In this document: in pieces, positions 1-64,000 of the stretch
How the letters are laid out: each line of letters opens with the position of its first letter
How positions within the stretch are numbered: position 1 is the stretch's first letter
Assembly: GCF_007004765.1 (NCBI RefSeq)
Contig: NZ_VIKR01000003.1
Coordinates: 1 to 64,000, forward strand
DNA length: 64,000 bases
From: Aliikangiella marina
GTDB taxonomy: Bacteria > Pseudomonadota > Gammaproteobacteria > Enterobacterales > Kangiellaceae
Reading direction: 5' to 3'
Translations under genes and position numbers: made by a program
The notes under the pieces: model-generated
What the model was told of the DNA's origin: nothing
The model's database searches: none
What the model saw: the letters and a program-made list of their open reading frames with translations, nothing else

Positions 1-1602
1 GACAAAGAGTACGAGCGAGTAACTGAAAATGGTCAGACAACGCACAAGGCTTATGTTGATGATATCGCAGTGGTGAGTCAGGCTGCTGGTTCAAGTTCTA
101 AAACGACGACTTACTTCCATCGTGATCGTTTAGGTTCAATGATTGCGACGGTAAATAGTAGTGGTTATGTGATTAAAGGTCACAGCTATGACCCATTTGG
201 TAAACCGCGCGACCAGCGAATGCGAGATAATGCTTATAGTCAGGTCAGTACTAACATACTTAGTGACACGCAAACCACTCGTGGGTTTACTGACCATGAG
301 CATTTGGATGACGCGCAGCTGATTCATATGAATGGACGGGTTTATGATTATAACCTAGGCCGGTTTATGAGTGTGGATCCATTTATACAAGAGCCGGGAA
401 ATTCTCAAAGTATGAATCCGTACAGCTATGGAATGAATAACCCGCTAGCAGGCACGGACCCTAGTGGTTATATCTTTGAGATGTTTGCTCAACAAAGTTC
501 TCATGATCCACATCTTTCATCCAGGGAGGAAAGTAGGCAGTCTGATATACGAGAAGCTTCAGTTGATGCGGCAGCAGAATTTATAGCACAAGCAGTTGTT
601 ATTTCTTTAGATACAGCCGATACACTATCTGACATTGGAAATCCAATTAAGGGGGGACTCAAAAAAGCTGCTGGAAACGAAGCTAAAGAAAAAGCATTGG
701 ACAAGGTTGGTGGAGCGGTAAAAGATAAAGTTAAGAAAGCCGTTAATAGTGGAAATCAAAAGTCGCAAGGAACTAGGCATAACACCAATAAACAACCATC
801 CGAAATAGGCGTACAGAAAGAGGTGTCCCAGAAAAAAACAGGAGGTTGTAGCTTTATAGCTGGAACATTTATCGCTACACCGATTGGGTTTAGAGAGATT
901 CAGGATCTTAAAGTTGGTGATTTAGTAAGAGCTAAAAACGACCAAACTGATGAAGTTAAAGATAAGAAAATCAATGCCGTTTTCGATGAGCTTCACAAGG
1001 AAGTGATTCAGTTAACAGTAAAATTATCTGACGGTAAAGCTGAAACAATTGTCACGACAGCTGAGCACCCATTTATGCTATATGATGGTAAATGGTTACC
1101 TGCGGGGGAGCTTGAGGTTGGAGTTTTTGTTGAGACTTTAGATGGTTTTAAAGCTGAGATTGTTGGGTTCGAGGTTACAAAAGAACAGCAAATTGCTTAT
1201 AATTTTGAAGTTGATGAATTTCATACTTATGCTGTTGGCGAGAGCCAGGTTTGGGTTCACAATGAGTGTGGAAGCACGGCTAAAGAACGTTCAAAGGCAA
1301 AAAGGCGCGCTAGTAGGCAAGCCCAACGAAAGGCTGGTATCCCTACTTCTAAATCAGGTAAAAATTCGCAAAGCAAGAATGGAGTTAAGCAACCGCGCCA
1401 TCAAATCAAAGAGGGAGCAGATGGTAAACCCGCTGGAGTTTTTGATGGTCGAGCAGATACGAATAACTCTGCTGAACATACGTCATATCATGTTGAAGCT
1501 GGTAAGATTAAGGAGAATGGACCAACTACTAATAAACATGGTGCACCCAGATTGAAGAATGGTAAGAGCAAAGTAGTGTATAAAGATGATATTAAAAAAT
1601 AA
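1..1602 (+). CDS. Rhs-family polymorphic toxin, C-terminal part (5' end outside window)
   Basis: The frame is open from base 1, so this is the 3' end of a larger Rhs/YD-repeat gene. Residues 1-165 carry the end of the Rhs core: DRLGS, YDPFGKPR, the GRVYDYNLGRFMSVDP block and NPYSYGMNNPLAGTDPSGY. A Lys/Ala-rich linker follows, then a pretoxin Hint (intein-like) domain from Cys283 (GGCSFIAGT) through TAEHPF to VWVHN at about residue 421. The last 110 residues begin at Cys423 and form the variable tip, with a basic stretch KAKRRASRQAQRKAGIPTS and a His-containing segment EHTSYHVEAG. This resembles HNH/endonuclease VII-type nuclease tips, but that is tentative. In the family the Hint domain is thought to release the tip, which poisons neighbouring cells after delivery by type VI or another secretion system. 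The downstream gene is the candidate immunity gene. Confidence 0.9.
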   Translation, partial: DKEYERVTENGQTTHKAYVDDIAVVSQAAGSSSKTTTYFHRDRLGSMIATVNSSGYVIKGHSYDPFGKPRDQRMRDNAYSQVSTNILSDTQTTRGFTDHEHLDDAQLIHMNGRVYDYNLGRFMSVDPFIQEPGNSQSMNPYSYGMNNPLAGTDPSGYIFEMFAQQSSHDPHLSSREESRQSDIREASVDAAAEFIAQAVVISLDTADTLSDIGNPIKGGLKKAAGNEAKEKALDKVGGAVKDKVKKAVNSGNQKSQGTRHNTNKQPSEIGVQKEVSQKKTGGCSFIAGTFIATPIGFREIQDLKVGDLVRAKNDQTDEVKDKKINAVFDELHKEVIQLTVKLSDGKAETIVTTAEHPFMLYDGKWLPAGELEVGVFVETLDGFKAEIVGFEVTKEQQIAYNFEVDEFHTYAVGESQVWVHNECGSTAKERSKAKRRASRQAQRKAGIPTSKSGKNSQSKNGVKQPRHQIKEGADGKPAGVFDGRADTNNSAEHTSYHVEAGKIKENGPTTNKHGAPRLKNGKSKVVYKDDIKK

Positions 1603-1615
1603 GTTGAAGAAAGAA

Positions 1616-2104
1616 ATGCTTTTGTTAAAGAGAGAGCGAACGGATAACTATAATTTTTTCCAAGAAAAATTTAAAAGCATGATTCCAGAGGATAGTTTTG
1701 AAATCCTTGATTGCGATTTAATGAATATTGTTTGGTTGAACTTGCTATCTTTGGGCATCGAAAGCAGAAAGAAAGCAGTAGAATTAGGAGCAGTTTCAAA
1801 AGAGATTACTGAGGAATTCCCTATTGCTTTAAAGCAAATTAGCTCCCTCATTCGAGACTCCAGGCTTGATCCTATTATCGTATTACCAGATAGTTGGCAA
1901 AGAACCGGTGGGTTTTCAATAAATTCACAGGAGCTAGCGAATTCGTTGGAGAGAATAATGTATATATACGATGATGACCTGATAGTTATATCAAATGACT
2001 TTAGTAATATACTTTACATAAGCGGTGATAGGTCAGGTGAAAAACTATATACTTTAGATGTTATTTGTTTTGGAGATAAATGGAACTCTAAACCAAACAA
2101 TTAA
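1616..2104 (+). CDS. Putative immunity protein for the Rhs toxin tip
   Basis: Encodes a 162-residue acidic soluble protein with no signal peptide or membrane segment. It starts 13 bp after the toxin stop codon on the same strand, the usual place for the cognate immunity gene of an Rhs or CDI toxin. An upstream in-frame ATG at 1586 would overlap the toxin gene; ATG 1616 is preferred because GAAGA lies just before it. I do not recognise the family. Visible features are a hydrophobic/helical N-terminal half (SRKKAVELGAVSKEI) and a Trp/Asp-rich C-terminal half (LPDSWQRTGG, YIYDDDLIVIS). Base composition is visibly AT-rich compared with the housekeeping genes, as is common for exchanged toxin/immunity cassettes. 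The immunity role is inferred from position only. Confidence 0.6.
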   Translation: MLLLKRERTDNYNFFQEKFKSMIPEDSFEILDCDLMNIVWLNLLSLGIESRKKAVELGAVSKEITEEFPIALKQISSLIRDSRLDPIIVLPDSWQRTGGFSINSQELANSLERIMYIYDDDLIVISNDFSNILYISGDRSGEKLYTLDVICFGDKWNSKPNN

Positions 2105-2113
2105 AACAAGACA

Positions 2114-2132
2114 GTCTCAAATAAAATGAGAC
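2114..2132. other. Stem-loop after the immunity gene
   Basis: GTCTCA (2114-2119) pairs with TGAGAC (2127-2132) around a 7-base A-rich loop, 10 bp after the immunity gene stop codon. There is no T-run, so it may be a transcript-stabilising hairpin or weak terminator. Confidence 0.35.
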
Positions 2133-2144
2133 AGGCACTATTTG

Positions 2145-2176
2145 GTCAATCACTTACGTTGTTTTGAGTGATTGAC
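2145..2176. repeat. 10-bp inverted repeat between immunity gene and transposase
   Basis: GTCAATCACT (2145-2154) and AGTGATTGAC (2167-2176) form a perfect 10-bp stem with a 12-base loop. It lies 46 bp outside the left inverted repeat of the transposase unit and may belong to the mobile element or to termination of the rhs unit. Confidence 0.5.
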
Positions 2177-2194
2177 TGGTTTTCTGTTCTACTG

Positions 2195-2228
2195 ACCATA
2201 TCCAGACCATCACCATATCCAGACAGTC
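2195..2228. repeat. 17-bp imperfect direct repeat at the left end of the transposase unit
   Basis: ACCATATCCAGA occurs at 2195-2206 and 2212-2223, giving two adjacent 17-bp units (2195-2211 and 2212-2228). The second runs into the left 12-bp inverted repeat GACAGTCACAAT, so this may be a structural or recognition part of the element's left end. Confidence 0.5.
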
Positions 2229-2345
2229 ACAATTTGACAACGACCGACATTGTTTTGAGCAACTAGCTCAGTATATCTATGGGTTAATAGTACGATTAAT
2301 AGTAAATTCGATGATGCAACTGCTGAGATTAAAAATTTAGAACTT

Positions 2346-2375
2346 AGCCATGAATTTCGGGCATGGCTCTTTTTT
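2346..2375 (+). terminator. Rho-independent terminator, plus strand
   Basis: AGCCATG (2346-2352) pairs with CATGGCT (2362-2368), followed by TCTTTTTT. It reads in the direction of the rhs-immunity unit, 240 bp after its last stop, and would also block read-through into the antisense of the transposase gene. Confidence 0.6.
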
Positions 2376-2412
2376 CCAAAACGGAATAAAAGCCATATAT
2401 AAATTAGTGTAT

Positions 2413-3387
2413 CTATCCTGGAGGCAAATATAGGGAGCGAATATTTGAGATACCCTTTACCCAAGTTTGTTTGATTTTATTGGTATATTCTAATAATAAA
2501 TGAATAGGGCCAATTGCTCGGTAATAATTTGACCGATAACACTTTAATTCATTTAGCCAACTATCTTTATTGAGATTTAGCCCTTCAAGAGTCGATGAAA
2601 TATTGGCTGGTATTTTAGCTTTATCGGCGTGAACGATATATTTTCCGGTCCAGTCAACTAGCTCTATATAGTTCTTCAATGGAATAGTCATCGTTCGATT
2701 GCGCACTTTGCCGGCAATTGCAGCCACTGACTGGTTCAGTTTTTCCTGGCTAATACTTCTTAGCCGTTTGTGAATGCTGGTAAACTCACTATTTTCAAGG
2801 TTTGTAGTGATACCAGCTCTAACCGGATTTAAATCAACATAGGCCATGCATGCCAACGCTGCGGCTTCATCGAGTAATACTTGAGATTTAAACCGGGACT
2901 CCCAGAAGTGGCCCTTAACAAAATCTTCTTTATTGCTCCGTTTAGCGATGGGCTCATTAATACATCGCATTAGCCATGACAGCGAACCAAGGCGGATTCG
3001 GTATTCGGCAAGTTTAGAATGGTCTTCAATTAGTGCACGTAATTTCAACTCTCTTTGAAGGGCAAATTTAGGATCGTCAAGCTTACCCGGAAATAATCTC
3101 AGCCAACGTTCTGCTACCTCTTCATCCGTCCACTTCTGAGGGGCTAAAGGGTCAGAGTAAACCACCAAGTGATAGTGGTTATGCATTACCGCATAGCCAT
3201 AAACTTCAATTGAAAAAATATCTGCTAGCTCAATGATTCGTTTCTCAATCCATTCTCGACGATGTTCATATGAATGCCCACTTTCCTCATCCACACCACA
3301 CAAGAATGCACGACGAACGCACCGAGAAACTAAGTGATAGTAGCTTGCGTTTTCAGAGTCAATTAATTCACTGCGCTTAGTAGCCAT
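2413..3387 (-). CDS. REP-associated-type tyrosine (Y1/HUH) transposase
   Basis: Single-strand DNA transposase of the Y1_Tnp superfamily, 324 residues. The HUH metal-binding motif is visible as AVMHNHYHLVV near residue 67, and the segment CMAYVDLNPVRAG near residue 183 matches the region that supplies the catalytic tyrosine in IS200/RAYT enzymes. The N-terminus (YYHLVSRCVRRAFLCG) is typical of RAYT-like proteins. It is longer than minimal RAYTs of about 150-220 residues and has an extra C-terminal region of unknown role. No tnpB-like gene accompanies it. The reading frame is intact, so it may be active. It is transcribed towards the rhs cassette. Confidence 0.88.
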   Translation of the reverse strand: MATKRSELIDSENASYYHLVSRCVRRAFLCGVDEESGHSYEHRREWIEKRIIELADIFSIEVYGYAVMHNHYHLVVYSDPLAPQKWTDEEVAERWLRLFPGKLDDPKFALQRELKLRALIEDHSKLAEYRIRLGSLSWLMRCINEPIAKRSNKEDFVKGHFWESRFKSQVLLDEAAALACMAYVDLNPVRAGITTNLENSEFTSIHKRLRSISQEKLNQSVAAIAGKVRNRTMTIPLKNYIELVDWTGKYIVHADKAKIPANISSTLEGLNLNKDSWLNELKCYRSNYYRAIGPIHLLLEYTNKIKQTWVKGISNIRSLYLPPG

Positions 3388-3622
3388 ATAACCTTCCTAG
3401 TCAATTCAAAAGATTATCATCGAATCCTTTTCACAGAAAAAGTGGGAATCAGTGATAGTTCGACTAAGACTATGGAGTTTATTGGTGTAAGTATTTGTCG
3501 ATATTGTGACTGTCACTAATTGGGGAATGAGGCGATAGGGAGTTTAGTTCATGACTTTTGGCACATGTTGAATCGTTTTAGATTGATTAAACTTGCGGGT
3601 AGTCACTAATAAGGTATTCCCT

Positions 3623-4357
3623 ATGCAAAACCGAAAAATCTGGCTAAGCGTTATTGTTATTCTCCTATTTCTAGCGACGAACCTCTTGGTCGATTATTTT
3701 AGGCCTGATTCTGGTCCATTCTGGTTCAGGTTTATGTTTCAATATTTTTGTTGGCTGCTTTGTATCGGCTTAGGGCTTCGCATCTGTGGAATTCGTCTCA
3801 TAAAGTTTGCGACTGATATTGGACTCGTCGCGAAACCGCTATATTTCATATTGTGGTCCTTGTTGTTAAGCGCTCCAATGTTAATTGGATTTAGTCTCAC
3901 TGCCAGTATCTCACCGTCATTAACTATTTCAGGATTTTTTACTTCTTCTGTTTTCCCAGGCTTTTTTGAAGAGATCTTTTATCGCGGGTTCTTGTTTTAC
4001 TTATTATGGAAAAAGTTCAGTTGGAATTTTGTACTAGCAGCGCTAGCAAGTGCGCTAACCTTTGGACTCGGGCATTGGTATCAAGGGGGTGATTGGATTA
4101 GTGCGTTACAGATTGTATTGTTCACAGGGATTGGCGGGGTCTGGTTCGCCTGGTTGTTTAAAGAATGGAAATCAATCTGGCTGCCTATTGGTCTTCATAT
4201 ATTAATGAATGCCTACTGGTACATATGGGAAATATCCGACACTGCAGTGGGTAGCCAAACTGCAAATGTGATTCGCCTGGTGACGATAGTATTGAGTATC
4301 GGTGTCACTCTATGGCTTCGTTATAAAAAGCAACTTCCCGTTGCGGTAAAAGATTAA
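3623..4357 (+). CDS. CPBP-family intramembrane glutamic metalloprotease
   Basis: Integral membrane protein of 244 residues from ATG 3623, which has AAGGT 8 bp upstream; a TTG 30 bp earlier is open but has no such site. It has about seven hydrophobic segments and the three motifs of the CPBP (CAAX protease and bacteriocin-processing, Abi) family: EEIFYRGF, FGLGHW and HILMN, which carry the catalytic Glu and the metal-binding His residues. Family members cleave substrates within the membrane and are linked to prenyl-protein processing or bacteriocin self-immunity; the substrate here is unknown. It stands alone between the transposase and a convergent gene. Confidence 0.82.
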   Translation: MQNRKIWLSVIVILLFLATNLLVDYFRPDSGPFWFRFMFQYFCWLLCIGLGLRICGIRLIKFATDIGLVAKPLYFILWSLLLSAPMLIGFSLTASISPSLTISGFFTSSVFPGFFEEIFYRGFLFYLLWKKFSWNFVLAALASALTFGLGHWYQGGDWISALQIVLFTGIGGVWFAWLFKEWKSIWLPIGLHILMNAYWYIWEISDTAVGSQTANVIRLVTIVLSIGVTLWLRYKKQLPVAVKD

Positions 4358-4413
4358 AATATGCCAATCGACAAATAACTGAGGGAAAGTTTGTGTTTGT
4401 GCGATGATTGTGT

Positions 4414-4440
4414 AAAAAAACGCCCCGAGAGGGTCGGGGC
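4414..4440 (-). terminator. Rho-independent terminator, minus strand
   Basis: On the minus strand a 7-bp GC-only-plus-one stem GCCCCGA/TCGGGGC (4440-4434 with 4428-4422) is followed closely by seven T residues (4420-4414). It terminates the small secreted-protein gene ending at 4514 and lies between that gene and the convergent CPBP gene. Confidence 0.8.
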
Positions 4441-4492
4441 AAATGCCAATTAAAGTTGCTATTTTAGTTTTTAGAATTTCTTGCCGATTTTT

Positions 4493-4515
4493 AAAAATTT
4501 AAAAATTTAAAAATT
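4493..4515. repeat. 8-bp AT tandem repeat, about 2.9 copies
   Basis: AAAAATTT repeats at 4493-4500, 4501-4508 and 4509-4515 (last copy partial). It runs straight into the stop codon of the minus-strand gene that ends at 4514. Low-complexity DNA; no function is claimed. Confidence 0.6.
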
Positions 4516-4993
4516 AAAACGGAAATAATGTCGCCGCTTTATCATCCACATCTTGCTGCTCTTTGTTATCACCATATTGATCCCACATTTCCATTCTGCA
4601 GCTATTGTTTACGGTTACCAATGCATGCTCATATTGGGTAAAAACTTCGCCATCATTAAAGGTAACGGTTTCGATATATCGCATGCTAACCTGGTTTTCT
4701 GCGACATTGACCACGTGATCAAACTCTAGCTCAAAATCAATAAATAGAAACGCACCTAACCAAAAGAAATAGCCAGGACGATTGGTATCGGTGTCTAGTG
4801 TATTGTGGTATTTCGCAAAGTTCGATGCGTAACCCGATGCGGCACAAAAAGCATTTTCATTTTCGATACAATTCATAATCCGCATAACAGCAGCAGCAGG
4901 GTCATCACAGGCGGCTTGCGCTTTTGCAATCATGTTTGAGTTGATGAGAAGGATTACGCCAACCACCTGTAAGGTTTTAAATAGTTTGTTCAT
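4514..4993 (-). CDS. Secreted protein of unknown function, possible NTF2/SnoaL-like fold
   Basis: A 159-residue protein with a Sec signal peptide (hydrophobic residues 8-22, cleavage near AKAQA-AC). The mature part is acidic, contains three Cys residues in the first 45 mature positions (CDDP, NCIE, FCAASG) and ends DKAATLFPF. The alternation of aromatic beta strands (FFWLGAFLFIDFELEF, SMRYIETVTFNDGEVF) and the size are reminiscent of NTF2/SnoaL-like domains, but I do not recognise a named family. It follows the PKD/PPC hydrolase gene on the same strand with a gap of 87 bp, so the two may be co-transcribed; a clear terminator follows this gene. Confidence 0.6.
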   Translation of the reverse strand: MNKLFKTLQVVGVILLINSNMIAKAQAACDDPAAAVMRIMNCIENENAFCAASGYASNFAKYHNTLDTDTNRPGYFFWLGAFLFIDFELEFDHVVNVAENQVSMRYIETVTFNDGEVFTQYEHALVTVNNSCRMEMWDQYGDNKEQQDVDDKAATLFPF

Positions 4994-5080
4994 TAGTGTC
5001 TCCGAAATTTATTTGGGTGTTTTCTAGTGTCGTTATGGGTGAGGTATACTTTTATATACCTCACTCTATTAATCACTCAA

Positions 5081-7318
5081 TTAATTAGCGGTATGCGAAG
5101 CTTGCAAATTAACCCCGCTGAAAGCGTCGTATGCGCGAACCATCACATACCAATCACCCGCTTGAGCATTGCCAATCGTAACCGTCTCGTTGTTACCGAA
5201 TAGATAAGGACGATAGTCATAAGTCGAAGTGGTTGGTGGCGCTCCGAAGCGAACATAAATATCGGCATCTCCAGAACCACCTTCAATTGCAAAGCGAAGT
5301 TCTGCGGTTGCCGGCGGTACATTCTTCAGCACAAACATCAACTCTTCGCCGTCGGCTGCAGAAAGATTACTTTTTATTTCGCCGTTGACGATTTCTGTAA
5401 TGCTACCGTCTTCCGAAACCGTGATGGTTTGTGAAACCTGATCGGTTGCGTCTTGGTCGTCAGTGACAGCCAAAGTGACGGTATAAGTTCCAGCTGAAAC
5501 GTAGCTGTGAACCGGGTTTTGTTCGCTTGACTGAGCGCCATCTCCAAAGGTCCACAGTCGTGCGGTAATCGAACCATCACTATCGTTACTATTATCGGTA
5601 AACGATGCAGTTAATTCGTTAGACGCGACACTAAATGCAGCAATTGGTGCTTGATTGCCTTCCTCTTGGTAAGATGCATTTAAGGTCACCCCAGAAAAGC
5701 TGTTGTAGGCTCTTACCATGATATGCCACACTCCAGCATCCGGCGCTGCAATATTGACCGTTTCATTGTTACCGTTACGGTATGGCCGATAGTCCCATTC
5801 CGAGGTTGTAGGAACAGCACCGTAGCGAATATAGATATCTGCGTCGCCAGAACCGCCATTAATCGCAAAGCGTAAATCGCGTGCACCTGCGGCGACATTC
5901 ATTTTGAAATACTCTGCGTTTCCACGAGATGCAGCCAAACCACTTATCTGTGAAGGATTATTTAAAAAGTCGTTATCAGAATTCACGTTGATCGTTTGGC
6001 TGAAAGAATCGCTTAGACCATCATTATCAGTCACTTGCAACGAAACAGTGTAACTTCCTGCTTGAAGATAAGTATGGCTGGGATTTGCTTCAGCAGAGCT
6101 TGCGCCATCACCAAAGTCCCATAGCCAGGCGGTTACCTCTCCATCGCTATCACTGCTGGTATCGGTGAAACTCACATTTAAAAAGTCTTGTGCGTAAGTA
6201 AAGCTTGCATTGGGTCCAACTGTACCGTCGTTAATCGTAATGTTTTTACTAATCGAGTCTTCATTCAGATCGTTATCGGTAACTGTTAAGCTAACGGTGT
6301 AGGTGCCTGCTGCGCTGAATGTATGGTTGGGGTTTTGCTGAGTTGATGATGAGCCGTCGCCAAAATCCCAAGCATAGCTAATGATTTGTCCATCGCTATC
6401 GCTGCTGTTATCTGAAAAGGTGACCGCAAGATCATTAACTAAATAATTAAAATCTGCGCTGGGTGGGAGCGTTACAATTGCTTTAATCAGTTCTCCATCA
6501 TCGTCGGCAATCAATTGTTGGATAAGACTTCCCCCAGGGTAAAAGTCGGGGGTTTGAGTCCCATTAAACATATCCGTCGCCCAACCAGTAGTGAATGTTT
6601 TAACGTAGTTGGTATTTTTTACTTGGGGCGTACCGCAAATCCACGTCGGTAAGCCACCTGTTGAACTTCCTTCAACATCAAAGTGTTTGGAGTTATCCGT
6701 TAATTTAATACCAACGAAAGCATCCGTTAGGCTTCTTAGTGGCGTTAATGCATTATTGCTTGAATTACACGATCCCGAATTTGCTAAAATTGATAAAACG
6801 GGAATTCCTGCATCGACGACCGTCTGCAAAGGCGTTTGCATACCAGGGTTTGCATCAACTGGATCAAACAAGATCGCGCCTTTTAGTTGATCGAAGTTTC
6901 TTTCGACTAGTTGCCCACTCACATGACTGACAAAAAGCCCGCCCGCAGAATGCCCTGCAACAATCAATTGATTTGGCAAGGTGATACCATTGGGAGGTGT
7001 TGGCGGATTATCGATAATATCGTCGGCAACCTGCAATGCTAAGTTGCGGTTTCCGCCAGTCACACTGCTGTTGATCGTCAAAACGATAAAGCCGTTATCC
7101 ATTAAGTGAGTTGCCATATCGTCTAGATGACCTTTGTTTCGTTGAAAGCCATGTTGCAGCAATATCCAACCCGCAGCTTGTCCATCAGGTAAGTACCAGG
7201 TCGCAGCACGATTACCACCGAGATCGAGGTTGGTATTAATCTTCTCGCCCGCATTTGCGGTGACAACCAGAAGCAGTTGTATACACAACACGCTTATGTA
7301 TTTAAGAATTTTATTCAT
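5081..7318 (-). CDS. Secreted alpha/beta hydrolase with three PKD and two PPC domains
   Basis: ATG 7318 (745 residues) is chosen over ATG 7345 because AAGGGA lies 10 bp before it and it begins directly with a signal peptide (MNKILKYISVLC...TANAG). Residues about 25-275 form an alpha/beta hydrolase with nucleophile motif GHSAGG near Ser122 and a candidate His in NSKHFDVEG. Then come PKD domain 1 (WDFGDG near 317), PKD 2 (near 401), a bacterial pre-peptidase C-terminal (PPC) domain at about 455-550, PKD 3 (WTFGDG near 591) and a second PPC domain at about 650-745. The two PPC domains share GGSGDADIY and YRPY blocks, so they arose by duplication. Family knowledge suggests an extracellular esterase, lipase or polymer depolymerase whose accessory domains bind substrate or are processed. 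It is divergent from the hybrid kinase gene at 7901. Confidence 0.8.
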   Translation of the reverse strand: MNKILKYISVLCIQLLLVVTANAGEKINTNLDLGGNRAATWYLPDGQAAGWILLQHGFQRNKGHLDDMATHLMDNGFIVLTINSSVTGGNRNLALQVADDIIDNPPTPPNGITLPNQLIVAGHSAGGLFVSHVSGQLVERNFDQLKGAILFDPVDANPGMQTPLQTVVDAGIPVLSILANSGSCNSSNNALTPLRSLTDAFVGIKLTDNSKHFDVEGSSTGGLPTWICGTPQVKNTNYVKTFTTGWATDMFNGTQTPDFYPGGSLIQQLIADDDGELIKAIVTLPPSADFNYLVNDLAVTFSDNSSDSDGQIISYAWDFGDGSSSTQQNPNHTFSAAGTYTVSLTVTDNDLNEDSISKNITINDGTVGPNASFTYAQDFLNVSFTDTSSDSDGEVTAWLWDFGDGASSAEANPSHTYLQAGSYTVSLQVTDNDGLSDSFSQTINVNSDNDFLNNPSQISGLAASRGNAEYFKMNVAAGARDLRFAINGGSGDADIYIRYGAVPTTSEWDYRPYRNGNNETVNIAAPDAGVWHIMVRAYNSFSGVTLNASYQEEGNQAPIAAFSVASNELTASFTDNSNDSDGSITARLWTFGDGAQSSEQNPVHSYVSAGTYTVTLAVTDDQDATDQVSQTITVSEDGSITEIVNGEIKSNLSAADGEELMFVLKNVPPATAELRFAIEGGSGDADIYVRFGAPPTTSTYDYRPYLFGNNETVTIGNAQAGDWYVMVRAYDAFSGVNLQASHTAN

Positions 7319-7900
7319 TGTTTTGGTCCCTTGAGTTGTATTCATTAATCGCTCACTACTTCAGCTTTTTATCGCATTTAGTAGATGGCGCTTTCTAGTT
7401 GTTTTAACTCAACAAGAAATGAAGCTAAAACTTAATTAAATGTTTGCGAAAAGGTTTGTCTGAAAGTTGCACAATGTTGTCCAAAAATTTCTTTCCCGCT
7501 GTTTTGACAGCTTACAGATGGAATTTTGGCTATTGTTTGTAAGAGCAACATATTTATAACGCGTGTGATCAAAATTGAACGACAACAAAAAAATATTCGT
7601 TAAACAAAAATGATCAAAAAAATAAATTTTATAACACCGTAACTGAGATTTTAGCGATAGTTTCTGCAATTTGTTGTTGACAAAAACCACACGGATTTAT
7701 TATTAAATTGAGATAGTGGTTTGACCAGAAATGGAAAGTCATAGCAAACTGAAATGCGATATCGAGTCGGAGAAAATCAAAAATAAAGGACGATAAACTA
7801 ACGAGACCAATAAAAGTCGATTCAAAATATTTCGTTGAATTAAAAATAACAACTCGACATTAAAACAGTCATAAAAAACATAATAAAGAGTCAAAAAAAT
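7319..7900. other. 582-bp AT-rich divergent intergenic region
   Basis: Separates the minus-strand PKD/PPC hydrolase from the plus-strand hybrid kinase and must hold both promoters. I see AT-rich sequence with no tRNA-like structure or convincing conserved ORF. An 84-codon minus-strand frame at 7436-7690 has atypical composition (many Phe, Asn and Cys) and is rejected as a gene. Confidence 0.5.
7677..7706 (+). promoter_or_regulatory. Possible sigma70-type promoter for the hybrid kinase
   Basis: A perfect -35 box TTGACA (7677-7682) is followed 18 bp later by TATTAA (7701-7706), a 4 of 6 match to the -10 consensus. The implied start is about 185 bp upstream of the kinase gene, so a long leader is predicted. 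Weak call based on consensus only. Confidence 0.3.
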
Positions 7901-10900
7901 ATGAATGCACACAATCAGAAAAACAAGTACGCTGTTATTTTTATTTGTTGGCTTATCTTATGCGTTAATCAGACTACTGCACGAAATATAAATGAAGACG
8001 CTTCAGCCGCTAATGTCAATAAGCCTGCTGAGCACGAGCTGTTAAAAACAGATAGTTCTTATCATCATATTAGTTATCAGTATCGGGATAATTATTATGG
8101 CGAACCTTTAAAAGCAATCGAATATTTACAAAAAAAACGAGTTCATTTTGAGTATCCAACAGAGCAAGCCTATTTTACTGATCAGATTAAGCTCATTGAG
8201 TTGTTTTTTAAAACTGAGCAATATGCACAAGCAGAAAATATTCTGGGACCACTAGCAATAGAGTTTAAGAATAAACTGCAGTTTCATCCCAAACTTGCAC
8301 TTGTCAAAGCGCATCTGATGTTACATAACCGGAACATCGATGATTTCTTAGAAACGTTACAGCCCTATGTGTCGGTTTATCAGAAAGCTGGTAACGAATC
8401 ATTTAACGCTTGTTATTTGTTTTTATTAGGCGCTTATGAGATCAGAAAAAATCAGTTTTCAAATGCTTTTACCCATTTAACGAGTGGATTAGAAAATGCG
8501 AAGGGTCTTGGAATTACACATTTAGAAATTGAAATTAGAAATCAATTAGTTCAGCTTTTTTACTATACGCAACGATATGAAAAAGCACTTAACCTTAACG
8601 AAGAGATTATCGATATCGCGAGAGCCAACGATGATCGATATAGCGAAACATTAGCCCTTTCAAATAAAATGAATTTGTATTATAGCCGAGCTGTGTATTT
8701 AGCAAATTCAATGCCTGGCGAAGATGTTGCCAATAATCCTATTTACCGTTCGTATATTAAAAAAAGCCGGCAATTGCAAAAACAGGTTTACCAATTAGCG
8801 AAAGAAATTGGCGCCTACCGAACAATGATTAAGGCATTGATTCTCAAGCAAAGTCATAGCTTTGGCGATAATAACTTTCAGCAAGCGATTATTGCTGGGA
8901 AGGAGATTAGTGAAATCGCTAGGCAATTTGGTTTCGATTACGAAAATGCGGTTGCCTCAAATAATACGGCAATAGCTTATCGGGCTTTAGGTGAGTATGA
9001 CAAGAGTATTCAGGCGTTGGCCGTTGCCGAGAAAAGCTACCTTGAAATGGATAACTTACAGTCTTTAACTTGGATCTATGATGATTATGCAAGAACCTAT
9101 GAAGAATCAGGAAACTTTGAAAAAGCGCTAGCCTATTTTAAGAAATTCCATGATGCATCAATGAAGTTCTCACAAAAAACAAACAATGAAACATTATTAG
9201 AACTACAAGAGAAATATGCTGCCAATGAAAGATCACAAGAGATCCTTCGTCTGACTCAAAAGTCGGCATTAAACACACAACAATTAGAAACCGAAAAAAT
9301 GGGCCGATGGTTATTATCAGTGATTTTGATGGCGGTTTTTCTAATAGCGCTAACACTTTTTCATAAAAGAAAACGATTAAAGCGCTTATTGAAAAATGAA
9401 GCAGCACTCAACCAAAAAATTACTGAAGCAAATGCCGCAAAGCAACGTTTTTTTGCCAATATTTCTCATGAGTTTAGAACGGCTCTCACCCTTTCTATCG
9501 GGCCGCTTAAAAAACTTATTGCCGAACCAAATTACTCAAAAAACCCCTTTATCGAGTCAGCCCTTGAAAATAATTTGCACATGATGACGCTGATTAATGA
9601 GGTGCTACATATTGAGAAAATTGGCGCAAAGACTCTTCCTATGCAAATTACTAAAATAAACCTCAGAATGGCGATTAATCATTGCTTAAATCGCTTTTTA
9701 TTACAGTTTAAAGAAAAGCGGATAAATATTTGCCAGCATGGTTTTGACGAGTCGATTTATTTCTATTTTGACCCCTCTCACCTAGAAAAAATCGTCGCCA
9801 ACATATTATCCAACGCGGCTAAATATTGCTTAGGCGATTGCACAATAGAACTCAGTGTTAAGGTAGAACAGGAGAGAATCAATTTAGAAATTTGTGATGA
9901 TGGTCCGGGAATCGATGAAGCTGAATTGCCTCATATTTTCGAGCGTTTCTATCAAGGTAAATCCTCATCGGATCAAACTTTACCAGGAACCGGTATCGGA
10001 TTGTCGATGGTTAAGGAGCTGGTAGAATTACATCAAGGTTCGGTAAAGATGTGTAGTCAAGTCGGTAAGGGTTGCTGTGTCACCATTAGTTTTAAAAGAG
10101 GAAAGTCACACTATCCTCAACAATTAATCGTTGATGCAAGAAGTCAACACGAGACCACTCCACGGATTGCTGCGAATGACCGAAAGCTACCAATACCACA
10201 GAATTTAAAACGGCACCCGACGCCGCTTAGTCGTAACGCAGGTCATACCAATGAACTGCTCGATAATCAACATCGAAAAGTTATTTTGGTCGTCGATGAC
10301 AACCCGCAAATTCGCTTGCTGATCAAAAGTATTTTGCAACCAGAATTTCACGTAGTCGAGGCAGATAATGGTAAGCAGGGCTTAGAGTTGGCAGAGACTA
10401 TTCAGCCAGACTTGTTAATTACTGATGTGATGATGCCTCTGATGAATGGATTCCAATTGACTGAACACCTTCGAGAGCATCCACAGTTATCCCATCTATC
10501 GATTATTTTGTTAACCGCTTTATCTGAAACCGAGCAGCGGGTCCATGGTTTAGTCTTAGGCGCTGACGACTACATTACCAAGCCGTTTGACAATGAAGAG
10601 CTTAAGGCGAGAGTTAAAGGCCATCTAGCACAAAAACAAAGGCTCTCGAAATTATTATTAAAAAAATACCAAAGTGGGTTGGAAAAGCAGCAGCTTAGTC
10701 AAACCTTTGAGGGACAGGATTCAAAGCGAAGTAAACAGTTAGAAAAACTGATTGCGAAAAATTTAAGTCAGTGCGAATTTGATGTTGAGCAAATGTATAC
10801 TGCAATGAATATGACGCGCAGTTCATTGTATCGTTATACGCAAAAGCATTATGGTTGTTCACCTAAGCATCTGCTAAAAGTTCGCCGATTAGAAATTGCC

Positions 10901-11062
10901 TATCAGATGTTAACCGATTTACAGGGGACTATTAGTGAAGTGGCTTATGCCGTTGGCTATCAAAGTTTATCTGCATTCAGTCGTGCTTTTCGCGAGCATT
11001 TTAACCATCCGCCAACTCAGGTAAAGCAACAGTATTCAAACGAGCCTAAAGTGGAAGTTTAG
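7901..11062 (+). CDS. Hybrid sensor histidine kinase/response regulator with AraC-type output domain
   Basis: Single-polypeptide two-component system of 1053 residues. It has a signal anchor, a periplasmic TPR-like helical region (about 60-450), a membrane segment (about 469-488), a HisKA domain with phospho-acceptor His in ISHEFRTALT (about residue 523), a HATPase domain with the N and G boxes (NILSNAAKY, DDGPGID, GTGIGLS), a receiver domain (VVDDNP, phospho-acceptor Asp in TDVMMP, ITKPFD; about 793-910) and a C-terminal AraC helix-turn-helix (about 950-1048; SEVAYAVGYQSLSAFSRAF). The HisKA motif has Ala where Pro is usual, but the His is intact. This layout parallels Bacteroidetes hybrid two-component regulators. 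The nearest candidate target is the divergent secreted hydrolase; that link is inferred. Confidence 0.9.
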   Translation: MNAHNQKNKYAVIFICWLILCVNQTTARNINEDASAANVNKPAEHELLKTDSSYHHISYQYRDNYYGEPLKAIEYLQKKRVHFEYPTEQAYFTDQIKLIELFFKTEQYAQAENILGPLAIEFKNKLQFHPKLALVKAHLMLHNRNIDDFLETLQPYVSVYQKAGNESFNACYLFLLGAYEIRKNQFSNAFTHLTSGLENAKGLGITHLEIEIRNQLVQLFYYTQRYEKALNLNEEIIDIARANDDRYSETLALSNKMNLYYSRAVYLANSMPGEDVANNPIYRSYIKKSRQLQKQVYQLAKEIGAYRTMIKALILKQSHSFGDNNFQQAIIAGKEISEIARQFGFDYENAVASNNTAIAYRALGEYDKSIQALAVAEKSYLEMDNLQSLTWIYDDYARTYEESGNFEKALAYFKKFHDASMKFSQKTNNETLLELQEKYAANERSQEILRLTQKSALNTQQLETEKMGRWLLSVILMAVFLIALTLFHKRKRLKRLLKNEAALNQKITEANAAKQRFFANISHEFRTALTLSIGPLKKLIAEPNYSKNPFIESALENNLHMMTLINEVLHIEKIGAKTLPMQITKINLRMAINHCLNRFLLQFKEKRINICQHGFDESIYFYFDPSHLEKIVANILSNAAKYCLGDCTIELSVKVEQERINLEICDDGPGIDEAELPHIFERFYQGKSSSDQTLPGTGIGLSMVKELVELHQGSVKMCSQVGKGCCVTISFKRGKSHYPQQLIVDARSQHETTPRIAANDRKLPIPQNLKRHPTPLSRNAGHTNELLDNQHRKVILVVDDNPQIRLLIKSILQPEFHVVEADNGKQGLELAETIQPDLLITDVMMPLMNGFQLTEHLREHPQLSHLSIILLTALSETEQRVHGLVLGADDYITKPFDNEELKARVKGHLAQKQRLSKLLLKKYQSGLEKQQLSQTFEGQDSKRSKQLEKLIAKNLSQCEFDVEQMYTAMNMTRSSLYRYTQKHYGCSPKHLLKVRRLEIAYQMLTDLQGTISEVAYAVGYQSLSAFSRAFREHFNHPPTQVKQQYSNEPKVEV

Positions 11063-11080
11063 CGCTGGGCGGAGGAATAA

Positions 11081-11106
11081 AAAAGCCTCTTTAAAAAGAG
11101 GCTTTT
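11081..11106. terminator. Bidirectional rho-independent terminator
   Basis: AAAAGCCTCT (11081-11090) pairs with AGAGGCTTTT (11097-11106), with A and T tracts on both sides. It lies between the convergent hybrid kinase gene and sucB and can serve both. Confidence 0.85.
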
Positions 11107-11181
11107 AGGGACGTTGAGTTATTCAACGCTAGATATCATTAACGCTCAAAGGTTGAATCGAACGCAATGTTATCAGGTGTT

Positions 11182-12381
11182 TTAAAGACCAAGAATTAAA
11201 CGCTCAGGTTCTTCTAACAACTCTTTGATTTTGACCAAGAAGCCGACCGCTTCTTTACCATCGATCAAACGGTGGTCATAGGATAACGCTAAGTACATCA
11301 TTGGTAGGATGACGACTTCGCCATCAACAGCCATTGGACGATCTTGGATTTTGTGCATACCTAAAATCGCAGTTTGTGGCGGGTTGACAATCGGCGTAGA
11401 CATCAATGAACCAAAAACGCCGCCGTTTGAAACAGTGAATGTGCCGCCAGTCATGTCATCAATTGATAATTTACCGTCGCGAGCTTTTACACCGTACTCG
11501 CGGATGCCACCTTCGATTTGCGCTAAGCTCATGTCATCAACGTTACGCAGTACCGGAACGACTAATCCGCGAGGTGATGAAACAGCAACACCAACATCTT
11601 GGTAACTGTGATAAACAATATCATTACCATCGATTGACGCGTTAACCGCTGGGAACGCTTTGAGTGCTTCAACCGCTGCGCGGACGAAGAAAGACATAAA
11701 TCCTAACCGTACATCATGTTTCTTTTCGAAATCGTCTTTATATTTAGAACGCAGTTGCATAACCGGTTTCATGTTTACTTCATTGAACGTCGTTAACATC
11801 GCCATATTTTGCTGAGCTTCAACCAAGCGATTAGCAATTTTTGCGCGCAATCGAGTCATCGGCTCGCGACGTTCGACTCTTTCACCCTGAGCCGCCGCAG
11901 GAGCCGGAGCTGCACTTGGTGTTGCTTTTTGGTTAGAGCGGTTTTCAATAAAAGCTTGGACGTCTTCTTTGAGGATACGGCCGTTTTTACCGGTCCCTTG
12001 AATTAAGTCAGCATTGATACCATATTCGTTGACCATTTTACGGACAGCTGGGCTAAGTACAGAATTACTGGAATCGTCGCTGGCGGCTTCTGTGGCTGGA
12101 ACTTCTGCTGCTGGTGCTTCGGCAGGTGCAGCTGCTGCACTAGCGCCGGCTTCAAAGTTTCCAATAACTTCTTCGCTCAATACCGTTTCACCTTCGTCTT
12201 TAACAATAGTGCTAAGCACGCCGTCTTCAGGCGCGACGACTTCAATAACGACTTTGTCGGTTTCAATATCAACTATCAGTTCATCACGTGAGAAAGCTTC
12301 CCCGGGTTTTTTGTGCCAGGTAGCGATGGTGCCGTCGGCGACGGATTCTGGAAACGTTGGAGCCTTTATTTCGGTAGCCAT
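11182..12381 (-). CDS. sucB: 2-oxoglutarate dehydrogenase E2, dihydrolipoyl succinyltransferase
   Basis: E2 core of the 2-oxoglutarate dehydrogenase complex, transferring the succinyl group from lipoamide to CoA in the TCA cycle. ATG 12381 (399 residues) is preferred over ATG 12402 because AAAGGA precedes it and MATEIKAP matches the family N-terminus. Domains: biotinyl/lipoyl domain 1-75 with the lipoylated lysine K43 in IETDKVVIE, an Ala/Pro/Glu-rich linker, a peripheral-subunit-binding domain ([16 protein letters not shown]), a second linker, and the catalytic domain with SYDHRLIDG near residue 370 supplying the active-site His and Asp. It lies 63 bp downstream of sucA. Neither lpd nor sucCD follows; the operon ends at the terminator at 11081-11106. 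Confidence 0.97.
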
Positions 12382-12444
12382 ATTTGTTCCTTTGTTTTGC
12401 AAATATAAATTTTTAAATTTGTTAATTAATTGTTAGTTTTTCAA

Positions 12445-15264
12445 TTAGCCTTTAATGGCTTCATCGAGAAATTCGTTAAGTTGTTTCATATGAAGCGCCA
12501 TGTAACCTGCTGCGGGAGCCGCAGATGCTTCACGACCGACAAAATCAACGTAGAGATCAGGATTATGATTACTCACGACTTCTCTCAAATGATGATGAGA
12601 GCTATACCAAGCACCTTGGTTTTTGGGTTCTTCTTGACACCAAACCGCTGACTTTAAGTTTTTGTACTGAGCAATTGCTTCACCCATTTCCTCTGTTGGG
12701 AAAGGATACAATTGCTCGATTCTGACGATAGCAATATGGTTGGCTTTTTCTTCCCGTCGCTTTTCGATCAAATCATAGTAGACACGACCTGAGCACATAA
12801 TGAGCTTGGTCACTTTCTTTGGATCAAGATCTTCTGTTTCCGGAATCACATTTTTGAAGCTTCCGGTTGCAAGTTCTTCCATGGTGGAGATCGCTTCTTT
12901 GTGTCGTAATAAACTTTTCGGTGACATAACGACCAGTGGACGACGTAATGGTCGAATAATCTGACGGCGCAATAAATGGAAAATTTGTGCTGGCGTTGTC
13001 GGTACGCAAACTTGAATATTATGTTCAGCACACAGCTGCAGGAATCTCTCAAGTCGTGCAGATGAGTGTTCGGGACCTTGACCTTCATATCCATGAGGTA
13101 ACAACATAGTTAGTCCACATAGACGTCCCCACTTGTGCTCTCCGGATGTGACGAACTGATCAATGATCATTTGTGCGCCGTTGGCGAAGTCACCGAACTG
13201 AGCTTCCCAGATAACTAACCGGGCCGGGTTGGTAGTCGCATAGCCATATTCAAAGCCGAGTACTGCGAGCTCTGATAAGAATGAGTCATAGATGGTGAAA
13301 TCTTTTTCAACCCCTTCAAGATGTTGTAACGGGATGTAGGTCTCACCCGTTTTTTGGTCATGAAGCTGCGCATGGCGATGCGAGAAAGTACCCCGTCCAA
13401 CGTCTTGTCCGGTAATTCGAACCGCGTTATTTTGTTTGAGGATACTGGCATAAGCTAAGGTTTCGGCAAATCCCCAATTGACTGGTAGCTCACCCTTTGC
13501 CATTAACAAGCGATCATCAATCACTTTTTTCACTTGGCGTTGCAAGCTGAAACCCTCAGGCACTTGGCAAAACTCTTCGGCAAGTTTAACGAGCGCTTTT
13601 TGGTCATAGGTAGTATCGGCTTGAATTGTCCAGTCGTGTCCTAAGTAAGGGGACCAATCGAAGTAGAGCGCGGTATCTGGATTTTCAACTAGCGTTTTTA
13701 CGACCGCATTACCGGCATCCAAATGTTCTCGATAGTTATCGACCATTTTGGTTGACTCAGCTTTATCTAACTGAGACTCGGTGACTAATTGCTCAGTGTA
13801 TTGCGACAACACGCTGGGAAGGCGCTTGATTACCCCATACATGAGTGGTTGAGTGCCAAACGGTTCATCGGCTTCATTGTGACCGCGGCGACGGTAACAC
13901 ACTAAATCGATAACAACATCTTTGTTAAACTGATTTCGGTAATCGGCCGCTAGCTGACTGACAAAGTAAACGGCTTCAGGGTCGTCGCCATTAACGTGAA
14001 GAATCGGCGCTTCCACGACTTTTGCCACATCAGTACAGTATTCTGTAGAGCGCGCATCTTCTTTCTTGTTCGTAGTGAAGCCTACTTGGTTGTTGATGAT
14101 GATATGAATCGTACCACCCGTTTTATAGGCGCGGGTTTGTGACATTTGAAGCGTTTCCATGACCACACCTTGGCCAGAAAATGCTGCATCACCGTGAATG
14201 ATAATCGGTACAACCGTGTCGTGACTGGTGTCGCGGCGTTTGTCCTGTCTTGCACGAACCGAGCCTTGGACCACTGGGGCGACGATTTCAAGATGGCTGG
14301 GATTGAACGCCAAGGATAAATGCACTTCCCCGCCAGGTGTCATCACGTTTGATGAAAATCCTTGGTGGTATTTTACATCACCTGATCCCATTGCGTATTC
14401 TGCTTTACCTTCAAACTCATCGATGAGTTCGCTGGTTTTTTTACCTAATGTATTTATCAGGACATTTAAGCGGCCCCGATGAGCCATGCCGATGACGATC
14501 TCCTTGGCTTTATAGATACCCGCTTTTTGGATGAGTTGGTCGATTGCGGGGATCAAGCTTTCACCGCCCTCCAGACCAAATCGTTTGGTTCCTGGGTATT
14601 TCGCACCAAGGTATTTTTCGAGCCCTTCTGCAGCCGTTAATCGGTCGAGGATGTGTAACTTAGTTTCTTTGTCGTAAGCTGGCTTCGATTGCACAGCTTC
14701 CAGTCTTTCTTGGAACCACTGTTTTTCTTCGCTGTTAACAATGTGCATAAACTCGGCGCCGATCGAGGTGCAATAAGTTTTACGCAAATTAGCGACTATC
14801 TCTCTCAGTTGCGCTTTTTCTTTGCCGAAATAGAGCGTGTGAGTTTGGAATTCTGTGCCGAGGTCTGCATCGGACAAACCGTGGAAATTGAGTTTTAAAT
14901 CGGTGACTTGCTCTCGCTCCATTAAGCCAAGCGGGTCAAGTTTTGCTTCTTGATGGCCGCGGCTTCGGTAAGATTCGATCAGTTTCAGGACGGCGATTTG
15001 TTTGGTTTCATGCTCAAAAGAAACCGTGCCACTTTTCTTTTGGTTGTTGGCTAACTGATAAAAGTGCGCTCGAATGGCTGCGTGGGATACATCGCTGGTA
15101 CCCGGACCGGTCTCATCAGCCATTGATTTGAAGTAGTCCTGCCACTCTGTGGGCACCGATTCGTGGTCATCTAAATACTGCTCAAAAAGCTCTTCAACAT
15201 AAGCGGCGCTGCCACCAGAAATATGACTGGTTTTATGCATCCGTTCGATGTATTTCTCTTGCAT
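12445..15264 (-). CDS. sucA: 2-oxoglutarate dehydrogenase E1, thiamine-diphosphate dependent
   Basis: E1 component, decarboxylating 2-oxoglutarate and transferring the succinyl unit to the lipoyl arm of SucB. At 939 residues it matches the family size. The N-terminus SHISGGSAAYVEELFEQYL is the conserved E2-binding segment; the thiamine-diphosphate and substrate-binding blocks include GMAHRGRLNVL, SHLEIVAPVVQGSVRARQ and HGDAAFSGQG, with the C-terminal VWCQEEPKNQGAW block. First gene of a two-gene sucAB operon. The sdhCDAB genes that often precede it are absent; a DoxX gene lies upstream on the same strand, separated by 423 bp and a terminator. An internal ATG nine codons in (15240) is a possible alternative start. 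Confidence 0.97.
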   Translation of the reverse strand: MQEKYIERMHKTSHISGGSAAYVEELFEQYLDDHESVPTEWQDYFKSMADETGPGTSDVSHAAIRAHFYQLANNQKKSGTVSFEHETKQIAVLKLIESYRSRGHQEAKLDPLGLMEREQVTDLKLNFHGLSDADLGTEFQTHTLYFGKEKAQLREIVANLRKTYCTSIGAEFMHIVNSEEKQWFQERLEAVQSKPAYDKETKLHILDRLTAAEGLEKYLGAKYPGTKRFGLEGGESLIPAIDQLIQKAGIYKAKEIVIGMAHRGRLNVLINTLGKKTSELIDEFEGKAEYAMGSGDVKYHQGFSSNVMTPGGEVHLSLAFNPSHLEIVAPVVQGSVRARQDKRRDTSHDTVVPIIIHGDAAFSGQGVVMETLQMSQTRAYKTGGTIHIIINNQVGFTTNKKEDARSTEYCTDVAKVVEAPILHVNGDDPEAVYFVSQLAADYRNQFNKDVVIDLVCYRRRGHNEADEPFGTQPLMYGVIKRLPSVLSQYTEQLVTESQLDKAESTKMVDNYREHLDAGNAVVKTLVENPDTALYFDWSPYLGHDWTIQADTTYDQKALVKLAEEFCQVPEGFSLQRQVKKVIDDRLLMAKGELPVNWGFAETLAYASILKQNNAVRITGQDVGRGTFSHRHAQLHDQKTGETYIPLQHLEGVEKDFTIYDSFLSELAVLGFEYGYATTNPARLVIWEAQFGDFANGAQMIIDQFVTSGEHKWGRLCGLTMLLPHGYEGQGPEHSSARLERFLQLCAEHNIQVCVPTTPAQIFHLLRRQIIRPLRRPLVVMSPKSLLRHKEAISTMEELATGSFKNVIPETEDLDPKKVTKLIMCSGRVYYDLIEKRREEKANHIAIVRIEQLYPFPTEEMGEAIAQYKNLKSAVWCQEEPKNQGAWYSSHHHLREVVSNHNPDLYVDFVGREASAAPAAGYMALHMKQLNEFLDEAIKG

Positions 15265-15642
15265 TGTTTGTCTCGGGTCGGTTTCGTTTTAAAAGCCTGT
15301 TTATGGCGTTTTTAGCGGTTTTGAAAGTGATTCTGTGTCAATTACTAATAAGTAGTTGTTCTCTAATAACAATTGTAGATAGCATTTGATAAAATGCTCG
15401 AAAATTGCATGAAAATACGCCAAATATTGTTATAAAAAGGGTATATTTTAGAAAATTAGTTCGTTTTTACTCTCAGTTCTCAGAATATCGTCAATAATTG
15501 CCTACAGAATTAAGTGTTTAGGTGTTTTGAAACGCTTTCTTCCACGCGCGCGGATCGTATCTTTTTCGCATCATTTCGTCTAGGTTTTAATCGCTAAATC
15601 GTATAAAAAATTGAATTATTTTTGGGCACTACTCGGACACAA
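15265..15642. other. sucA upstream region
   Basis: About 380 bp of AT-rich DNA that should hold the sucAB promoter and leader. The only clear structure is a small stem AGCATTT/AAATGCT (15381-15387 with 15392-15398, loop 4). I see no recognisable riboswitch, RNA gene or ORF. Confidence 0.4.
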
Positions 15643-15669
15643 AAAAGCCGCACAAAATAGGCGGCTTTT
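15643..15669 (-). terminator. Rho-independent terminator after the DoxX gene
   Basis: AAAAGCCGC (15643-15651) pairs with GCGGCTTTT (15661-15669). On the minus strand the stem is followed by six T residues. It lies 19 bp past the stop codon of the DoxX gene and insulates sucA from it. Confidence 0.85.
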
Positions 15670-15687
15670 CAGAGTGATTATTGAACC

Positions 15688-16296
15688 TTACTTTTTAGGG
15701 TTGAAGTGTCTATCGAGATAGTAATCGACGCTAAAAAACTTGCCGCCACCGCTAAAAAAGAGTGCGAGTAACATCACAAAATAGGTGACACCGAATTCAA
15801 TCCCATTGTTACCGGAAATAATACTGCCTTTCTCGGTCAGCCACTCATAATTGCCGTGCTCTCTTAAAATATCTTTTGCACGATCGAGTCGCTCGAGTGC
15901 AGCCTCTGCATTGGCGTTTGCTCCCCAGCTTTGCAAGTCATGGATTGCTTGCCAGCCGTTTTCCCAGTGTACCGTAAAAATGGCGACCAGCATGGTTATC
16001 ATCAGCGGAATACTTATCCAGCGGACTGCCAGCCCGATCGCCAATAAAACCGCTCCGATGACTTCGGTACCAGCAGCAAGCGCCGCCATTAATGTTGGTA
16101 ATGGTAGTCCAAGCCCCCATTCATCGTTGCCGAACCAAGCGACAACATCTTCAAAGCCATTGACTTTGTTCATGCCTGCAACAAAAAATACTGGCATTAA
16201 AAAAAGTCTTAGGGCGAGGGGACCGAGCCCTGCGAGGATATCGGTCTTATTGAAAATGGCATTGTGTAACCGATAGTAACTTTCAACTAAGTTCAT
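15688..16296 (-). CDS. DoxX family membrane protein
   Basis: Integral inner-membrane protein of 202 residues with four hydrophobic segments and the DoxX signature near the N-terminus (LRLFLMPVFFVAGMNKVNGFEDV), followed by AGTEVIGAVLLAIGLAVRW. DoxX relatives are linked to redox balance, thiol metabolism or quinone-dependent reactions, but no precise reaction can be given. It has a longer loop between segments three and four (residues about 112-160, rich in Ala and charged residues) than minimal DoxX proteins. It is monocistronic with its own terminator; the metzincin gene lies 101 bp upstream on the same strand. Confidence 0.85.
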   Translation of the reverse strand: MNLVESYYRLHNAIFNKTDILAGLGPLALRLFLMPVFFVAGMNKVNGFEDVVAWFGNDEWGLGLPLPTLMAALAAGTEVIGAVLLAIGLAVRWISIPLMITMLVAIFTVHWENGWQAIHDLQSWGANANAEAALERLDRAKDILREHGNYEWLTEKGSIISGNNGIEFGVTYFVMLLALFFSGGGKFFSVDYYLDRHFNPKK

Positions 16297-16397
16297 CTTA
16301 TTTTCTCTCTATTTATAATTACTGTATAAGTCAATCAACTAGATAAGAGATGACTCAACCGAGAATTTGTTTCACTCAGCGACCTAAAGCAGGATTA

Positions 16398-17126
16398 TTA
16401 TTTGCCATACCAGCGTTCGATTGCCAGCTTATCCAGTACAGAGAGTTCAAATCGGGCGTGAATTTTCTTGCTGATGTTTTTTCCTTGGGCGATTTCCATT
16501 GGATAATTCATAATGGAGTACTCATCATAAATAGTTGAGTTTGTTGAATATTTTGAAAGAACTTGGTTGATTTCACGACATTTAGTTCTGGCCTGCTGTT
16601 CACTGTAGTCAAGTTTTATCATGCCCGGGTAGCAAGCACTAATTTGTTGTTCAATTGGTGCGTTGCCATAAGGCCAGTCTGGATTGCGAAATTCGTGCTC
16701 GAAGCCCAGCGCGTGCCCGAACTCGTGAAGTATCCAACGTTTAGCGAAGTTTTCGGGCAAATCTTCTTCATTCAATTTGGCGAGTTGTAAGGTCGGCTGT
16801 TGCGAGGAAAAGTCGCCATGATTGCCAAGAACTGATCCGGTCGTGCCTTTAAAACTGACTCTGATATGGGTTTCTGTGGGAGCCGATTTGAAATCATTAT
16901 AAAAGTGAAAAGACAGGCTCGAGTTTTCCAGCCATAGCGGGGCGATCTTTTTCACAAGTTTTTTTTGTTGTGGCGTGCCATCCAAGAAAACAACGACAAG
17001 TTGACTGTGCTTAGGCCACATTTTGTCCTTCGCTAAAACCGCTGCACCAGTTTGCTGGCAATAAAAAGCAGTGCTCAACCCGACTATAAACGCTATCAAT
17101 TTCAGTTGTTGATGTTTTAAGAGCAT
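16398..17126 (-). CDS. Secreted zinc metalloprotease of the metzincin clan (astacin/matrixin-like)
   Basis: A 242-residue protein with an N-terminal signal peptide (hydrophobic 9-27). The extended zinc motif HEFGHALGFEHE near residue 135 fits HExxHxxGxxH, and the downstream SIMNYP near residue 205 supplies the Met-turn; together these define metzincins. The Glu after the third His is typical of astacins. The chain is a single compact catalytic domain with no propeptide cysteine switch or accessory domain that I can see. The expected role is an extracellular or periplasmic endopeptidase of unknown substrate. Neighbours give no functional clue. Confidence 0.85.
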   Translation of the reverse strand: MLLKHQQLKLIAFIVGLSTAFYCQQTGAAVLAKDKMWPKHSQLVVVFLDGTPQQKKLVKKIAPLWLENSSLSFHFYNDFKSAPTETHIRVSFKGTTGSVLGNHGDFSSQQPTLQLAKLNEEDLPENFAKRWILHEFGHALGFEHEFRNPDWPYGNAPIEQQISACYPGMIKLDYSEQQARTKCREINQVLSKYSTNSTIYDEYSIMNYPMEIAQGKNISKKIHARFELSVLDKLAIERWYGK

Positions 17127-17440
17127 GAGGCCTTGTATGAGTTCAGTCGATTAAACCGGTCTTTCGAATTGGTTAGACGAGCTACTATACCTTAAATCGC
17201 CGAGCCTTGGGTTTAATTAAACTGAATGGGAGTAAAGTTGAGGGTCTCCGGGTTTAGCTGGTATCCATTTATCAATTAACTTGGTTCATCATGGAGTTCG
17301 ACAATATTCGAGTAAATTGCCAGTTAGGCTCACAATTAATGTACAAGCTAACGAGCAATCTTATAAAATAGCGCCAAAATCAGATCTTGGGGTCAGTTTA
17401 AGCGGTAACCCCAATGAAACCACCAAGTGAGACATGCTAT
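17127..17440. other. Divergent intergenic region upstream of rpe
   Basis: A 314-bp region between the minus-strand metzincin gene and rpe. It should contain both promoters; TATAAAAT near 17362 is a possible -10 for rpe. No RNA gene or stable hairpin was seen. Confidence 0.35.
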
Positions 17441-18118
17441 ATGAAGTCACCAATTATTGCTCCATCAATATTATCCGCCGATTTTGCTCGTCTCGGCGAA
17501 GAAGTTGCTAATGTCTTGGAGGCTGGCGCTGATTGGGTGCATTTTGATGTGATGGATAATCACTATGTCCCTAATTTAACCATTGGGCCGATGGTTTGTC
17601 AGGCGTTGCGCGATTACGGTATCACTGCGCCAATTGATGTTCATCTGATGGTAAAGCCGGTCGATCGAATCATTCCAGATTTTGCCAAGGCTGGCGCAAG
17701 CATTATAACGTTTCACCCTGAAGCAAGTGAGCATGTCGATCGCAGTTTGCAGTTGATTCGAGATTCTGGCTGTCAGGCTGGGTTAGTCCTCAACCCTGCG
17801 ACACCTATCCATTGCCTAGAGCACGTAATGGATAAGCTTGACGTAATTTTGTTGATGTCTGTCAACCCAGGGTTTGGTGGACAATCCTTTATTCCACAAA
17901 CGCTGACCAAGCTACAGCAAGTTCGTCAATTGATTGATCAGAGTGGTTATGATATCCGCTTGGAAGTCGACGGTGGGGTTAAAAAAGACAATATCGGAGA
18001 GATAGCGGCAGCCGGTGCCGATGCATTTGTTGCTGGTTCGGCGATCTTCAACCAAGCCGATTATGCCGAGGTGATCAAAACCATGCGCAACAATATCATT
18101 GCGGCAACCGGCGCATAA
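17441..18118 (+). CDS. rpe: Ribulose-phosphate 3-epimerase
   Basis: Interconverts ribulose-5-phosphate and xylulose-5-phosphate in the pentose phosphate pathway; cytosolic TIM-barrel enzyme. ATG 17441 (225 residues) fits the family start ([21 protein letters not shown]) better than the in-frame ATG at 17414. Visible motifs are APSILSADF, the catalytic [22 protein letters not shown] and EVDGGV followed by the phosphate-binding AGSAIF. The trpG/pabA gene follows 28 bp later, so the two form a short operon; the gph gene that often lies between rpe and trp genes is missing. Confidence 0.97.
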
Positions 18119-18146
18119 AGACGCTAATTAGGCGGAGTTGAGCGAT

Positions 18147-18749
18147 ATGACAAGTTCTTCGCCAAAGCGGATTTTAATGCTTGATAATTATGATTCGTTT
18201 ACTTTTAACCTGGTTCACTATTTACAGCAACTTGAAATAGAAGTGGTCGTTAGACGCAATGACGAGGTCTCTATCAGCGAGATTGAAGCCATTTCGCCAA
18301 GCCATATTGTGATTTCACCAGGCCCCTGTGATCCGGATAAAGCTGGCATCTCACTGAAAGTCATTGAGCACTTCCATCAGGTATTACCGATTTTGGGTGT
18401 TTGTTTGGGACATCAGGCGATCGGTCAAGTATTTGGCGGCCAGGTGGTTAAGGCCGAACGCGTGATGCACGGTAAAACTTCTCCCATTTATCATGCTAAT
18501 CAGGGAGTCTTTGTCGGATTGCCTCAAGGCTTTGCGGCAACTCGATATCACTCGCTGGTTATCGATAAAGCTAATTTTCCTGACTGTTTGACCGTAACGG
18601 CGTGGACCCAAAAAACGAACGGTGATGTGAGCCATATCATGGGAATAAAGCACAAGGACTTCCCCATCGAAGGTGTTCAGTTTCATCCTGAATCAGTGCT
18701 ATCAGAGCACGGTATGACCCTCTTAAAACGGTTTCTAAGTATCAAATAA
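18147..18749 (+). CDS. pabA/trpG: Glutamine amidotransferase of anthranilate/aminodeoxychorismate synthase
   Basis: Class I glutamine amidotransferase subunit that supplies ammonia to TrpE or PabB. ATG 18147 (200 residues) has GGAG 10 bp upstream, whereas the in-frame TTG at 18138 lies right beside that site. Motifs: LMLDNYDSFTFNLVHYLQQL at the start, SPGPCDP, the nucleophile Cys in GVCLGHQAIGQ, and the His/Glu of GVQFHPESVLSEHG. No trpE or pabB lies in the window, so the partner is encoded elsewhere and the protein may serve both folate and tryptophan synthesis. It follows rpe in a likely operon. Confidence 0.93.
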   Translation: MTSSSPKRILMLDNYDSFTFNLVHYLQQLEIEVVVRRNDEVSISEIEAISPSHIVISPGPCDPDKAGISLKVIEHFHQVLPILGVCLGHQAIGQVFGGQVVKAERVMHGKTSPIYHANQGVFVGLPQGFAATRYHSLVIDKANFPDCLTVTAWTQKTNGDVSHIMGIKHKDFPIEGVQFHPESVLSEHGMTLLKRFLSIK

Positions 18750-18846
18750 TGCCACGCTGAGTGGTTTCAGATACGCCTTTATTGACAACATTCGAGTTCC
18801 GCGCGGCTTCTCGTTAGTCTGCTTTTAATTAATAAAGGAGATAAAG

Positions 18847-19683
18847 ATGAAATTTTACTTAAAACTTGTTTCGCTGGTATTGCTCACTTTGATGATGTCA
18901 GGCTGTTTGCATCAGTCTCGCTCTGGTGTCACCAGTAGCCTTTTAGATTTCCTTTACCCAGAGGGCAAAGTCGTCGATCATTCACAAGATGCGATCCCAC
19001 ATTTACGGTTACCTTTGCGCGTGGGACTGGCATTTGTTCCTGAAGATAATCCCCAGTCGTCTTCTTCCTTGACCGCGGTCGAGAAATCAAACTTATTGAA
19101 AAATGTGGCGGCTTCTTTTGAGGCTCGAGAGTATGTCGATCAAATTGAAGTGATTCCAGAGCTCTATTTGAAACAAGGCAAAGGATTTACCGCACTCTCG
19201 CAAATTGCCAAATTATATGCGCTCGATGTCGTCGCGTTAGTGTCTTACGATCATGTTGAAATGAGAGAGGAAAATGCTTTGGCATTGTCTTACTGGACGA
19301 TAGTAGGCGCTTACTTATTGCCGGGTGAAACCTCGGATTTGCAGACTTTCGTGGATACTGCTGTATTTGATGTGGAAAGTAGACAGTTGTTATTTCGAGC
19401 ACCGGGCATCGGTAAAGCCGACGCGATTCACAGCTTTGCGGGTGCTGAAAGAACTATCGCGAAAGCAAGAAACCTCTCGTTTTCGAGAGCCGTGACTCAA
19501 ATGACTCAAAATCTTGATGCTGAATTGGCAAGCTTTAAAGACAAGGTCAAAACGCAAAAAGCGGCTACGGTAAGTTATCGCCCAGGTTACAGCGGTGGCG
19601 GGTCTGCGTCGATTTATGGACTGATTTTATTGATGTTTTTACTGCGTTTTGCTGCGGTAGGTCGAGGTGATGGGAAAAGTTAG
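18847..19683 (+). CDS. Rhombotarget-type lipoprotein with C-terminal sorting tail
   Basis: Predicted lipoprotein of 278 residues: signal peptide with lipobox MMSGC (Cys20), then a soluble domain rich in alpha/beta segments. The C-terminus has a Gly-rich stretch (YSGGGSAS), a hydrophobic segment (IYGLILLMFLLRFAAV) and a short polar end with Arg residues. That three-part tail resembles the GlyGly-CTERM signal recognised by rhombosortase, and the whole protein resembles what I recall as the rhombotarget lipoprotein family. A rhombosortase would cut the tail and release the protein from its second anchor. No rhombosortase gene is in the window. AAAGGAG precedes the ATG. Its physiological role is unknown. 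Confidence 0.65.
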   Translation: MKFYLKLVSLVLLTLMMSGCLHQSRSGVTSSLLDFLYPEGKVVDHSQDAIPHLRLPLRVGLAFVPEDNPQSSSSLTAVEKSNLLKNVAASFEAREYVDQIEVIPELYLKQGKGFTALSQIAKLYALDVVALVSYDHVEMREENALALSYWTIVGAYLLPGETSDLQTFVDTAVFDVESRQLLFRAPGIGKADAIHSFAGAERTIAKARNLSFSRAVTQMTQNLDAELASFKDKVKTQKAATVSYRPGYSGGGSASIYGLILLMFLLRFAAVGRGDGKS

Positions 19684-19741
19684 ACAAAATTTTTTCAATT
19701 GATTGATAGCGACTAAACTTATGGCAAACTGAAGCGAGTAG

Positions 19742-19769
19742 TGATCTAGTTATGTCTAATTTGCGTAAT
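19742..19769 (+). promoter_or_regulatory. Candidate ChrR-sigma (ECF) promoter for the TudS/YbgA-phr unit
   Basis: TGATCT (19742-19747), 16 bp, CGTAAT (19764-19769). The -10 end lies 43 bp before the start of the downstream gene. It matches the layout of the other two sites near the sigma/ChrR locus (25772-25799 and 25749-25723) and resembles promoters described for RpoE-ChrR sigma factors (TGATC near -35, CGTA near -10). Recognition by this sigma factor is inferred. Confidence 0.6.
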
Positions 19770-19812
19770 AGATTTGTATAACTTACTAACAGTTTCAGAA
19801 CGGGGTTTTCTA

Positions 19813-20754
19813 ATGATTAAAGTCGGGATCAGTCAATGTCTTCTGGGTGCGAATGTTCGCTATGATGGTGGGCACAAACAAAATCGATTTTGTCGTCACG
19901 AGTTATCAAAAATCTTTAAGTTCGTGCCGCTCTGTCCAGAGGTGGGGATCGGTTTACCGACACCACGAAAAACGATTCGGTTAGTTGGTGATATTGCCTC
20001 GCCAAGAGCGGTATTTAGCGATGATTCTAGTCAAGACTTTACCGCGCCATTGCAAGATTTCGCCGACCAAAATGTCGCGAAATTGAAGCAAATGAGTGGC
20101 TACGTGTTTTGCAAGGCCTCGCCGAGTTGTGGCGTTGAGCGGGTCAAAGTGTATAGTGAGAAAGGCGGCGCTGAGCGCAAAGGTATGGGCGTGTTTGCTG
20201 CTCGCGTGAAAGAACTGTGCCCATTATTACCGATAGAAGAAGATGGTCGCTTAAACGACCCGTTATTGCGCGACAGTTTTATCAAGAGAGTTTATGTGTA
20301 CCATGAGTGGCAGAGTATGCTCGAAGGTGGGCTAACCAAGAAACGTTTGTACGAGTTTCATGCGCGTCACAAATTAACCTTATTGGCCCATAGCCAACCG
20401 ATTTATCGAGAGCTAGGTCCTTTGGTCGCCAGTATTAACCAACAAAATCTTGTGGAGGTTGCTGAGCAATATATCGAGAAATTAATGCAAGGTCTTAAGA
20501 AAACAGCCACCCGGTCTAACAACACAAATGTGTTAATGCATTTGCAAGGCTATCTGAAAGATAAATTAGAATCTGAAGATCGACGTGAACTGGCTAACTG
20601 CATCTTGGAGTATCGTAAAGGCATATTGCCGATCTTATCGCCTTTGACGTTATTGAAGCATCACTTCAATCACCATCCAAATGAATATATTGCAAAGCAA
20701 TCATACTTAAACCCTTATCCAAAAGAGTTAGCGATTCAAGTTGCCATGCATTAA
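19813..20754 (+). CDS. DUF523 (TudS-like) and DUF1722 (YbgA) fusion protein
   Basis: ATG 19813 (313 residues) is preferred since MIKVGISQCLLGANVRYDGG is the conserved family start; the frame is open further upstream from a TTG. Residues 1-150 are a DUF523 domain with three conserved cysteines (SQCLLG, LCPEVG, SPSCGVE), which in TudS enzymes bind a [4Fe-4S] cluster used for thiouracil desulfuration. Residues about 170-310 are a DUF1722/YbgA domain (LLAHSQPIYRELG, NPYPKELAI). In Escherichia coli ybgA is next to phrB, and here the photolyase gene follows 87 bp later, so the pairing is conserved. A candidate ECF promoter lies just upstream. The role may be repair or salvage of sulfur-containing or photodamaged bases; that is inference. 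Confidence 0.85.
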   Translation: MIKVGISQCLLGANVRYDGGHKQNRFCRHELSKIFKFVPLCPEVGIGLPTPRKTIRLVGDIASPRAVFSDDSSQDFTAPLQDFADQNVAKLKQMSGYVFCKASPSCGVERVKVYSEKGGAERKGMGVFAARVKELCPLLPIEEDGRLNDPLLRDSFIKRVYVYHEWQSMLEGGLTKKRLYEFHARHKLTLLAHSQPIYRELGPLVASINQQNLVEVAEQYIEKLMQGLKKTATRSNNTNVLMHLQGYLKDKLESEDRRELANCILEYRKGILPILSPLTLLKHHFNHHPNEYIAKQSYLNPYPKELAIQVAMH

Positions 20755-20841
20755 TGAGTGGTCAGTTTGATAACTGTGAAGCGGCTTTAAAAGCAACCGA
20801 TGTTTGGGTCGGCGATAGTAAATTTAACAGTTGAAAAAAAG

Positions 20842-22233
20842 ATGAATCTAATTTGGTTTCGCAATGATTTGCGCGTCAATGACAATCCCGCGCTATCCTC
20901 AGCACTCGAAAATAAACAGCGACAAGTCGTCGCTGTTTATTGTTTGTGTGCCAATCAATGGGCGATGCATGACATGGGCAATAATCAGCAATGGTTAGTG
21001 CTTCAGGCGTTAAGTCAACTTAAAGTTGCGCTTGCTAAGCTCAACATCCCGTTGGTGATCCTTGAATCGGAAACTTTTCAGCAGGTACCCAATCGTCTCA
21101 GTGAACTGTGTGGAAAGCTCGGGGTAAGCGATTTATTTTTTAATATGGAGTACCCAATCTATGAGCGCCGCCGTGATAAAGCTGTCGTAGAGAAGCTGGC
21201 CGATACGGTTAAGTGCCACCGAAAAGTGGGCCAGTCGTTAGTCGCGCCTTGGGAAATTCTTAACGGTGACGGTGGCGGCTATAAGGTTTTCAGCGCTTAT
21301 GCGAGAAAGGTGCAAGTTTATCTTGATCATAATCCGCCGATTAATCCAGCACCCCCTACTGCCCGGCCCGCAGAAAATAGGCAAATTCCGAAAATATCAG
21401 GTGTGGTGAGCCAGTTGCCAAGTATCAAGCCAAGTGCAGAAGTCACCCCGGATATCAGTGAAGATTTCGTCAATAAGCAACTGCAAACTTTTTGCCGGCA
21501 ACAAATCGGTGAATACAAAGCGAATCGAGACTTCCCCGCTATTCAAGGAACATCAGAGCTATCCTCTGCTCTGGCTGTCGGTACATTATCCGTTGCGCGA
21601 TGCTATCAAACAGCATTGCAGGCGGGCTATCCAGCCTCCTCAACTTGGGTCAACGAGTTAGTTTGGCGAGACTTCTATCGGTCGGTGATGTGGAACTACC
21701 CTCGAGTCAGTCAGCGGCAGGCATTTAATTCGGTGGATAAGTTTGTTCCTTGGAACAACGATCGACAAGTCCTCGAAGATTGGCAGTCAGCCAAAACGGG
21801 TATTCCGATTATTGACGCAGCGATGCGGCAGCTAAACACCACGGGTTGGATGCACAATCGATTACGCATGATTGTGGCAAGTTATTTAACGAAAAATTTA
21901 TTTGTTGACTGGCGGCACGGAGAAGCTTATTTCGCTCAACAATTATTCGATTTTGATTTTGCGAGCAATAATGGCGGATGGCAGTGGAGTGCTTCAGTGG
22001 GAACCGATGCGGCGCCCTACTTCAGAGTGTTTAATCCTGCAGCTCAACAAAAAAAGTTTGATCCTCAGGCTGAGTTTATTAAAGCTTGGCTACCAGAATT
22101 AAAAGCATATTCGTCTAACGCGATTCATAAATTCGAAACAGCACCGCTTGAGGGCTACCCTCGGCCGCAAGTTGATCTGAAGGCGACTCGTAAGCTCGCG
22201 ATCGAGTCTTTTAAGCGTGCTAACGCTGCTTAA
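20842..22233 (+). CDS. phr: Class I deoxyribodipyrimidine photolyase
   Basis: Flavoprotein that uses blue light to split cyclobutane pyrimidine dimers. ATG 20842 (463 residues) gives the family start MNLIWFRNDLRVNDNPALSS; an ATG at 20800 adds 14 residues not found in the family. The N-terminal alpha/beta antenna domain is followed by the FAD-binding helical domain with WVNELVWRDFYRSVMW, MRQLNTTGWMHNRLRMIVAS and the C-terminal ASNNGGWQWSASVGTDAAPY block. Second gene of the unit with the TudS/YbgA fusion; membership of the ChrR stress locus fits a light-protection role. Confidence 0.96.
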   Translation: MNLIWFRNDLRVNDNPALSSALENKQRQVVAVYCLCANQWAMHDMGNNQQWLVLQALSQLKVALAKLNIPLVILESETFQQVPNRLSELCGKLGVSDLFFNMEYPIYERRRDKAVVEKLADTVKCHRKVGQSLVAPWEILNGDGGGYKVFSAYARKVQVYLDHNPPINPAPPTARPAENRQIPKISGVVSQLPSIKPSAEVTPDISEDFVNKQLQTFCRQQIGEYKANRDFPAIQGTSELSSALAVGTLSVARCYQTALQAGYPASSTWVNELVWRDFYRSVMWNYPRVSQRQAFNSVDKFVPWNNDRQVLEDWQSAKTGIPIIDAAMRQLNTTGWMHNRLRMIVASYLTKNLFVDWRHGEAYFAQQLFDFDFASNNGGWQWSASVGTDAAPYFRVFNPAAQQKKFDPQAEFIKAWLPELKAYSSNAIHKFETAPLEGYPRPQVDLKATRKLAIESFKRANAA

Positions 22234-22266
22234 GTATTTAGACTGTTTGACACTAGAAAACTGACT

Positions 22267-22716
22267 TTAAGAGTTAGCAAGTGCTAACTCATTGTCTTCA
22301 CTCTGGGTTTTAACGATCCGAATACTATCGAGAATACCGAAACGAAATTCTAGCTCGAGCGTACAGTCTTGCTTGAAACATAAGGAAAAGGATGGGCCGT
22401 AGTCACTCAGTTGAGGATCGACATCAAAGTGTTTGCCAATAAATTGAAGAACCTCTTTTTGCTTTCTACCGATCAAGCGTCGTCCAAAAAGTTCTGCTTC
22501 GGGATTATAGATAGTGATTTTGCTGAGTAGAGATTCATTGGATGCATCGAAGCCTAGTTCCATCATTAATTCATTATATTGCAGGCGACAAGCATTTTTG
22601 TCGTTCAGATAAACTTTGTCTGGAACGCCCAAGTGCTTGGTCGCATCACTCTCCGATGCGCCAAAACGAATTAAGTTAGTGCCAGTGAATGGCTCGATGA
22701 TCAATGCTATCCCCAA
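22267..22716 (-). CDS. Conserved hypothetical protein, 149 residues
   Basis: Unrecognised soluble acidic protein with no signal peptide. The only possible start in range is TTG 22716 (a stop codon lies four codons earlier), with only a weak AAGA-type ribosome site. The sequence alternates short hydrophobic strands and charged turns (LIRFGASESDATKHLG, LEFRFGILDSIRI), suggesting an alpha/beta protein. It is convergent with phr; a perfect stem GAGTTAGC/GCTAACTC overlaps its last codons. It lies on the same strand as, and downstream of, the sigma/chrR operon but beyond that operon's terminator, so it is probably a separate unit. Confidence 0.6.
   Translation of the reverse strand: MGIALIIEPFTGTNLIRFGASESDATKHLGVPDKVYLNDKNACRLQYNELMMELGFDASNESLLSKITIYNPEAELFGRRLIGRKQKEVLQFIGKHFDVDPQLSDYGPSFSLCFKQDCTLELEFRFGILDSIRIVKTQSEDNELALANS
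22271..22290. other. Stem-loop at the phr / hypothetical gene convergence
   Basis: GAGTTAGC (22271-22278) pairs with GCTAACTC (22283-22290) around AAGT. It covers the final sense codons of the minus-strand gene. There is no adjacent long T-run, so termination is possible but unproven. Confidence 0.35.
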
Positions 22717-22870
22717 TGGATTTATCTTACACGTGTTGATTATTTTTTAGCCCCGGAAGCTTACTGTCGTGGTTAAATTTTGACAAGTAAAAAATCTCAT
22801 TATGTTATTTGCTTCACAATTTGAGAAATTAAAGTGGGTGTTTTAATTAGTTGGTATGAGTATTAACCAA

Positions 22871-22897
22871 AAAAGCCGCATGGGAAATGCGGCTTTT
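22871..22897. terminator. Rho-independent terminator after the sigma-chrR operon
   Basis: AAAAGCCGCAT (22871-22881) pairs with ATGCGGCTTTT (22887-22897), an 11-bp stem with a 5-base loop. It lies 43 bp past the chrR stop codon. Poly-A/T on both sides would let it work in both directions. Confidence 0.85.
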
Positions 22898-22939
22898 AAT
22901 TTGAAATTGAGGTCAAATTAGGCCAACAAAATCAACCGG

Positions 22940-23599
22940 TTAATGTGAGAACCAATTGAGAATTGGTCCTAAAGTACCGGTAAATTTGAGCGGGGCGTTA
23001 GTGATTGCAAGGCAAATACAGCCGTTCTCACCGGCGACTGGTGAATGCTCGTCATTTTCGTCTTGCACAATAAATGAACCTGCTTTGTAGTGACCTTGGC
23101 TATCACTAAAATCACCTTGCAACACGACTGTGTATTCATCTCCTTCGTGAGTGTGTTGGGGTATTTTAGCGTTCGCTGCAAACTTGAGTAATTCAACTTC
23201 AAAGTCAGCATCGTTCATCGCAATCGTGCTCTTCCATATTTTTGGAGAAACTCTTCTCCATTCCATGTCATCAAAGTCCTGTTTGACGAGTTTGTCAACA
23301 ATGTCGAAATCAGATTCGGCAACCGCTAAGTCTTCGTATTCGCTGATAGTCGCGACCGGCTGGATTTGGTCAATAGCACCTAATAACTTATCGAAGTCTT
23401 TGAGCACGATTTGATCTTCATTGTCTGCGACGGTTGGCATAGACTCGAGAGTTTCACCGCCGACGATTTCGAGCTCTGCAACGCGTTCTTGACAAATTTT
23501 GCAGTGTTTATGGTGCAAGCCGACGGCTAAAGCCAACGATGGCTCAAGCTTACCGCTTGTATATTTCAATAATAATTCAATGTCTGGATGATACTTCAT
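22940..23599 (-). CDS. chrR: ChrR-type anti-sigma factor with zinc-binding and cupin domains
   Basis: Holds the partner ECF sigma factor inactive until singlet oxygen or related stress. At 219 residues it has the two-domain layout of Rhodobacter ChrR. The N-terminal anti-sigma domain shows zinc ligands H4, H29, C33 and C36, with the same spacing as H6, H31, C35 and C38 in Rhodobacter sphaeroides. The C-terminal cupin keeps H149, H151, E155 and H185 (PQHTHEGDEY and DEHSP), again a constant offset of 8 from the Rhodobacter ligands. The gene overlaps the sigma gene by 4 bp (ATGA), so translation is coupled. All metal ligands are present, so it should be functional. Confidence 0.93.
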   Translation of the reverse strand: MKYHPDIELLLKYTSGKLEPSLALAVGLHHKHCKICQERVAELEIVGGETLESMPTVADNEDQIVLKDFDKLLGAIDQIQPVATISEYEDLAVAESDFDIVDKLVKQDFDDMEWRRVSPKIWKSTIAMNDADFEVELLKFAANAKIPQHTHEGDEYTVVLQGDFSDSQGHYKAGSFIVQDENDEHSPVAGENGCICLAITNAPLKFTGTLGPILNWFSH

Positions 23600-24165
23600 T
23601 TGTCTTCGCCTCCCAGATGGGATCGTAATACTTTTAGCGCACTGCGAATTCGAGATTTCACCACGCCGGGTGTCATGTCTAATTCAGCTGCTGCAATTTG
23701 GTGGCTTTTGTCCTCAAAATAGACCTTTTGCAGCACGTTACGTTGCTCTTCGTTTAAGTAGGTAAAAACTTGTTGAACTTGTTTCTTTTTACGTGATAAA
23801 TCAACGCCTAGATCAAGTTCTCCATCTTCGCCTACATCATGAGTTTCGTCTTGACTTACCTCATCTAAGCGTCTTCGACGTAGATAGTCAATTCGTAAAT
23901 TCCTGACAATAGTAAAAATCCACGTTGAAACATTCGCTTTTTCACTATTGTAACTGGCTGCTTTTTGCCAGATTTTAATAAATACTTCATGAGTCAGTTC
24001 TTCGGCTTGCCTCGCCATGCCCTGATTCAAATAGAAAGATTTTACTTTTGGTGCAAAATGCAAGTACAAAGATTGGAAGGCCGCTCGGTCTTGAGAGCTT
24101 GCCACAGCTAGCATGTGCTGTTTCCAACATTGTGCTTGGGGATCGGCAGTTTGCAAGTTTGTCAT
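23596..24165 (-). CDS. rpoE: ECF RNA polymerase sigma factor, RpoE/ChrR group
   Basis: Alternative sigma factor of 189 residues from ATG 24165; an in-frame upstream ATG at 24240 and the first open start at 24252 would add 25-29 residues that family members lack. Region 2 (about 30-95) contains HEVFIKIWQKAASYN and VSTWIFTIVRNLRIDYLRRR, the -10-recognition helix; region 4 (about 135-185) has QQVFTYLNEEQRNVLQKVYF and the helix-turn-helix SHQIAAAELDMTPGVVKSRI. It is directly followed by chrR. No good TGATC-type site lies just upstream, so it probably relies on read-through from the DUF4397 gene, whose promoter does carry one, giving autoregulation. That wiring is inferred. Confidence 0.92.
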   Translation of the reverse strand: MTNLQTADPQAQCWKQHMLAVASSQDRAAFQSLYLHFAPKVKSFYLNQGMARQAEELTHEVFIKIWQKAASYNSEKANVSTWIFTIVRNLRIDYLRRRRLDEVSQDETHDVGEDGELDLGVDLSRKKKQVQQVFTYLNEEQRNVLQKVYFEDKSHQIAAAELDMTPGVVKSRIRSALKVLRSHLGGEDK

Positions 24166-24260
24166 ATTGACTGACTGTCTTTTGGGACTGGATACCGGCC
24201 AATATACAAGATTTGTTGCTTGTTGTCTTTCCTGCTGCATAGTTAATCTCAATAGATTGT

Positions 24261-24287
24261 GGGGCTCTATAGCTCTAATAGAGCCCC
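24261..24287 (-). other. GC-rich stem-loop between the DUF4397 and sigma genes
   Basis: GGGGCTCTA (24261-24269) pairs with TAGAGCCCC (24279-24287), a 9-bp stem with a 9-base loop. It lies 20 bp after the DUF4397 stop. No T-run follows on either strand, so it is more likely a partial terminator or an RNA-processing/stability hairpin that lowers sigma/chrR expression relative to DUF4397. Confidence 0.55.
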
Positions 24288-24307
24288 ATTACTGTCTAAG
24301 TTGTGTC

Positions 24308-25681
24308 TTAGTTAACTGGCGATTCAAAGTCGTCTAGTAAGATGACTCCAAGCGGTGCGCCACCACCTTCACCGTCACGGGCAATAATGGTGTATACGCC
24401 GCCAGCGCTTAAAGAGATCGTTGCTGGGCCAATTGCTGCATCTTTAGTACCGGTCGGAGTGACGATAACGTCGTAGCTTCCTTCGGCCACCGACAAAAAG
24501 TTGGTGTCAGCTTGAAACGGAACGTCAGACAGCGTTGGTGCGACATCAGTGATATCTGTTTGCGGAGCAACAAGATAGATATCAACGTTTTGTGCAGTCG
24601 GGCTGCCATGAATCACACGAAGCTTCGCTTCAGTACCAACTCGGCGATTATCTGCAGTTAGCACAAGTGGAGTGATTTCAGCAAGGACGTCTGTTGCGAT
24701 CACGTTGTAAGCGACGCCTGCATCAAGTGTCAGGTCTGCGTCAATAACAACTGGCGTTGTTTCGCCATTAGGTACCACTTTAATGTTGTAAGTGTCTGCT
24801 GGAAGATCAACATATCCCGCCCAACCAGCGAATGGGATATTGCTGATTAGCGGCTCTGCAAAGCCATCGTTAGCAATGATGTCTACTGCCGGCGCGTCAG
24901 GAGATGCATGGACAACGCGAACTGAAGTCGGTGTTGAAGCGTCGAGTAAAGAAACTGAACCCGATGCGCTGAGCAATAGAAGGTTGACCGGTTGGTCGCC
25001 AGGTCCAACGTTAGTGACTGCTGCAATCGTGAAGTCCCCACCATCAGGAAGAGTGATAGTGCCTGAATCGTAAACGACTGTTGCGGCATCGCCAGCTGGC
25101 GTAATGCGAATTTGGTAGTCGCCAGCAGGTACTTCGGTCGCGTCTAAACTGTCTTTAAAGTCGGCGGTTACTAACGGAGAGGACGTGGCTAAGTCTGCAC
25201 CAGGCGCGGTGGCATAGACATCGACAATCGGCGCATTTGGTGCGGCATGGACAACTTGGATGCGCGCATTACCAGCCGTTACAGCTGTGTCTGCCCGGGT
25301 GAGAATTAATGGTTCGATGTTCTCTAGCGTATTGACCGCGAGAACAGTGTAAATAATGTCAGCCCCGAAAGGTGCTTCAACGGTCGGGAAGGCTTCGACG
25401 GTTGACCCATCAGGTAGTATCGCGAGAACGTCGGCAGTATGTGTGCCGGCTGCTAAATCAGTGACTGGAGTTGCATCTAAATAGTCAACGTTTTCAGCGA
25501 AAGTGATATCGTCGACTGCTAAGTTAACGCGAGGTGCATCAGGCGAAGCATGAACGACTTGAATCTTTGCTAGTAGAGGTGGTGCTGGAGGTGGTGGTGG
25601 ATCAGGAAGATCATTGTCGCTATCACTACAAGCGACGAGCCCACCCAAGAATAAACTAAATAATATGCTGAGTTTTTTCAT
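24308..25681 (-). CDS. Lipoprotein with four DUF4397 repeats
   Basis: A 457-residue predicted outer-membrane or periplasmic lipoprotein: lipobox GLVAC (Cys18), a Pro-rich stalk (PPPPPAPP), then four DUF4397 repeats of about 105 residues whose starts read VVHASPDAPRV, VVHAAPNAPIV, VVHASPDAPAV and VIHGSPTAQNV. The domain is a beta-sandwich of unknown biochemical role seen in cell-envelope proteins. A ChrR-type promoter (25749-25723) lies 42 bp upstream of the start, and the sigma and chrR genes follow on the same strand, making this the probable first gene of the sigma operon. An envelope protein heading a singlet-oxygen regulator operon is unusual. Confidence 0.85.
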   Translation of the reverse strand: MKKLSILFSLFLGGLVACSDSDNDLPDPPPPPAPPLLAKIQVVHASPDAPRVNLAVDDITFAENVDYLDATPVTDLAAGTHTADVLAILPDGSTVEAFPTVEAPFGADIIYTVLAVNTLENIEPLILTRADTAVTAGNARIQVVHAAPNAPIVDVYATAPGADLATSSPLVTADFKDSLDATEVPAGDYQIRITPAGDAATVVYDSGTITLPDGGDFTIAAVTNVGPGDQPVNLLLLSASGSVSLLDASTPTSVRVVHASPDAPAVDIIANDGFAEPLISNIPFAGWAGYVDLPADTYNIKVVPNGETTPVVIDADLTLDAGVAYNVIATDVLAEITPLVLTADNRRVGTEAKLRVIHGSPTAQNVDIYLVAPQTDITDVAPTLSDVPFQADTNFLSVAEGSYDVIVTPTGTKDAAIGPATISLSAGGVYTIIARDGEGGGAPLGVILLDDFESPVN

Positions 25682-25722
25682 CGTATTGTTTCCGTTCTTT
25701 TGAGAGTGAAGTTGTGATCAGG

Positions 25723-25749
25723 ATTACGAGCCGATAGAAATTTGGATCA
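25723..25749 (-). promoter_or_regulatory. Candidate ChrR-sigma promoter for the DUF4397-sigma-chrR unit
   Basis: On the minus strand TGATCC (25749-25744), 15 bp, CGTAAT (25728-25723). The -10 end is 42 bp from the DUF4397 start codon. The spacer is one base shorter than in the two plus-strand sites. Together with 25772-25799 it makes a divergent promoter pair in the 150-bp gap. Confidence 0.6.
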
Positions 25750-25771
25750 CCTCTTCGGTAATATTTACTTT

Positions 25772-25799
25772 TGATCTGAAAACAGGGGAACTGCGTAAG
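25772..25799 (+). promoter_or_regulatory. Candidate ChrR-sigma promoter for the lipid-modification operon
   Basis: TGATCT (25772-25777), 16 bp, CGTAAG (25794-25799), ending 33 bp before the TTG start of the DUF3833 gene. It has the same boxes and spacing as the site at 19742-19769. Eight genes follow with short gaps or overlaps, all plausibly driven from here. Confidence 0.65.
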
Positions 25800-25831
25800 T
25801 TAGGAAAAAGTTATACACCCTGGAGAACGTT

Positions 25832-26377
25832 TTGAAATTGTTGTTTGTAGCGGGATTTTTTGTTGCAGTGCTCGGCGGATGTTCGGCATCGCTGAATAGT
25901 TATAAAAACAAATCTCCGCAATTTAAAATGAACGAGTTTTTTTCGGGCAAACTTTGTGCTTGGGGAGTGGTTAGAGATAGAAGCGGCGAAGTGAGTCGAA
26001 AGTTTGTAGCAGATATTGCTGCAACTGCGGAAAAAGACGCCGTAGTTTTAGACGAAGATTTTGTTTTTGACGACGGTGAGAAACAAAAAAGAATCTGGAA
26101 ATTTGTTCGTAAAAATGAACAGTGGATCGGAACTGCAGGCGATGTTGTTGGTGAGGCCGTTGGTCGAGTTAAGGGCGATACGCTCCACTTAACCTATGAA
26201 CTTGCGATTCAAGTTGAAGGAACAGAATACGTCATTGCGATGGATGACTGGTTGCATTTAATCGACAGCAAAACCCTCATGGGCTCTACTGACATGAGTA
26301 AATGGGGTTTTAATGTTGGCCGAATTGATATTAGTATTCAACAAACGCAAGTCGAGAGTTGTCTCGCGAATTTGTAG
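25832..26377 (+). CDS. DUF3833 family lipoprotein
   Basis: A 181-residue lipoprotein, first gene of the ChrR-regulon lipid operon. The start is TTG 25832, supported by TGGAG 8 bp upstream and a direct signal peptide with lipobox VLGGCSAS (Cys17). The mature part matches DUF3833 (FFSGKLCAWGVVRDRSGEV, DGEKQKRIWKF, YELAIQ, IDSKTLMGSTDMSKWGF), a lipocalin-like beta-barrel family of unknown function that commonly accompanies the desaturase, SDR, DUF1365 and Cfa genes found here. A lipid-binding role in the envelope is plausible but unproven. Confidence 0.85.
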   Translation: MKLLFVAGFFVAVLGGCSASLNSYKNKSPQFKMNEFFSGKLCAWGVVRDRSGEVSRKFVADIAATAEKDAVVLDEDFVFDDGEKQKRIWKFVRKNEQWIGTAGDVVGEAVGRVKGDTLHLTYELAIQVEGTEYVIAMDDWLHLIDSKTLMGSTDMSKWGFNVGRIDISIQQTQVESCLANL

Positions 26378-26425
26378 TTGAGATGTTTAGTGAAACAAAA
26401 AATGTTGAGAAGTGTGAAATAGTTT

Positions 26426-27355
26426 ATGAAACGGTTATCTAAAAATTTTGCTTCAATCATGGCGTGGTTTGACACCACGGCAATTGGCGATCAAAAAGGC
26501 GACGCGATTGATGCAAAACGTATTATCCCATTTATCCTGATGCACCTTGCTGTGCTGGGAGTGTTTTGGGTTGGTTTTAGTTGGTTTGCTTTTTGGGTAG
26601 CCGTTGGTCTGTATGTGCTGAGAATGTTTGCGATTACTGGCTTTTATCATCGATATTTTTCGCACAAAAATTTCAAAACGAGTCGACCCCTGCAATTTAT
26701 TTTTGCATTTATAGGCGCGTCTTCGGCGCAACGTGGTCCCTTATGGTGGGCATCTCATCACAGGCATCATCACGCACGAGCAGATCAACCAGACGATCCT
26801 CACTCGCCGCGTCAGAGAGGCTTTTTATGGAGTCATACGCTCTGGTTTTTATCGAATAAAAATTTCTCGACGCGTTCAGAAAAAATTAAAGATTTTGCCC
26901 AGTTTAAAGAGCTTGTTTGGTTAGACCGGTTTGATATGCTTGCGCCGTTTATATTAGCGTTATTTTTATTTGTTTTAGGTGCAATTCTTGAGATTTATGC
27001 ACCATCTTTGGAGACCACTGGCGGACAACTCTTAGTTTGGGGTTTTTTTGTTTCGACTGTTGTTCTTTATCATGCAACCTACACCATAAACTCTTTGGCA
27101 CATCGGTTTGGCAGCCGGCGATTTGAAACTAAAGACGATAGTCGTAACAACCCTGTTCTTGCGCTGATTACACTCGGCGAAGGGTGGCACAACAACCATC
27201 ATTATTACTGCGGGACGGTTCGTCAAGGGTTTAAGTGGTACGAGTTTGATATCACTTTCTACATTTTAAAAGTAATGAGTTGGTTTGGCTTGGTCTGGGA
27301 CCTCAAACCAATCCCAGAGAAAATCTATCGACAAATGGAGCAAGCTAAAACATGA
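26426..27355 (+). CDS. Acyl-CoA/acyl-lipid delta-9-type fatty acid desaturase
   Basis: Membrane di-iron desaturase of 309 residues that introduces a cis double bond into a fatty acyl chain using oxygen. The three His boxes are present: HRYFSH near residue 76, HRHHHA near 114 and HNNHHYY near 254. Hydrophobic segments flank them as in stearoyl-CoA-type desaturases. In this operon it could supply the unsaturated chain that the downstream cyclopropane fatty acid synthase-like enzyme modifies. Stop and next start overlap by 4 bp with the NTF2-like gene, indicating translational coupling. Regulated, by inference, by the ECF promoter at 25772. Confidence 0.92.
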   Translation: MKRLSKNFASIMAWFDTTAIGDQKGDAIDAKRIIPFILMHLAVLGVFWVGFSWFAFWVAVGLYVLRMFAITGFYHRYFSHKNFKTSRPLQFIFAFIGASSAQRGPLWWASHHRHHHARADQPDDPHSPRQRGFLWSHTLWFLSNKNFSTRSEKIKDFAQFKELVWLDRFDMLAPFILALFLFVLGAILEIYAPSLETTGGQLLVWGFFVSTVVLYHATYTINSLAHRFGSRRFETKDDSRNNPVLALITLGEGWHNNHHYYCGTVRQGFKWYEFDITFYILKVMSWFGLVWDLKPIPEKIYRQMEQAKT

Positions 27356-27768
27356 TTTTGGATAAGTTCAAGAAGTTGTATCATGATTTAGATAGTTCGA
27401 ATATCGACATTATCGAATCGGTTTATGCTGCAGATATCGAATTTACCGATCCTTTCCATCGAGTTGATGGACTGCAAGCGTTGAAAGAATATTTTCAAGG
27501 TATGTACAGTAATGTCAAAGCAATAAGCTTTGAATTCGGCGAATCGATCGCTGAAGGAAATACTTATTTTATCCATTGGGTAATGAAATTGTCACATCCA
27601 AAACTAAATGGCGGCAAAGAAATAACGGTTCCTGGTGCAACTTACTTAAAAGTGAATGAATCACAACAAGTGATTTTTCACCGAGATTACTTTGATGCTG
27701 GAGTAATGCTCTACGAACAACTCCCCGTTCTTGGTGGTTTAGTTAAGTTAATTAAAAGGCGTTTATAG
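27352..27768 (+). CDS. SnoaL/NTF2-like protein
   Basis: A 138-residue soluble protein of the nuclear transport factor 2-like fold. Visible signature: an N-terminal helix pair (KFKKLYHDLDSSNIDIIESV) followed by YAADIEFTDPFHRVDG and beta strands ending FHRDYFDAG. Members may be enzymes or ligand-binding pockets; a homologue is often found in this DUF3833/SDR/Cfa cluster. It overlaps the desaturase gene by 4 bp and is followed 1 bp later by the SDR gene. The substrate is unknown. Confidence 0.85.
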   Translation: MILDKFKKLYHDLDSSNIDIIESVYAADIEFTDPFHRVDGLQALKEYFQGMYSNVKAISFEFGESIAEGNTYFIHWVMKLSHPKLNGGKEITVPGATYLKVNESQQVIFHRDYFDAGVMLYEQLPVLGGLVKLIKRRL

Positions 27769-27769
27769 C

Positions 27770-28531
27770 ATGGGCTACCAATTTAATAACAAGCGCGTTT
27801 GGTTAACCGGTGCTTCAAGCGGAATCGGTTTGGCTTTAGCAAAGCGTCTTCTAGAACAGGGCGCGTCAGTTGCGGTTACCTCACGAAATGAATCTCAACT
27901 GAAAGAGATTTATCAAGATTATGATAATGCTCTGGTGGTAGCCGGTGATTTAGCGCAAGAGAATACGAACCAATCGATCGTGAATCAAATCATTGAACGA
28001 TTCGACGGACTTGACTGTGTGATTTTAAATGCCGGGTCGGCAGAATATATCGATGTGAGAAATTTTGAAACAGCGCCGTTTGAACGAATGATGCAAATTA
28101 ATTTTATTTCTATGGTCCGCGGTATTGAAGCTGCGCTGCCGCAATTGCGTCGTTCTACCGATCCCTATCTAGTTGGCATGAGTTCAAGTGTCGCGTGGCA
28201 AGGCTTACCTCAAGGGCAAGCGTATTCCGCAAGCAAAGCCGCGATTCGGAACTTGTTTCAAGGACTAAAAATTGAACTTGAACCGGAGGACATTGCGGTC
28301 AGCTGGATATGTCCAGGGTTTGTTGAAACGCCGCTGACTGATAAGAACACCTTCGACATGCCAATGCGGATCTCGGTGGATAAAGCGACCGAAGTTCTCG
28401 TTAAACACTTACAGAAACAGACGACTGAAATTCATTATCCCAAACGTTTTACATTGATGCTGAAACTTTTTTCTATGTTACCAGCGGGATTAAGCGCAAA
28501 ACTTTTAAAAGGAACGGTACCAGAAAGATGA
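27770..28531 (+). CDS. Short-chain dehydrogenase/reductase
   Basis: NAD(P)-dependent oxidoreductase of 253 residues. The Rossmann motif TGASSGIG is near residue 15, NAG appears in VILNAGSAE, and the catalytic Ser and YSASK (Tyr near residue 153) are intact. The C-terminal third is more hydrophobic (FTLMLKLFSMLPAGLSAKLL), which may bring it to the membrane. It is translationally coupled to the flavoprotein gene by a 4-bp overlap. A role in oxidising or reducing a modified acyl chain fits the operon, but the substrate cannot be read from sequence. Confidence 0.93.
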   Translation: MGYQFNNKRVWLTGASSGIGLALAKRLLEQGASVAVTSRNESQLKEIYQDYDNALVVAGDLAQENTNQSIVNQIIERFDGLDCVILNAGSAEYIDVRNFETAPFERMMQINFISMVRGIEAALPQLRRSTDPYLVGMSSSVAWQGLPQGQAYSASKAAIRNLFQGLKIELEPEDIAVSWICPGFVETPLTDKNTFDMPMRISVDKATEVLVKHLQKQTTEIHYPKRFTLMLKLFSMLPAGLSAKLLKGTVPER

Positions 28532-29811
28532 AGATAGCGATAATTGGAACGGGTGTTGCTGGTAATGTAGCGGCTCACTACTTAAACAAAGAACACGACA
28601 TTACTGTATTTGAAGAAAATGATTATGTCGGCGGGCACACCCATACGCATAAAATAGACTTCGATGGTGAATCACATAATATCGATACTGGGTTTATTGT
28701 ATTCAATCATAAAACCTATCCTAACTTCATCAAACTGCTCGGTGAATTAGGCGTTGAGTATCAGAAAAGTAACATGAGCTTTTCGGTACAGTGCGAAAAA
28801 ACGGGCTTAGAATACAACGGGACAACTTTGAATTCGCTGTTTGCGCAAAGAAGAAACTTATTTCGACCGAGTTTCTATCGAATGATTAAAGATATCTTAA
28901 GGTTTAATCGCGAAAGTTTAGAAATTTTAGAGCAGCCCCATGAAAAATTATCACTGGGCGAATACTTAGCCGCTAATAATTATTCAGAGCAGTTTATCCA
29001 TCATTATATCGTGCCCATGGGCGCCGCAATTTGGTCAACGGATCACGATTCGATGTTTGCTTTTCCGGCAAGATTTTTTGTTCAGTTTTTCCATAATCAT
29101 GGAATGCTCAGCGTCGATGAAAGGCCACAATGGTACGTTATCAAAAATGGCTCTAATGAATACGTCAAGCCATTGATAGCCGCCCACAAAGATAAAATTA
29201 AATTGTCCAGTCCGGTCGAGAGTATCGTACGGTCATCTAATCAAGTTCTAGTTAAGGCCAAGGGGCAAGGGACAGAAGCATTTGACTATGTCTTTATTGC
29301 TTCGCACAGTGATCAGGCCCTTGCAATGCTGGAAAATCCAACAGCGACAGAAAGAGAAGTACTTTCGGCAATCCCCTATTCGGACAACGAAGCCGTGTTG
29401 CACACTGATGAAAGACTTTTACCTGATAAGAAGCTTGCCTGGGCAGCTTGGAATTATCATTTGCTGAAAGAAAAGAAAGAACAAGTAGCGCTAACTTATA
29501 ATATGAATATTCTTCAGTCGCTCAAAAGTAAAAATACTTTTTGCGTGACATTGAACAATACGGACGCAATTGATCCAAGTAAGATTATTAAAAAGATGGA
29601 CTACATGCATCCATTCTTCACTTTGGATGGCGTGCAAGCGCAGCAAAGACACAGTGAAATCAATGGAACCCATCGTACTTTTTATTGTGGTGCCTATTGG
29701 CGATATGGCTTTCATGAAGATGGTGTTGTTTCAGCGTTAACCGCTCTGCAAGATTTCAACAAGGAAATCAATAATGAACAGCAAAATATACTTTGGTCGC
29801 GTTCAGCATAG
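28528..29811 (+). CDS. FAD-dependent amine-oxidase-like protein (COG2907 type)
   Basis: A 427-residue flavoprotein with the dinucleotide-binding motif [18 protein letters not shown] at the N-terminus, followed by [12 protein letters not shown] and the [14 protein letters not shown] block typical of COG2907. The C-terminal FAD contact region reads [17 protein letters not shown]. Homologues are neighbours of DUF1365 and cfa genes in many proteobacteria, and the cluster has been tied to fatty-acid modification under singlet-oxygen stress in alphaproteobacteria. The likely role is oxidation or desaturation of a methylated or cyclopropanated acyl chain; this is inferred from context. Overlaps the SDR gene by 4 bp and the DUF1365 gene by 38 bp. 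Confidence 0.92.
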
Positions 29812-30562
29812 GCGGTTTGAGCCCAGATCCCATGAGTTCAGTTATGGGATGTTTATGTTGTATCTCGACCTAGATGAACTGCCAACGCTTTTTGATAAAT
29901 TTTGGCTGTGGTCAAAAGACAAGCGCAATTTCGCGAGCTTTCGAACGAGTGATTATTTTACCGATGACACTGGCTCGATCAAAAATGCGGTAATACAAGA
30001 AGTGGAATCACAATGTGGTGTCAAGCCAAAGGGTTCTATTAGAATGCTCACGCATTTGCGTTACTTCGGATATTGCTTTAATCCCGTTTCTTTTTACTAT
30101 TGTTTTGATGAAGAAGGTGAGCACGTCGACTTTATTGTGGCCGAAATCAATAACACGCCCTGGGATCAACGATACCGATACGTCCTTGATAATCGTGCAA
30201 CAGAAACAAAACGCACTCAAGCCGTGACAGCGGAGTTTGATAAGCTATTCCATGTTTCACCTTTCCTGCCCATGGATATGCAGTACGCTTGGCGATTTAA
30301 TCAGCCTGGCGAGAAGTTAACGGTGTTTATGAAAAACATCAAAGGGGGTAAAAAGTTCTTTGATGCGACGCTATTGCTCGAGGCTAAAGCAATTAATCGA
30401 AAAAATATGGCTAAGGCACTCCTTAAATTTCCTTTGATGACCTGGCAAGTAGCCGCCGGCATTTATTGGCAAGCCCTCAAATTATGGCTCAAAAGAGTAC
30501 CTTTTTATGACAATCCCCACTCTCAGAGCGATCAAAAGCTAACAAATGAATCTAGTCGATAG
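29774..30562 (+). CDS. DUF1365 family protein
   Basis: A 262-residue protein of the DUF1365 family: [20 protein letters not shown] at the start, then [21 protein letters not shown]-like core ([17 protein letters not shown]) and [15 protein letters not shown]. The biochemical activity is unknown, but the gene is a near-constant partner of COG2907 flavoproteins and Cfa-type methyltransferases, so it probably acts on the same lipid. The start lies inside the end of the flavoprotein gene (38-bp overlap). A gap of 83 bp separates it from the Cfa-like gene. Confidence 0.92.
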
Positions 30563-30645
30563 AAACCAACGTATAAGATTTTATTAACTGGCGTTGGCTA
30601 TCGTACCAACGGATAAATAGGACAGAAAACCATGAGGAACCGGCA

Positions 30646-31941
30646 ATGAGCTCAAATTTGTCAGTCAAAACTTTAGCTGACCAGCTAGAAGCAAAACGGC
30701 CCAAAAGAAGCGCGAGCATAATGACTCGTACCTTAAAAAATGCCATGTTAAGCCAGCTCAAGCATCTAGGATATGGCTGTTTGACGATATATGACGGTGA
30801 GCAGGTCTTTCAATTTGAAGGAAAATCACGTCATGATTTAAAAACCGACATTAGAGTTAATGACGAACAGTTTTACTGGTTTGTTGGGTTTGGTGGTTCA
30901 GTAGGAGCCGGTGAAGCCTACATGAATGGCTACTGGAGTACTTCAGATCTGACTAAGGTCATTCAGCTATTTGCCTTAAATCAATCCGTAATGGATTCGA
31001 TGGAGGGGGGCCTTGCCCGATTAACGAGTCCGCTTAAGAAAGGTTTCCACTGGCTCAACAAGAACACCCGTAAAGGAAGCCGAAGTAATATTGTCGCTCA
31101 CTACGACTTAGGGAATGAGTTTTTTAAACTGTTCCTTGATCCTACGATGATGTATTCAGCAGGCATATTTCACTCTGAGTCAGATTCGATGGAACAGGCG
31201 TCGCTCAATAAACTCAAACGAATTTGTGACCGCTTGAGATTAAAGCCGACCGATCATTTGTTAGAAATCGGCACCGGGTGGGGAAGTTTAGCGATTTTCG
31301 CCGCGAAAAATTACGGCTGCAAAGTGACTACCACGACGATATCGGATGAACAACATGCCCATACTCAGGCGCGAATTAAGGCTGAAGGTTTGGAGTCTCA
31401 GATTACCTTGTTAAAAGAAGATTATCGAAACCTGAAAGGCCAGTATGACAAATTAATCTCAATTGAGATGATTGAGGCGGTAGGACATCACTACTTTGAC
31501 ACCTTTTTCGCGCAATGCAGTAAATTGCTGAAACCAGAGGGAGAAATGCTCCTTCAAGCGATCACTATTCAAGACCAAAGGTTTGATAGTGCTAAGAAAG
31601 ATATTGATTTTATCAAACGCTATATATTCCCTGGCAGCTGCATTCCTTCAGTTGATTCAATCAGCGACAGTGTGCGTAAGTCGACCGACATGCGGATGTT
31701 AAATCTAGAGGATATTGGCGTCCATTACGCGATTACATTGCAAAAGTGGCGAGAAGCTTTCTTTGAAAAAATCGAAGATGTTCGTGCTCAAGGGTTTAGT
31801 GAAGCGTTCAATCGCATGTGGGAATTCTATCTTTGCTATTGTGAAGGTGGCTTTCGAGAACGTGTTATCAGCGACGTACAAATGCACTTAGTCAAACCGA
31901 TGGCAAGAGTCCCGATGAAACTTGCTTCGTTGGAGAATTAG
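30646..31941 (+). CDS. cfa: Cyclopropane-fatty-acyl-phospholipid synthase family methyltransferase
   Basis: SAM-dependent enzyme of 431 residues that adds a methylene or methyl group across the double bond of an unsaturated phospholipid acyl chain. Family motifs: the N-terminal lipid-binding part (FVGFGGSVGAGEAYMNGYW), NIVAHYDLGNEFFKLFLDP, MMYSAGIF, the SAM-binding LEIGTGWGSLAIFAAK near residue 207, EMIEAVGH and the C-terminal ERVISDVQM. In this stress-controlled operon it may produce cyclopropane or methylated precursors of furan-type fatty acids; the exact product is undetermined. The DUF2878 gene starts at the base after its stop codon. Confidence 0.94.
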   Translation: MSSNLSVKTLADQLEAKRPKRSASIMTRTLKNAMLSQLKHLGYGCLTIYDGEQVFQFEGKSRHDLKTDIRVNDEQFYWFVGFGGSVGAGEAYMNGYWSTSDLTKVIQLFALNQSVMDSMEGGLARLTSPLKKGFHWLNKNTRKGSRSNIVAHYDLGNEFFKLFLDPTMMYSAGIFHSESDSMEQASLNKLKRICDRLRLKPTDHLLEIGTGWGSLAIFAAKNYGCKVTTTTISDEQHAHTQARIKAEGLESQITLLKEDYRNLKGQYDKLISIEMIEAVGHHYFDTFFAQCSKLLKPEGEMLLQAITIQDQRFDSAKKDIDFIKRYIFPGSCIPSVDSISDSVRKSTDMRMLNLEDIGVHYAITLQKWREAFFEKIEDVRAQGFSEAFNRMWEFYLCYCEGGFRERVISDVQMHLVKPMARVPMKLASLEN

Positions 31942-32514
31942 ATGCCTCTTTGGATTGGATTTGTACTATTCGAAATTGGCTGGTTAACGGTCATATTGGG
32001 AAGTACTAGTTGGGTTTATTGGGCGATAGTTCCCTTGTTGGTTGGGTTCTTAATTTGGGAATGGCGGTTTTCACAACAACCTGGACAGCGCTCATTAGGT
32101 ATCGAATACTACGTAGCGCGCCTCGCGTTTGCACTTCTCGGTTTTGCTGCGGATTCATTGCTTCAGTCGCTTCAGTTAATTGATTTTGACACCAGTACTG
32201 CTGGCGCAGCCCCCGGCTTTGCCCCACTTTGGCTATTGTTTATGTGGTTGTGGTTTAGTGTGACTTTATCGGCTTGTTATCAATGGTTGGTCGGCAAAGC
32301 ATACATAGCAGGTGGCTTCGCCGCGATCGCTGGTCCCTTAGCCTATTGGGGAGCGAGTAAGTTGGCTAATGTCGCTATTATTGAATTCTGGCCTTTCATG
32401 ATAGCTAGCGGAATCTTTTGGGGATTGCTGTTTGGTATTGTGTTCCATATCGAGCCACTTAGCCGGCTGTTAATCATCCCAGAAGATAAATCTCCTGTGA
32501 CCAATCTCGCGTAA
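31942..32514 (+). CDS. DUF2878 family membrane protein
   Basis: Integral membrane protein of 190 residues with about five or six hydrophobic segments (LWIGFVLFEIGWLTVILG, WLLFMWLWFSVTLSACYQWL, FMIASGIFWGLLFGIVFHI). It matches DUF2878, a family of unknown function regularly encoded just after cfa in this cluster. It begins directly after the cfa stop codon and is probably the last gene of the operon that starts at 25832. An accessory role for lipid handling in the inner membrane is inferred from context only. Confidence 0.88.
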   Translation: MPLWIGFVLFEIGWLTVILGSTSWVYWAIVPLLVGFLIWEWRFSQQPGQRSLGIEYYVARLAFALLGFAADSLLQSLQLIDFDTSTAGAAPGFAPLWLLFMWLWFSVTLSACYQWLVGKAYIAGGFAAIAGPLAYWGASKLANVAIIEFWPFMIASGIFWGLLFGIVFHIEPLSRLLIIPEDKSPVTNLA

Positions 32515-32628
32515 ATTCGTCGATGGCTCAGTGATGAGCCATTCTTGATTCTTGTTTTTTCCCTTGGCCTTGAATATCTCTGGGTATACACTAGCGGGCT
32601 ATTCGTTTATTGGTCTAGCGTATAAAGC

Positions 32629-33852
32629 ATGAACCCGCCCCCGCCACAATCGGTCATCTATTCCCAAGCGCTTGCTTTGCTCAAAACGCCGCAAGCCGAG
32701 CAGGGCTATCAAATGCTCAAGCAGTTGGCTGACCAAGGATTTGAGCCAGCCCAGTTACGGCTGGGTGAAATGTTTGCCCGTGGCCAGTTTGTGCCGCGCC
32801 GAGCGGACTTAGCCAAGCAGTATTTGAACCCGCTACTGAATCAACAAAGCTTACCGGCAACGCTGCTACTTTCCTGGTTAGCAATGGAAGAATTAGATAA
32901 GAAGGAGTGTCAGCGCATTCTGAATCATTACAAACCGCCCTATCATCCGAAATTGCTTCATTTGATGGGGTTGTTGATGATTTCAAGAGCGCCAGAAGTC
33001 GCATTGGACTATTTTGCGCAAGGTGTCGCACAACTCGATTTAGACTCGAGTTTTGCTTACCTTGCCTGTGGACAAGAGTTTGGTCTTCAACTCGATAACA
33101 AGCGCGCTCAAATCGCTTGGCAAAAAGTTCAAGCCAGTCATTATCCGCTCCTTCAAGAATTGAAAGTCGACAGTTGGCAAACTATCGATAAAACCGAGCG
33201 TGAACTGCAACCCATTAACCTAGAATTAGCGAGTCAAATTGGTCCTTCGCAGGTATTAAATCACGCACCAATTGTCGTATTGACGCCAAATTGTGTAACT
33301 TTAGCTGAGAGAGCTCACCTTATAAGGCTAGCATCGCCCTCAATGCAACGGGCCGAAGTGATTCGAACCGTTGGGCACAATCAGGGACAAGCTTCCAATG
33401 TACGAACAAACTCTTCGATGTTTTTGTCTGTTAAGGAAAAAGATGTTGTTGCAGCAGATATTGAACAACGAGTTGCGCAAGCCTGTCATCAACCTCATGA
33501 AAATGGCGAGCCATTCAACTGTTTGAATTACCAGGTCGGTCAAGAGTACCAGTATCACTTTGACTATTTTGCTGAAGAACTGGCCTCTTCCCAGTCATAT
33601 CTTAAATTTGGCGGTCAAAGAGTGGTGACGGGCATATTGTTTTTAAATCATGTTGCTCAAGGCGGAGAAACCGAGCTGCCAAAACTCAAAATAAAGCAAT
33701 CTCCTGTACCCGGCGCGGTGTTATCTTTTCATAATGTTGACGAATTAGGGCAGCCGGATGAGCGAAGTCTGCATGCTGGACTGCCGGTGATTGCGGGGGA
33801 GAAGTGGGTTGCCACTCGTTGGTTTAGGGCCAATAAGCGCGAAAATCATTAA
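32629..33852 (+). CDS. 2-oxoglutarate/Fe(II) oxygenase, prolyl 4-hydroxylase-like, with Sel1/TPR N-terminus
   Basis: A 407-residue cytosolic protein. Residues 1-180 form Sel1/TPR-like helices (GYQMLKQLADQGFEPAQLRL, MFARGQF, ADLAKQYL). Residues about 200-400 form a prolyl 4-hydroxylase alpha-subunit-type catalytic domain: iron ligands in YQYHFDYF (His and Asp near 310-312) and SLHAG (near 381), and the 2-oxoglutarate-binding Lys in EKWVATRWFR. The acceptor protein is unknown; bacterial relatives hydroxylate elongation factor Tu or other proline-containing targets. It follows the DUF2878 gene by 114 bp and may be its own unit; a TATACA element lies in the gap, but no TGATC-type site does. Confidence 0.88.
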   Translation: MNPPPPQSVIYSQALALLKTPQAEQGYQMLKQLADQGFEPAQLRLGEMFARGQFVPRRADLAKQYLNPLLNQQSLPATLLLSWLAMEELDKKECQRILNHYKPPYHPKLLHLMGLLMISRAPEVALDYFAQGVAQLDLDSSFAYLACGQEFGLQLDNKRAQIAWQKVQASHYPLLQELKVDSWQTIDKTERELQPINLELASQIGPSQVLNHAPIVVLTPNCVTLAERAHLIRLASPSMQRAEVIRTVGHNQGQASNVRTNSSMFLSVKEKDVVAADIEQRVAQACHQPHENGEPFNCLNYQVGQEYQYHFDYFAEELASSQSYLKFGGQRVVTGILFLNHVAQGGETELPKLKIKQSPVPGAVLSFHNVDELGQPDERSLHAGLPVIAGEKWVATRWFRANKRENH

Positions 33853-33942
33853 ATTGTTGTGACCCTTAATATTTTTAATCGGTCTTAAGTGTATCGATAG
33901 AATTTGAGTTGTATGTGCATTTTTAGCAGTAAGGAAGTTTTA

Positions 33943-34800
33943 ATGCCTAAATATTTATTGACACTTTTAATCCTCTACCCGCTAGTGTTTAGTGGAACGG
34001 TACGAGCTGAGTGGCGTCTGGAAACAAGTAGTTGGCTGAGCGATGATTATTTCACTTTGTTTCGTGCAGGTGAGGCGAATAATACCGGGTTGTTTTTAAC
34101 CACAAATAATATGGATAGTTATCAGTTCCATTTGCTGCTCAGCGCTAAAACCCTTGATAAAAATCAGAATGAATTTCCTTTTATTGTTAAAGGAGAAGTT
34201 TTTTTTGATAACCAAAAGCATGGTCTTTACACACTTAAGAATGCCGTTAATGTTAATCGATATAAAGGTGCTGACTACCAATTTGGAGAAGACTTTTTGG
34301 ATGCCGAGGTTTATGAAAAACTTAAACACAGCAAGCAATTTGCTTTTCGCTATCAGGGGCGCCAGGGAAAGACTTATCAAATTGTTGTCGATTTAAGTGG
34401 ATATTACAGCCAATTTAATCGCTTCACGACTCAGAGGATGTACGAAATTGTTCCTTCTTTTTTGGACTATCAGGGTAAACAGCGCTATCGAGAACTCGTC
34501 GGTCGGTGTATTGTAATTGCTGAGGGTCAAGTCGATGATATTAAGGCGAGAAATAATAATATCGATAAGAATACCCGCATCAAGCAAGTCATTACGCACT
34601 ACAAACAACTCAAGCGAAACGCTCGCAATTCAGATTCGAGTGTAAGTCGATTGAGTGAATTTGACTTTAGTGAGCAGGCCTTGAGCGATCGCGTGAGTCG
34701 CGCTTATGAGTTTTATGGAGATACTCAGGTCCCTGAATGGCTACTCTACCCTTTCTTTTCTCAATGCTATAACAAAGCCATTGATAATTTTTCTGCGTAA
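33943..34800 (+). CDS. Secreted protein of unknown function
   Basis: A 285-residue exported protein. ATG 33943 is chosen because AAGGAAG lies 6 bp upstream and the protein then starts with a clean signal peptide (MPKYLLTLLILYPLVFSG, cleavage near VRA-EW). The mature part has a beta-rich N-terminal half (DYFTLFRAGEANNTGLFLTT) and a basic helical C-terminal half (NNNIDKNTRIKQVITHYKQL), with two Cys (GRCIV, SQCYN) that may pair. No family recognised. It stands 90 bp after the hydroxylase gene and 132 bp before a small secreted protein, all on the same strand. Confidence 0.65.
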   Translation: MPKYLLTLLILYPLVFSGTVRAEWRLETSSWLSDDYFTLFRAGEANNTGLFLTTNNMDSYQFHLLLSAKTLDKNQNEFPFIVKGEVFFDNQKHGLYTLKNAVNVNRYKGADYQFGEDFLDAEVYEKLKHSKQFAFRYQGRQGKTYQIVVDLSGYYSQFNRFTTQRMYEIVPSFLDYQGKQRYRELVGRCIVIAEGQVDDIKARNNNIDKNTRIKQVITHYKQLKRNARNSDSSVSRLSEFDFSEQALSDRVSRAYEFYGDTQVPEWLLYPFFSQCYNKAIDNFSA

Positions 34801-34932
34801 CTTTGATTAACTCTGGTTTCATCAGTAATTCGCAGAAATAAAGGCGGTAAAAAATCCGATAAAATTTTGAACCGAAGCCAATCCTCGCTCGACTGACCAG
34901 TAACCAAACTGAAATCGAACGAGGAATGAATC

Positions 34933-35253
34933 ATGAAAAACAATATCTTAACAATGAGTGTTTTCGCTTTTGTCACTATTTTTATGGGGGCTCAAGCTTC
35001 TGCCGCGGCTTATGTAAAATATGACGGTGTTGATGGAGAGTCAAAAGATAGCAAGCCAACCAGCAAGGTACGTCAGCTAGATAAAGCGAGTCCAAAGGCT
35101 GCTGGATTGTTGTTGCCGGCCGTACAAAAAGTCAGAAGTAGCACAATAAAACCGAGCAAGCGAAAAGTGACTCGCAAGCCGGCTAAGTCGCAGTCGGGTA
35201 AAAAGAAAGGTAATGTCGAGTACGTTTGGAAAGTTGAAGAAGGAGAAAGTTAA
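34933..35253 (+). CDS. Small basic secreted protein with an LDKASPKAA motif
   Basis: A 106-residue protein with a signal peptide (hydrophobic residues 6-22, cleavage near ASA-AA) and GAGG upstream of the ATG. The mature chain is rich in Lys, Arg and Ser and carries RQLDKASPKAAGLLLP. The nine residues LDKASPKAA recur exactly in the small secreted protein at 51883-52149. The C-terminus is strongly basic (KPSKRKVTRKPAKSQSGKKK), then acidic. No known domain. Its stop codon overlaps the end of the convergent sensor-cyclase gene. Confidence 0.65.
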   Translation: MKNNILTMSVFAFVTIFMGAQASAAAYVKYDGVDGESKDSKPTSKVRQLDKASPKAAGLLLPAVQKVRSSTIKPSKRKVTRKPAKSQSGKKKGNVEYVWKVEEGES

Positions 35254-38200
35254 TCTTTCTTCTTCTCTAAATGACAAACTCGATGGGGATGGTTAAAGCC
35301 CTTGAAGGTAATTTCTTCCAACTCAGTAAATTCGAAGTCGTCTCGGCAGTGGGCGAAGATTGGGTAGCTTACTAAAATTCGCCCACCCTGAGTGTGATTT
35401 TCTAATCTTGCCGCTAAATTGATGCCGCTCCCCACGGCCCTAAAAGCAACAATATCTTGTGAACCAAAGTTACCAACGGTGGCGAAGTCTTGATGGATAC
35501 CGATACGCAGTTTAACGTTATGATCAAAACCTGCTTCTAACCATTGCTCCGCTAGTTCACTCATTGCTGCTTGCATTTCAAGCGCGAGTGTTGCCGCAGA
35601 TTTAGCCTGGGTGACTTTATCCATATTTTCTAGGGCACCAAATAGAACGACCAAGCCATCCCCTAATATTTCATTGAGCATGCCACCGTTCTCTTCGATC
35701 AATCTACCCATACGACCTAAAAAGCTATTTAAAATATCGGTGATCGCTTCTGGCTCAAAACGGTCAGATACTGATGTGAATCCAGACAAGTCAGCAAACA
35801 AAACAGTGATTTGTTTTCGCTTGGCGACTAATGGGTTATGAACATCGCTGGTGACAATTTGGTTAACCATTTGTTTGGGGAAGTATTTTCCGAGACGTTC
35901 ACACGCTTGCTGTAAAGTAGCCGCATGTGCTTTTTGTTCTTTAGCTTCAACGAGCCCACCAAGTTGCCTCAGGGTATGAATTCGGCTTAAGAGAACTTCG
36001 CGTTCGATCGGTTTAGCGACATAATCGTTGGCACCCGCGGCAAAACCTGCGCTTATATCACCGGGTTGATTTCGAGCGCTTAATAAAAGAATGGGAAGTT
36101 CGATGGGCGAGTAACTTTTTCGCAATTGTTCGCAAACTTCATAGCCTGAAAGACCCGGCATCATAATATCAATGACAGCCAAATCGAATTGGGATTGACC
36201 AGCGAGTTTTACAGCCTCCAAACCATCATTAGCAGATTCAACCGAAAAGCCATTCATTGACAATAAATCGGATAACACTTGCAGGTTGATCGGATCATCA
36301 TCGGCAATTAATACATGACCTTTCTTTTTATTTGATTTATCTTTTGATTTAGCGATAAATTTCTTATTTGGTAAACCTAAATGCCTCTCTTGTTTTATCG
36401 CGGATACTGCTTGTTTTTCTGCTTGATGAGTATCCTCGAGCCAAATTGGAATATCAAAATAAAAAGTTGAGCCTTTGTTAAGTTGCGAATCTACCCAAAG
36501 TTGGCCACCATGTTCTTCAACCAACTGCATGCTGACCGATAGTCCTAAACCTGTGCCGCGATTGCTAATTGTGTCCGGAAGGGTTGCTTGTTCAAAAGGC
36601 TGAAAAATTATTTCTTTTTGTGAGTCGTCAATTCCAATGCCGGTATCTGATACGCTTATTTCAACAAAACTTCCTCGAGTCACTGCATTAATTTCAACGC
36701 GTCCTTCATAGGTATACTTAATGGCATTACCCAGAAGGTTATGCAAGATTTGCTGAATACGATTTTCATCGGCATAAATGAGCGGTAAAGACTTAGGCAA
36801 ATTATTAATGAGTTTTAAGTTTTTTTCTTCCGCTAGTGGGTTGAGCAAACTTACCACCACGTTTGCGATAGTGTATAAATCAACCGCATTACGGTGAAGT
36901 ATTAAATTATGATGCGACAGCTTTTTAAAATCCAAGATATCATTGATAAGTTGCGCTAATCGTTTACCGCCATCAATAATCATTTGCAGATGATTTAAAG
37001 TATTTTGGTTTTGTAACCCAGCGACACCTTCTCGTAAGGATTCAGCAATTCCAATGATGCCATTGAGCGGCGTTCGAAGCTCGTGAGAAGTATTTGCTAG
37101 AAATTCATCTTTTAATTGGTCAACTCGACGTAAATGCTCATTGATGGCTTTTTGCTCTTGAATCTTTTTCTCATGTTTATTCAGGTAAAAGGCTAGTAAT
37201 GAAATTAATAAAATAAAATAAACCAAATAAGCATACCATGTTCGCCACATCGGCGGCTTGACGGTAAAACTCACGGTTAACTTATCACTAATTTCTAAAC
37301 CATCGCCGTTGAGGGCTTTTAATTCGAAAGTATATTTATTTGGATCTAGGTTGGTAAACACCGCCCGATTTAAGTTGGTCGGATCGCTCCACTCGCGATT
37401 ATAGGGAACCAACCGATATTGAAATTGATTGCGATCAGGGTGTCGGAAATCCAGGGTTGCGAACTCAAAAGCCAAGTCATTGGTATCGTGTTCTAATTCA
37501 ATAACTTGTGAGTCATAGGCGACACCTCTCGGGAATAAGGAATTCCCTTGCACTTGTATATCAGTCACTCTCAGCTGAGGTTGAATGAGGGTAGGGATTC
37601 CGGAAACTGGATTGACGATAGTCACCCCATTAACACTACCGAAATAAATATTCCCATCTACCGAGCGCGCAACAGAGTTCCCAGAAAACTCGTTGGCAGT
37701 TAAGCCATCATTGATAGTGTAATTTTTAAAGATACCGTCGCTTGGTGAATACTCTGAAAGTCCCTTGTTGGTACTCAGCCACAGATTCCCATTGATGTCC
37801 GACGAGATACCATTAATTGAACTATTTGCTAAACCGTCCTTTTCAAAAAAACTTTTAAACTCATAAGTTTGATCTTTGATACTATTGGCGGACAGGAAGT
37901 TGAGACCATTAAAGGTGCCAACCCAAAGATTTCCATTTGGGTCCTTGTGGAGACTTCGTACATTATTGTTCGATAGTGAATTTTCTACACCGGTTTGGTT
38001 TTCGAGTCGAACAACCGAGTTGAACTCTGGATCGAAACGCAATAAACCTTGTCCCCAAGTGCCAAACCAGATGGTGCCATCTCCATCTTGAAGCATGACC
38101 CTCACCGATGCAGAGCCAAGCGCATCTTGGTCACTAAATCGATAATCAAGCAAAATTTCTCGAGTATTCTGATCAACTTTTATCAGGCCGTCATCGGTAC

Positions 38201-39710
38201 CGACCCAAATATTACCGAAGCGATCCGTGTCGATCATTCTGATGCGATTGTAACTGATGTACCCTGAAGGAAAGTCTCGTCGGTTAATGATTTGAGTTTT
38301 TCCGGAGTCTGGGTTTAGAACCGCTAACTGTCCTTGCGTATTTCCCAGCCACAAATTTTCCGATTCGTCGATGGCAAGGCTGTAGATATGAGCGTTAAAC
38401 TCCTTACCGGTTTCGTCAAAAAATTCGTTGTAGTGATTGTAAGTATTTTTACTGGGATCGTATTGGTCGATGCCGTAGCGTGTGGCTATCCATACATAGC
38501 CTTGTTTATCAATCTCTATGTCCCAAACAAACTCATGAGATAAGCTGTCTTTATTGAAAGGATTATGATTAAGTCTCGATAAGCGATTCTCGAAGGACAT
38601 CGTTAAGTTGATGCCGCCACCCGCGGTACCAACCCAAATGAGGCCGGAAGAATCTTGAAATAACGACCAAATGCCGTCAATTGTTAGACTGTGAGTGTCT
38701 GAAGAGTTTCGTTCAAAATGCAAAAAGCCATTTGCGCCTTTACGCCGAATGTTAACCCCCCCTTCATCAGTTCCCACCCAAAGATCGCCGTTTTCCATCC
38801 GTAATATCGCTCTCACATCGTTCTGACTGAGACTTTGAGGGTCGTTTGGATTATTTTGGAATTGAACAAAGGTTTTGGGCTCGGGTCGATAATGGAACAG
38901 ACCATCGAGACGTGTGCCTATCCATAAACTGTTGTCGGTATCGAGATACAAATCATTAATTTGTTTCGGCGTGCCCGGTTGATTGTAAGTGGTAAAGACC
39001 TGCTGCTCGATATTAAAGTGAGCTAAGTACTCGCTGCTCGCTATCCATAAATTGCCATTACCATCATCGACGATGTCGGCAATCGGTCCTTCGGGTAAAG
39101 ATTGGTTATCGAGCGGATTGTGATAAAAGTGAGCAAAAGCCTGCTTTTCGGGCAAGTACAGATTTAATCCATGGTTTGTCCCCACCCAGATTCTGCCTTT
39201 AGTATCTTGATGAATAACCGTCACTTGGGGGTGGCTAAGGCTATCAAAATCATCCTGGTTGGATAGAAAACGTTTAAATTCGCCAGTTTGTGGGTTAAAC
39301 CGGTTAACGCCATTTTGTGCTGTTGCTATCCACAAGAATCCGTCGTCATCTTCGATGATTGAGACGATAACATTGTTAGATATTGAGGATGGATCTTGCG
39401 GGTTGTTTTTGAAGTTGACGAACTGGTACCCATCGAAGCGGGTTACACCGTCGTAAGTACCAATCCAAATAAACCCTTGGCTATCTTGATAAATGGTATT
39501 GACGGTGCTTTGCGGTAAACCTTGCTCGGTTCCTATCTGCAGAAAACTAATAGAACTACGACTTGCACTTGCCAAGGTTGCATAAAAAAACAACGTGCTA
39601 GCAAGCAACAGCCAGCCATTGAGAAAAGCCGATTTTAAAAGGATAGTTTTTATTAGATCGGTGTTATTTTTAATACCAAGCAACGACACAAGATTATTAG
39701 CGACAGCCAA
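35250..39710 (-). CDS. Two-component propeller sensor, histidine kinase, receiver and nucleotide cyclase fusion
   Basis: A 1486-residue envelope signalling protein. After an N-terminal hydrophobic segment (about 26-46) come repeated Reg_prop blades (such as GFIWIGTYDGVTRFD, GNLWVGTFNGLNFLS) forming two seven-bladed propellers to about residue 715, a Y_Y_Y domain, a membrane helix (about 826-848), HisKA with NTSHELRTPLNG (His near 875), HATPase (NLLGNAIKY, GTGLGLS), a receiver (IADDDP, DIMMPG, about 1133-1250) and a class III adenylate/guanylate cyclase domain (about 1293-1475). The cyclase keeps both metal-binding aspartates (LFADLSGFT and ILGDGLVVLF). It may thus convert an extracytoplasmic ligand signal into phosphotransfer and a cyclic nucleotide. 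The cyclase substrate and ligand are unknown. Divergent from the thrE-like gene. Confidence 0.92.
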   Translation of the reverse strand: MAVANNLVSLLGIKNNTDLIKTILLKSAFLNGWLLLASTLFFYATLASASRSSISFLQIGTEQGLPQSTVNTIYQDSQGFIWIGTYDGVTRFDGYQFVNFKNNPQDPSSISNNVIVSIIEDDDGFLWIATAQNGVNRFNPQTGEFKRFLSNQDDFDSLSHPQVTVIHQDTKGRIWVGTNHGLNLYLPEKQAFAHFYHNPLDNQSLPEGPIADIVDDGNGNLWIASSEYLAHFNIEQQVFTTYNQPGTPKQINDLYLDTDNSLWIGTRLDGLFHYRPEPKTFVQFQNNPNDPQSLSQNDVRAILRMENGDLWVGTDEGGVNIRRKGANGFLHFERNSSDTHSLTIDGIWSLFQDSSGLIWVGTAGGGINLTMSFENRLSRLNHNPFNKDSLSHEFVWDIEIDKQGYVWIATRYGIDQYDPSKNTYNHYNEFFDETGKEFNAHIYSLAIDESENLWLGNTQGQLAVLNPDSGKTQIINRRDFPSGYISYNRIRMIDTDRFGNIWVGTDDGLIKVDQNTREILLDYRFSDQDALGSASVRVMLQDGDGTIWFGTWGQGLLRFDPEFNSVVRLENQTGVENSLSNNNVRSLHKDPNGNLWVGTFNGLNFLSANSIKDQTYEFKSFFEKDGLANSSINGISSDINGNLWLSTNKGLSEYSPSDGIFKNYTINDGLTANEFSGNSVARSVDGNIYFGSVNGVTIVNPVSGIPTLIQPQLRVTDIQVQGNSLFPRGVAYDSQVIELEHDTNDLAFEFATLDFRHPDRNQFQYRLVPYNREWSDPTNLNRAVFTNLDPNKYTFELKALNGDGLEISDKLTVSFTVKPPMWRTWYAYLVYFILLISLLAFYLNKHEKKIQEQKAINEHLRRVDQLKDEFLANTSHELRTPLNGIIGIAESLREGVAGLQNQNTLNHLQMIIDGGKRLAQLINDILDFKKLSHHNLILHRNAVDLYTIANVVVSLLNPLAEEKNLKLINNLPKSLPLIYADENRIQQILHNLLGNAIKYTYEGRVEINAVTRGSFVEISVSDTGIGIDDSQKEIIFQPFEQATLPDTISNRGTGLGLSVSMQLVEEHGGQLWVDSQLNKGSTFYFDIPIWLEDTHQAEKQAVSAIKQERHLGLPNKKFIAKSKDKSNKKKGHVLIADDDPINLQVLSDLLSMNGFSVESANDGLEAVKLAGQSQFDLAVIDIMMPGLSGYEVCEQLRKSYSPIELPILLLSARNQPGDISAGFAAGANDYVAKPIEREVLLSRIHTLRQLGGLVEAKEQKAHAATLQQACERLGKYFPKQMVNQIVTSDVHNPLVAKRKQITVLFADLSGFTSVSDRFEPEAITDILNSFLGRMGRLIEENGGMLNEILGDGLVVLFGALENMDKVTQAKSAATLALEMQAAMSELAEQWLEAGFDHNVKLRIGIHQDFATVGNFGSQDIVAFRAVGSGINLAARLENHTQGGRILVSYPIFAHCRDDFEFTELEEITFKGFNHPHRVCHLEKKKD

Positions 39711-39880
39711 AAAATTCCATTACACTGAAAAGTAACCTAAATTTAATGAAAAGTCATTGTTAATCAAGGTGTTTTGTACCTGAATCCTTGTGTTAAAAAC
39801 GACAAATTTACTCGATTTATCGATTGCTCGGTCAAGCCTCGGCTTTTTCGTCGATTAACAACAATTAGAATCAAAATTTT

Positions 39881-41167
39881 ATGTCACAGTTTTCCGATAC
39901 TCTAACAACTGAAAGCCGTTCGCTAGACCAGGTGCCTCATGCGCCAGCGCGCAGCGAACCCATTGGTTTTTTATTGAGGCTTTCAAAAGCATTGCATACC
40001 TATGGATTACCCGCATACGAACTAGAACAAACCATGAATGGGTGTGCGGAAGCCCTCGGATACGGGATTCAGTGTATGTCACTACCCACCTCGATAAGCA
40101 TGACGTTATTGCCACCCGGTCAGGAGCCACAAACTTTTCTGATTAGAGTTGCTCCCGGCGAAGTTAATTTGGAGAAATTACGCCGAACAACGGAAATTGC
40201 TCAAAAAGTTATCGACGGCCAATTATCAAATGTTGAAGGCGCAGCGCAATTAAAACAAATTTCCGACTCAAAACCGATTTATCCGGGATGGGTAATTGTC
40301 TTGGCTTTCGCATTGGTTTCCGCGAGTATTGCGAGAATATTCTCTGGCGGAATTCTCGAAATTGGTGCGGCGAGCCTGGTCGGTTTTGTTGTCGGATTTG
40401 TTGCCTTGGCGTCGAGAACTCGGCCGCTGCTGGATCACTTGCTGCCATCGAGTTGTGCCTTTTTAGCAACCGCGATTGCTATAGCTATAGGGCATTACCT
40501 CAATGACCAAATGTCTGTCTCGGTGGTCGTGATAAGTGGACTGATAATACTCTTACCGGGATTATCTTTAACCATCGCGATGGCCGAATTGGCAACACAA
40601 AATATGGTCTCAGGAACTGCACGGTTGACCGGTGCGGCGACGGTTTTTATCCAGTTAGCATTTGGTAGTGCGCTAGCGGTAGAACTTGCCAAGTTATTTA
40701 TTAATGATGTTCAAGGTATCGCCGTTTCACCCGTGCCGCTCTGGAGCGTATGGATCGCCGTCGCTGTGGCTGCGATAGCGTTAGTTCCCCTATTTGAAGC
40801 AAGGAAGCGAGACACCTTTTGGTTTTTAGCGTCCGCAATGCTCGCATTTACGACGGTATTTTTTGCATCTAAGGTTTTGGGTTCATCACTTGGGGCGTTT
40901 TGTGGTGCAATTGTGATTGGCCTTTTGGCGAAAATTGCCTCGAAGTTGTTCTCCATTCCAGGCGCTATGATTATGATGCCAGGATTTATTATCTTGGTGC
41001 CCGGTTCGGTCGGCTATCGCAGTATTCTCGCGCTAGTTGATAAGGATATCGTCGGCGGTTTGCAAACGGCATTTGATGTTGCAGTGATTGGTATCGCGTT
41101 AGTGGCAGGGTTCTTGATTTCTTCGATGGTGCCGCTGCCGCAAGATAAAGCGAGAGATGAATACTAG
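39881..41167 (+). CDS. ThrE-family threonine/serine exporter
   Basis: Membrane protein of 428 residues combining the ThrE N-terminal domain (DUF1212: FLLRLSKALHTYGLPAYELE, then LPTSISMTLLPPG) and the C-terminal ThrE_2-type domain (LGAFCGAIVIGLLAKIASKL, PGAMIMMPGFIILVPGSVGY). About ten hydrophobic segments are visible. In corynebacteria ThrE exports threonine and serine; in gammaproteobacteria the substrate is not established. It is monocistronic, with a 170-bp divergent gap to the sensor-cyclase gene. Confidence 0.88.
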   Translation: MSQFSDTLTTESRSLDQVPHAPARSEPIGFLLRLSKALHTYGLPAYELEQTMNGCAEALGYGIQCMSLPTSISMTLLPPGQEPQTFLIRVAPGEVNLEKLRRTTEIAQKVIDGQLSNVEGAAQLKQISDSKPIYPGWVIVLAFALVSASIARIFSGGILEIGAASLVGFVVGFVALASRTRPLLDHLLPSSCAFLATAIAIAIGHYLNDQMSVSVVVISGLIILLPGLSLTIAMAELATQNMVSGTARLTGAATVFIQLAFGSALAVELAKLFINDVQGIAVSPVPLWSVWIAVAVAAIALVPLFEARKRDTFWFLASAMLAFTTVFFASKVLGSSLGAFCGAIVIGLLAKIASKLFSIPGAMIMMPGFIILVPGSVGYRSILALVDKDIVGGLQTAFDVAVIGIALVAGFLISSMVPLPQDKARDEY

Positions 41168-41236
41168 ATAGTGAATCGCGGTTTGCGGTGAAACCATTTT
41201 TACGCTGAAGCGATTATTACGATGAAAAATGCTTAA

Positions 41237-41255
41237 GGGTGCGGTAACCGCACCC
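41237..41255. other. GC-rich palindrome between convergent genes
   Basis: GGGTGCGGT (41237-41245) and ACCGCACCC (41247-41255) are perfect inverted repeats around one base, so the usable stem is about seven base pairs. It lies between the ThrE-like gene and the convergent haloperoxidase-like gene. No adjacent T-run; termination or an operator are both possible. Confidence 0.45.
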
Positions 41256-41336
41256 CGTTAAATTAGTTCAGTAGGATTAAGACAACAAGTAAGAATTAAA
41301 TCACCAAAGCATACCGACTAAACGACTTGGCAAACT

Positions 41337-43271
41337 TTAATTGTTGCCTTCAAAGTAGCCTTTAGCGTGATTAAAGGCATCGATACCCACTTTTTCTCCA
41401 ATCAGTCTGCCAGGAATATCATCTGCTGGAGGATGGATGCCGCCCCAGATTCTTGACAGGCTGCTCTGGTCCGATGCATCACGATAGGTTGCCCATTGTA
41501 GGGTCATATTGACACTTGGACCCTCTTCAAACACCAAAAACTCGTTAGCAGTGATTTCAAAGCCACTCATGCCGCCAGGAAAGTATTCACTGCCTGTGAG
41601 TAAAGTGAGTAGTTCTGCCGCGGCTCTTGAATAAGTCGAGTGGCCTGAGACATAGCCCGCAAAAGGTGGTGTAACAAAGGAAGGTCTTTGGTAAGGCCAC
41701 CAATTTTCAGCTAATATCCAGCCCACACCTGCGACATCAACTGCCGGGTCGTCAATAAAATCGGGGCCGCGCCATGCATACAATTTGATTTTACCAACAT
41801 TTTCATTATTAGCGCCCGCGAGAGCGTCCCCGGCTTCAACCAGTTCGATCAGGCCTGTTTCTAGCGGAATACCATTTTGGTTATAGTTTGCAAGGTCAGG
41901 GTTGCTACTTTGTCCAAGGTCCGCCATTGCACGAATCGCCGAGATTGGTCTAATGTAGTCATACCATCCTTTTACTCCCCATGCGGAAATTGCCGAATCG
42001 TGCATGGCACCACCCAGTGCAAAATAGGCTTTCACATCCCACTCTAAAGGTTGTAGTTCTTCGCCTTGTCCTTCGAATCGGCGCTCAAATAAAGGGTGTT
42101 CCATCACTTCGTTCATGATAACGAACCAGTGACCAGGCGGTGTTTCCGAGTCCGGCCCATCTGCCCAAAACTCAGCAAGAACTCTTGCGTAATCGCCGCG
42201 CGGTACGATTTGAGCCGCATAGGCTTCGCCGGTAATTGGATTGACATCGTAGCCGTTACCAATATCGCCACCCTCTGCTTGATAAAACTGACGGTGGCCT
42301 TCAAAAGTCGTTGGGAAATTTGAAGAGGGGATATTGCCTTGACTTGCGGGTGAGATGTCAATCATGACGCCGTCGGCGGGATCGAGCTGCGCTGACCATT
42401 TACTTACCAGTGCAAATGACCAACGGTATTCGTCGCCTAAAGGTCCATCAAACGTCGGAGGCATTCCTGGGTCGTGATAGACCAAATAGTCATAGTTATC
42501 ACGGTTGTAGACCGTTAAGTTATCGCTGGTAAGCGCAAATGGGTCGACTCGTCCCCATTCTGGACTTAAAAACTCGATAGCACCCTCGACGACATTACCT
42601 GACTGATCAATGTAGGTCCCTAAATTCAGAGACTGCCAGCGATTCATGTCCCAAATGTTTGGGTTGCCTGGTTGGTCTGGCGCCAGTGGCGGATTAACCG
42701 GCGTGTAGCTCACATTGCCATGAAGCAAGTTTTCGTTGGAGCCATCTTGAAAGCCATAATCGATGTAACACTGGGCAACATAATTCCCCAAAGCCGCAGG
42801 ATCGCCGCTGTTATAATCGACACTCTCGTTTGATGTGTCATAGTTATATTCGGCCATTAGTTCGTCGGCGAGTCTGAATGTGTCTTCTACATCGGGTGAA
42901 CGAACGAAACGATGGCGAATCAAGCGGTACATGGCAAAGCTAATTGCTTCTTGTCGCTTCCAAAACGCATCATCAAGACTAAATTGACGATTAAAATCGC
43001 AGTTGAATCCACCGATTGTTTTGCCGAGTAGGTAGGGCGAAGCGTCATTAGAGAAAGCCGCCCAAATATCGTACATAGCGGCGGAAGTGTGAAACAGGTT
43101 GCGCGCGTGGACCGTCGGTCGGGCAAAGTCGTTTCTGATCCCTTCTAGTACCACTTTATTCCATTTTTTGGCAATCGTGGTTTCAGGTTGTTGGAAGTCG
43201 CTTCCACCGCAGCTAATCATGGTAGTCGCTAGAACAACTGTGGCGAGTGAGGTGTTTAGTGTTGTTTTCAT
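41337..43271 (-). CDS. Vanadium-dependent haloperoxidase-like lipoprotein (PAP2 superfamily)
   Basis: A 644-residue exported protein with a lipobox-like signal (MISCGGSD, Cys21). The C-terminal half has the vanadate/phosphate-binding features of the haloperoxidase/PAP2 superfamily: DYIRPISAIRAM, FAGYVSGHSTYSRAAAEL (catalytic His near residue 545) and RIWGGIHPPADDIPGR (His near 613). The N-terminal helical region (ARPTVHARNLFHTSAAMYDI) is typical of bacterial homologues annotated as vanadium-dependent haloperoxidases. It could oxidise halides or act as a phosphatase; motif inspection cannot separate these. It is a single-gene unit, convergent with the ThrE-like gene. Confidence 0.85.
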   Translation of the reverse strand: MKTTLNTSLATVVLATTMISCGGSDFQQPETTIAKKWNKVVLEGIRNDFARPTVHARNLFHTSAAMYDIWAAFSNDASPYLLGKTIGGFNCDFNRQFSLDDAFWKRQEAISFAMYRLIRHRFVRSPDVEDTFRLADELMAEYNYDTSNESVDYNSGDPAALGNYVAQCYIDYGFQDGSNENLLHGNVSYTPVNPPLAPDQPGNPNIWDMNRWQSLNLGTYIDQSGNVVEGAIEFLSPEWGRVDPFALTSDNLTVYNRDNYDYLVYHDPGMPPTFDGPLGDEYRWSFALVSKWSAQLDPADGVMIDISPASQGNIPSSNFPTTFEGHRQFYQAEGGDIGNGYDVNPITGEAYAAQIVPRGDYARVLAEFWADGPDSETPPGHWFVIMNEVMEHPLFERRFEGQGEELQPLEWDVKAYFALGGAMHDSAISAWGVKGWYDYIRPISAIRAMADLGQSSNPDLANYNQNGIPLETGLIELVEAGDALAGANNENVGKIKLYAWRGPDFIDDPAVDVAGVGWILAENWWPYQRPSFVTPPFAGYVSGHSTYSRAAAELLTLLTGSEYFPGGMSGFEITANEFLVFEEGPSVNMTLQWATYRDASDQSSLSRIWGGIHPPADDIPGRLIGEKVGIDAFNHAKGYFEGNN

Positions 43272-43616
43272 GGATTTAATACTCAGAGTTTCTTATCAAT
43301 GCGTGAAGGCTCATTTCGAGTGATAGTTATAAGTTGTAATTATTGTCGGTTTTTGCCCATTGGTTTTATTGTTGTCAGTTCATTTTGGCTTGTCGGTTAT
43401 TCAGTCTCTCAAGTCTTTCCACCGATATCGGTCGAATAATTAAGTTGTTAGAGTGATGAATATAACCAGTCAAATTAGCTGGGTGCGTAGTCGATTATAA
43501 AGGGCTGGTGATTCTTGGTTCAAGATTAATAATGGTTTACTGGCGGCATTTTCAGAGAATAATTTAACTTCTTTGATTTAACTCAAGCCCAACGGACAGT
43601 GTTTAAACTTAAGAAT
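43272..43616. other. 345-bp gap upstream of the haloperoxidase-like gene
   Basis: Lies between the haloperoxidase-like gene start and the mutH stop, both on the minus strand. It contains a perfect 12-bp palindrome ACCGATATCGGT at 43421-43432, about 150 bp upstream of the start codon, which could be an operator. I see no ORF or RNA gene. Confidence 0.4.
43421..43432. promoter_or_regulatory. 12-bp palindrome, possible operator
   Basis: ACCGATATCGGT reads the same on both strands. Its position upstream of the minus-strand haloperoxidase-like gene is compatible with binding of a dimeric regulator. No second copy was seen nearby, so it may be chance. Confidence 0.25.
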
Positions 43617-44303
43617 TTACACCTGTAAGTTCTCTAATAGTACTTTTTGAGTAAATGATGGGCGCAAATAAAACCCCCGAGGAAGTGTTTCGATTTGCTT
43701 TCCTTCGCTGTTATAGGTACGAGTTAAGGCTCTAGAGTTGGCTGCTTTTGGGCGAACTTGGAGGTATTCACCTTGACGAGCATTGAGTTGATCGACCCGA
43801 CCTAGGGATACCATTTCCATGGCATTCTCCCAGTCTTGGCGGATAATATCAAAGTCGGTTCGCGATGGGCGCCAGAGAAATGGTGTTGCGATTTTTGACT
43901 CGACAACACTCTGATTTTTATCGCGAGCAATTGGCACCCAAAGCACATGTTGAAGTTTGCGAAACACAGGGCTGTCTGGCCAAGTTTGAATTGTCGTGTC
44001 GGCAAGATTGAGAACGCAAACATAAGTCGACTCTAGGACTTTACCTGCGTAATCAATCGGTAGCGTTTTTAGTTCGATGTTAAGATCGATAAAGTCGGGT
44101 TGTGATAAGTTGCCGGCATTGGCCCCCAGTGCCAGCTCGATAAACTGTCCTTGCCAACCTTTTTTACGGCGTAAATTCTCGGGAACTTCAATCGCCAACT
44201 CTTCGGCAACTTGGCCGATGGTTTTTCCTGCCATGCGTTCAGCACGCCGAGACAACTCGTCGTTGGTTTTGGGAGGCGATATTTTGGTTGAAAACTGGGA
44301 CAT
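43617..44303 (-). CDS. mutH: DNA mismatch repair endonuclease MutH
   Basis: Nicks the unmethylated strand at hemimethylated GATC sites when activated by MutS-MutL, directing mismatch repair. The 228-residue length is right for the family. The nuclease motif is visible as DFIDLNIELKTLP, giving the D...ExK catalytic residues, with further conserved GKVLESTYVCVL and the C-terminal RGFYLRPSFT. It is divergent from rppH, with a 121-bp gap. MutH is confined to part of the Gammaproteobacteria and implies that the strain also has Dam methylation. Confidence 0.96.
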   Translation of the reverse strand: MSQFSTKISPPKTNDELSRRAERMAGKTIGQVAEELAIEVPENLRRKKGWQGQFIELALGANAGNLSQPDFIDLNIELKTLPIDYAGKVLESTYVCVLNLADTTIQTWPDSPVFRKLQHVLWVPIARDKNQSVVESKIATPFLWRPSRTDFDIIRQDWENAMEMVSLGRVDQLNARQGEYLQVRPKAANSRALTRTYNSEGKQIETLPRGFYLRPSFTQKVLLENLQV

Positions 44304-44424
44304 TGATTACCCGCTTAATTTGAGACGGTTTTGAGATAAAGCCTCGCTATCTTCAAAGAAATTTGCTGAATGGTCAAATGTGTGATTGAATTAGTTCATA
44401 AAAAGTTTTAATTGGTATCGATAA

Positions 44425-44967
44425 GTGATTGATTCAGAGGGATTTCGAGCCAATATCGGCATGATAGTATGTAACGATTTTGGCAATCTGCTCTGGACCA
44501 GACGCATAGGACAAAACTCCTGGCAGTTCCCCCAAGGGGGGGTGGACGCGGGTGAATCCGCTGAACATGCATTGTTCAGAGAGTTGAAAGAAGAGATTGG
44601 GTTAGAAAGACAAGACGTAAAAATCCTTGGCTCAACCAAAAATTGGTTGAAATACCGTTTGCCTAATCGCTATATCCGTCAGGATAGCTTTCCCCTGTGC
44701 GTGGGCCAAAAGCAGAAGTGGTATATGTTGCGACTGACTAGTCATGAGTCGCGAATTCATTTTGATGCAACAGGACACCCAGAGTTCGACCATTTTATGT
44801 GGGTGAATTACTGGTATCCATTGCGACAAGTTATTTCATTTAAACAAGAAGTTTACCGGCAAGCACTTAGTGAGCTGATGCCTTTTGTAATGGAACAGCA
44901 ATTACGTCAGCGCAAAGGTCGTGGACGGCGTAATAATCGGAAAGGTAAATCGCAAGACAAAGAATAA
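44425..44967 (+). CDS. rppH: RNA pyrophosphohydrolase
   Basis: Nudix hydrolase of 180 residues that removes pyrophosphate from mRNA 5' ends and so starts RNase E-dependent decay. The start is GTG 44425, giving [15 protein letters not shown], which aligns with the family N-terminus. The Nudix box reads [22 protein letters not shown]. The basic tail ([19 protein letters not shown]) is common in this family. It is followed 32 bp later by ptsP, the conserved rppH-ptsP order of gammaproteobacteria. Confidence 0.96.
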
Positions 44968-44999
44968 AAAATAACTTGATCTACTGAGGAGACTTTAAA

Positions 45000-47270
45000 T
45001 TGCTCGAGCAACTTCGGCGCGTTACTCAAGCGGTTAGTTTGGCACAGGGGAAGCAAAATACGCTCGATGTGATAGTCACCGAAATTTGCGATGTGCTCGA
45101 AGTGGAAGTTTGTTCAGTTTATCTTGCGGATTATCAAGCCAATCAATTTGTATTAATGGCCAATCGTGGGCTCAATGCTCAATCGATTGGTCAAATCAAA
45201 TTAGACTTTAATCAAGGTTTGGTCGGCCTAATCGGGCAACGCGAAGAACCCATCCATTTGCAGCAAGCGAAAGATCATCCCGCTTTCGCTTATATTCCTG
45301 ATGTTCATGAAGACGAGTATAACGCGTTTTTGGGGGTGCCTATTATTCACCAGCGTAAAGTGCTCGGTGTATTAGTGATACAGCAGAGAGACCCTCGGCA
45401 ATTCGAACTCGATGAAGAAACGTTTTTAATAACGTTAGCCGCTCAACTTTCAGTAATACTCTCAAATAGTCAAGTCGATGAAATGTTTGAAGCGGAAGAC
45501 GATGAGCTATTTGTGAGAATGATCCGTGGTGTGCCAGCCTCCTCTGGACTTGCGACTGGTGCAGCGAAAGTACTTTTTCCGAGTGAAGACATCCACAGTG
45601 TTCCCGATAGAAAGACTGATGATATCAAAGCAGAACTAACCAACCTTAACCTCGCGGTAAAGGAAACTTTGCGTCAACTCAAGCAAATGTCACGACGAAT
45701 GCAAGGCTTGGTATCCGAGCAAGAGCTTTCTTTGTTTGATGTCTATCAGCAGATTTTGGGCTCGAGGGGGTTGAGTAAGGAAGTTGAAGCCGAAGTGCGC
45801 AAGGGGATTTGGGCTGGTTCAGCCTTGAGAGTCGTTGTTCAACGACATCTCAATGCTTTCCGATCAATGCAAGATCCATATTTGCGAGAGAGAGCCAATG
45901 ATATTGAAGATCTGGCAAACCGAGTGTTGAGTCATTTACTCAAGGGTAACCAGGCCGTGCAATCAATTCAGCCGGGTACTGTCATCGTTGCAGAGACCAT
46001 TACCGCATCCATGCTCGCAGAACTCCCGGTTCAACATGTGGTTGGGATTGTCTCTTTGCGTGGCTCATCGACTTCCCACGCTGCAATTCTCGCGAAAGCG
46101 CTTGGCATACCTGCCATAATGGGGATGGAGGCTTGCCCCGTCCATCGTATGGAAAATAAAACACTGATTGTTGATGGTTATAACGGGCAGTTGTATATCA
46201 ACCCGAATCAGTCTTTACTGAAGCAATACCAGAGTTTAATCGCCGAAGAAGAACAACTTCAGTCCGATTTGAGTCACGATCATGGATTACCCAACGCGAC
46301 TCGAGACGGTCAAAGAGTTCGTTTAATGGTCAACAGTAGTCAGGGTGCGGATTTTTCTCAGGCAAAAAAGTTTGGGGCTGATGGGGTTGGTCTCTATCGT
46401 ACGGAAATTCCCTTTATGCAATTGGAACAATTTCCCTCGGAAAAACGCCAGGTCGCTATTTATAGAGAATTGTTAGAAAGCTTCAAAAATAAACCTGTCG
46501 TTATCCGGACGCTCGATATTGGTGGAGATAAACAGCTAAGTTATTTCCCCATTGAAGAAGAAAATCCCTTTTTAGGGTGGCGTGGGGTGAGGGTGACCCT
46601 CGACCATCCAGAGATCTTTTTAGTACAACTCAGAGCGATTTTTAAGGCGTCTGCGGGTCTCGGGGAAGTCAAACTAGCGCTGCCTATGGTAACGACCCTA
46701 GAAGAGTTGGATGAGAGTTTTCGTCTGATTAATCAAGCGTTTGCGGAAGTAGAAGAAGAGTTAAAAGATGAAGACACTAAACTTTACCGGCCTAAAGTCG
46801 GATTGATATTAGAAGTCCCTGCAACCTTATTTCAGTTAAGCGTGTTTGCTCAACGAGTCGACTTTGTCTCGGTTGGAACCAATGATCTCATTCAATATAT
46901 GATGGCGGTCGATCGCAACAATATGCGCGTTAAAAACCTCTATAGTCACTTTCAACCCGCGGTTTTAAGCGTTTTAAAACAGATCGCGAGTGAGTGCAAA
47001 AGAGCTAATATTCCGCTGCAGATCTGCGGTGAAATGGCAGCGGATCCGCTGGCGGCTTTGATTTTAGTCGGCATGGGATACGATGAGCTGAGTATCAATA
47101 TGAGTTGTTTGGCAAGAGTTAAGCGAGCGATATCCCGTTTTGATCTCGTGGAGATGCAACAAATTGTCGATACCCTATTAACCTATGAAACTGAGGCAAA
47201 AGTGAAAGATCATATGCTCAAGATTATGGAAAAAAGAGGCTTGGGTGGCTTAGTTCGAGCGGGTATTTAA
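45000..47270 (+). CDS. ptsP: Phosphoenolpyruvate-protein phosphotransferase PtsP (enzyme I-Ntr)
   Basis: First enzyme of the nitrogen-related PTS; transfers phosphate from PEP to NPr. The start is TTG 45000, with GAGGAG 12 bp upstream and the family-like start MLEQLRRVTQAVS. Residues 1-165 are the GAF domain (EVCSVYLADYQANQF, FLGVPIIHQRKVLGVLVIQQ); then the enzyme I N-terminal domain, the phospho-histidine loop GSSTSHAAILAKALGIPA, and the PEP-binding barrel (GADGVGLYRTEIPFM, VSVGTNDLIQYMMAVDRNN, CGEMAADP). Length 756 residues is normal. Part of the rppH-ptsP-permease-lgt-thyA-folA series. Confidence 0.96.
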   Translation: MLEQLRRVTQAVSLAQGKQNTLDVIVTEICDVLEVEVCSVYLADYQANQFVLMANRGLNAQSIGQIKLDFNQGLVGLIGQREEPIHLQQAKDHPAFAYIPDVHEDEYNAFLGVPIIHQRKVLGVLVIQQRDPRQFELDEETFLITLAAQLSVILSNSQVDEMFEAEDDELFVRMIRGVPASSGLATGAAKVLFPSEDIHSVPDRKTDDIKAELTNLNLAVKETLRQLKQMSRRMQGLVSEQELSLFDVYQQILGSRGLSKEVEAEVRKGIWAGSALRVVVQRHLNAFRSMQDPYLRERANDIEDLANRVLSHLLKGNQAVQSIQPGTVIVAETITASMLAELPVQHVVGIVSLRGSSTSHAAILAKALGIPAIMGMEACPVHRMENKTLIVDGYNGQLYINPNQSLLKQYQSLIAEEEQLQSDLSHDHGLPNATRDGQRVRLMVNSSQGADFSQAKKFGADGVGLYRTEIPFMQLEQFPSEKRQVAIYRELLESFKNKPVVIRTLDIGGDKQLSYFPIEEENPFLGWRGVRVTLDHPEIFLVQLRAIFKASAGLGEVKLALPMVTTLEELDESFRLINQAFAEVEEELKDEDTKLYRPKVGLILEVPATLFQLSVFAQRVDFVSVGTNDLIQYMMAVDRNNMRVKNLYSHFQPAVLSVLKQIASECKRANIPLQICGEMAADPLAALILVGMGYDELSINMSCLARVKRAISRFDLVEMQQIVDTLLTYETEAKVKDHMLKIMEKRGLGGLVRAGI

Positions 47271-47411
47271 TAGTCGACGATCAAAAGTTTCATTTCCAGA
47301 GATTATAATTCGAGACTCTCGATTGAGCATTTTGTTTTCAGCACTAAGAACTTGGAACTTAGAACTTAGCCAAGCTTTCCGTTACAATCTCTCGCAAGAA
47401 TTAATAAGATT

Positions 47412-48218
47412 TTGGTTCATTCATTGGAAATTTGGGCAATCTTTATTGCTGCAGGTCTGCTGGCGGGGTTTATGGCGGGTTTGTTGGGCATCGGTGGCGG
47501 TTTTGTGGTGGTACCGGTGTTAGTTTTGGTGTTACCGAGAGTTGGCGTTCCGTTCGAATTGGTACCTCATATTGCCATCGGTACATCCTTGCTATGTATC
47601 TGTGTGACAGCGGTTTTCTCAGCCCGAGCCCACCACAGCAAAAATGGAGTTGATTGGAATAGTTTTAAGTTTATTGCCCCTGGGTTGATCATTGGAGCCC
47701 TGTCGGGGGCAGGGCTTGCTTCGCTCGTATCCGGGAAACTATTGGTTGTGGTTTTCGTTTTCGGTGCAATATCAACGGCGATATATCTTTTATCGGGTCA
47801 CAAGCCAGAACCGCGCCCCAACTCCGCTCATTGGCCTTTGTTCGGTTATGGGGGATTCACTGGAGTTGTTTCGGCATTAATCGGGATTGGCGGTGGTTCA
47901 TTGCTAGTACCTTATCTAGTCTATCGTGGAAAAGCGATGGTTGAGGCTGTGGGAACGGCTGCTGCGTGTGGGTTTCCGATTGCATTGTTTGGCGCGATCG
48001 GTTACGCAATCTCCGGTTGGCAAGAAACCCAATCAATTCCCTGGACTATGGGGTATTTATATTTACCTGCATTTATTGGGATCGTTGTTTTTTCATCATT
48101 CAGTGCACCGCTAGGGGCGAGAGTTGCTCATTTTATTTCAGAGAGACGGTTAAAACAGGTTTTCGCTGTTTTTTTGTTTCTCACCAGCGGGCAAATCCTT
48201 TATAGTCAGTGGTTTTAA
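47412..48218 (+). CDS. TauE/SafE (TSUP) family permease
   Basis: Membrane protein of 268 residues with about eight hydrophobic segments and the two family repeats, each with a Gly-rich motif (GLLGIGGGFVVVPVL and ALIGIGGGSLLVPYLV). TSUP proteins move sulfite, sulfoacetate or related organic anions; no substrate can be assigned. The start is uncertain: TTG 47412 is the first, with another TTG at 47424, and no strong ribosome site is visible for either. The conserved position between ptsP and lgt is typical for gammaproteobacteria. Confidence 0.88.
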   Translation: MVHSLEIWAIFIAAGLLAGFMAGLLGIGGGFVVVPVLVLVLPRVGVPFELVPHIAIGTSLLCICVTAVFSARAHHSKNGVDWNSFKFIAPGLIIGALSGAGLASLVSGKLLVVVFVFGAISTAIYLLSGHKPEPRPNSAHWPLFGYGGFTGVVSALIGIGGGSLLVPYLVYRGKAMVEAVGTAAACGFPIALFGAIGYAISGWQETQSIPWTMGYLYLPAFIGIVVFSSFSAPLGARVAHFISERRLKQVFAVFLFLTSGQILYSQWF

Positions 48219-48294
48219 GACTCCCAATTTCTTGCCAGTTTTAGTCACTGAAATTTCGGACACATAATAACAACCAGGCGGTTAAACAGCTTTT

Positions 48295-49101
48295 ATGGAA
48301 TTTCCAAATATTAACCCAGTAATCTTCGAAATATATGGTCCGGTGGGACTCAATTGGTACGGCTTGATGTATTTATTGGGCTTTGCTGGGGCTTGGTTGA
48401 TGGGGACGATACGCAGTAAGGCTCCTGGTAGTCCTTATAACGCTGAGCAAGTGAGTGACTTCCTGTTTTATGGCTTTTTAGGCGTCGTTATCGGTGGTCG
48501 GCTCGGTTATGTGATTTTTTATATGCCAATGCAAGTGCTCGAGGATCCGCTCTATCCGATCCGAATTTGGGATGGCGGAATGTCATTTCATGGTGGGTTA
48601 CTGGGCGTTTTGGTCGCCTTTTGGTACTTTGCGAAAAAATCGAACACCACGTTTTTTACTATTGCTGACTTCTTTGCACCCATGGTGCCGATCGGGTTGG
48701 CAACGGGGCGCTTTGGCAACTTCGTCAATGGTGAGCTTTGGGGAAGGGTGACTGATTTACAGTCCACTCCTTGGGCGATGATTTTCCCGAAAGCTGATGG
48801 TAATTATCGCCACCCATCCATGTTATATGAATGCATTCTCGAAGGTATCGTATTGTTCTTTATCCTGTATTTTTACAGTCGCTCACCAAAACCTAAAATG
48901 GCAGTCAGCGGATTGTTTTTACTGGGTTACGGCACTTTTAGATTTATTGTTGAATATTATCGAGAACCGGATAGTCATTTAAAAGAGCTCGCTGAGTTTT
49001 TATCGATGGGGCAAATCTTATCGCTACCAATGATTATCGGTGGTGCAGTTTTGATGATCTTAGCTTATAGGAACCAACACAAAACAGCGAATGCTGTTTA
49101 A
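48295..49101 (+). CDS. lgt: Prolipoprotein diacylglyceryl transferase
   Basis: Inner-membrane enzyme that attaches diacylglycerol from phosphatidylglycerol to the lipobox cysteine of lipoproteins, the first step for the several lipoproteins in this window. At 268 residues it has seven hydrophobic segments and the family motifs GLNWYGLMYLLGF, GGRLGYVIFY, MSFHGGLLG, and the Lgt signature GRFGNFVNGELWGR. It is followed 51 bp later by thyA, the usual order. Confidence 0.97.
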   Translation: MEFPNINPVIFEIYGPVGLNWYGLMYLLGFAGAWLMGTIRSKAPGSPYNAEQVSDFLFYGFLGVVIGGRLGYVIFYMPMQVLEDPLYPIRIWDGGMSFHGGLLGVLVAFWYFAKKSNTTFFTIADFFAPMVPIGLATGRFGNFVNGELWGRVTDLQSTPWAMIFPKADGNYRHPSMLYECILEGIVLFFILYFYSRSPKPKMAVSGLFLLGYGTFRFIVEYYREPDSHLKELAEFLSMGQILSLPMIIGGAVLMILAYRNQHKTANAV

Positions 49102-49152
49102 CCAAGCTAACTCGATTGAGATTTATTGAATAGATACGAATAGAGATATTGA

Positions 49153-50004
49153 ATGAAGCAGTATTTAGATCTTTGCCAAAGAATTATTGATGAAGGAACC
49201 TGGGTTGAGAATAAGCGGACCGGAAAACGGTGTTTAACGCTCATTAATGCCGATTTAACCTATCATGTTGATGAAAATAAGTTTCCATTGGTGACGACCC
49301 GTAAAAGCTTTTGGAAAGCGGCAATTGCGGAAATTATTGGTTATTTGCGTGGTTATGACAATGCTGCTGATTTCAGGCAACTCGGAACCAAGACTTGGGA
49401 TGCAAATGCGAACTTGAACGACGCTTGGTTGAACAATCCGCACCGTAAAGGTGAAGATGACATGGGCCGTGTTTATGGTGTACAAGGACGTAGTTGGATG
49501 CGTCCAGATGGCACAACGCTCGATCAACTACAAAAAATAGTTGATAACCTCGCTAAAGGTATCGATGATCGCGGAGAAATTTTAACTTTTTATAATCCTG
49601 GTGAATTTGAAATGGGATGTCTACGACCGTGTATGCATACCCATAATTTTTCTTTGTTGGGCGACACATTATATTTAACGAGTTATCAGCGTTCTTGTGA
49701 TGTGCCATTAGGCCTTAATTTTAATCAGTTGCAAGTGTATGTGCTGCTTGCATTGATGGCCCAAATTACTGGTCATAAACCCGGTAAGGCTTATCATAAA
49801 ATTGTTAATGCTCATATTTATGAAGATCAACTAGCGCTAATGCGAGACGTCCAACTCAAGCGTGAGCCTTTTCCTTCACCGCAGCTTAAGATTAATCCGG
49901 AAATTCGATCATTAAAGGATATTGAGACCTGGGTGACAATGGATGATTTTGAGGTCGTTGGATATCGATATCATGATCCCATTCAATATCCTTTTTCGGT
50001 GTAG
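49153..50004 (+). CDS. thyA: Thymidylate synthase
   Basis: Methylates dUMP to dTMP with methylene-tetrahydrofolate, producing dihydrofolate for the adjacent FolA. The 283-residue length matches the slightly longer form seen in some marine gammaproteobacteria rather than the 264-residue E. coli enzyme. The active-site Cys lies in LRPCMHTH near residue 159; [15 protein letters not shown] and the C-terminal HIYEDQ block complete the signature. The Asp/Asn substrate contact N in GLNFN is present. The folA gene starts 69 bp later. Confidence 0.96.
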
Positions 50005-50073
50005 TTGATGAGTGACGCATAGTACAAATTAACCAGTAAAAATTTAAACTGAATATTTGGTGGGAATAAATAA

Positions 50074-50571
50074 ATGGCTGAGCCGATTATTTCATTAGTA
50101 GCTGCAATGGCGAAAGATCGCGTGATTGGCAAAGACAATAAAATGCCATGGCATATGCCGGCTGATTTAAAGCATTTCAAAGCGGTAACCATGGGTAAAC
50201 CGATTATTATGGGACGCAAGACTTATGAGTCAATCGGTCGTCCTTTGCCGGGAAGACAAAATGTCGTGATAAGTCGAAATCCAGATTATCAGTTGCAAGG
50301 TTGTGACACCGTCACCTCATTTGAGTCAGCACTAGCGGCGGTTGGTCATGTAGCGGAAGTGATGGTTGTCGGCGGCGGCTTTTTGTACGAGCAAGTACTC
50401 CCTCAAGCCGATAGACTTTATTTGACTTTTATTGATCTTGAAGTTGCCGGGGATACTCAATTTCCCCAATTTGAACAGCTAAATTTAAGAGAGGTTAAAC
50501 GGGAATCTTATCAAGCAGATGAAAAAAATCCGTATAACTATGAGTTTGTTGATTTTCTGGTAGATAAGTAA
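50074..50571 (+). CDS. folA: Dihydrofolate reductase
   Basis: Reduces dihydrofolate to tetrahydrofolate with NADPH. A 165-residue enzyme with family motifs ISLVAAMAKDRVIGKDNKMP, WHMPADLKHFK carrying the catalytic Asp, IIMGRKTYESIGRPLPGR for cofactor and folate binding, and VMVVGGGFLYEQVLPQAD. Pairing with thyA is functional, since ThyA makes its substrate. Three small genes of unknown role follow on the same strand. Confidence 0.96.
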   Translation: MAEPIISLVAAMAKDRVIGKDNKMPWHMPADLKHFKAVTMGKPIIMGRKTYESIGRPLPGRQNVVISRNPDYQLQGCDTVTSFESALAAVGHVAEVMVVGGGFLYEQVLPQADRLYLTFIDLEVAGDTQFPQFEQLNLREVKRESYQADEKNPYNYEFVDFLVDK

Positions 50572-50620
50572 AAGTTTCTTTAACATTATAAAAATTTCAA
50601 GTAAAAAACAGGAGACAAAA

Positions 50621-50827
50621 ATGGCGGGACAAGGATCAGCGGGTAATGTAATTGCGGCATTATGCAGTTTTTTTATTCCTGGATTGGGACAGCTTATTCA
50701 AGGCCGACTTTTAATGGCTATTTTTCAGTTTTTAATGGCCGGAATTTTGTGGTGGTTCTTACTTGGTTGGATTATCCACCTTTGGTCAATTATTGATGCG
50801 GCGATGTTTAAACCTAAGAATCATTAG
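50621..50827 (+). CDS. Small TM2-like membrane protein
   Basis: A 68-residue protein preceded by AGGAGA. It has two hydrophobic segments (VIAALCSFFIPGLGQLIQG and LMAIFQFLMAGILWWFLLGW) with the PGLGQLIQGR turn typical of small TM2-type proteins, and ends WSIIDAAMFKP, another TM2 feature. The function is unknown. It follows folA by 49 bp and may be co-transcribed. Confidence 0.75.
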   Translation: MAGQGSAGNVIAALCSFFIPGLGQLIQGRLLMAIFQFLMAGILWWFLLGWIIHLWSIIDAAMFKPKNH

Positions 50828-50849
50828 AGTCTAATGTTTTTAGATTAGT

Positions 50850-51335
50850 ATGGTTGGTTTTGGAAGTCCGTCGGCGAAGTTAAAAGTCTATTTTCAAAAC
50901 CGGCCTCCTCTAGAAGCGTATCAGCAACTAGAAATAGTCAAGCCGCTAGGGTTCGGTGAAATTAAATTTATCACTGAACAAACAGGCAATCATTGGCGAA
51001 AAATTTTTAATTGTTATGCGAAATTCCTCTTCGCTCTTGATCCAAGTATCGCTAAATCTTGGCAAGACTATCGCGATCAAACGCTTCTCCAAAAGCAATC
51101 TAATGAACAGTTGCTGTTCTCCTCACGTGATCTAACCATTCAAAATTCATTACATATTGTTGCTGGACGAACTTACTTTCGCTCGCTTAAACTCGACTCA
51201 AGCTGCCAATGGCTCGATGAGCATTTTGCGATAGATGTGAATAGGCGATTAATTGTTAGCCCTTATTTTGATTATCGACAGCTTTCAAATAGCCGTATCT
51301 TACAATTGGTGAGTTTAGTTAAAGAGCTTGAGTGA
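50850..51335 (+). CDS. Conserved hypothetical protein, 161 residues
   Basis: A soluble protein without signal peptide or membrane segment. It contains a central Trp/Phe/Tyr-rich motif, HWRKIFNCYAKFLFAL, and a polar C-terminal half with RRLIVSPYFDYRQLSNSRI. I do not recognise a family. It starts 22 bp after the TM2-like gene, so it is probably in the same transcript. Confidence 0.65.
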   Translation: MVGFGSPSAKLKVYFQNRPPLEAYQQLEIVKPLGFGEIKFITEQTGNHWRKIFNCYAKFLFALDPSIAKSWQDYRDQTLLQKQSNEQLLFSSRDLTIQNSLHIVAGRTYFRSLKLDSSCQWLDEHFAIDVNRRLIVSPYFDYRQLSNSRILQLVSLVKELE

Positions 51336-51382
51336 CTGCACACTGATTTCCGACGAGTACAACCAAACCACAGATAAGATTA

Positions 51383-51733
51383 ATGAGCGATGATGATATT
51401 TACAAAGCACCAAAAAGCCGAATAAGGTTGAAAGACTCGGGCGACTTTTGGGTAACGCTCTCATGGAGCTTGTTCAACCTGTTAACCATTATTGCACAAA
51501 TCGTCATTGCCATTGGTGTTAGTTTTGTTCTGTTCGAAGATTTTGCAGAACAACTACCGGTGGTTATTTATATGCTTTTCATCGTTTTCCTCGTTCCCGC
51601 GGGTTTCTCTTGGTTGTTTATTCGAAATAATGCCTTCGTCAGTAAAGTGCAAAAATTGCAAGTCTTCCTTATAGCGTCCTTTATCGTGATGTTCTTTCAA
51701 ATCTTATTTCTCGTCTATGCTTACGGGCTTTAG
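51383..51733 (+). CDS. Small membrane protein, 116 residues
   Basis: Three hydrophobic segments are visible (FNLLTIIAQIVIAIGVSFVL, VVIYMLFIVFLVPAGFSWLF, LQVFLIASFIVMFFQILFLV) after a short charged N-terminus (MSDDDIYKAPKSRIRLK). No recognised family. It starts 47 bp after the preceding hypothetical gene. Confidence 0.65.
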   Translation: MSDDDIYKAPKSRIRLKDSGDFWVTLSWSLFNLLTIIAQIVIAIGVSFVLFEDFAEQLPVVIYMLFIVFLVPAGFSWLFIRNNAFVSKVQKLQVFLIASFIVMFFQILFLVYAYGL

Positions 51734-51882
51734 TCTCAAATAACTCTTTTTGAGATATGTAAGACCATATGATTATTAGTGCCCGACAATCTAAATTAAT
51801 TTGAACTAGTTCCGGTATTTAAAGCGTTAACTTGGCTAGTATGCGTGTCGACTACAACAAAATAAATATAGAGGGTTAAGTC

Positions 51883-52149
51883 ATGAAAAACACGATCAAA
51901 TCATTAGGTTTAGCATTATTGGTAGCTGGTGCGTTCAATTTAAATACTGCAGTAGCTGGAGACAAAGACAAGGCAGAAGCTAAAGAAGCGGTTGCAGCAA
52001 AAGCGAAAGAGCTTGATAAAGCTTCGCCAAAAGCTGCGGCAGCTAAAGAAAAAGCGGAAGCTAAAAAGAAAGCGGCAAAAGCTAAAGTTTTAGAAGCAAA
52101 AGCTGACGCGAAAGAGAAAGTAAAAAAAGCAAAAGGTGATAGTAAGTAG
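51883..52149 (+). CDS. Small secreted Ala/Lys-rich protein with an LDKASPKAA motif
   Basis: An 88-residue protein with signal peptide (KSLGLALLVAGAFNL, cleavage near AVA-GD). The mature chain is nearly all Ala, Lys, Glu and Asp and should form one long charged helix. It contains KELDKASPKAAAAKEK; the nine residues LDKASPKAA also occur exactly in the small secreted protein at 34933-35253. A strong terminator follows at 52184-52210, so it is likely a monocistronic and well-expressed gene. Possible roles are a periplasmic or envelope-associated polycation-like protein; nothing firm. Confidence 0.75.
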   Translation: MKNTIKSLGLALLVAGAFNLNTAVAGDKDKAEAKEAVAAKAKELDKASPKAAAAKEKAEAKKKAAKAKVLEAKADAKEKVKKAKGDSK

Positions 52150-52183
52150 TTTTATCGCCTAAGATTAGTCGATTAAAACGAAG

Positions 52184-52210
52184 AAGCCTTTCTAACAGAA
52201 AGGCTTTTTT
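52184..52210 (+). terminator. Rho-independent terminator after the Ala/Lys-rich protein gene
   Basis: AAGCCTTTCT (52184-52193) pairs with AGAAAGGCTT (52197-52206) around AAC, followed by a T tract and GTTTTT. Strong plus-strand terminator. Confidence 0.88.
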
Positions 52211-52318
52211 GTTTTTAGCCCACACATTATTCTGTAACTGAAATATTTAGTCGACTTTCTAATATCGACTGTTTAGACTCAAAGCTACGTTTGGTAGATA
52301 TGATGAGTTAACAACAAC

Positions 52319-52846
52319 ATGACTCGACTTCGTTTTATTTTATATTTCATTTTGACGCTGTCTTTGTCGATGACTGCGCTTTTATCTAACCGAGCAAACG
52401 CAGCAGAGACTAAAACGATTTATTTAGTTCGTCATGCAGAAAAAGAAGCCGACGGAACCAAAAATCCTCATTTAACGCAACTGGGGCAAAAGCGAGCACA
52501 GCATTTCGCGTTATTGCTCGCAGAAAATAACATTACCCACATATATTCAACCGATTATCATCGAACGCAAGAAACGGCAAAGCCTTTAGCGGATAAATTA
52601 GGCGTTAAAATACTCAGTTATAATCCAAGAAGACTAGAAGCGTTCGCAAAAGAATTGCTTCAGCAGAAAAACAATGTATTGGTTGTGGGTCATAGTAATA
52701 CAACACCACAACTCGTTAGTTTGTTGGGTGGAAATCCTTATGGTGAGATCGATGAGTCAGATTACAATCGGTTGTATCAATTAACCTATAGTCACGAAAA
52801 TGTTGATACCCAGCTGATGACCATTGAAGTAGCAGACTTTAAGTAG
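52319..52846 (+). CDS. Exported histidine phosphatase family protein
   Basis: A 175-residue protein with a signal peptide (hydrophobic residues 5-22, cleavage near ANA-AE). The catalytic motif is IYLVRHAEKE, the RHG-type phospho-acceptor His; further branch motifs are STDYHRTQETAKPLA and the second catalytic His in VLVVGHSNTTPQLV. These identify the phosphoglycerate-mutase-like/SixA-like superfamily. The periplasmic location suggests a broad phosphatase. Followed 37 bp later by the hydroxylase gene. Confidence 0.88.
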   Translation: MTRLRFILYFILTLSLSMTALLSNRANAAETKTIYLVRHAEKEADGTKNPHLTQLGQKRAQHFALLLAENNITHIYSTDYHRTQETAKPLADKLGVKILSYNPRRLEAFAKELLQQKNNVLVVGHSNTTPQLVSLLGGNPYGEIDESDYNRLYQLTYSHENVDTQLMTIEVADFK

Positions 52847-52883
52847 CCTGGCACTTTTATGGCAATTATTTGAGTGAATTATT

Positions 52884-53588
52884 ATGAATCCCAATGATAA
52901 AGCGCAAAACATCGAATTTAGAGAGAATTACCGTCAAACCCAAATTGGCCCCTACTATCGTGGTTTAGTCCATTTTGGATTTACCATGACTTTTGCTTGG
53001 TCAATTATTATTTATTCCATTTTCCAGCTAGAGAATGTTCAGCCGTTAGAATACTTAACGGTTTTGGTGACATTTTTATATGCTAACTTTGTTGAATATA
53101 TCGTTCATAAAGGACCTATGCATCGACCTTTTAAAGGTTTGAATATTATCTATAAACGCCATGCGACTCAGCACCATATTTTTTTTACCGACCATCATAT
53201 GCAATTTGACTCAATAAGAGATTTTAAAGCGGTATTGTTCCCACCAATATTAATTGCTTTTTTCTTTGTGTTCTTCGCACTTCCAGCGGGTGTGTTAATT
53301 AATTGGCTTGTAAGTTCCAATGCCTGTTTTTTATTCATAATAACGGCATTCTTTTATTTTGCACTATATGAAGTTTTACATACGACTTACCACTTAGCTG
53401 ATGATCATTGGGTTTATCGATTTGCGGTATTCAGAAAGCTACGTAAACTTCATCAAGACCACCATCGGATTGACTTAATGGCGCATAACAACTTTAATAT
53501 CACCTTTCCGATTTGTGACTGGTTATTTGGTACCTATTATCGAGAAGAAGCGATTGACAGACAGGGTGAAGCTTCTTCCAAAACTTAA
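52884..53588 (+). CDS. Fatty acid hydroxylase/sterol desaturase family protein
   Basis: Membrane di-iron oxygenase of 234 residues. The clustered His motifs of the family are visible: EYIVHKGPMHR, KRHATQHHIFFTDHH, EVLHTTYHLADDH and LHQDHHRI. Hydrophobic segments separate them (FGFTMTFAWSIIIYSIFQL and two central ones). It should hydroxylate or desaturate a lipid substrate at the inner membrane; carotenoid, fatty acid or sterol-like substrates are all possible. The next gene starts 13 bp after its stop codon. Confidence 0.87.
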   Translation: MNPNDKAQNIEFRENYRQTQIGPYYRGLVHFGFTMTFAWSIIIYSIFQLENVQPLEYLTVLVTFLYANFVEYIVHKGPMHRPFKGLNIIYKRHATQHHIFFTDHHMQFDSIRDFKAVLFPPILIAFFFVFFALPAGVLINWLVSSNACFLFIITAFFYFALYEVLHTTYHLADDHWVYRFAVFRKLRKLHQDHHRIDLMAHNNFNITFPICDWLFGTYYREEAIDRQGEASSKT

Positions 53589-53601
53589 TTCCGAGGAATT
53601 T

Positions 53602-54021
53602 ATGAATAAAAATATTCTTAGTCTGCTTGTTTTGTTGACTTCAGCATTTACTTTGAATGCGAGTGATATGGAAACATTTTATAGTGATGTTGAGAACGAG
53701 AGAAAGTTTTTACTGAGCCAACAAAAGGGCATGATAAAAGAAGTGAGAGAGCAAGCCTCTGCATTGTGTAACAGTCAACCTGCCAAGTCTCCTGAAAATA
53801 ACCCAAATCAAAAAATAGACTGTCAGTGTTTTAGTAGTCAATTGAATAAACTTTCCGATAGAGAAATCTATTACGAGTCGGTAAGTGCCTACTTGATTTT
53901 CCAAAAGATGGTTGCGGCTAAGCGTGATGAAGATGTGAAGGAATATATGCGATTGAAGGAAGAAAAAAATAATATGCAAGGGTTTGCTGAGCGGTTGCAG
54001 TCTGTATGTAAAACGTCATGA
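53602..54021 (+). CDS. Small secreted protein with a Cys pair
   Basis: A 139-residue exported protein. ATG 53602 is selected because GAGGAA lies 5 bp upstream and it starts a signal peptide (NILSLLVLLTSAFTLNA); the frame is open further upstream inside the hydroxylase gene. The mature chain is helical and charged, with Cys residues in ALCNSQ, DCQCFSSQ and SVCKT, suggesting disulfides. No family recognised. It is close behind the hydroxylase gene and probably in its transcript. Confidence 0.65.
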   Translation: MNKNILSLLVLLTSAFTLNASDMETFYSDVENERKFLLSQQKGMIKEVREQASALCNSQPAKSPENNPNQKIDCQCFSSQLNKLSDREIYYESVSAYLIFQKMVAAKRDEDVKEYMRLKEEKNNMQGFAERLQSVCKTS

Positions 54022-54227
54022 CATGACGATGCTAACCAAGTGATACGTAGCTTACCGCCAACGGCCGCTCAAATAAATTCTTCAGCGACATTTTTTATTG
54101 TTTGTTCAAACTCCGTGAATTGCAGCCAATATTTAAGACGCTAATGGACTCTGAGAGTACTTGTGACTGTTGAACTTTAGTTGTTCGATATTATCTAACT
54201 AGATAATTTCAAACGTCGGAGCGATGC

Positions 54228-54530
54228 ATGCTAAACATTAGCACAGATACCCATCTTATTGCCTTGGCTTTCTCCTCCTTATTCTTGTTCTCTTGCACCA
54301 CAAATAAACCAGTAGTCCAAGCGACCATTGATGAGAAAATCATTATTGTTGGAGGAAGTCGGCCTATTGATAAGCAATATGTTACTGAAGAGAAAAAACA
54401 GTGCATTCTCCACAGGGTTACTTGGAAAAAAATAGAGTTACAAAATGATCATGCTTGGTTGCGACAAAGCGTTCCTGAAATCATCGATTGTGAGCACTAC
54501 AAGGAAGAAACTCATCACAACCAAGCTTAA
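54228..54530 (+). CDS. Small lipoprotein, function unknown
   Basis: A 100-residue protein with a lipoprotein signal (LIALAFSSLFLFSCTTNKP, lipobox FSC at Cys23). The rest has beta-strand-like segments (EKIIIVGGSRPID) and two further Cys (QCILHR, DCEHY). No family recognised. It is convergent with the PD40-repeat protein gene at 54575. Confidence 0.6.
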   Translation: MLNISTDTHLIALAFSSLFLFSCTTNKPVVQATIDEKIIIVGGSRPIDKQYVTEEKKQCILHRVTWKKIELQNDHAWLRQSVPEIIDCEHYKEETHHNQA

Positions 54531-54574
54531 TGTAAGTCACAAAATTAAAGCTGACGTGGTGTCAGGGGTTGATA

Positions 54575-55468
54575 TCATTCCGTCGCAGTTGCAATAATCG
54601 CTTTTAGTGCGATTTGATAAATATTACCTCGACCGTTTTCTATACGAGTAAAAAATAGATATTGGCCATCTGGACTAACGATTGGAGTGAATTCGTGATC
54701 AGGCGTGTTAACTTTATTACCCAGAGATTTAGCAATCGACCATCTATCGCCTTTTTTAAAGGAGATATATAAATCCCCTTTGCCCAAGCTATCTGCTCTG
54801 CGCATGCTGAAAATTATCGTATTTCCATCTTTGAGGACAACTGAATCGCCGATTTTGCCACCCTCACCAAACATGTAATCCGGGAGTGGTGTTGGCTTGG
54901 TAAAACCGCTTGCGGTTGCTCTGGCCACATAGAGCAAACGTTGGTTATTTCTAAATGAGGGAAAGTATAAATCACCGTTGCTGGTGAGTGATGGGTAAAG
55001 GTCATCAGCTGTGGAGCTCAGTTGTTTTAAATATTCAGGTTCCCCCCAAGTTCCATCACTGAGTCTGACCCGCCACAGATTGACGGACTTTGCTTCGGCT
55101 TGGTTATGATTTATTGGTCGCTTGGAAACAAAGTAAACATATTCATAATTCGGCGAATAATAAGGGTCTGCCTCTAAATAGCCGCCAGAAAAAGGCAATG
55201 CTTTTGGCGTTTGCCAGCTACCGTCAATATAGTCTGACTCCATCATCGTACATTGTTTGAAGTCATCACTGCAGCGTGCAAATAGTACCTTATCGCCCGA
55301 TGCGTTAAATACAGAATTGATCTCAAAGTGGGCTGATGTTGATATGATTCCTGGTGCGAACTTAACCGCCTGAGTTTGTTCTTCTGTCAATGCATAAGGC
55401 ATGGTTGCTGCCTGGACAGTCGAACCAAGTAAAAATAAGGCTGAAACCCAATTAGCTAGTGAAGTCAT
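54575..55468 (-). CDS. Secreted PD40/TolB-like beta-propeller protein
   Basis: A 297-residue exported protein (signal peptide at residues 1-20, cleavage near VQA-AT). It contains PD40/WD40-like blades with the typical phrases FNASGDKVLFARCS, YSPNYEYVYFVSKRP, LTSNGDLYFPSFRNN and VSPDGQYLFFTRIENGRGNIY. Such propellers bind peptides or proteins in the periplasm or outside the cell. No catalytic domain is present. Single gene with a 195-bp gap to the next minus-strand gene upstream. Confidence 0.8.
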   Translation of the reverse strand: MTSLANWVSALFLLGSTVQAATMPYALTEEQTQAVKFAPGIISTSAHFEINSVFNASGDKVLFARCSDDFKQCTMMESDYIDGSWQTPKALPFSGGYLEADPYYSPNYEYVYFVSKRPINHNQAEAKSVNLWRVRLSDGTWGEPEYLKQLSSTADDLYPSLTSNGDLYFPSFRNNQRLLYVARATASGFTKPTPLPDYMFGEGGKIGDSVVLKDGNTIIFSMRRADSLGKGDLYISFKKGDRWSIAKSLGNKVNTPDHEFTPIVSPDGQYLFFTRIENGRGNIYQIALKAIIATATE

Positions 55469-55663
55469 GTTTTACCTTTAAATTGATGTCTTTGTTGCAA
55501 TCAGGCGCGACTATAATACAAAACGCCTCAAATGTGAATTCTGATTCGCATTTTCCTTGGCGTTAAAGTTGAGTTTGCTGAAATGCTCAGGAAATTGGGC
55601 TGCAGATAGGAGTTTTTGTTACACAAAAAACGAATCACTAGGTAAATCACGCCGCTTCAGGGG

Positions 55664-55993
55664 TTAAAATCGTCTAGTAGCGAGAATACAGTGGTAGCGA
55701 TGAGGCCTTACCCGGCAATCAAAACTCCCTATTTCCTGACATGGGTCTGGCGTATTATTCAATAGAGTCATCATAACCTCCCTTGATAGGTGAGGATTTG
55801 CTTTTTGTAATCCAACCGTTAGCGATTGATAACAAATTTCGTAGGCGTCCTGAATGTCACGGTTAGTTGAAATCTGCGCTGGTTTGGGTTCAATCGGATT
55901 GCGGTAGACCCAGCTATTAGTCTGCATAGACTCTAGTTTGTCCACGACAAGCAACATAAAGAGGAGGAATAAACTATAACTCAACCAGCGCAT
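55664..55993 (-). CDS. Small single-anchor membrane or secreted protein
   Basis: A 109-residue protein with an N-terminal hydrophobic segment (SYSLFLLFMLLVV) that is a signal anchor or signal peptide. Four Cys residues in the rest (YEICYQS, DPCQEIG, FDCRVRP, YHCILA) suggest two disulfides and a periplasmic location. It starts 24 bp after the PDZ-hydrolase gene on the same strand and is likely co-transcribed with it. No family recognised. Confidence 0.6.
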   Translation of the reverse strand: MRWLSYSLFLLFMLLVVDKLESMQTNSWVYRNPIEPKPAQISTNRDIQDAYEICYQSLTVGLQKANPHLSREVMMTLLNNTPDPCQEIGSFDCRVRPHRYHCILATRRF

Positions 55994-56017
55994 TGATAAT
56001 CATTGAGTTCGACGAAT

Positions 56018-57394
56018 TTATTGCGTCACTTCTTTTAACCAGTTGATAGTCAACTCACCGATTCTTTTATCAAAGTGCTTCCCAGGGTTTACGGCGGAAG
56101 GTCTTCCCTCTCGAGATGCTTGCATAAGCGCTTCTCGGTTTTTGTAGCGCATAAATCCATGTTCTGCACCGTCGATAACTATCGCTTTTGCTATCTTCTG
56201 CTCGCTATTTTGATTGACCCACCTGGCGATTTGAAAAGCCCAATCCTCACTAATGGCTTGAATATCGAGCGAACCATGCATCATTAGTGTCGGCACTTTG
56301 ATATTTAGCCACATTGATTGAAAGTCTTGCTGGTTAATGCTGCGGAAAAATTCATAGTGACGCGTTAAAACGTAGTCACCGTTTACCGCAAGCAGTTCGG
56401 CTCTGGTTGATTCTTTGAAAGACTTTGACTGAGTTATGGTGTGCCAGTCCTTATTAGATTTGAGCCAGTCCGCCAACATGGGCTTAATCATTTGAGTGTT
56501 GCGCTCAGCTTGCTCTTGAGAAAGTCCCCAAAATTTTGTCGACTGCTTGGCAAACAAGTCGACCATGTAGTCATACCATGGCTTGGCAACGCCACCGTAT
56601 CCAATAATACCGGCCACGTTTTGTTGAGAGGCCATTGCCGGTGCGTATAGTACCCCCAAACTATGACCCCACAAATAGACCTTTGCAGGGTCGATAGCAT
56701 GGTGGGATTTTAAAGCATCAAGTCCAGCAACAAAGCCTGTTAATTCAGTGTTAAAGTCGACATCTCGACAGTGTTGAGATGATCGGCTGTCTCCGACGCC
56801 CAGCTTTTCAACCCGGAAAACCGCATAACCCGCGATGACGAATTGATCTATCATCTGACGTGTTGTCACATTGGGAATTAAGCCGTAATCGATTGAGTCG
56901 CAGGTATAACCTTGAATGAAATAAATCGCAGGTACTCCATCCTGGGTTGAATGGATGGATTGCTTTGGCAAGTGAAGAATTGATCGTAACCGATTATTCG
57001 CGTAATCGACGCTTCGGTACTCAATGTTCGCATGTTGGCTTTGCTCTCGTTGTCTTTCTTGCATAAGCCCACTGAGCTTTAACTTTTTCTTTTCACGAGT
57101 GACCTCTAAGGCAATGTGGTCTCCAGCATAAAGGTTTGCCAATAGTGGAATGAGATCATCGAAACTTCCGACCGTTTGATTATTCAAAGTTTGTATTGAG
57201 TCGCCTACTTTTAAACCGATTGTCTCAGCAGTGCTGCCGGGGAGAATTTGTGCAACGAGCAATGGTCCGCTCCTATCAACTGGCATCAAGCCAAGGATAC
57301 CCTTGCGTTTCAGTGAAGCGCTCGCTTCAGCTGAAGGCATCATCATGCCCAATAAACTGACAATTAGTATTAAACTAGTAATCCGCCAACCCAT
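56018..57394 (-). CDS. Exported PDZ domain-alpha/beta hydrolase fusion
   Basis: ATG 57394 (458 residues) is chosen since GAAGGAG lies 6 bp upstream; the frame is open to 57442. A signal peptide (WRITSLILIVSLLGMMM...EASA) leads into a PDZ domain (about 30-115; GILGLMPVD, GSTAETIGLKVGDSIQTLNN). Residues about 130-458 are an alpha/beta hydrolase with YFIQGYTCDS, nucleophile motif LWGHSLGV, Asp in MHGSLDIQAI and His in DGAEHGFM. A PDZ domain ahead of a serine hydrolase is uncommon; it may bind the C-terminal tail of a substrate or partner. It may be an esterase or peptidase. Operon with the 109-residue protein downstream; the AraC regulator gene lies 145 bp upstream on the same strand. Confidence 0.85.
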   Translation of the reverse strand: MGWRITSLILIVSLLGMMMPSAEASASLKRKGILGLMPVDRSGPLLVAQILPGSTAETIGLKVGDSIQTLNNQTVGSFDDLIPLLANLYAGDHIALEVTREKKKLKLSGLMQERQREQSQHANIEYRSVDYANNRLRSILHLPKQSIHSTQDGVPAIYFIQGYTCDSIDYGLIPNVTTRQMIDQFVIAGYAVFRVEKLGVGDSRSSQHCRDVDFNTELTGFVAGLDALKSHHAIDPAKVYLWGHSLGVLYAPAMASQQNVAGIIGYGGVAKPWYDYMVDLFAKQSTKFWGLSQEQAERNTQMIKPMLADWLKSNKDWHTITQSKSFKESTRAELLAVNGDYVLTRHYEFFRSINQQDFQSMWLNIKVPTLMMHGSLDIQAISEDWAFQIARWVNQNSEQKIAKAIVIDGAEHGFMRYKNREALMQASREGRPSAVNPGKHFDKRIGELTINWLKEVTQ

Positions 57395-57504
57395 AAAAAA
57401 CTCCTTCATTATTAAAGACCATGCTCTCATTGTTAAACTCACTGTGACGAGTTTAACTATTGGCCAAGGTGGTATTGATAAACTCGACCGAAGTTAACAA
57501 TTTT

Positions 57505-57540
57505 AAGGTTGAGGTTGAGGTTGAGGTTGAGGTTAAGATT
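57505..57540. repeat. Hexanucleotide tandem repeat, (GAGGTT)n
   Basis: Six consecutive hexamers: AAGGTT, four perfect GAGGTT copies (57511-57534), then AAGATT. It begins directly after the stop codon of the minus-strand AraC gene and lies between it and the PDZ-hydrolase gene. Copy number may vary by slippage. Confidence 0.85.
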
Positions 57541-58841
57541 TACGAAGCGAGTCTTATCTGTTTTCTAAACGCAGAGGGGGTGCAGCCTTCTAACGATTTG
57601 AACGCTTTATTAAAAGTAACTCGATTTCCAAATCCAGATTCTAGCGCGACTCGCTCTAAAGGCCAGCTAATCGAGGTATCTGAGAGTAGTTTGATGGCGT
57701 GATTAACGCGGTAGGTATTCACCAACTGATAGAAGTTGGTTTGCATATATTGGTTGATCACTTGGGACAACAAGTGTGGTTTAAGCGAGAGTTTGTCAGC
57801 TAACGAGGTTAGCGAGAGTTTATCATCAAGATAAAGGTGTTGTTCTTTGAGCGATTTTTCAATCAGGGATTTAACTTCTTCGGCTGTCGAATCAGGCACG
57901 ATCGATTGTGCGTATTTTTTAGCATTATCCTCCTCAGCTGGATTCACTAAGTTTGAAGTCGTTACTGACTCTTCTGGGGGCGTGTCGCTTTCCGCTTTAA
58001 CACTCGACTGTTGCTCAATGAGTGAACGCTCAATATCACTAAATATAATACTTGGCTGTTTGAGGCCATAGTAGCCCATAGAAAGCACGATAACCGCCAT
58101 GAACAATAGCCAAACTTTGCTCACATAGTCGAGCGCAATAATTGGTGTCGTTTGTTGCAGTAAAAACAAGATAACCCAAACTGATTCTAAAGCAATAAAA
58201 GCTAAACAAAGTTGCTTGTGTCGAGTGAACAATTCATGACTGAAGTCCGCTCGCAAGCTATCGACTTGATCTTCATAGCGTTTCAGCATTTTCCAGGCAT
58301 AACCTAAGTAAGTCGCCAAATGAACTTTCAAAATCACCAACAATATGATGATTCTCCAGGGTAATAAAACTGTGGCTTCATACGCGTTAAATTGAGCATA
58401 AGTGTTTACTTTGACTTCGCCAGAGACAAATACTTGTGGGCTATTGATTGCGATAAGTAAAATTGCGGGAGAAAGATGGAGTAACCAATCTTTCAGATGG
58501 AATTGACCTTTGCCGACGACTCGATGGATATAGGCATAAAAAACAGGTCCCATAACTAATACTGCACCTGGCAGCAGATCTAAGGTATGGGGGATGATTC
58601 GGTACAGATTGGAGTAAGTCACACCACCTTCAAACAGCTTATAGGCCATTACTAGTAAAAGTGCAGCCAGTATTCTGCCTGACTGGCCAGGTTCTGTTTG
58701 TCTCCACAAGGCTATTGCCATAATTAAGGCATGGCTGAAAGCGATCAAGTAAACAAGACTGACAAATGAGAGTTGCATAAATGAGGTTAAGTCCTTAAAC
58801 CAGTTGTATTGTGACAATTGATAATTGGAGAAGTTTAGCAA
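57540..58841 (-). CDS. Membrane-bound AraC family transcriptional regulator
   Basis: A 433-residue protein with seven or so hydrophobic segments in residues 15-270 (SFVSLVYLIAFSHALIMAI, WLLHLSPAILLIAINSPQVF) and a C-terminal AraC helix-turn-helix (about 330-430; SLTSLADKLSLKPHLLSQVI, VALESGFGNRVTFNKAFKS). A charged cytosolic linker (about 275-325) joins them. Proteins of this design sense a membrane or extracytoplasmic signal and bind DNA at the inner membrane. Upstream is a 279-bp divergent gap shared with a secreted YD-like protein gene; the downstream PDZ-hydrolase gene is another candidate target. Both links are inferred. Confidence 0.88.
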   Translation of the reverse strand: MLNFSNYQLSQYNWFKDLTSFMQLSFVSLVYLIAFSHALIMAIALWRQTEPGQSGRILAALLLVMAYKLFEGGVTYSNLYRIIPHTLDLLPGAVLVMGPVFYAYIHRVVGKGQFHLKDWLLHLSPAILLIAINSPQVFVSGEVKVNTYAQFNAYEATVLLPWRIIILLVILKVHLATYLGYAWKMLKRYEDQVDSLRADFSHELFTRHKQLCLAFIALESVWVILFLLQQTTPIIALDYVSKVWLLFMAVIVLSMGYYGLKQPSIIFSDIERSLIEQQSSVKAESDTPPEESVTTSNLVNPAEEDNAKKYAQSIVPDSTAEEVKSLIEKSLKEQHLYLDDKLSLTSLADKLSLKPHLLSQVINQYMQTNFYQLVNTYRVNHAIKLLSDTSISWPLERVALESGFGNRVTFNKAFKSLEGCTPSAFRKQIRLAS

Positions 58842-59120
58842 ATTGATTATCGGTTCGATTGTCCATCTGTAACCTCATATTAATAAAAACCCGTGAGCGG
58901 TGAGTTAACCGATTATAGCCGATTCAATTGCTTCGAGAATTTCTGTTGAGTATCTGATTGTTTGCCCAGTTTTCCCAATTGATTAAAGAGATGGCTTGGC
59001 AAACAGGTTTATTTAACCAATTTATCGCGCAATCGTTGTAAACCTCAATCGATCTTATCAACTCAAGGGGACGTTTTAAGCATTATCAATCGGTCATTTA
59101 AGTTTCGAGGGTAATGGAAA

Positions 59121-60302
59121 ATGCAAATTATTGGATTAAGGCTTTTAACGCTGAGCGTTTTGATATTGGCTGAATTGATGTTCATCCAAAGGGGAGCTAT
59201 CGCTGCCGAGTCTAGTGTCAATCAAAGTCAACACCACGCAAAGCAGGCGCATTTTAGACACATAATGTTCCGTGAAACGCCCTTTTCAAAATATAAAGGT
59301 ATCCATCCAATTGAAAACGAACTAGCTGCGCAGGTTGCTCATTATCTATTCACCTACGATAAGCTGGGTCGCGTCACCAGTATTGAGCACAAAATTGGCG
59401 ATCAAATTATTGGCAATAACGGTAATTGGGACTCATTCATATGGTTTGCTCCTAAGGTCACTATCAGTTATTCGGCGAGTGGGGAAGTCCACCGGTACTT
59501 TGACGAAGATAATCGGCAAATTTCCGCGCATGGAAAAGTCTACGAAGCGAGATATCAATATGACGAAGACGGCAAGCGCAAGGCACTTCACTTCTTTGAC
59601 GACCAAGGTAAAGCAACCGAGAGTGAGTGGGCAATCACTCGTTATCAATGGGCAGAAGATGAAAAGGGGCGAGTTATCGAGAAGCGTTTTAATCTAGCGG
59701 GTGAATTGCAGGGGGTTAGACCTTGGTTCAGGTTTTATGAAACTCGGATGACTTTTGATAAAGATGGTGTGCTGGAATTTATGTATAACTATGGACATGA
59801 GGGTAAGCCAGCCAACAATGATTCGGGCGCTGGGATTGATCGAATTGTTTATGATAGAGATGGTAACTTCGTGCGTTGGCAGGTTTACGACAAAGATCAC
59901 CAGCCTGTTGAAGGTAATCGACCAGGCGTCCATATCGGTGAGCACCTTTACGATAATTTTGGCAATAAGGTGGGGATTCGTGGTTTCGATCGGTATGGAA
60001 AGCAAGTCGATTTTGCTTGGGGAAACTATGAATCAGTGAATACTTACGATTCGTTTGGCAATCTTGTGACGGCCCAAAGTCTTGATGGACAAGGACAACA
60101 ACTCAATCGTGTAGAGACGGTTTTTTCTGACGATGGGACTTTACGTTTATTGGTTAAATTTGTTGATACCAAAGGTAATCCATTGGTTAACCAACATTGG
60201 AATGGTGCTGCTGGATTTAAATTTGAATATGCGAAAGGTAGCCGTCGGGCATCTAATCGCATTGCTCTAGATACAAATCTCGAACCTAAAGACGCATCCT
60301 AA
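59121..60302 (+). CDS. Secreted protein with YD/Rhs-like repeats
   Basis: A 393-residue exported protein with signal peptide (LRLLTLSVLILAELMFI..., cleavage near AIA-AE). The mature chain is a series of short strand-turn units with YD-repeat-like phrases: FTYDKLGRVTSIEH, YQYDEDGKRKALHFFDDQGK, VYDRDGNFVRWQVYDKD, LYDNFGNKVGIRGFDRYGK and TYDSFGNLVTAQSL. It lacks the Rhs core and toxin tip, so it is a stand-alone beta-repeat protein, not a polymorphic toxin. It may be a structural or binding protein of the periplasm. Divergent from the membrane AraC gene; two more envelope genes follow on the same strand. Confidence 0.7.
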   Translation: MQIIGLRLLTLSVLILAELMFIQRGAIAAESSVNQSQHHAKQAHFRHIMFRETPFSKYKGIHPIENELAAQVAHYLFTYDKLGRVTSIEHKIGDQIIGNNGNWDSFIWFAPKVTISYSASGEVHRYFDEDNRQISAHGKVYEARYQYDEDGKRKALHFFDDQGKATESEWAITRYQWAEDEKGRVIEKRFNLAGELQGVRPWFRFYETRMTFDKDGVLEFMYNYGHEGKPANNDSGAGIDRIVYDRDGNFVRWQVYDKDHQPVEGNRPGVHIGEHLYDNFGNKVGIRGFDRYGKQVDFAWGNYESVNTYDSFGNLVTAQSLDGQGQQLNRVETVFSDDGTLRLLVKFVDTKGNPLVNQHWNGAAGFKFEYAKGSRRASNRIALDTNLEPKDAS

Positions 60303-60418
60303 GAAGATTTCAGGCTCTGATGTTTTTAAGTAAAAGGCGCAGGAAATGACAGGTCGATAGGTTAAGTCATTTTCTGAGCCGGGTTAATGGTTTAGAAAGC
60401 GCTTAGGAAGCTTGTTGC

Positions 60419-61033
60419 ATGAAGCAAAAATATTTTTTAATCCCGCTTGCTTTGGGGATAATTTTAGGACCTGTTTATATTCTAGTAGTTGGTCATTTTA
60501 GTGGTGAAAAAATCGTTGAGCAGCGTATCTGGGGAGATAGTCGCTTCGCAGTCGGCAATCACTCGCTCGCTGCCTCGCGCAAGCAATCCCAGAGTTCTAG
60601 TATGCGAATATTTTTATCACCCGAGATGAATCCGATTCGATTTTCATTCCCTGCGCAATACATCAGTCGTGCGGTTATCAAGCGAGAAAAGTATTCTCGA
60701 TTTTTGGCTGAGTTGACATTTGATAGCCAAGTTATCTGGCAAAAGACTTTATCAATTAATGAAAAACCGAGAAAAAAAGAGAGTTCATCGAGTTTCGGTC
60801 AAGCCCGGAATAATCGAGCCGCGGCTGGCGATACTACTTTTCATGTCGAGAAAGCGGGCGACTATCAACTCGCCATAACGCCGTCTAGCTTGCAGCAAGT
60901 CAACATAAGTGATTTAAGCGTGTCAGTTCGAAGAAATGTCACTCATCCTAATATGTTTATTTGGCTGCCAGGGGTTTTATTGGTGCTTGTGGGTGTTGCT
61001 GGCTTTTACTATTTCGGTAGAAAACAAAGTTAA
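60419..61033 (+). CDS. Bitopic membrane protein with periplasmic domain, unknown function
   Basis: A 204-residue protein with an N-terminal hydrophobic segment (YFLIPLALGIILGPVYILVV) and a C-terminal one (MFIWLPGVLLVLVGVAGFYYF) followed by GRKQS, so the intervening region of about 150 residues should be periplasmic. The middle is Ser/Arg/Lys-rich (RKKESSSSFGQARNN) and ends in beta-strand-like segments (HVEKAGDYQLAITP). No family recognised. The serine protease gene starts 37 bp later. Confidence 0.65.
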   Translation: MKQKYFLIPLALGIILGPVYILVVGHFSGEKIVEQRIWGDSRFAVGNHSLAASRKQSQSSSMRIFLSPEMNPIRFSFPAQYISRAVIKREKYSRFLAELTFDSQVIWQKTLSINEKPRKKESSSSFGQARNNRAAAGDTTFHVEKAGDYQLAITPSSLQQVNISDLSVSVRRNVTHPNMFIWLPGVLLVLVGVAGFYYFGRKQS

Positions 61034-61070
61034 TCATGGAAATCAATCTAGAATTCACAAAGAGATAAAT

Positions 61071-61808
61071 ATGAATTCATTTAAATTTTTAGTATTCTCA
61101 TTCGTTTTTTTATCATCACTCGTTACTAAAGCAACCGTTTTTTCTGGCGTTAATCGAATTGAGTTTAATGATCCTCAATATAACAAAGCATTTGTCGGTA
61201 ACGGCTTTTTAATTGAGTTTGAAAATAAAACATATGCAGTAACGGTTAAGCATACGCTTCTCGAAGCCAAAACACCCAAGTTGACGCATATTGACTTTTC
61301 TCATCTTATATCAGCTTGGTACATTCATCCACTTAGAGAACCTCAACGGTTTGTGAAATTAGGACGCTTAATTAATCGAGATCCTAAAGAACCCATAGAT
61401 ATGAAAATTCTTCAGAAGGACTGGTTAGTTTTTGAAGTTGAAGAAAATAATTCTGACTTAAGTATACTTAAATTAAGAACTTCACAGATACAGCCGGGAG
61501 AAACTTTAACTGCCTATGGTTGCTCTTATGCGAAACAGCGAGAATGTTATCTAGATGATTATCAATTTAATTTTATAGAAAATGATCAGCACAATCTCCG
61601 GCTTACTATGGGGGATCGAAAAATGGGAGCACTGAGGGGATTGAGTGGTAGTCCAGTTCTTGATAAAGATAACCAGGTCGTTGGAATCGTATCCAATATT
61701 CTCAAGAAAAAATCAGCAGAAGGATTCGATTTCGCACCCGCAAATTTGAACTATTTACTGAGTGTCTTGAAAGCAAACTCAAAAGCGATCAAACAAGGTC
61801 CAAAATAG
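61071..61808 (+). CDS. Secreted trypsin-like serine protease
   Basis: A 245-residue exported protein from ATG 61071 (AGAGAT before it); an open frame reaching back to 60936 inside the previous gene has no good start. After the signal peptide (FLVFSFVFLSSLVTKA) comes a trypsin-like fold with the catalytic triad candidates His in AVTVKHTLLEA, Asp in NNSDLSILKL and Ser in RGLSGSPVLDKD. The Ser context GLSGSP is typical of trypsin/HtrA-like proteases. Two Cys (YGCSYAKQRECYL) may pair. No PDZ domain follows. It ends at a strong hairpin. Confidence 0.83.
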   Translation: MNSFKFLVFSFVFLSSLVTKATVFSGVNRIEFNDPQYNKAFVGNGFLIEFENKTYAVTVKHTLLEAKTPKLTHIDFSHLISAWYIHPLREPQRFVKLGRLINRDPKEPIDMKILQKDWLVFEVEENNSDLSILKLRTSQIQPGETLTAYGCSYAKQRECYLDDYQFNFIENDQHNLRLTMGDRKMGALRGLSGSPVLDKDNQVVGIVSNILKKKSAEGFDFAPANLNYLLSVLKANSKAIKQGPK

Positions 61809-61827
61809 TGCGTTATTGCACTATTTT
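61802..61827 (+). terminator. Terminator-like hairpin overlapping the protease stop codon
   Basis: AAAATAGTGC (61802-61811) pairs with GCACTATTTT (61818-61827), a perfect 10-bp stem with a 6-base loop. The stop codon TAG lies inside the left arm. Confidence 0.7.
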
Positions 61828-62187
61828 GATTAGTTGGTTTCGAGTGGGCGTTAATTGGTGAATTTAACCAGCTGTTTTTCAATCACTTTATCATCATTGC
61901 ATAACTGGCATACTTTTTTCATCATTAGTATCAACCTTTTTGTCGGAGATATGAGATGAAAAAGTTTTATTCGGTTATTGCCAGCTTTTATCAAAAATAT
62001 CTATTTATGATGAACATTAGCTTTACCCAACATTTCGACTGTCAATCAATCAGTAATTAATTGATGAATTTTATGGTTGTTATAGTTAGATACGAGATGC
62101 TTGTTATTCTCGTATTTTTATCGAATGAGCCAGTAAGCGGTGTTTGCCCATAGTGAGTTTTTCCATTGGGAGTTGGCCCACATCAAA
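61828..62187. other. AT-rich region after the serine protease gene
   Basis: A 360-bp region between the protease terminator and the convergent SUKH gene. Apart from the candidate short ORF at 61956-62060, I see no gene, RNA or repeat. Confidence 0.4.
61956..62060 (+). CDS. Candidate 34-residue small ORF
   Basis: ATG at 61956 with CGGAG 9 bp upstream opens a 34-codon frame ending TAA at 62058-62060. The peptide begins MKKFYSVIASFYQKYLFMMN and has a moderately hydrophobic first half. It is reported because of its ribosome site and isolated position; there is no homology evidence and it may be fortuitous. Confidence 0.25.
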   Translation: MKKFYSVIASFYQKYLFMMNISFTQHFDCQSISN

Positions 62188-62592
62188 TTAGCTGGTGAGC
62201 CATATATCTTTGGCCCATTGCCAAATATCTTCCCATTGCTCATCATCAATTATTTCACCACTTTGCCATAGCATGACCTCGCCTTCTGGGTTAATACAAT
62301 AACACCCGGTTCCAATTGAACACACGGCAATTAAATCACGTGGCATTCCATCGGCCCAAGCCTGTGCGGTCACTTCTGGAAGATGTGTGTGTGCTTGTGG
62401 ATCAGTGACTGTAACTGGCTCTAAAGAACCGATGACCAAGTTGGATACACTTGTAAGAAATTGCTTAAAATCACTCGGAATTGGTAGCAGAATTTCTTCT
62501 TCTATTTCAACTAAGTCATCTTCATCGGGCAAGTCAATTTGAAATGCTTGAGGAATTGCAGCAGATTGTAAAACTTCGATAAGCTCTTCCAC
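62188..62592 (-). CDS. SMI1/KNR4 (SUKH) family protein
   Basis: A 134-residue acidic cytosolic protein with the SUKH signature: an N-terminal helix, then EIEEEILLPIPSDFKQFLTSV-like core (LPIPSDFKQFLTSVSN), then strands with VCSIGTGCYCINPEGEVMLW and a C-terminal Trp/Asp-rich helix (EQWEDIWQWAKDIW). SUKH proteins are frequent immunity proteins of contact-dependent and Rhs toxin systems, and otherwise of unknown role. No toxin gene is adjacent here; it ends up next to arsJ, so it is an orphan. It starts 39 bp after the arsJ stop codon on the same strand. Confidence 0.82.
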   Translation of the reverse strand: MEELIEVLQSAAIPQAFQIDLPDEDDLVEIEEEILLPIPSDFKQFLTSVSNLVIGSLEPVTVTDPQAHTHLPEVTAQAWADGMPRDLIAVCSIGTGCYCINPEGEVMLWQSGEIIDDEQWEDIWQWAKDIWLTS

Positions 62593-62631
62593 AGTATTTT
62601 TCCTTGGTTCAATTAAGCATAAGAAGCGGAT

Positions 62632-63813
62632 TTATTTTAAACGGGTAGAGATAATAGCACAAAGCCCGATCATTAATGCGGAGCCGATAATACAGGCAAT
62701 AAAGCCAAACCATTGATAGACTAAGCCGGATAATAAAGTACCGATGAGTCGACCAGCAGCGTTTGACATGTAGTAAAAGCCAACGTCAAGCGTCACTGCA
62801 TCTTTAGTTGAGTAGGCTAGTATGAGATAGGAATGGATGGCTGAATTTATTGCAAAAATAATGGCAAAACTTAGCAGACCGCCGATAACAATAACCATCG
62901 GGCTAATTGAGTAATAATGTGCGAAAATCATCAAAACTGGTGCAATGAAAAGTACACTGGCTGCCAGCGTTGCGGTGCGTCCGGATGGCGCATGATCGGG
63001 TCGCTTGAATCCAAAAATTCTTGGGGTCGAAGATTGGATAAACCCATACAAGATAATCCATGCTGCCATCAGTGTACCAACTTGGGTGTGTTGCCAACCT
63101 AGCGTTGATTGGAGAAAGACTGGTAGTGCAACAACAAACCAAATATCGCGCGCACCAAACAGGAAAAATCGAGCAGCAGATAAAAGATTGATTTGGCGAC
63201 TTTTAGAAAATAATTGTTTGAATTTTACGGTGTATTTTTTGGCTTGTAAGTCAGCGGGAAGAAGCACGAAGCAGACAACGGTGATGATCAACAAACCGAT
63301 CGCCAAAACGTAGAGCGCGTCTTGATAGCCAACGAGAGCCAGCAACAACCCACCTAAGAAAAAACCAATTCCTTTGAGCGTATTTTTTGAGCCCGTTAAA
63401 ATCGATACCCATTTGAACAACTGCCCCCGGGATTCTTTAGGCACAAGTAGTTTAAGACTACTCTTTGCGCTCATTTTATTGAGATCTTTTGCAATACCGC
63501 TTATAGCCTGTACTGCCATAACAAAAGGCACAGAAAGTAGATTCTCCATGCTAAGTAAATAGAGTGCTAGAATTTGCAAGGCTAGCCCGGAGAAAAGTGT
63601 TTTATTGAGTCCGAACCTCGCTGCTAGCCAGCCGCCAAACAAGTTAGTAACTACACCGAAGAATTCATAAAATAAAAACAGGAAAGCAATATCGATCGCA
63701 CTGTAGCCCAACTGATGGAAATACAGAACCACCAGCATCCTTAGTGCGCCGTCGGTTAGGGTAAACCCCCAGTAAGCGCCTGTCACGGTTGCGTAACTTT
63801 TTAAAGAAGTCAT
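62632..63813 (-). CDS. arsJ: Organoarsenical efflux MFS transporter ArsJ
   Basis: Major facilitator protein of 393 residues from ATG 63813 (a TTG at 63828 is also in frame). It has about twelve hydrophobic segments and a sequence typical of ArsJ: LKSYATVTGAYWGFTLTDGA, RMLVVLYFHQLGYSAIDIAF, FYEFFGVVTNLFGGWLAARF, TGSKNTLKGIGFFLGG. ArsJ exports 1-arseno-3-phosphoglycerate, which is made by the adjacent glyceraldehyde-3-phosphate dehydrogenase when arsenate replaces phosphate. The partner GAPDH gene ends 19 bp upstream, supporting the call. Confidence 0.92.
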   Translation of the reverse strand: MTSLKSYATVTGAYWGFTLTDGALRMLVVLYFHQLGYSAIDIAFLFLFYEFFGVVTNLFGGWLAARFGLNKTLFSGLALQILALYLLSMENLLSVPFVMAVQAISGIAKDLNKMSAKSSLKLLVPKESRGQLFKWVSILTGSKNTLKGIGFFLGGLLLALVGYQDALYVLAIGLLIITVVCFVLLPADLQAKKYTVKFKQLFSKSRQINLLSAARFFLFGARDIWFVVALPVFLQSTLGWQHTQVGTLMAAWIILYGFIQSSTPRIFGFKRPDHAPSGRTATLAASVLFIAPVLMIFAHYYSISPMVIVIGGLLSFAIIFAINSAIHSYLILAYSTKDAVTLDVGFYYMSNAAGRLIGTLLSGLVYQWFGFIACIIGSALMIGLCAIISTRLK

Positions 63814-63832
63814 GTGTGATGCAGACAATTAA

Positions 63833-64000
63833 TTAAAAGTTTTTAGCAATCATTAACGCAATATCTTTCATTCGTTCCGCATAGTTGATTTCATTGTCAT
63901 ACCAAACGATTAGCTTAACCATGTCGCCGTCGGTTACTTGGGTAGATAATGCGTCAACTATTCCCGATCGTTTATCGTCTTTGTAATCGATCGATACTAA
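63833..64000 (-). CDS. gap: Glyceraldehyde-3-phosphate dehydrogenase, C-terminal end (ArsJ-associated), truncated by window
   Basis: The last 55 codons of a minus-strand gene running off the right edge. The residues include GIVDALSTQVTDGDMVKLI, then VWYDNEINYAERMKDI, which is the conserved GAPDH C-terminus (VWYDNE...Y..RM.D). The gene stops 19 bp before arsJ, matching the known gap-arsJ arsenate-resistance pair. The catalytic domain is outside the window, so the paralogue assignment depends on context. Confidence 0.85.
   Translation of the reverse strand, partial: LVSIDYKDDKRSGIVDALSTQVTDGDMVKLIVWYDNEINYAERMKDIALMIAKNF

Follow-up and report, generated by a model that had tools for sequence, protein, structure and literature searches.

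A predicted RpoE-ChrR (ECF11) regulon of Aliikangiella marina and a DUF4397 lipoprotein as its likely component

The circuit formed by an RpoE-type sigma factor and ChrR is already known from Shewanella, Vibrio and Rhodobacter. In Shewanella oneidensis, RpoE2-ChrR is autoregulated, its regulon contains the ybgA-phrB-cfa operon and a ferrochelatase, and start sites of rpoE2 and pgpD have been mapped at sites of the same sequence as those described below (PMC4336711). In Vibrio cholerae, ChrR and a MerR-like regulator (VCA0056) act jointly, blue light induces cfa, and VC2303, the third gene of the ChrR operon, is termed hypothetical (PMC5241685). The sigmaE-ChrR system of Rhodobacter sphaeroides includes a second sigma step, RpoHII, and the C-terminal domain of ChrR matters for the response to singlet oxygen (PMC6852236). 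The core sigmaE-ChrR regulon consists of rpoE-chrR and furan fatty-acid genes (PMC6852236), and phrA is likewise an RpoE target (PMC7074977).

The sigma-chrR pair and the units beside it

The window analysed here, i.e., the first 64 kb of A. marina contig NZ_VIKR01000003.1, carries on the minus strand an ECF sigma factor of RpoE (ECF11) type (23596..24240) and a ChrR anti-sigma factor (22940..23599), whose ATG overlaps the sigma stop by 4 nt (23596-23599). The sigma factor has regions 2 and 4, and its best PDB match is RpoE (2q1z_A; 1.4e-32; next match, 1.4e-12), nearness being judged among solved structures only. ChrR consists of a zinc-binding N-terminal domain and a cupin (TIGR02451; 164.2 bits; cutoff, 124.5), and its alignment to the ChrR of 2z2s/2q1z revealed that the HxxxCxxC and cupin HxHxxxE...H ligand pattern is intact. 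An RpoE-like ECF sigma factor with an adjoining, overlapping gene for a ChrR-family anti-sigma factor that has both the zinc motif and the cupin is what characterises ECF11, and these structure and family matches bear out the ChrR-sigma pair recognised in the earlier note. The sigma start is probably ATG 24240 rather than 24165, because an N(L/I)VYWP N-terminal extension is common to this genome and its five nearest.

The sigma unit begins with a gene (24308..25681, minus strand) whose product is a lipoprotein with an LVAC lipobox and four DUF4397 domains (PF14344, 3e-67, four stretches; pLDDT of the structure model, 87.3). Between the stop of this gene and the sigma start lies a strong RNA hairpin with an 11-bp stem and no U run (24260..24288, minus strand), found at the same place in 7/7 family genomes having this DUF4397-sigma gene order.

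Promoter-like sites were scored with a matrix trained on five published S. oneidensis sites and seven sigma-gene promoters of other genomes, the three window sites being excluded. The predicted ECF11-type promoter of DUF4397-sigma-chrR, TGATCC-N15-CGTAAT (25723..25749, minus strand), lies 41 nt from ATG 25681 and reaches the maximum score of 19.9. As sequence, it agrees with the TGATC-N16-18-CGTAW expected for ECF11 autoregulation, and from its position ahead of DUF4397 it would drive sigma as well. The second predicted promoter, TGATCT-N16-CGTAAT (19742..19769, plus strand; score, 17.3 out of 19.9), stands 43 nt before ATG 19813 of a ybgA-type gene (19813..20754, plus strand), which combines TudS (2-thiouracil desulfurase; PF04463, 3.4e-39) with DUF1722 (PF08349, 4.7e-42) and is followed by a DNA photolyase gene, phr (20842..22233, plus strand; PF03441, 1.2e-74; PF00875, 1.1e-40). 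Among loci of genomes with ChrR (ChrR+), a site ahead of ybgA reaches at least 11.5 in only 5 of 21. The third, TGATCT-N16-CGTAAG (25772..25799, plus strand), precedes TTG 25832 of a putative eight-gene lipid operon by 32 nt. TGATCY-N15-17-CGTAAK is found three times in the window, exactly at these coordinates; the sites are thus real and placed ahead of the units named in the earlier note, and their boxes, in which that note saw a resemblance to RpoE-ChrR promoters, are those published for RpoE2/SigmaE, TGATC-N16-18-CGTAW (PMC5241685, PMC4336711).

The genes of the lipid operon, all on the plus strand and presumably co-transcribed, encode a DUF3833 protein (25832..26377; PF12915, 6.5e-57), a fatty-acid desaturase (26426..27355; PF00487, 6.5e-22), a SnoaL-like protein (27352..27768; PF12680, 1.9e-15), a short-chain dehydrogenase (27770..28531; PF00106, 1.3e-44), a UfaD-like FAD/NAD oxidase (28528..29811; PF01593, PF13450), a UfaO-like DUF1365 protein (29774..30562; PF07103, 1.3e-84), a UfaM/Cfa-like SAM-dependent fatty-acyl methyltransferase (30646..31941; PF02353, 7.9e-84) and, probably last, a DUF2878 protein (31942..32514; PF11086, 1e-23), after whose gene there is a terminator-like stem (32522-32543). 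By analogy with described enzymes (PMC7380195), the UfaD-like protein may serve the furan fatty-acid pathway as an acyl desaturase, and the UfaO-like protein is assigned by the same analogy. The matches to UfaD, UfaO (DUF1365) and UfaM are at the level of family profiles, which do not separate Cfa from UfaM, and the operon appears to include relatives of these three enzymes, with putative products to match. The core sigmaE-ChrR targets (rpoE-chrR and putative furan fatty-acid genes, with phr added from other sources) are present, and each unit is preceded by a promoter-like site.

Distant candidate targets and the proposed response

The earlier note described the regulon as local. The three units are indeed clustered in the window, but intergenic matches also occur ahead of merR, hemH (ferrochelatase) and tspO elsewhere in the genome. 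A site 32-34 nt upstream of merR was found in 6/8 loci, namely in A. marina and all five full-length orthologues (scores, 10.0-19.9). For tspO, a site is present in 4/4 close orthologues, that of A. marina included (scores, 11.5-19.9); the A. marina site is 129 nt from the longest-ORF start, and therefore support for tspO comes mainly from the relatives. Two distant TspO homologues score 14.6 (104 nt gap) and 8.6. As a conserved target, hemH is weak: in the 30 loci examined, out of 34 genomes with a match, a site of at least 11 precedes hemH in 3/18 ChrR+ loci and in 0/12 loci of genomes with no ChrR detected (ChrR-). The DUF4097-like locus L020 (126 nt gap) was not counted among the targets. 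A MerR-type operator, which we take to be TRTACA-N12-TGTAYA, was also sought upstream of the targets and dropped, one perfect match being found (G038 ybgA) and all others having at least two mismatches; the 64-kb window contains none with one mismatch or fewer.

Taken together, we consider a photo-oxidative stress regulon of the RpoE-ChrR (ECF11) type, in a gammaproteobacterium of Kangiellaceae type and with DUF4397 as a conserved effector, the highly probable explanation. ChrR would keep the sigma factor inactive until an oxidant, most probably singlet oxygen generated by light and porphyrins, makes ChrR free it, and the freed sigma factor would transcribe from TGATCY-N15/16-CGTAAK promoters. 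The DUF4397-sigma-chrR target would provide positive feedback, ybgA-phr photoreactivation, and the distant targets merR, ferrochelatase and tspO the disposal of photosensitising porphyrins, while the eight-gene operon with the UfaD-UfaO-UfaM relatives would act on membrane lipids. The DUF4397 lipoprotein would be an effector of the response rather than a passenger of the sigma operon.

The role given to singlet oxygen is carried over from related systems; in V. cholerae, blue light is the reported input. The pair and its promoters could be real and respond mainly to organic peroxides, general reactive oxygen or another envelope stress, light being incidental; this is a serious alternative, though we hold it rather unlikely. 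The targets are biased towards light (photolyase, ferrochelatase, TspO, MerR), and the cupin metal ligands of ChrR, which matter for the singlet-oxygen response, are in place. On the other hand, S. oneidensis mutated in rpoE2 shows sensitivity to both paraquat and H2O2, the latter also being an inducer of rpoE2-chrR (PMC4336711), and organic hydroperoxides activate the systems of R. sphaeroides and Caulobacter (PMC6852236).

The DUF4397 lipoprotein inside and outside the sigma unit

Across the order, a site of at least 11 was found ahead of DUF4397 in 52/67 ChrR+ loci, compared to 0/10 ChrR- loci and 0.9% of shuffles (shared ancestry ignored; one contig-end fragment, L137, left out). The loci with a site are drawn from 10/10 families. 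By this distribution DUF4397 qualifies as a member of the ChrR-sigma regulon, with Marinobacter and Glaciecola as exceptions. The two proteins also co-occur, ChrR being present in 62/72 genomes with DUF4397 versus 67/223 without it (shared ancestry ignored). In the named genome set, DUF4397 has a site of at least 11 in 13/27 ChrR+ genomes versus 1/17 ChrR- genomes (a MAG). The 14/27 ChrR+ genomes without such a site include nine of Marinobacter and three of Glaciecola, and a wider rescan of the DUF4397 upstream DNA of these two genera raised no locus to 11. In genera g4 and g6, the -35 box ahead of DUF4397 has drifted to TGCTC/AGCTC, as it has ahead of merR and some of the sigma genes. When the DNA upstream of DUF4397 is scored on the opposite strand, 6/78 cases reach 11, which is above shuffles; at least two of these six matches (G000, G012) are the promoter of the divergent lipid operon.

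It might be argued that DUF4397 is a mere passenger ahead of sigma, that the promoter is really that of sigma, and that the protein is unrelated to light stress. DUF4397 does lead the sigma unit, within 420 nt before 24165 the sole additional site is weak (score, 11.5; 228 nt distant), and the Marinobacter and Glaciecola genes lack a site. However, among ChrR+ DUF4397 genes that do not adjoin sigma, 41/50 have a site of at least 11. The earlier note had placed DUF4397 solely within the sigma unit. In ChrR- genomes, moreover, DUF4397 still neighbours ybgA-phr (9/9 genomes of genus g5 having DUF4397) or adjoins ufa/phr genes (L243, L245, L263, L265, L277, L282). A passenger role therefore appears improbable.

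Genus g5 also has TTCAC-N6-TTCAC repeats. No exact copy precedes DUF4397 in the 36 named loci; with one mismatch, the repeat does so in 4/17 ChrR- loci (L245, L277, L281, L282) and 0/19 ChrR+ loci (p 0.04, shared ancestry ignored), which is only suggestive.

No link of DUF4397 to light or ChrR was found in the open-access literature searched. The effector reading makes the DUF4397 lipoprotein a new component of an otherwise known circuit and, likely, an overlooked part of the light-stress response in many relatives. A wider proposal, for and against which we see the balance as even, is that four-domain DUF4397 lipoproteins are an overlooked core extracytoplasmic photo-oxidative effector. The module (DUF4397, furan-fatty-acid enzymes, YbgA-photolyase) would then be more constant than its regulator, which would be sigma-ChrR in many gammaproteobacteria and another, perhaps an OmpR-type two-component system, in ChrR- lineages. 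Where the operon is shared, the hairpin after the gene would keep plentiful lipoprotein transcripts apart from the scarce transcripts of sigma.

Site statistics and comparison with known systems

The excess of the motif over shuffled sequence, on which the earlier note had made its reading depend, holds for the window (mean of 0.14 in 100 dinucleotide shuffles, with 0/100 reaching three); for the whole genome, the reversed pattern served as control. The exact TGATCY-N15-17-CGTAAK has four matches in 5,336,331 b and the reversed pattern six, so that its raw frequency is not above background, and genome-wide counting was dropped as stand-alone evidence. The three window sites are the only intergenic exact matches; the fourth (C4:13253) is inside a reading frame of at least 997 aa. 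The excess is positional: 3/4 exact matches fall inside 6.1 kb (1.4e-5 for four random sites). The relaxed TGATC-N16/17-CGTAA has 17 matches in the genome versus 18 for the reversed pattern, and 4/17 versus 0/18 end 25-60 nt 5' of a same-strand start when the longest ORF is taken by script (Fisher p 0.045); with the eye-chosen ATG 19813 as the ybgA start, the count is 5/17 versus 0/18 (p 0.019). When both strands of the window are scored, the independent matrix gives the three sites first and joint second place. The other joint-second match, of equal score, lies within the sigma gene (23789-23815, minus strand), and was left out of the targets. A rival reading, in which base composition or chance accounts for the three sites and housekeeping promoters serve the genes, agrees with the genome-wide counts, but is very hard to reconcile with the shuffles, positions, matrix ranks and conservation ahead of orthologues, and is strongly disfavoured.

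The first interpretation as a ChrR-sigma regulon is partly supported. With the circuit known before, what the window contributes is a well-supported instance from a further family, together with the porphyrin targets tspO and hemH next to the repair of DNA and membranes. Should the DUF4397 link be borne out, a widespread domain for which no role was found gains a testable function in envelope defence against light and singlet oxygen, and the fact that genomes in which ChrR was not detected keep the same effectors would let one ask how regulators swap while a stress module persists.

The locus resembles S. oneidensis RpoE2-ChrR (SO_1986-SO_1985) in its boxes (TGATCC-N16-CGTAAT there), in the overlapping sigma-chrR genes, and in its putative targets, i.e., ybgA-phr, cfa-like and sigma-chrR units and a ferrochelatase (PMC4336711). 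Unlike in S. oneidensis, where ybgA-phrB and cfa form one operon, two units flank sigma-chrR here, and the sigma unit is headed by DUF4397, whereas the available part of that report names no DUF4397 product among the RpoE2 sites (PMC4336711). The consensus of V. cholerae SigmaE-ChrR (VC2302-VC2301), TGATC-N16-18-CGTAW, is shared, but merR lies with phr there and is unlinked, with a sigma-type site, in A. marina (PMC5241685). As in R. sphaeroides sigmaE-ChrR (ECF11), the sigma factor and ChrR are homologous to 2q1z/2z2s and a photolyase is a predicted target (PMC6852236), and candidate genes of UfaD, UfaO (DUF1365) and UfaM type lie in the predicted regulon (PMC6852236, PMC7380195); unlike there, they belong to an eight-gene operon with DUF3833, desaturase and SnoaL genes, and DUF4397 is added.

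Promoter boxes and their placement

The three promoter-like boxes (TGATCY-N15-17-CGTAAK) were recovered exactly where the earlier note had placed them: before ybgA-phr (19742–19769, plus), DUF4397-sigma-chrR (25723–25749, minus) and the lipid operon (25772–25799, plus). Shuffled sequence gave a mean of 0.14 matches, with three or more in none of 100 shuffles. The whole genome (8 contigs, 5,336,331 bases) contains four exact matches, the fourth inside an open reading frame at least 997 aa long. The expectation that the motif would stand out from background held for placement upstream of genes but not for raw genome count (4 vs. 6 for the reversed-pattern control), and the relaxed pattern TGATC-N16/17-CGTAA showed no genome-wide excess over its control (17 vs. 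18 matches). Four of the 17 relaxed matches, against 0 of 18 control matches, lie 25–60 nt upstream of the longest same-strand ORF (p 0.045); with the ybgA start set at ATG 19813, the comparison becomes 5/17 vs. 0/18 (p 0.019). The distinguishing feature of the boxes is their position, not their raw count.

A matrix trained on five published Shewanella oneidensis sites and seven sigma promoters from other genomes, none of them from the window, ranked the three boxes first and joint second over the two strands of the window taken together. A site inside the sigma gene (23789–23815, minus), 189 nt before chrR, ties with two of them, and may be either a chance match or an internal chrR promoter.

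The regulon, which had been proposed as local, is not purely so: relaxed matches on other contigs precede genes for a MerR-type regulator (C2:838228; gap, 33 nt), ferrochelatase (hemH, C4:493636; 34 nt) and TspO (C1:1051939; 129 nt to the start of the longest ORF). Two of these sites, those of merR and tspO, are also conserved among relatives: the former lies 32–34 nt upstream in six of eight loci, namely the window genome and all five full-length orthologues (scores, 10.0–19.9; maximum, 19.9), and the latter scores 17.3, 11.5, 19.5 and 19.9 in four close genes, including that of the window genome. Less constant are the sites of hemH (3/18 loci in genomes with detected ChrR, ChrR+; 0/12 in those without, ChrR−) and ybgA (score of at least 11.5 in 5/21 ChrR+ and 0/8 ChrR− loci). 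Upstream of merR and DUF4397, the −35 box in genera g4 and g6 is TGCTC or AGCTC, and some of the sigma genes there have TGCTC as well. Such a parallel change would be expected if one sigma factor reads all of them.

Sigma factor, ChrR and the DUF4397 lipoprotein

The ChrR gene product (22940–23599, minus) scores 164.2 bits (curated cutoff, 124.5), with intact zinc (HxxxCxxC) and cupin (HxHxxxE...H) patterns. It aligns to the solved Rhodobacter sphaeroides ChrR (2z2s, 2q1z), and the top solved-structure match of the sigma factor is the ChrR partner RpoE (2q1z_A, 1.4 × 10−32; runner-up, 1.4 × 10−12). The sigma gene probably starts at ATG 24240 rather than 24165, because the resulting 25-residue N-terminal extension (24165–24240, minus), with its N(L/I)VYWP motif, is common to the window genome and its five closest genomes; six other family members lack it. 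Genus g4 (three genomes) carries a separate TGATCC-N16-CGTAT site for the sigma gene, overlapping the last DUF4397 codons, so that coding and promoter constraints coincide.

The part of the finding worth pursuing is the gene between promoter and sigma, whose product is a lipoprotein carrying four DUF4397 domains. Among 295 genomes of the order, DUF4397 (E ≤ 1 × 10−25) was detected in 72 and ChrR (E ≤ 1 × 10−13) in 129, six of the latter through a match confined to the C-terminal half; both genes occur in 62 of the 72. Sites were scored within 200 bp upstream of DUF4397 at 78 loci, from these 72 genomes and further relatives, the contig-end fragment L137 not being counted. Kinship ignored, scores of at least 11 were reached at 52/67 ChrR+ vs. 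0/10 ChrR− loci and, where DUF4397 does not adjoin sigma, in 41/50 ChrR+ genomes. The background was 0.9% of dinucleotide shuffles, and the opposite strand gave 6/78, at least two of which represent the divergent lipid-operon promoter. The sites come from all ten families, 39 of the 52 lying 31–42 nt from the start. A pattern scan across named genomes supplied 46 more loci as a second set, which shares some genomes with the first (44 checked for ChrR, L274 and L285 left out; gene starts uncertain at L276 and L286). There the site occurred in 13/27 ChrR+ vs. 1/17 ChrR− genomes, again ignoring kinship. The link is lineage-dependent, since nine Marinobacter and three Glaciecola genomes, all ChrR+, have no DUF4397 site of at least 11, even on a wider rescan. 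Searches of open-access papers turned up nothing that connects DUF4397 with light or ChrR.

The predicted DUF4397 model (pLDDT 87.3) has four beta-sandwich domains, and weakly suggests binding or scaffolding rather than catalysis because its nearest PDB folds are PepT2/PepT1 extracellular domains, AlgF and transthyretin-like proteins. The interval between DUF4397 and sigma holds a strong hairpin that lacks a U run (24260–24288, minus). Wherever this gene order occurs in the family (seven of seven genomes), a hairpin at this place, of −17 to −24 kcal/mol and conserved by position and not by sequence, exceeded all shuffles (12 per genome in the local test); five family genomes lacking that order (G003, G005, G006, G007, G011) did not go beyond shuffles, and G013 was borderline. 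The hairpin could shield the lipoprotein mRNA or hold down read-through into the sigma gene.

DUF4397 in genomes without ChrR

In genus g5 (genomes of 2.3–2.9 Mb), DUF4397 occurs in 9 of 17 sampled genomes, in all nine divergently from ybgA-phr; the intergenic region lacks the sigma site and carries a conserved TTCAC-N6-TTCAC element, whose repeats look like a response-regulator site. Six more genomes without detected ChrR (L243, L245, L263, L265, L277, L282), mostly metagenome assemblies and possibly incomplete, have furan-fatty-acid (ufa) or phr genes within 10 kb of DUF4397, and in the two annotated ones a histidine kinase and an OmpR-type response regulator adjoin it. The effectors seem to remain grouped even where the regulator differs; actual two-component control is a guess. 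At L265, a Lon substrate-binding-domain gene (11337–12080, plus) follows DUF4397; the S. oneidensis Lon-domain gene SO_1987 is also an RpoE2 target (PMC4336711).

Proposed mechanism and known systems

By profile matches, the lipid operon comprises eight genes, three falling in the families of UfaD, UfaO (DUF1365) and UfaM, which in R. sphaeroides synthesise methylated furan fatty acids (PMC7380195). Downstream, past a terminator-like stem, comes a gene for a 2OG-Fe(II) oxygenase (32629–33852, plus), a possible further member of the unit. Because ChrR turnover by singlet oxygen requires furan fatty acids in R. sphaeroides (PMC6852236), a positive loop between the operon and ChrR turnover is plausible here by analogy.

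Sites, genes and conservation are observed; most likely, light and porphyrin would generate singlet oxygen, a signal carried over from known systems, upon which ChrR would let go of sigma and transcription would begin from the TGATCY/CGTAAK promoters. Photolyase would then repair DNA, the Ufa-type operon remodel the lipids of the membrane, TspO and ferrochelatase bring down the level of free porphyrin, and the DUF4397 lipoprotein coat or guard the envelope, with sigma-chrR resetting the loop.

The earlier reading as a ChrR-sigma regulon was right in kind: the finding is real and its interpretation mostly correct, although the circuit is of a known type, already published in the relatives S. 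oneidensis and Vibrio cholerae, whose systems match. According to PMC4336711, S. oneidensis RpoE2-ChrR boxes read TGATCC-N16-CGTAAT/CGTATT, start sites of rpoE2 and pgpD map downstream of them, and the targets include the system itself, ybgA-phrB-cfa and a peroxidase-ferrochelatase unit. V. cholerae SigmaE boxes read TGATC-N16-18-CGTAW (PMC5241685), and the blue-light response is explained by ChrR and a MerR-like protein together.
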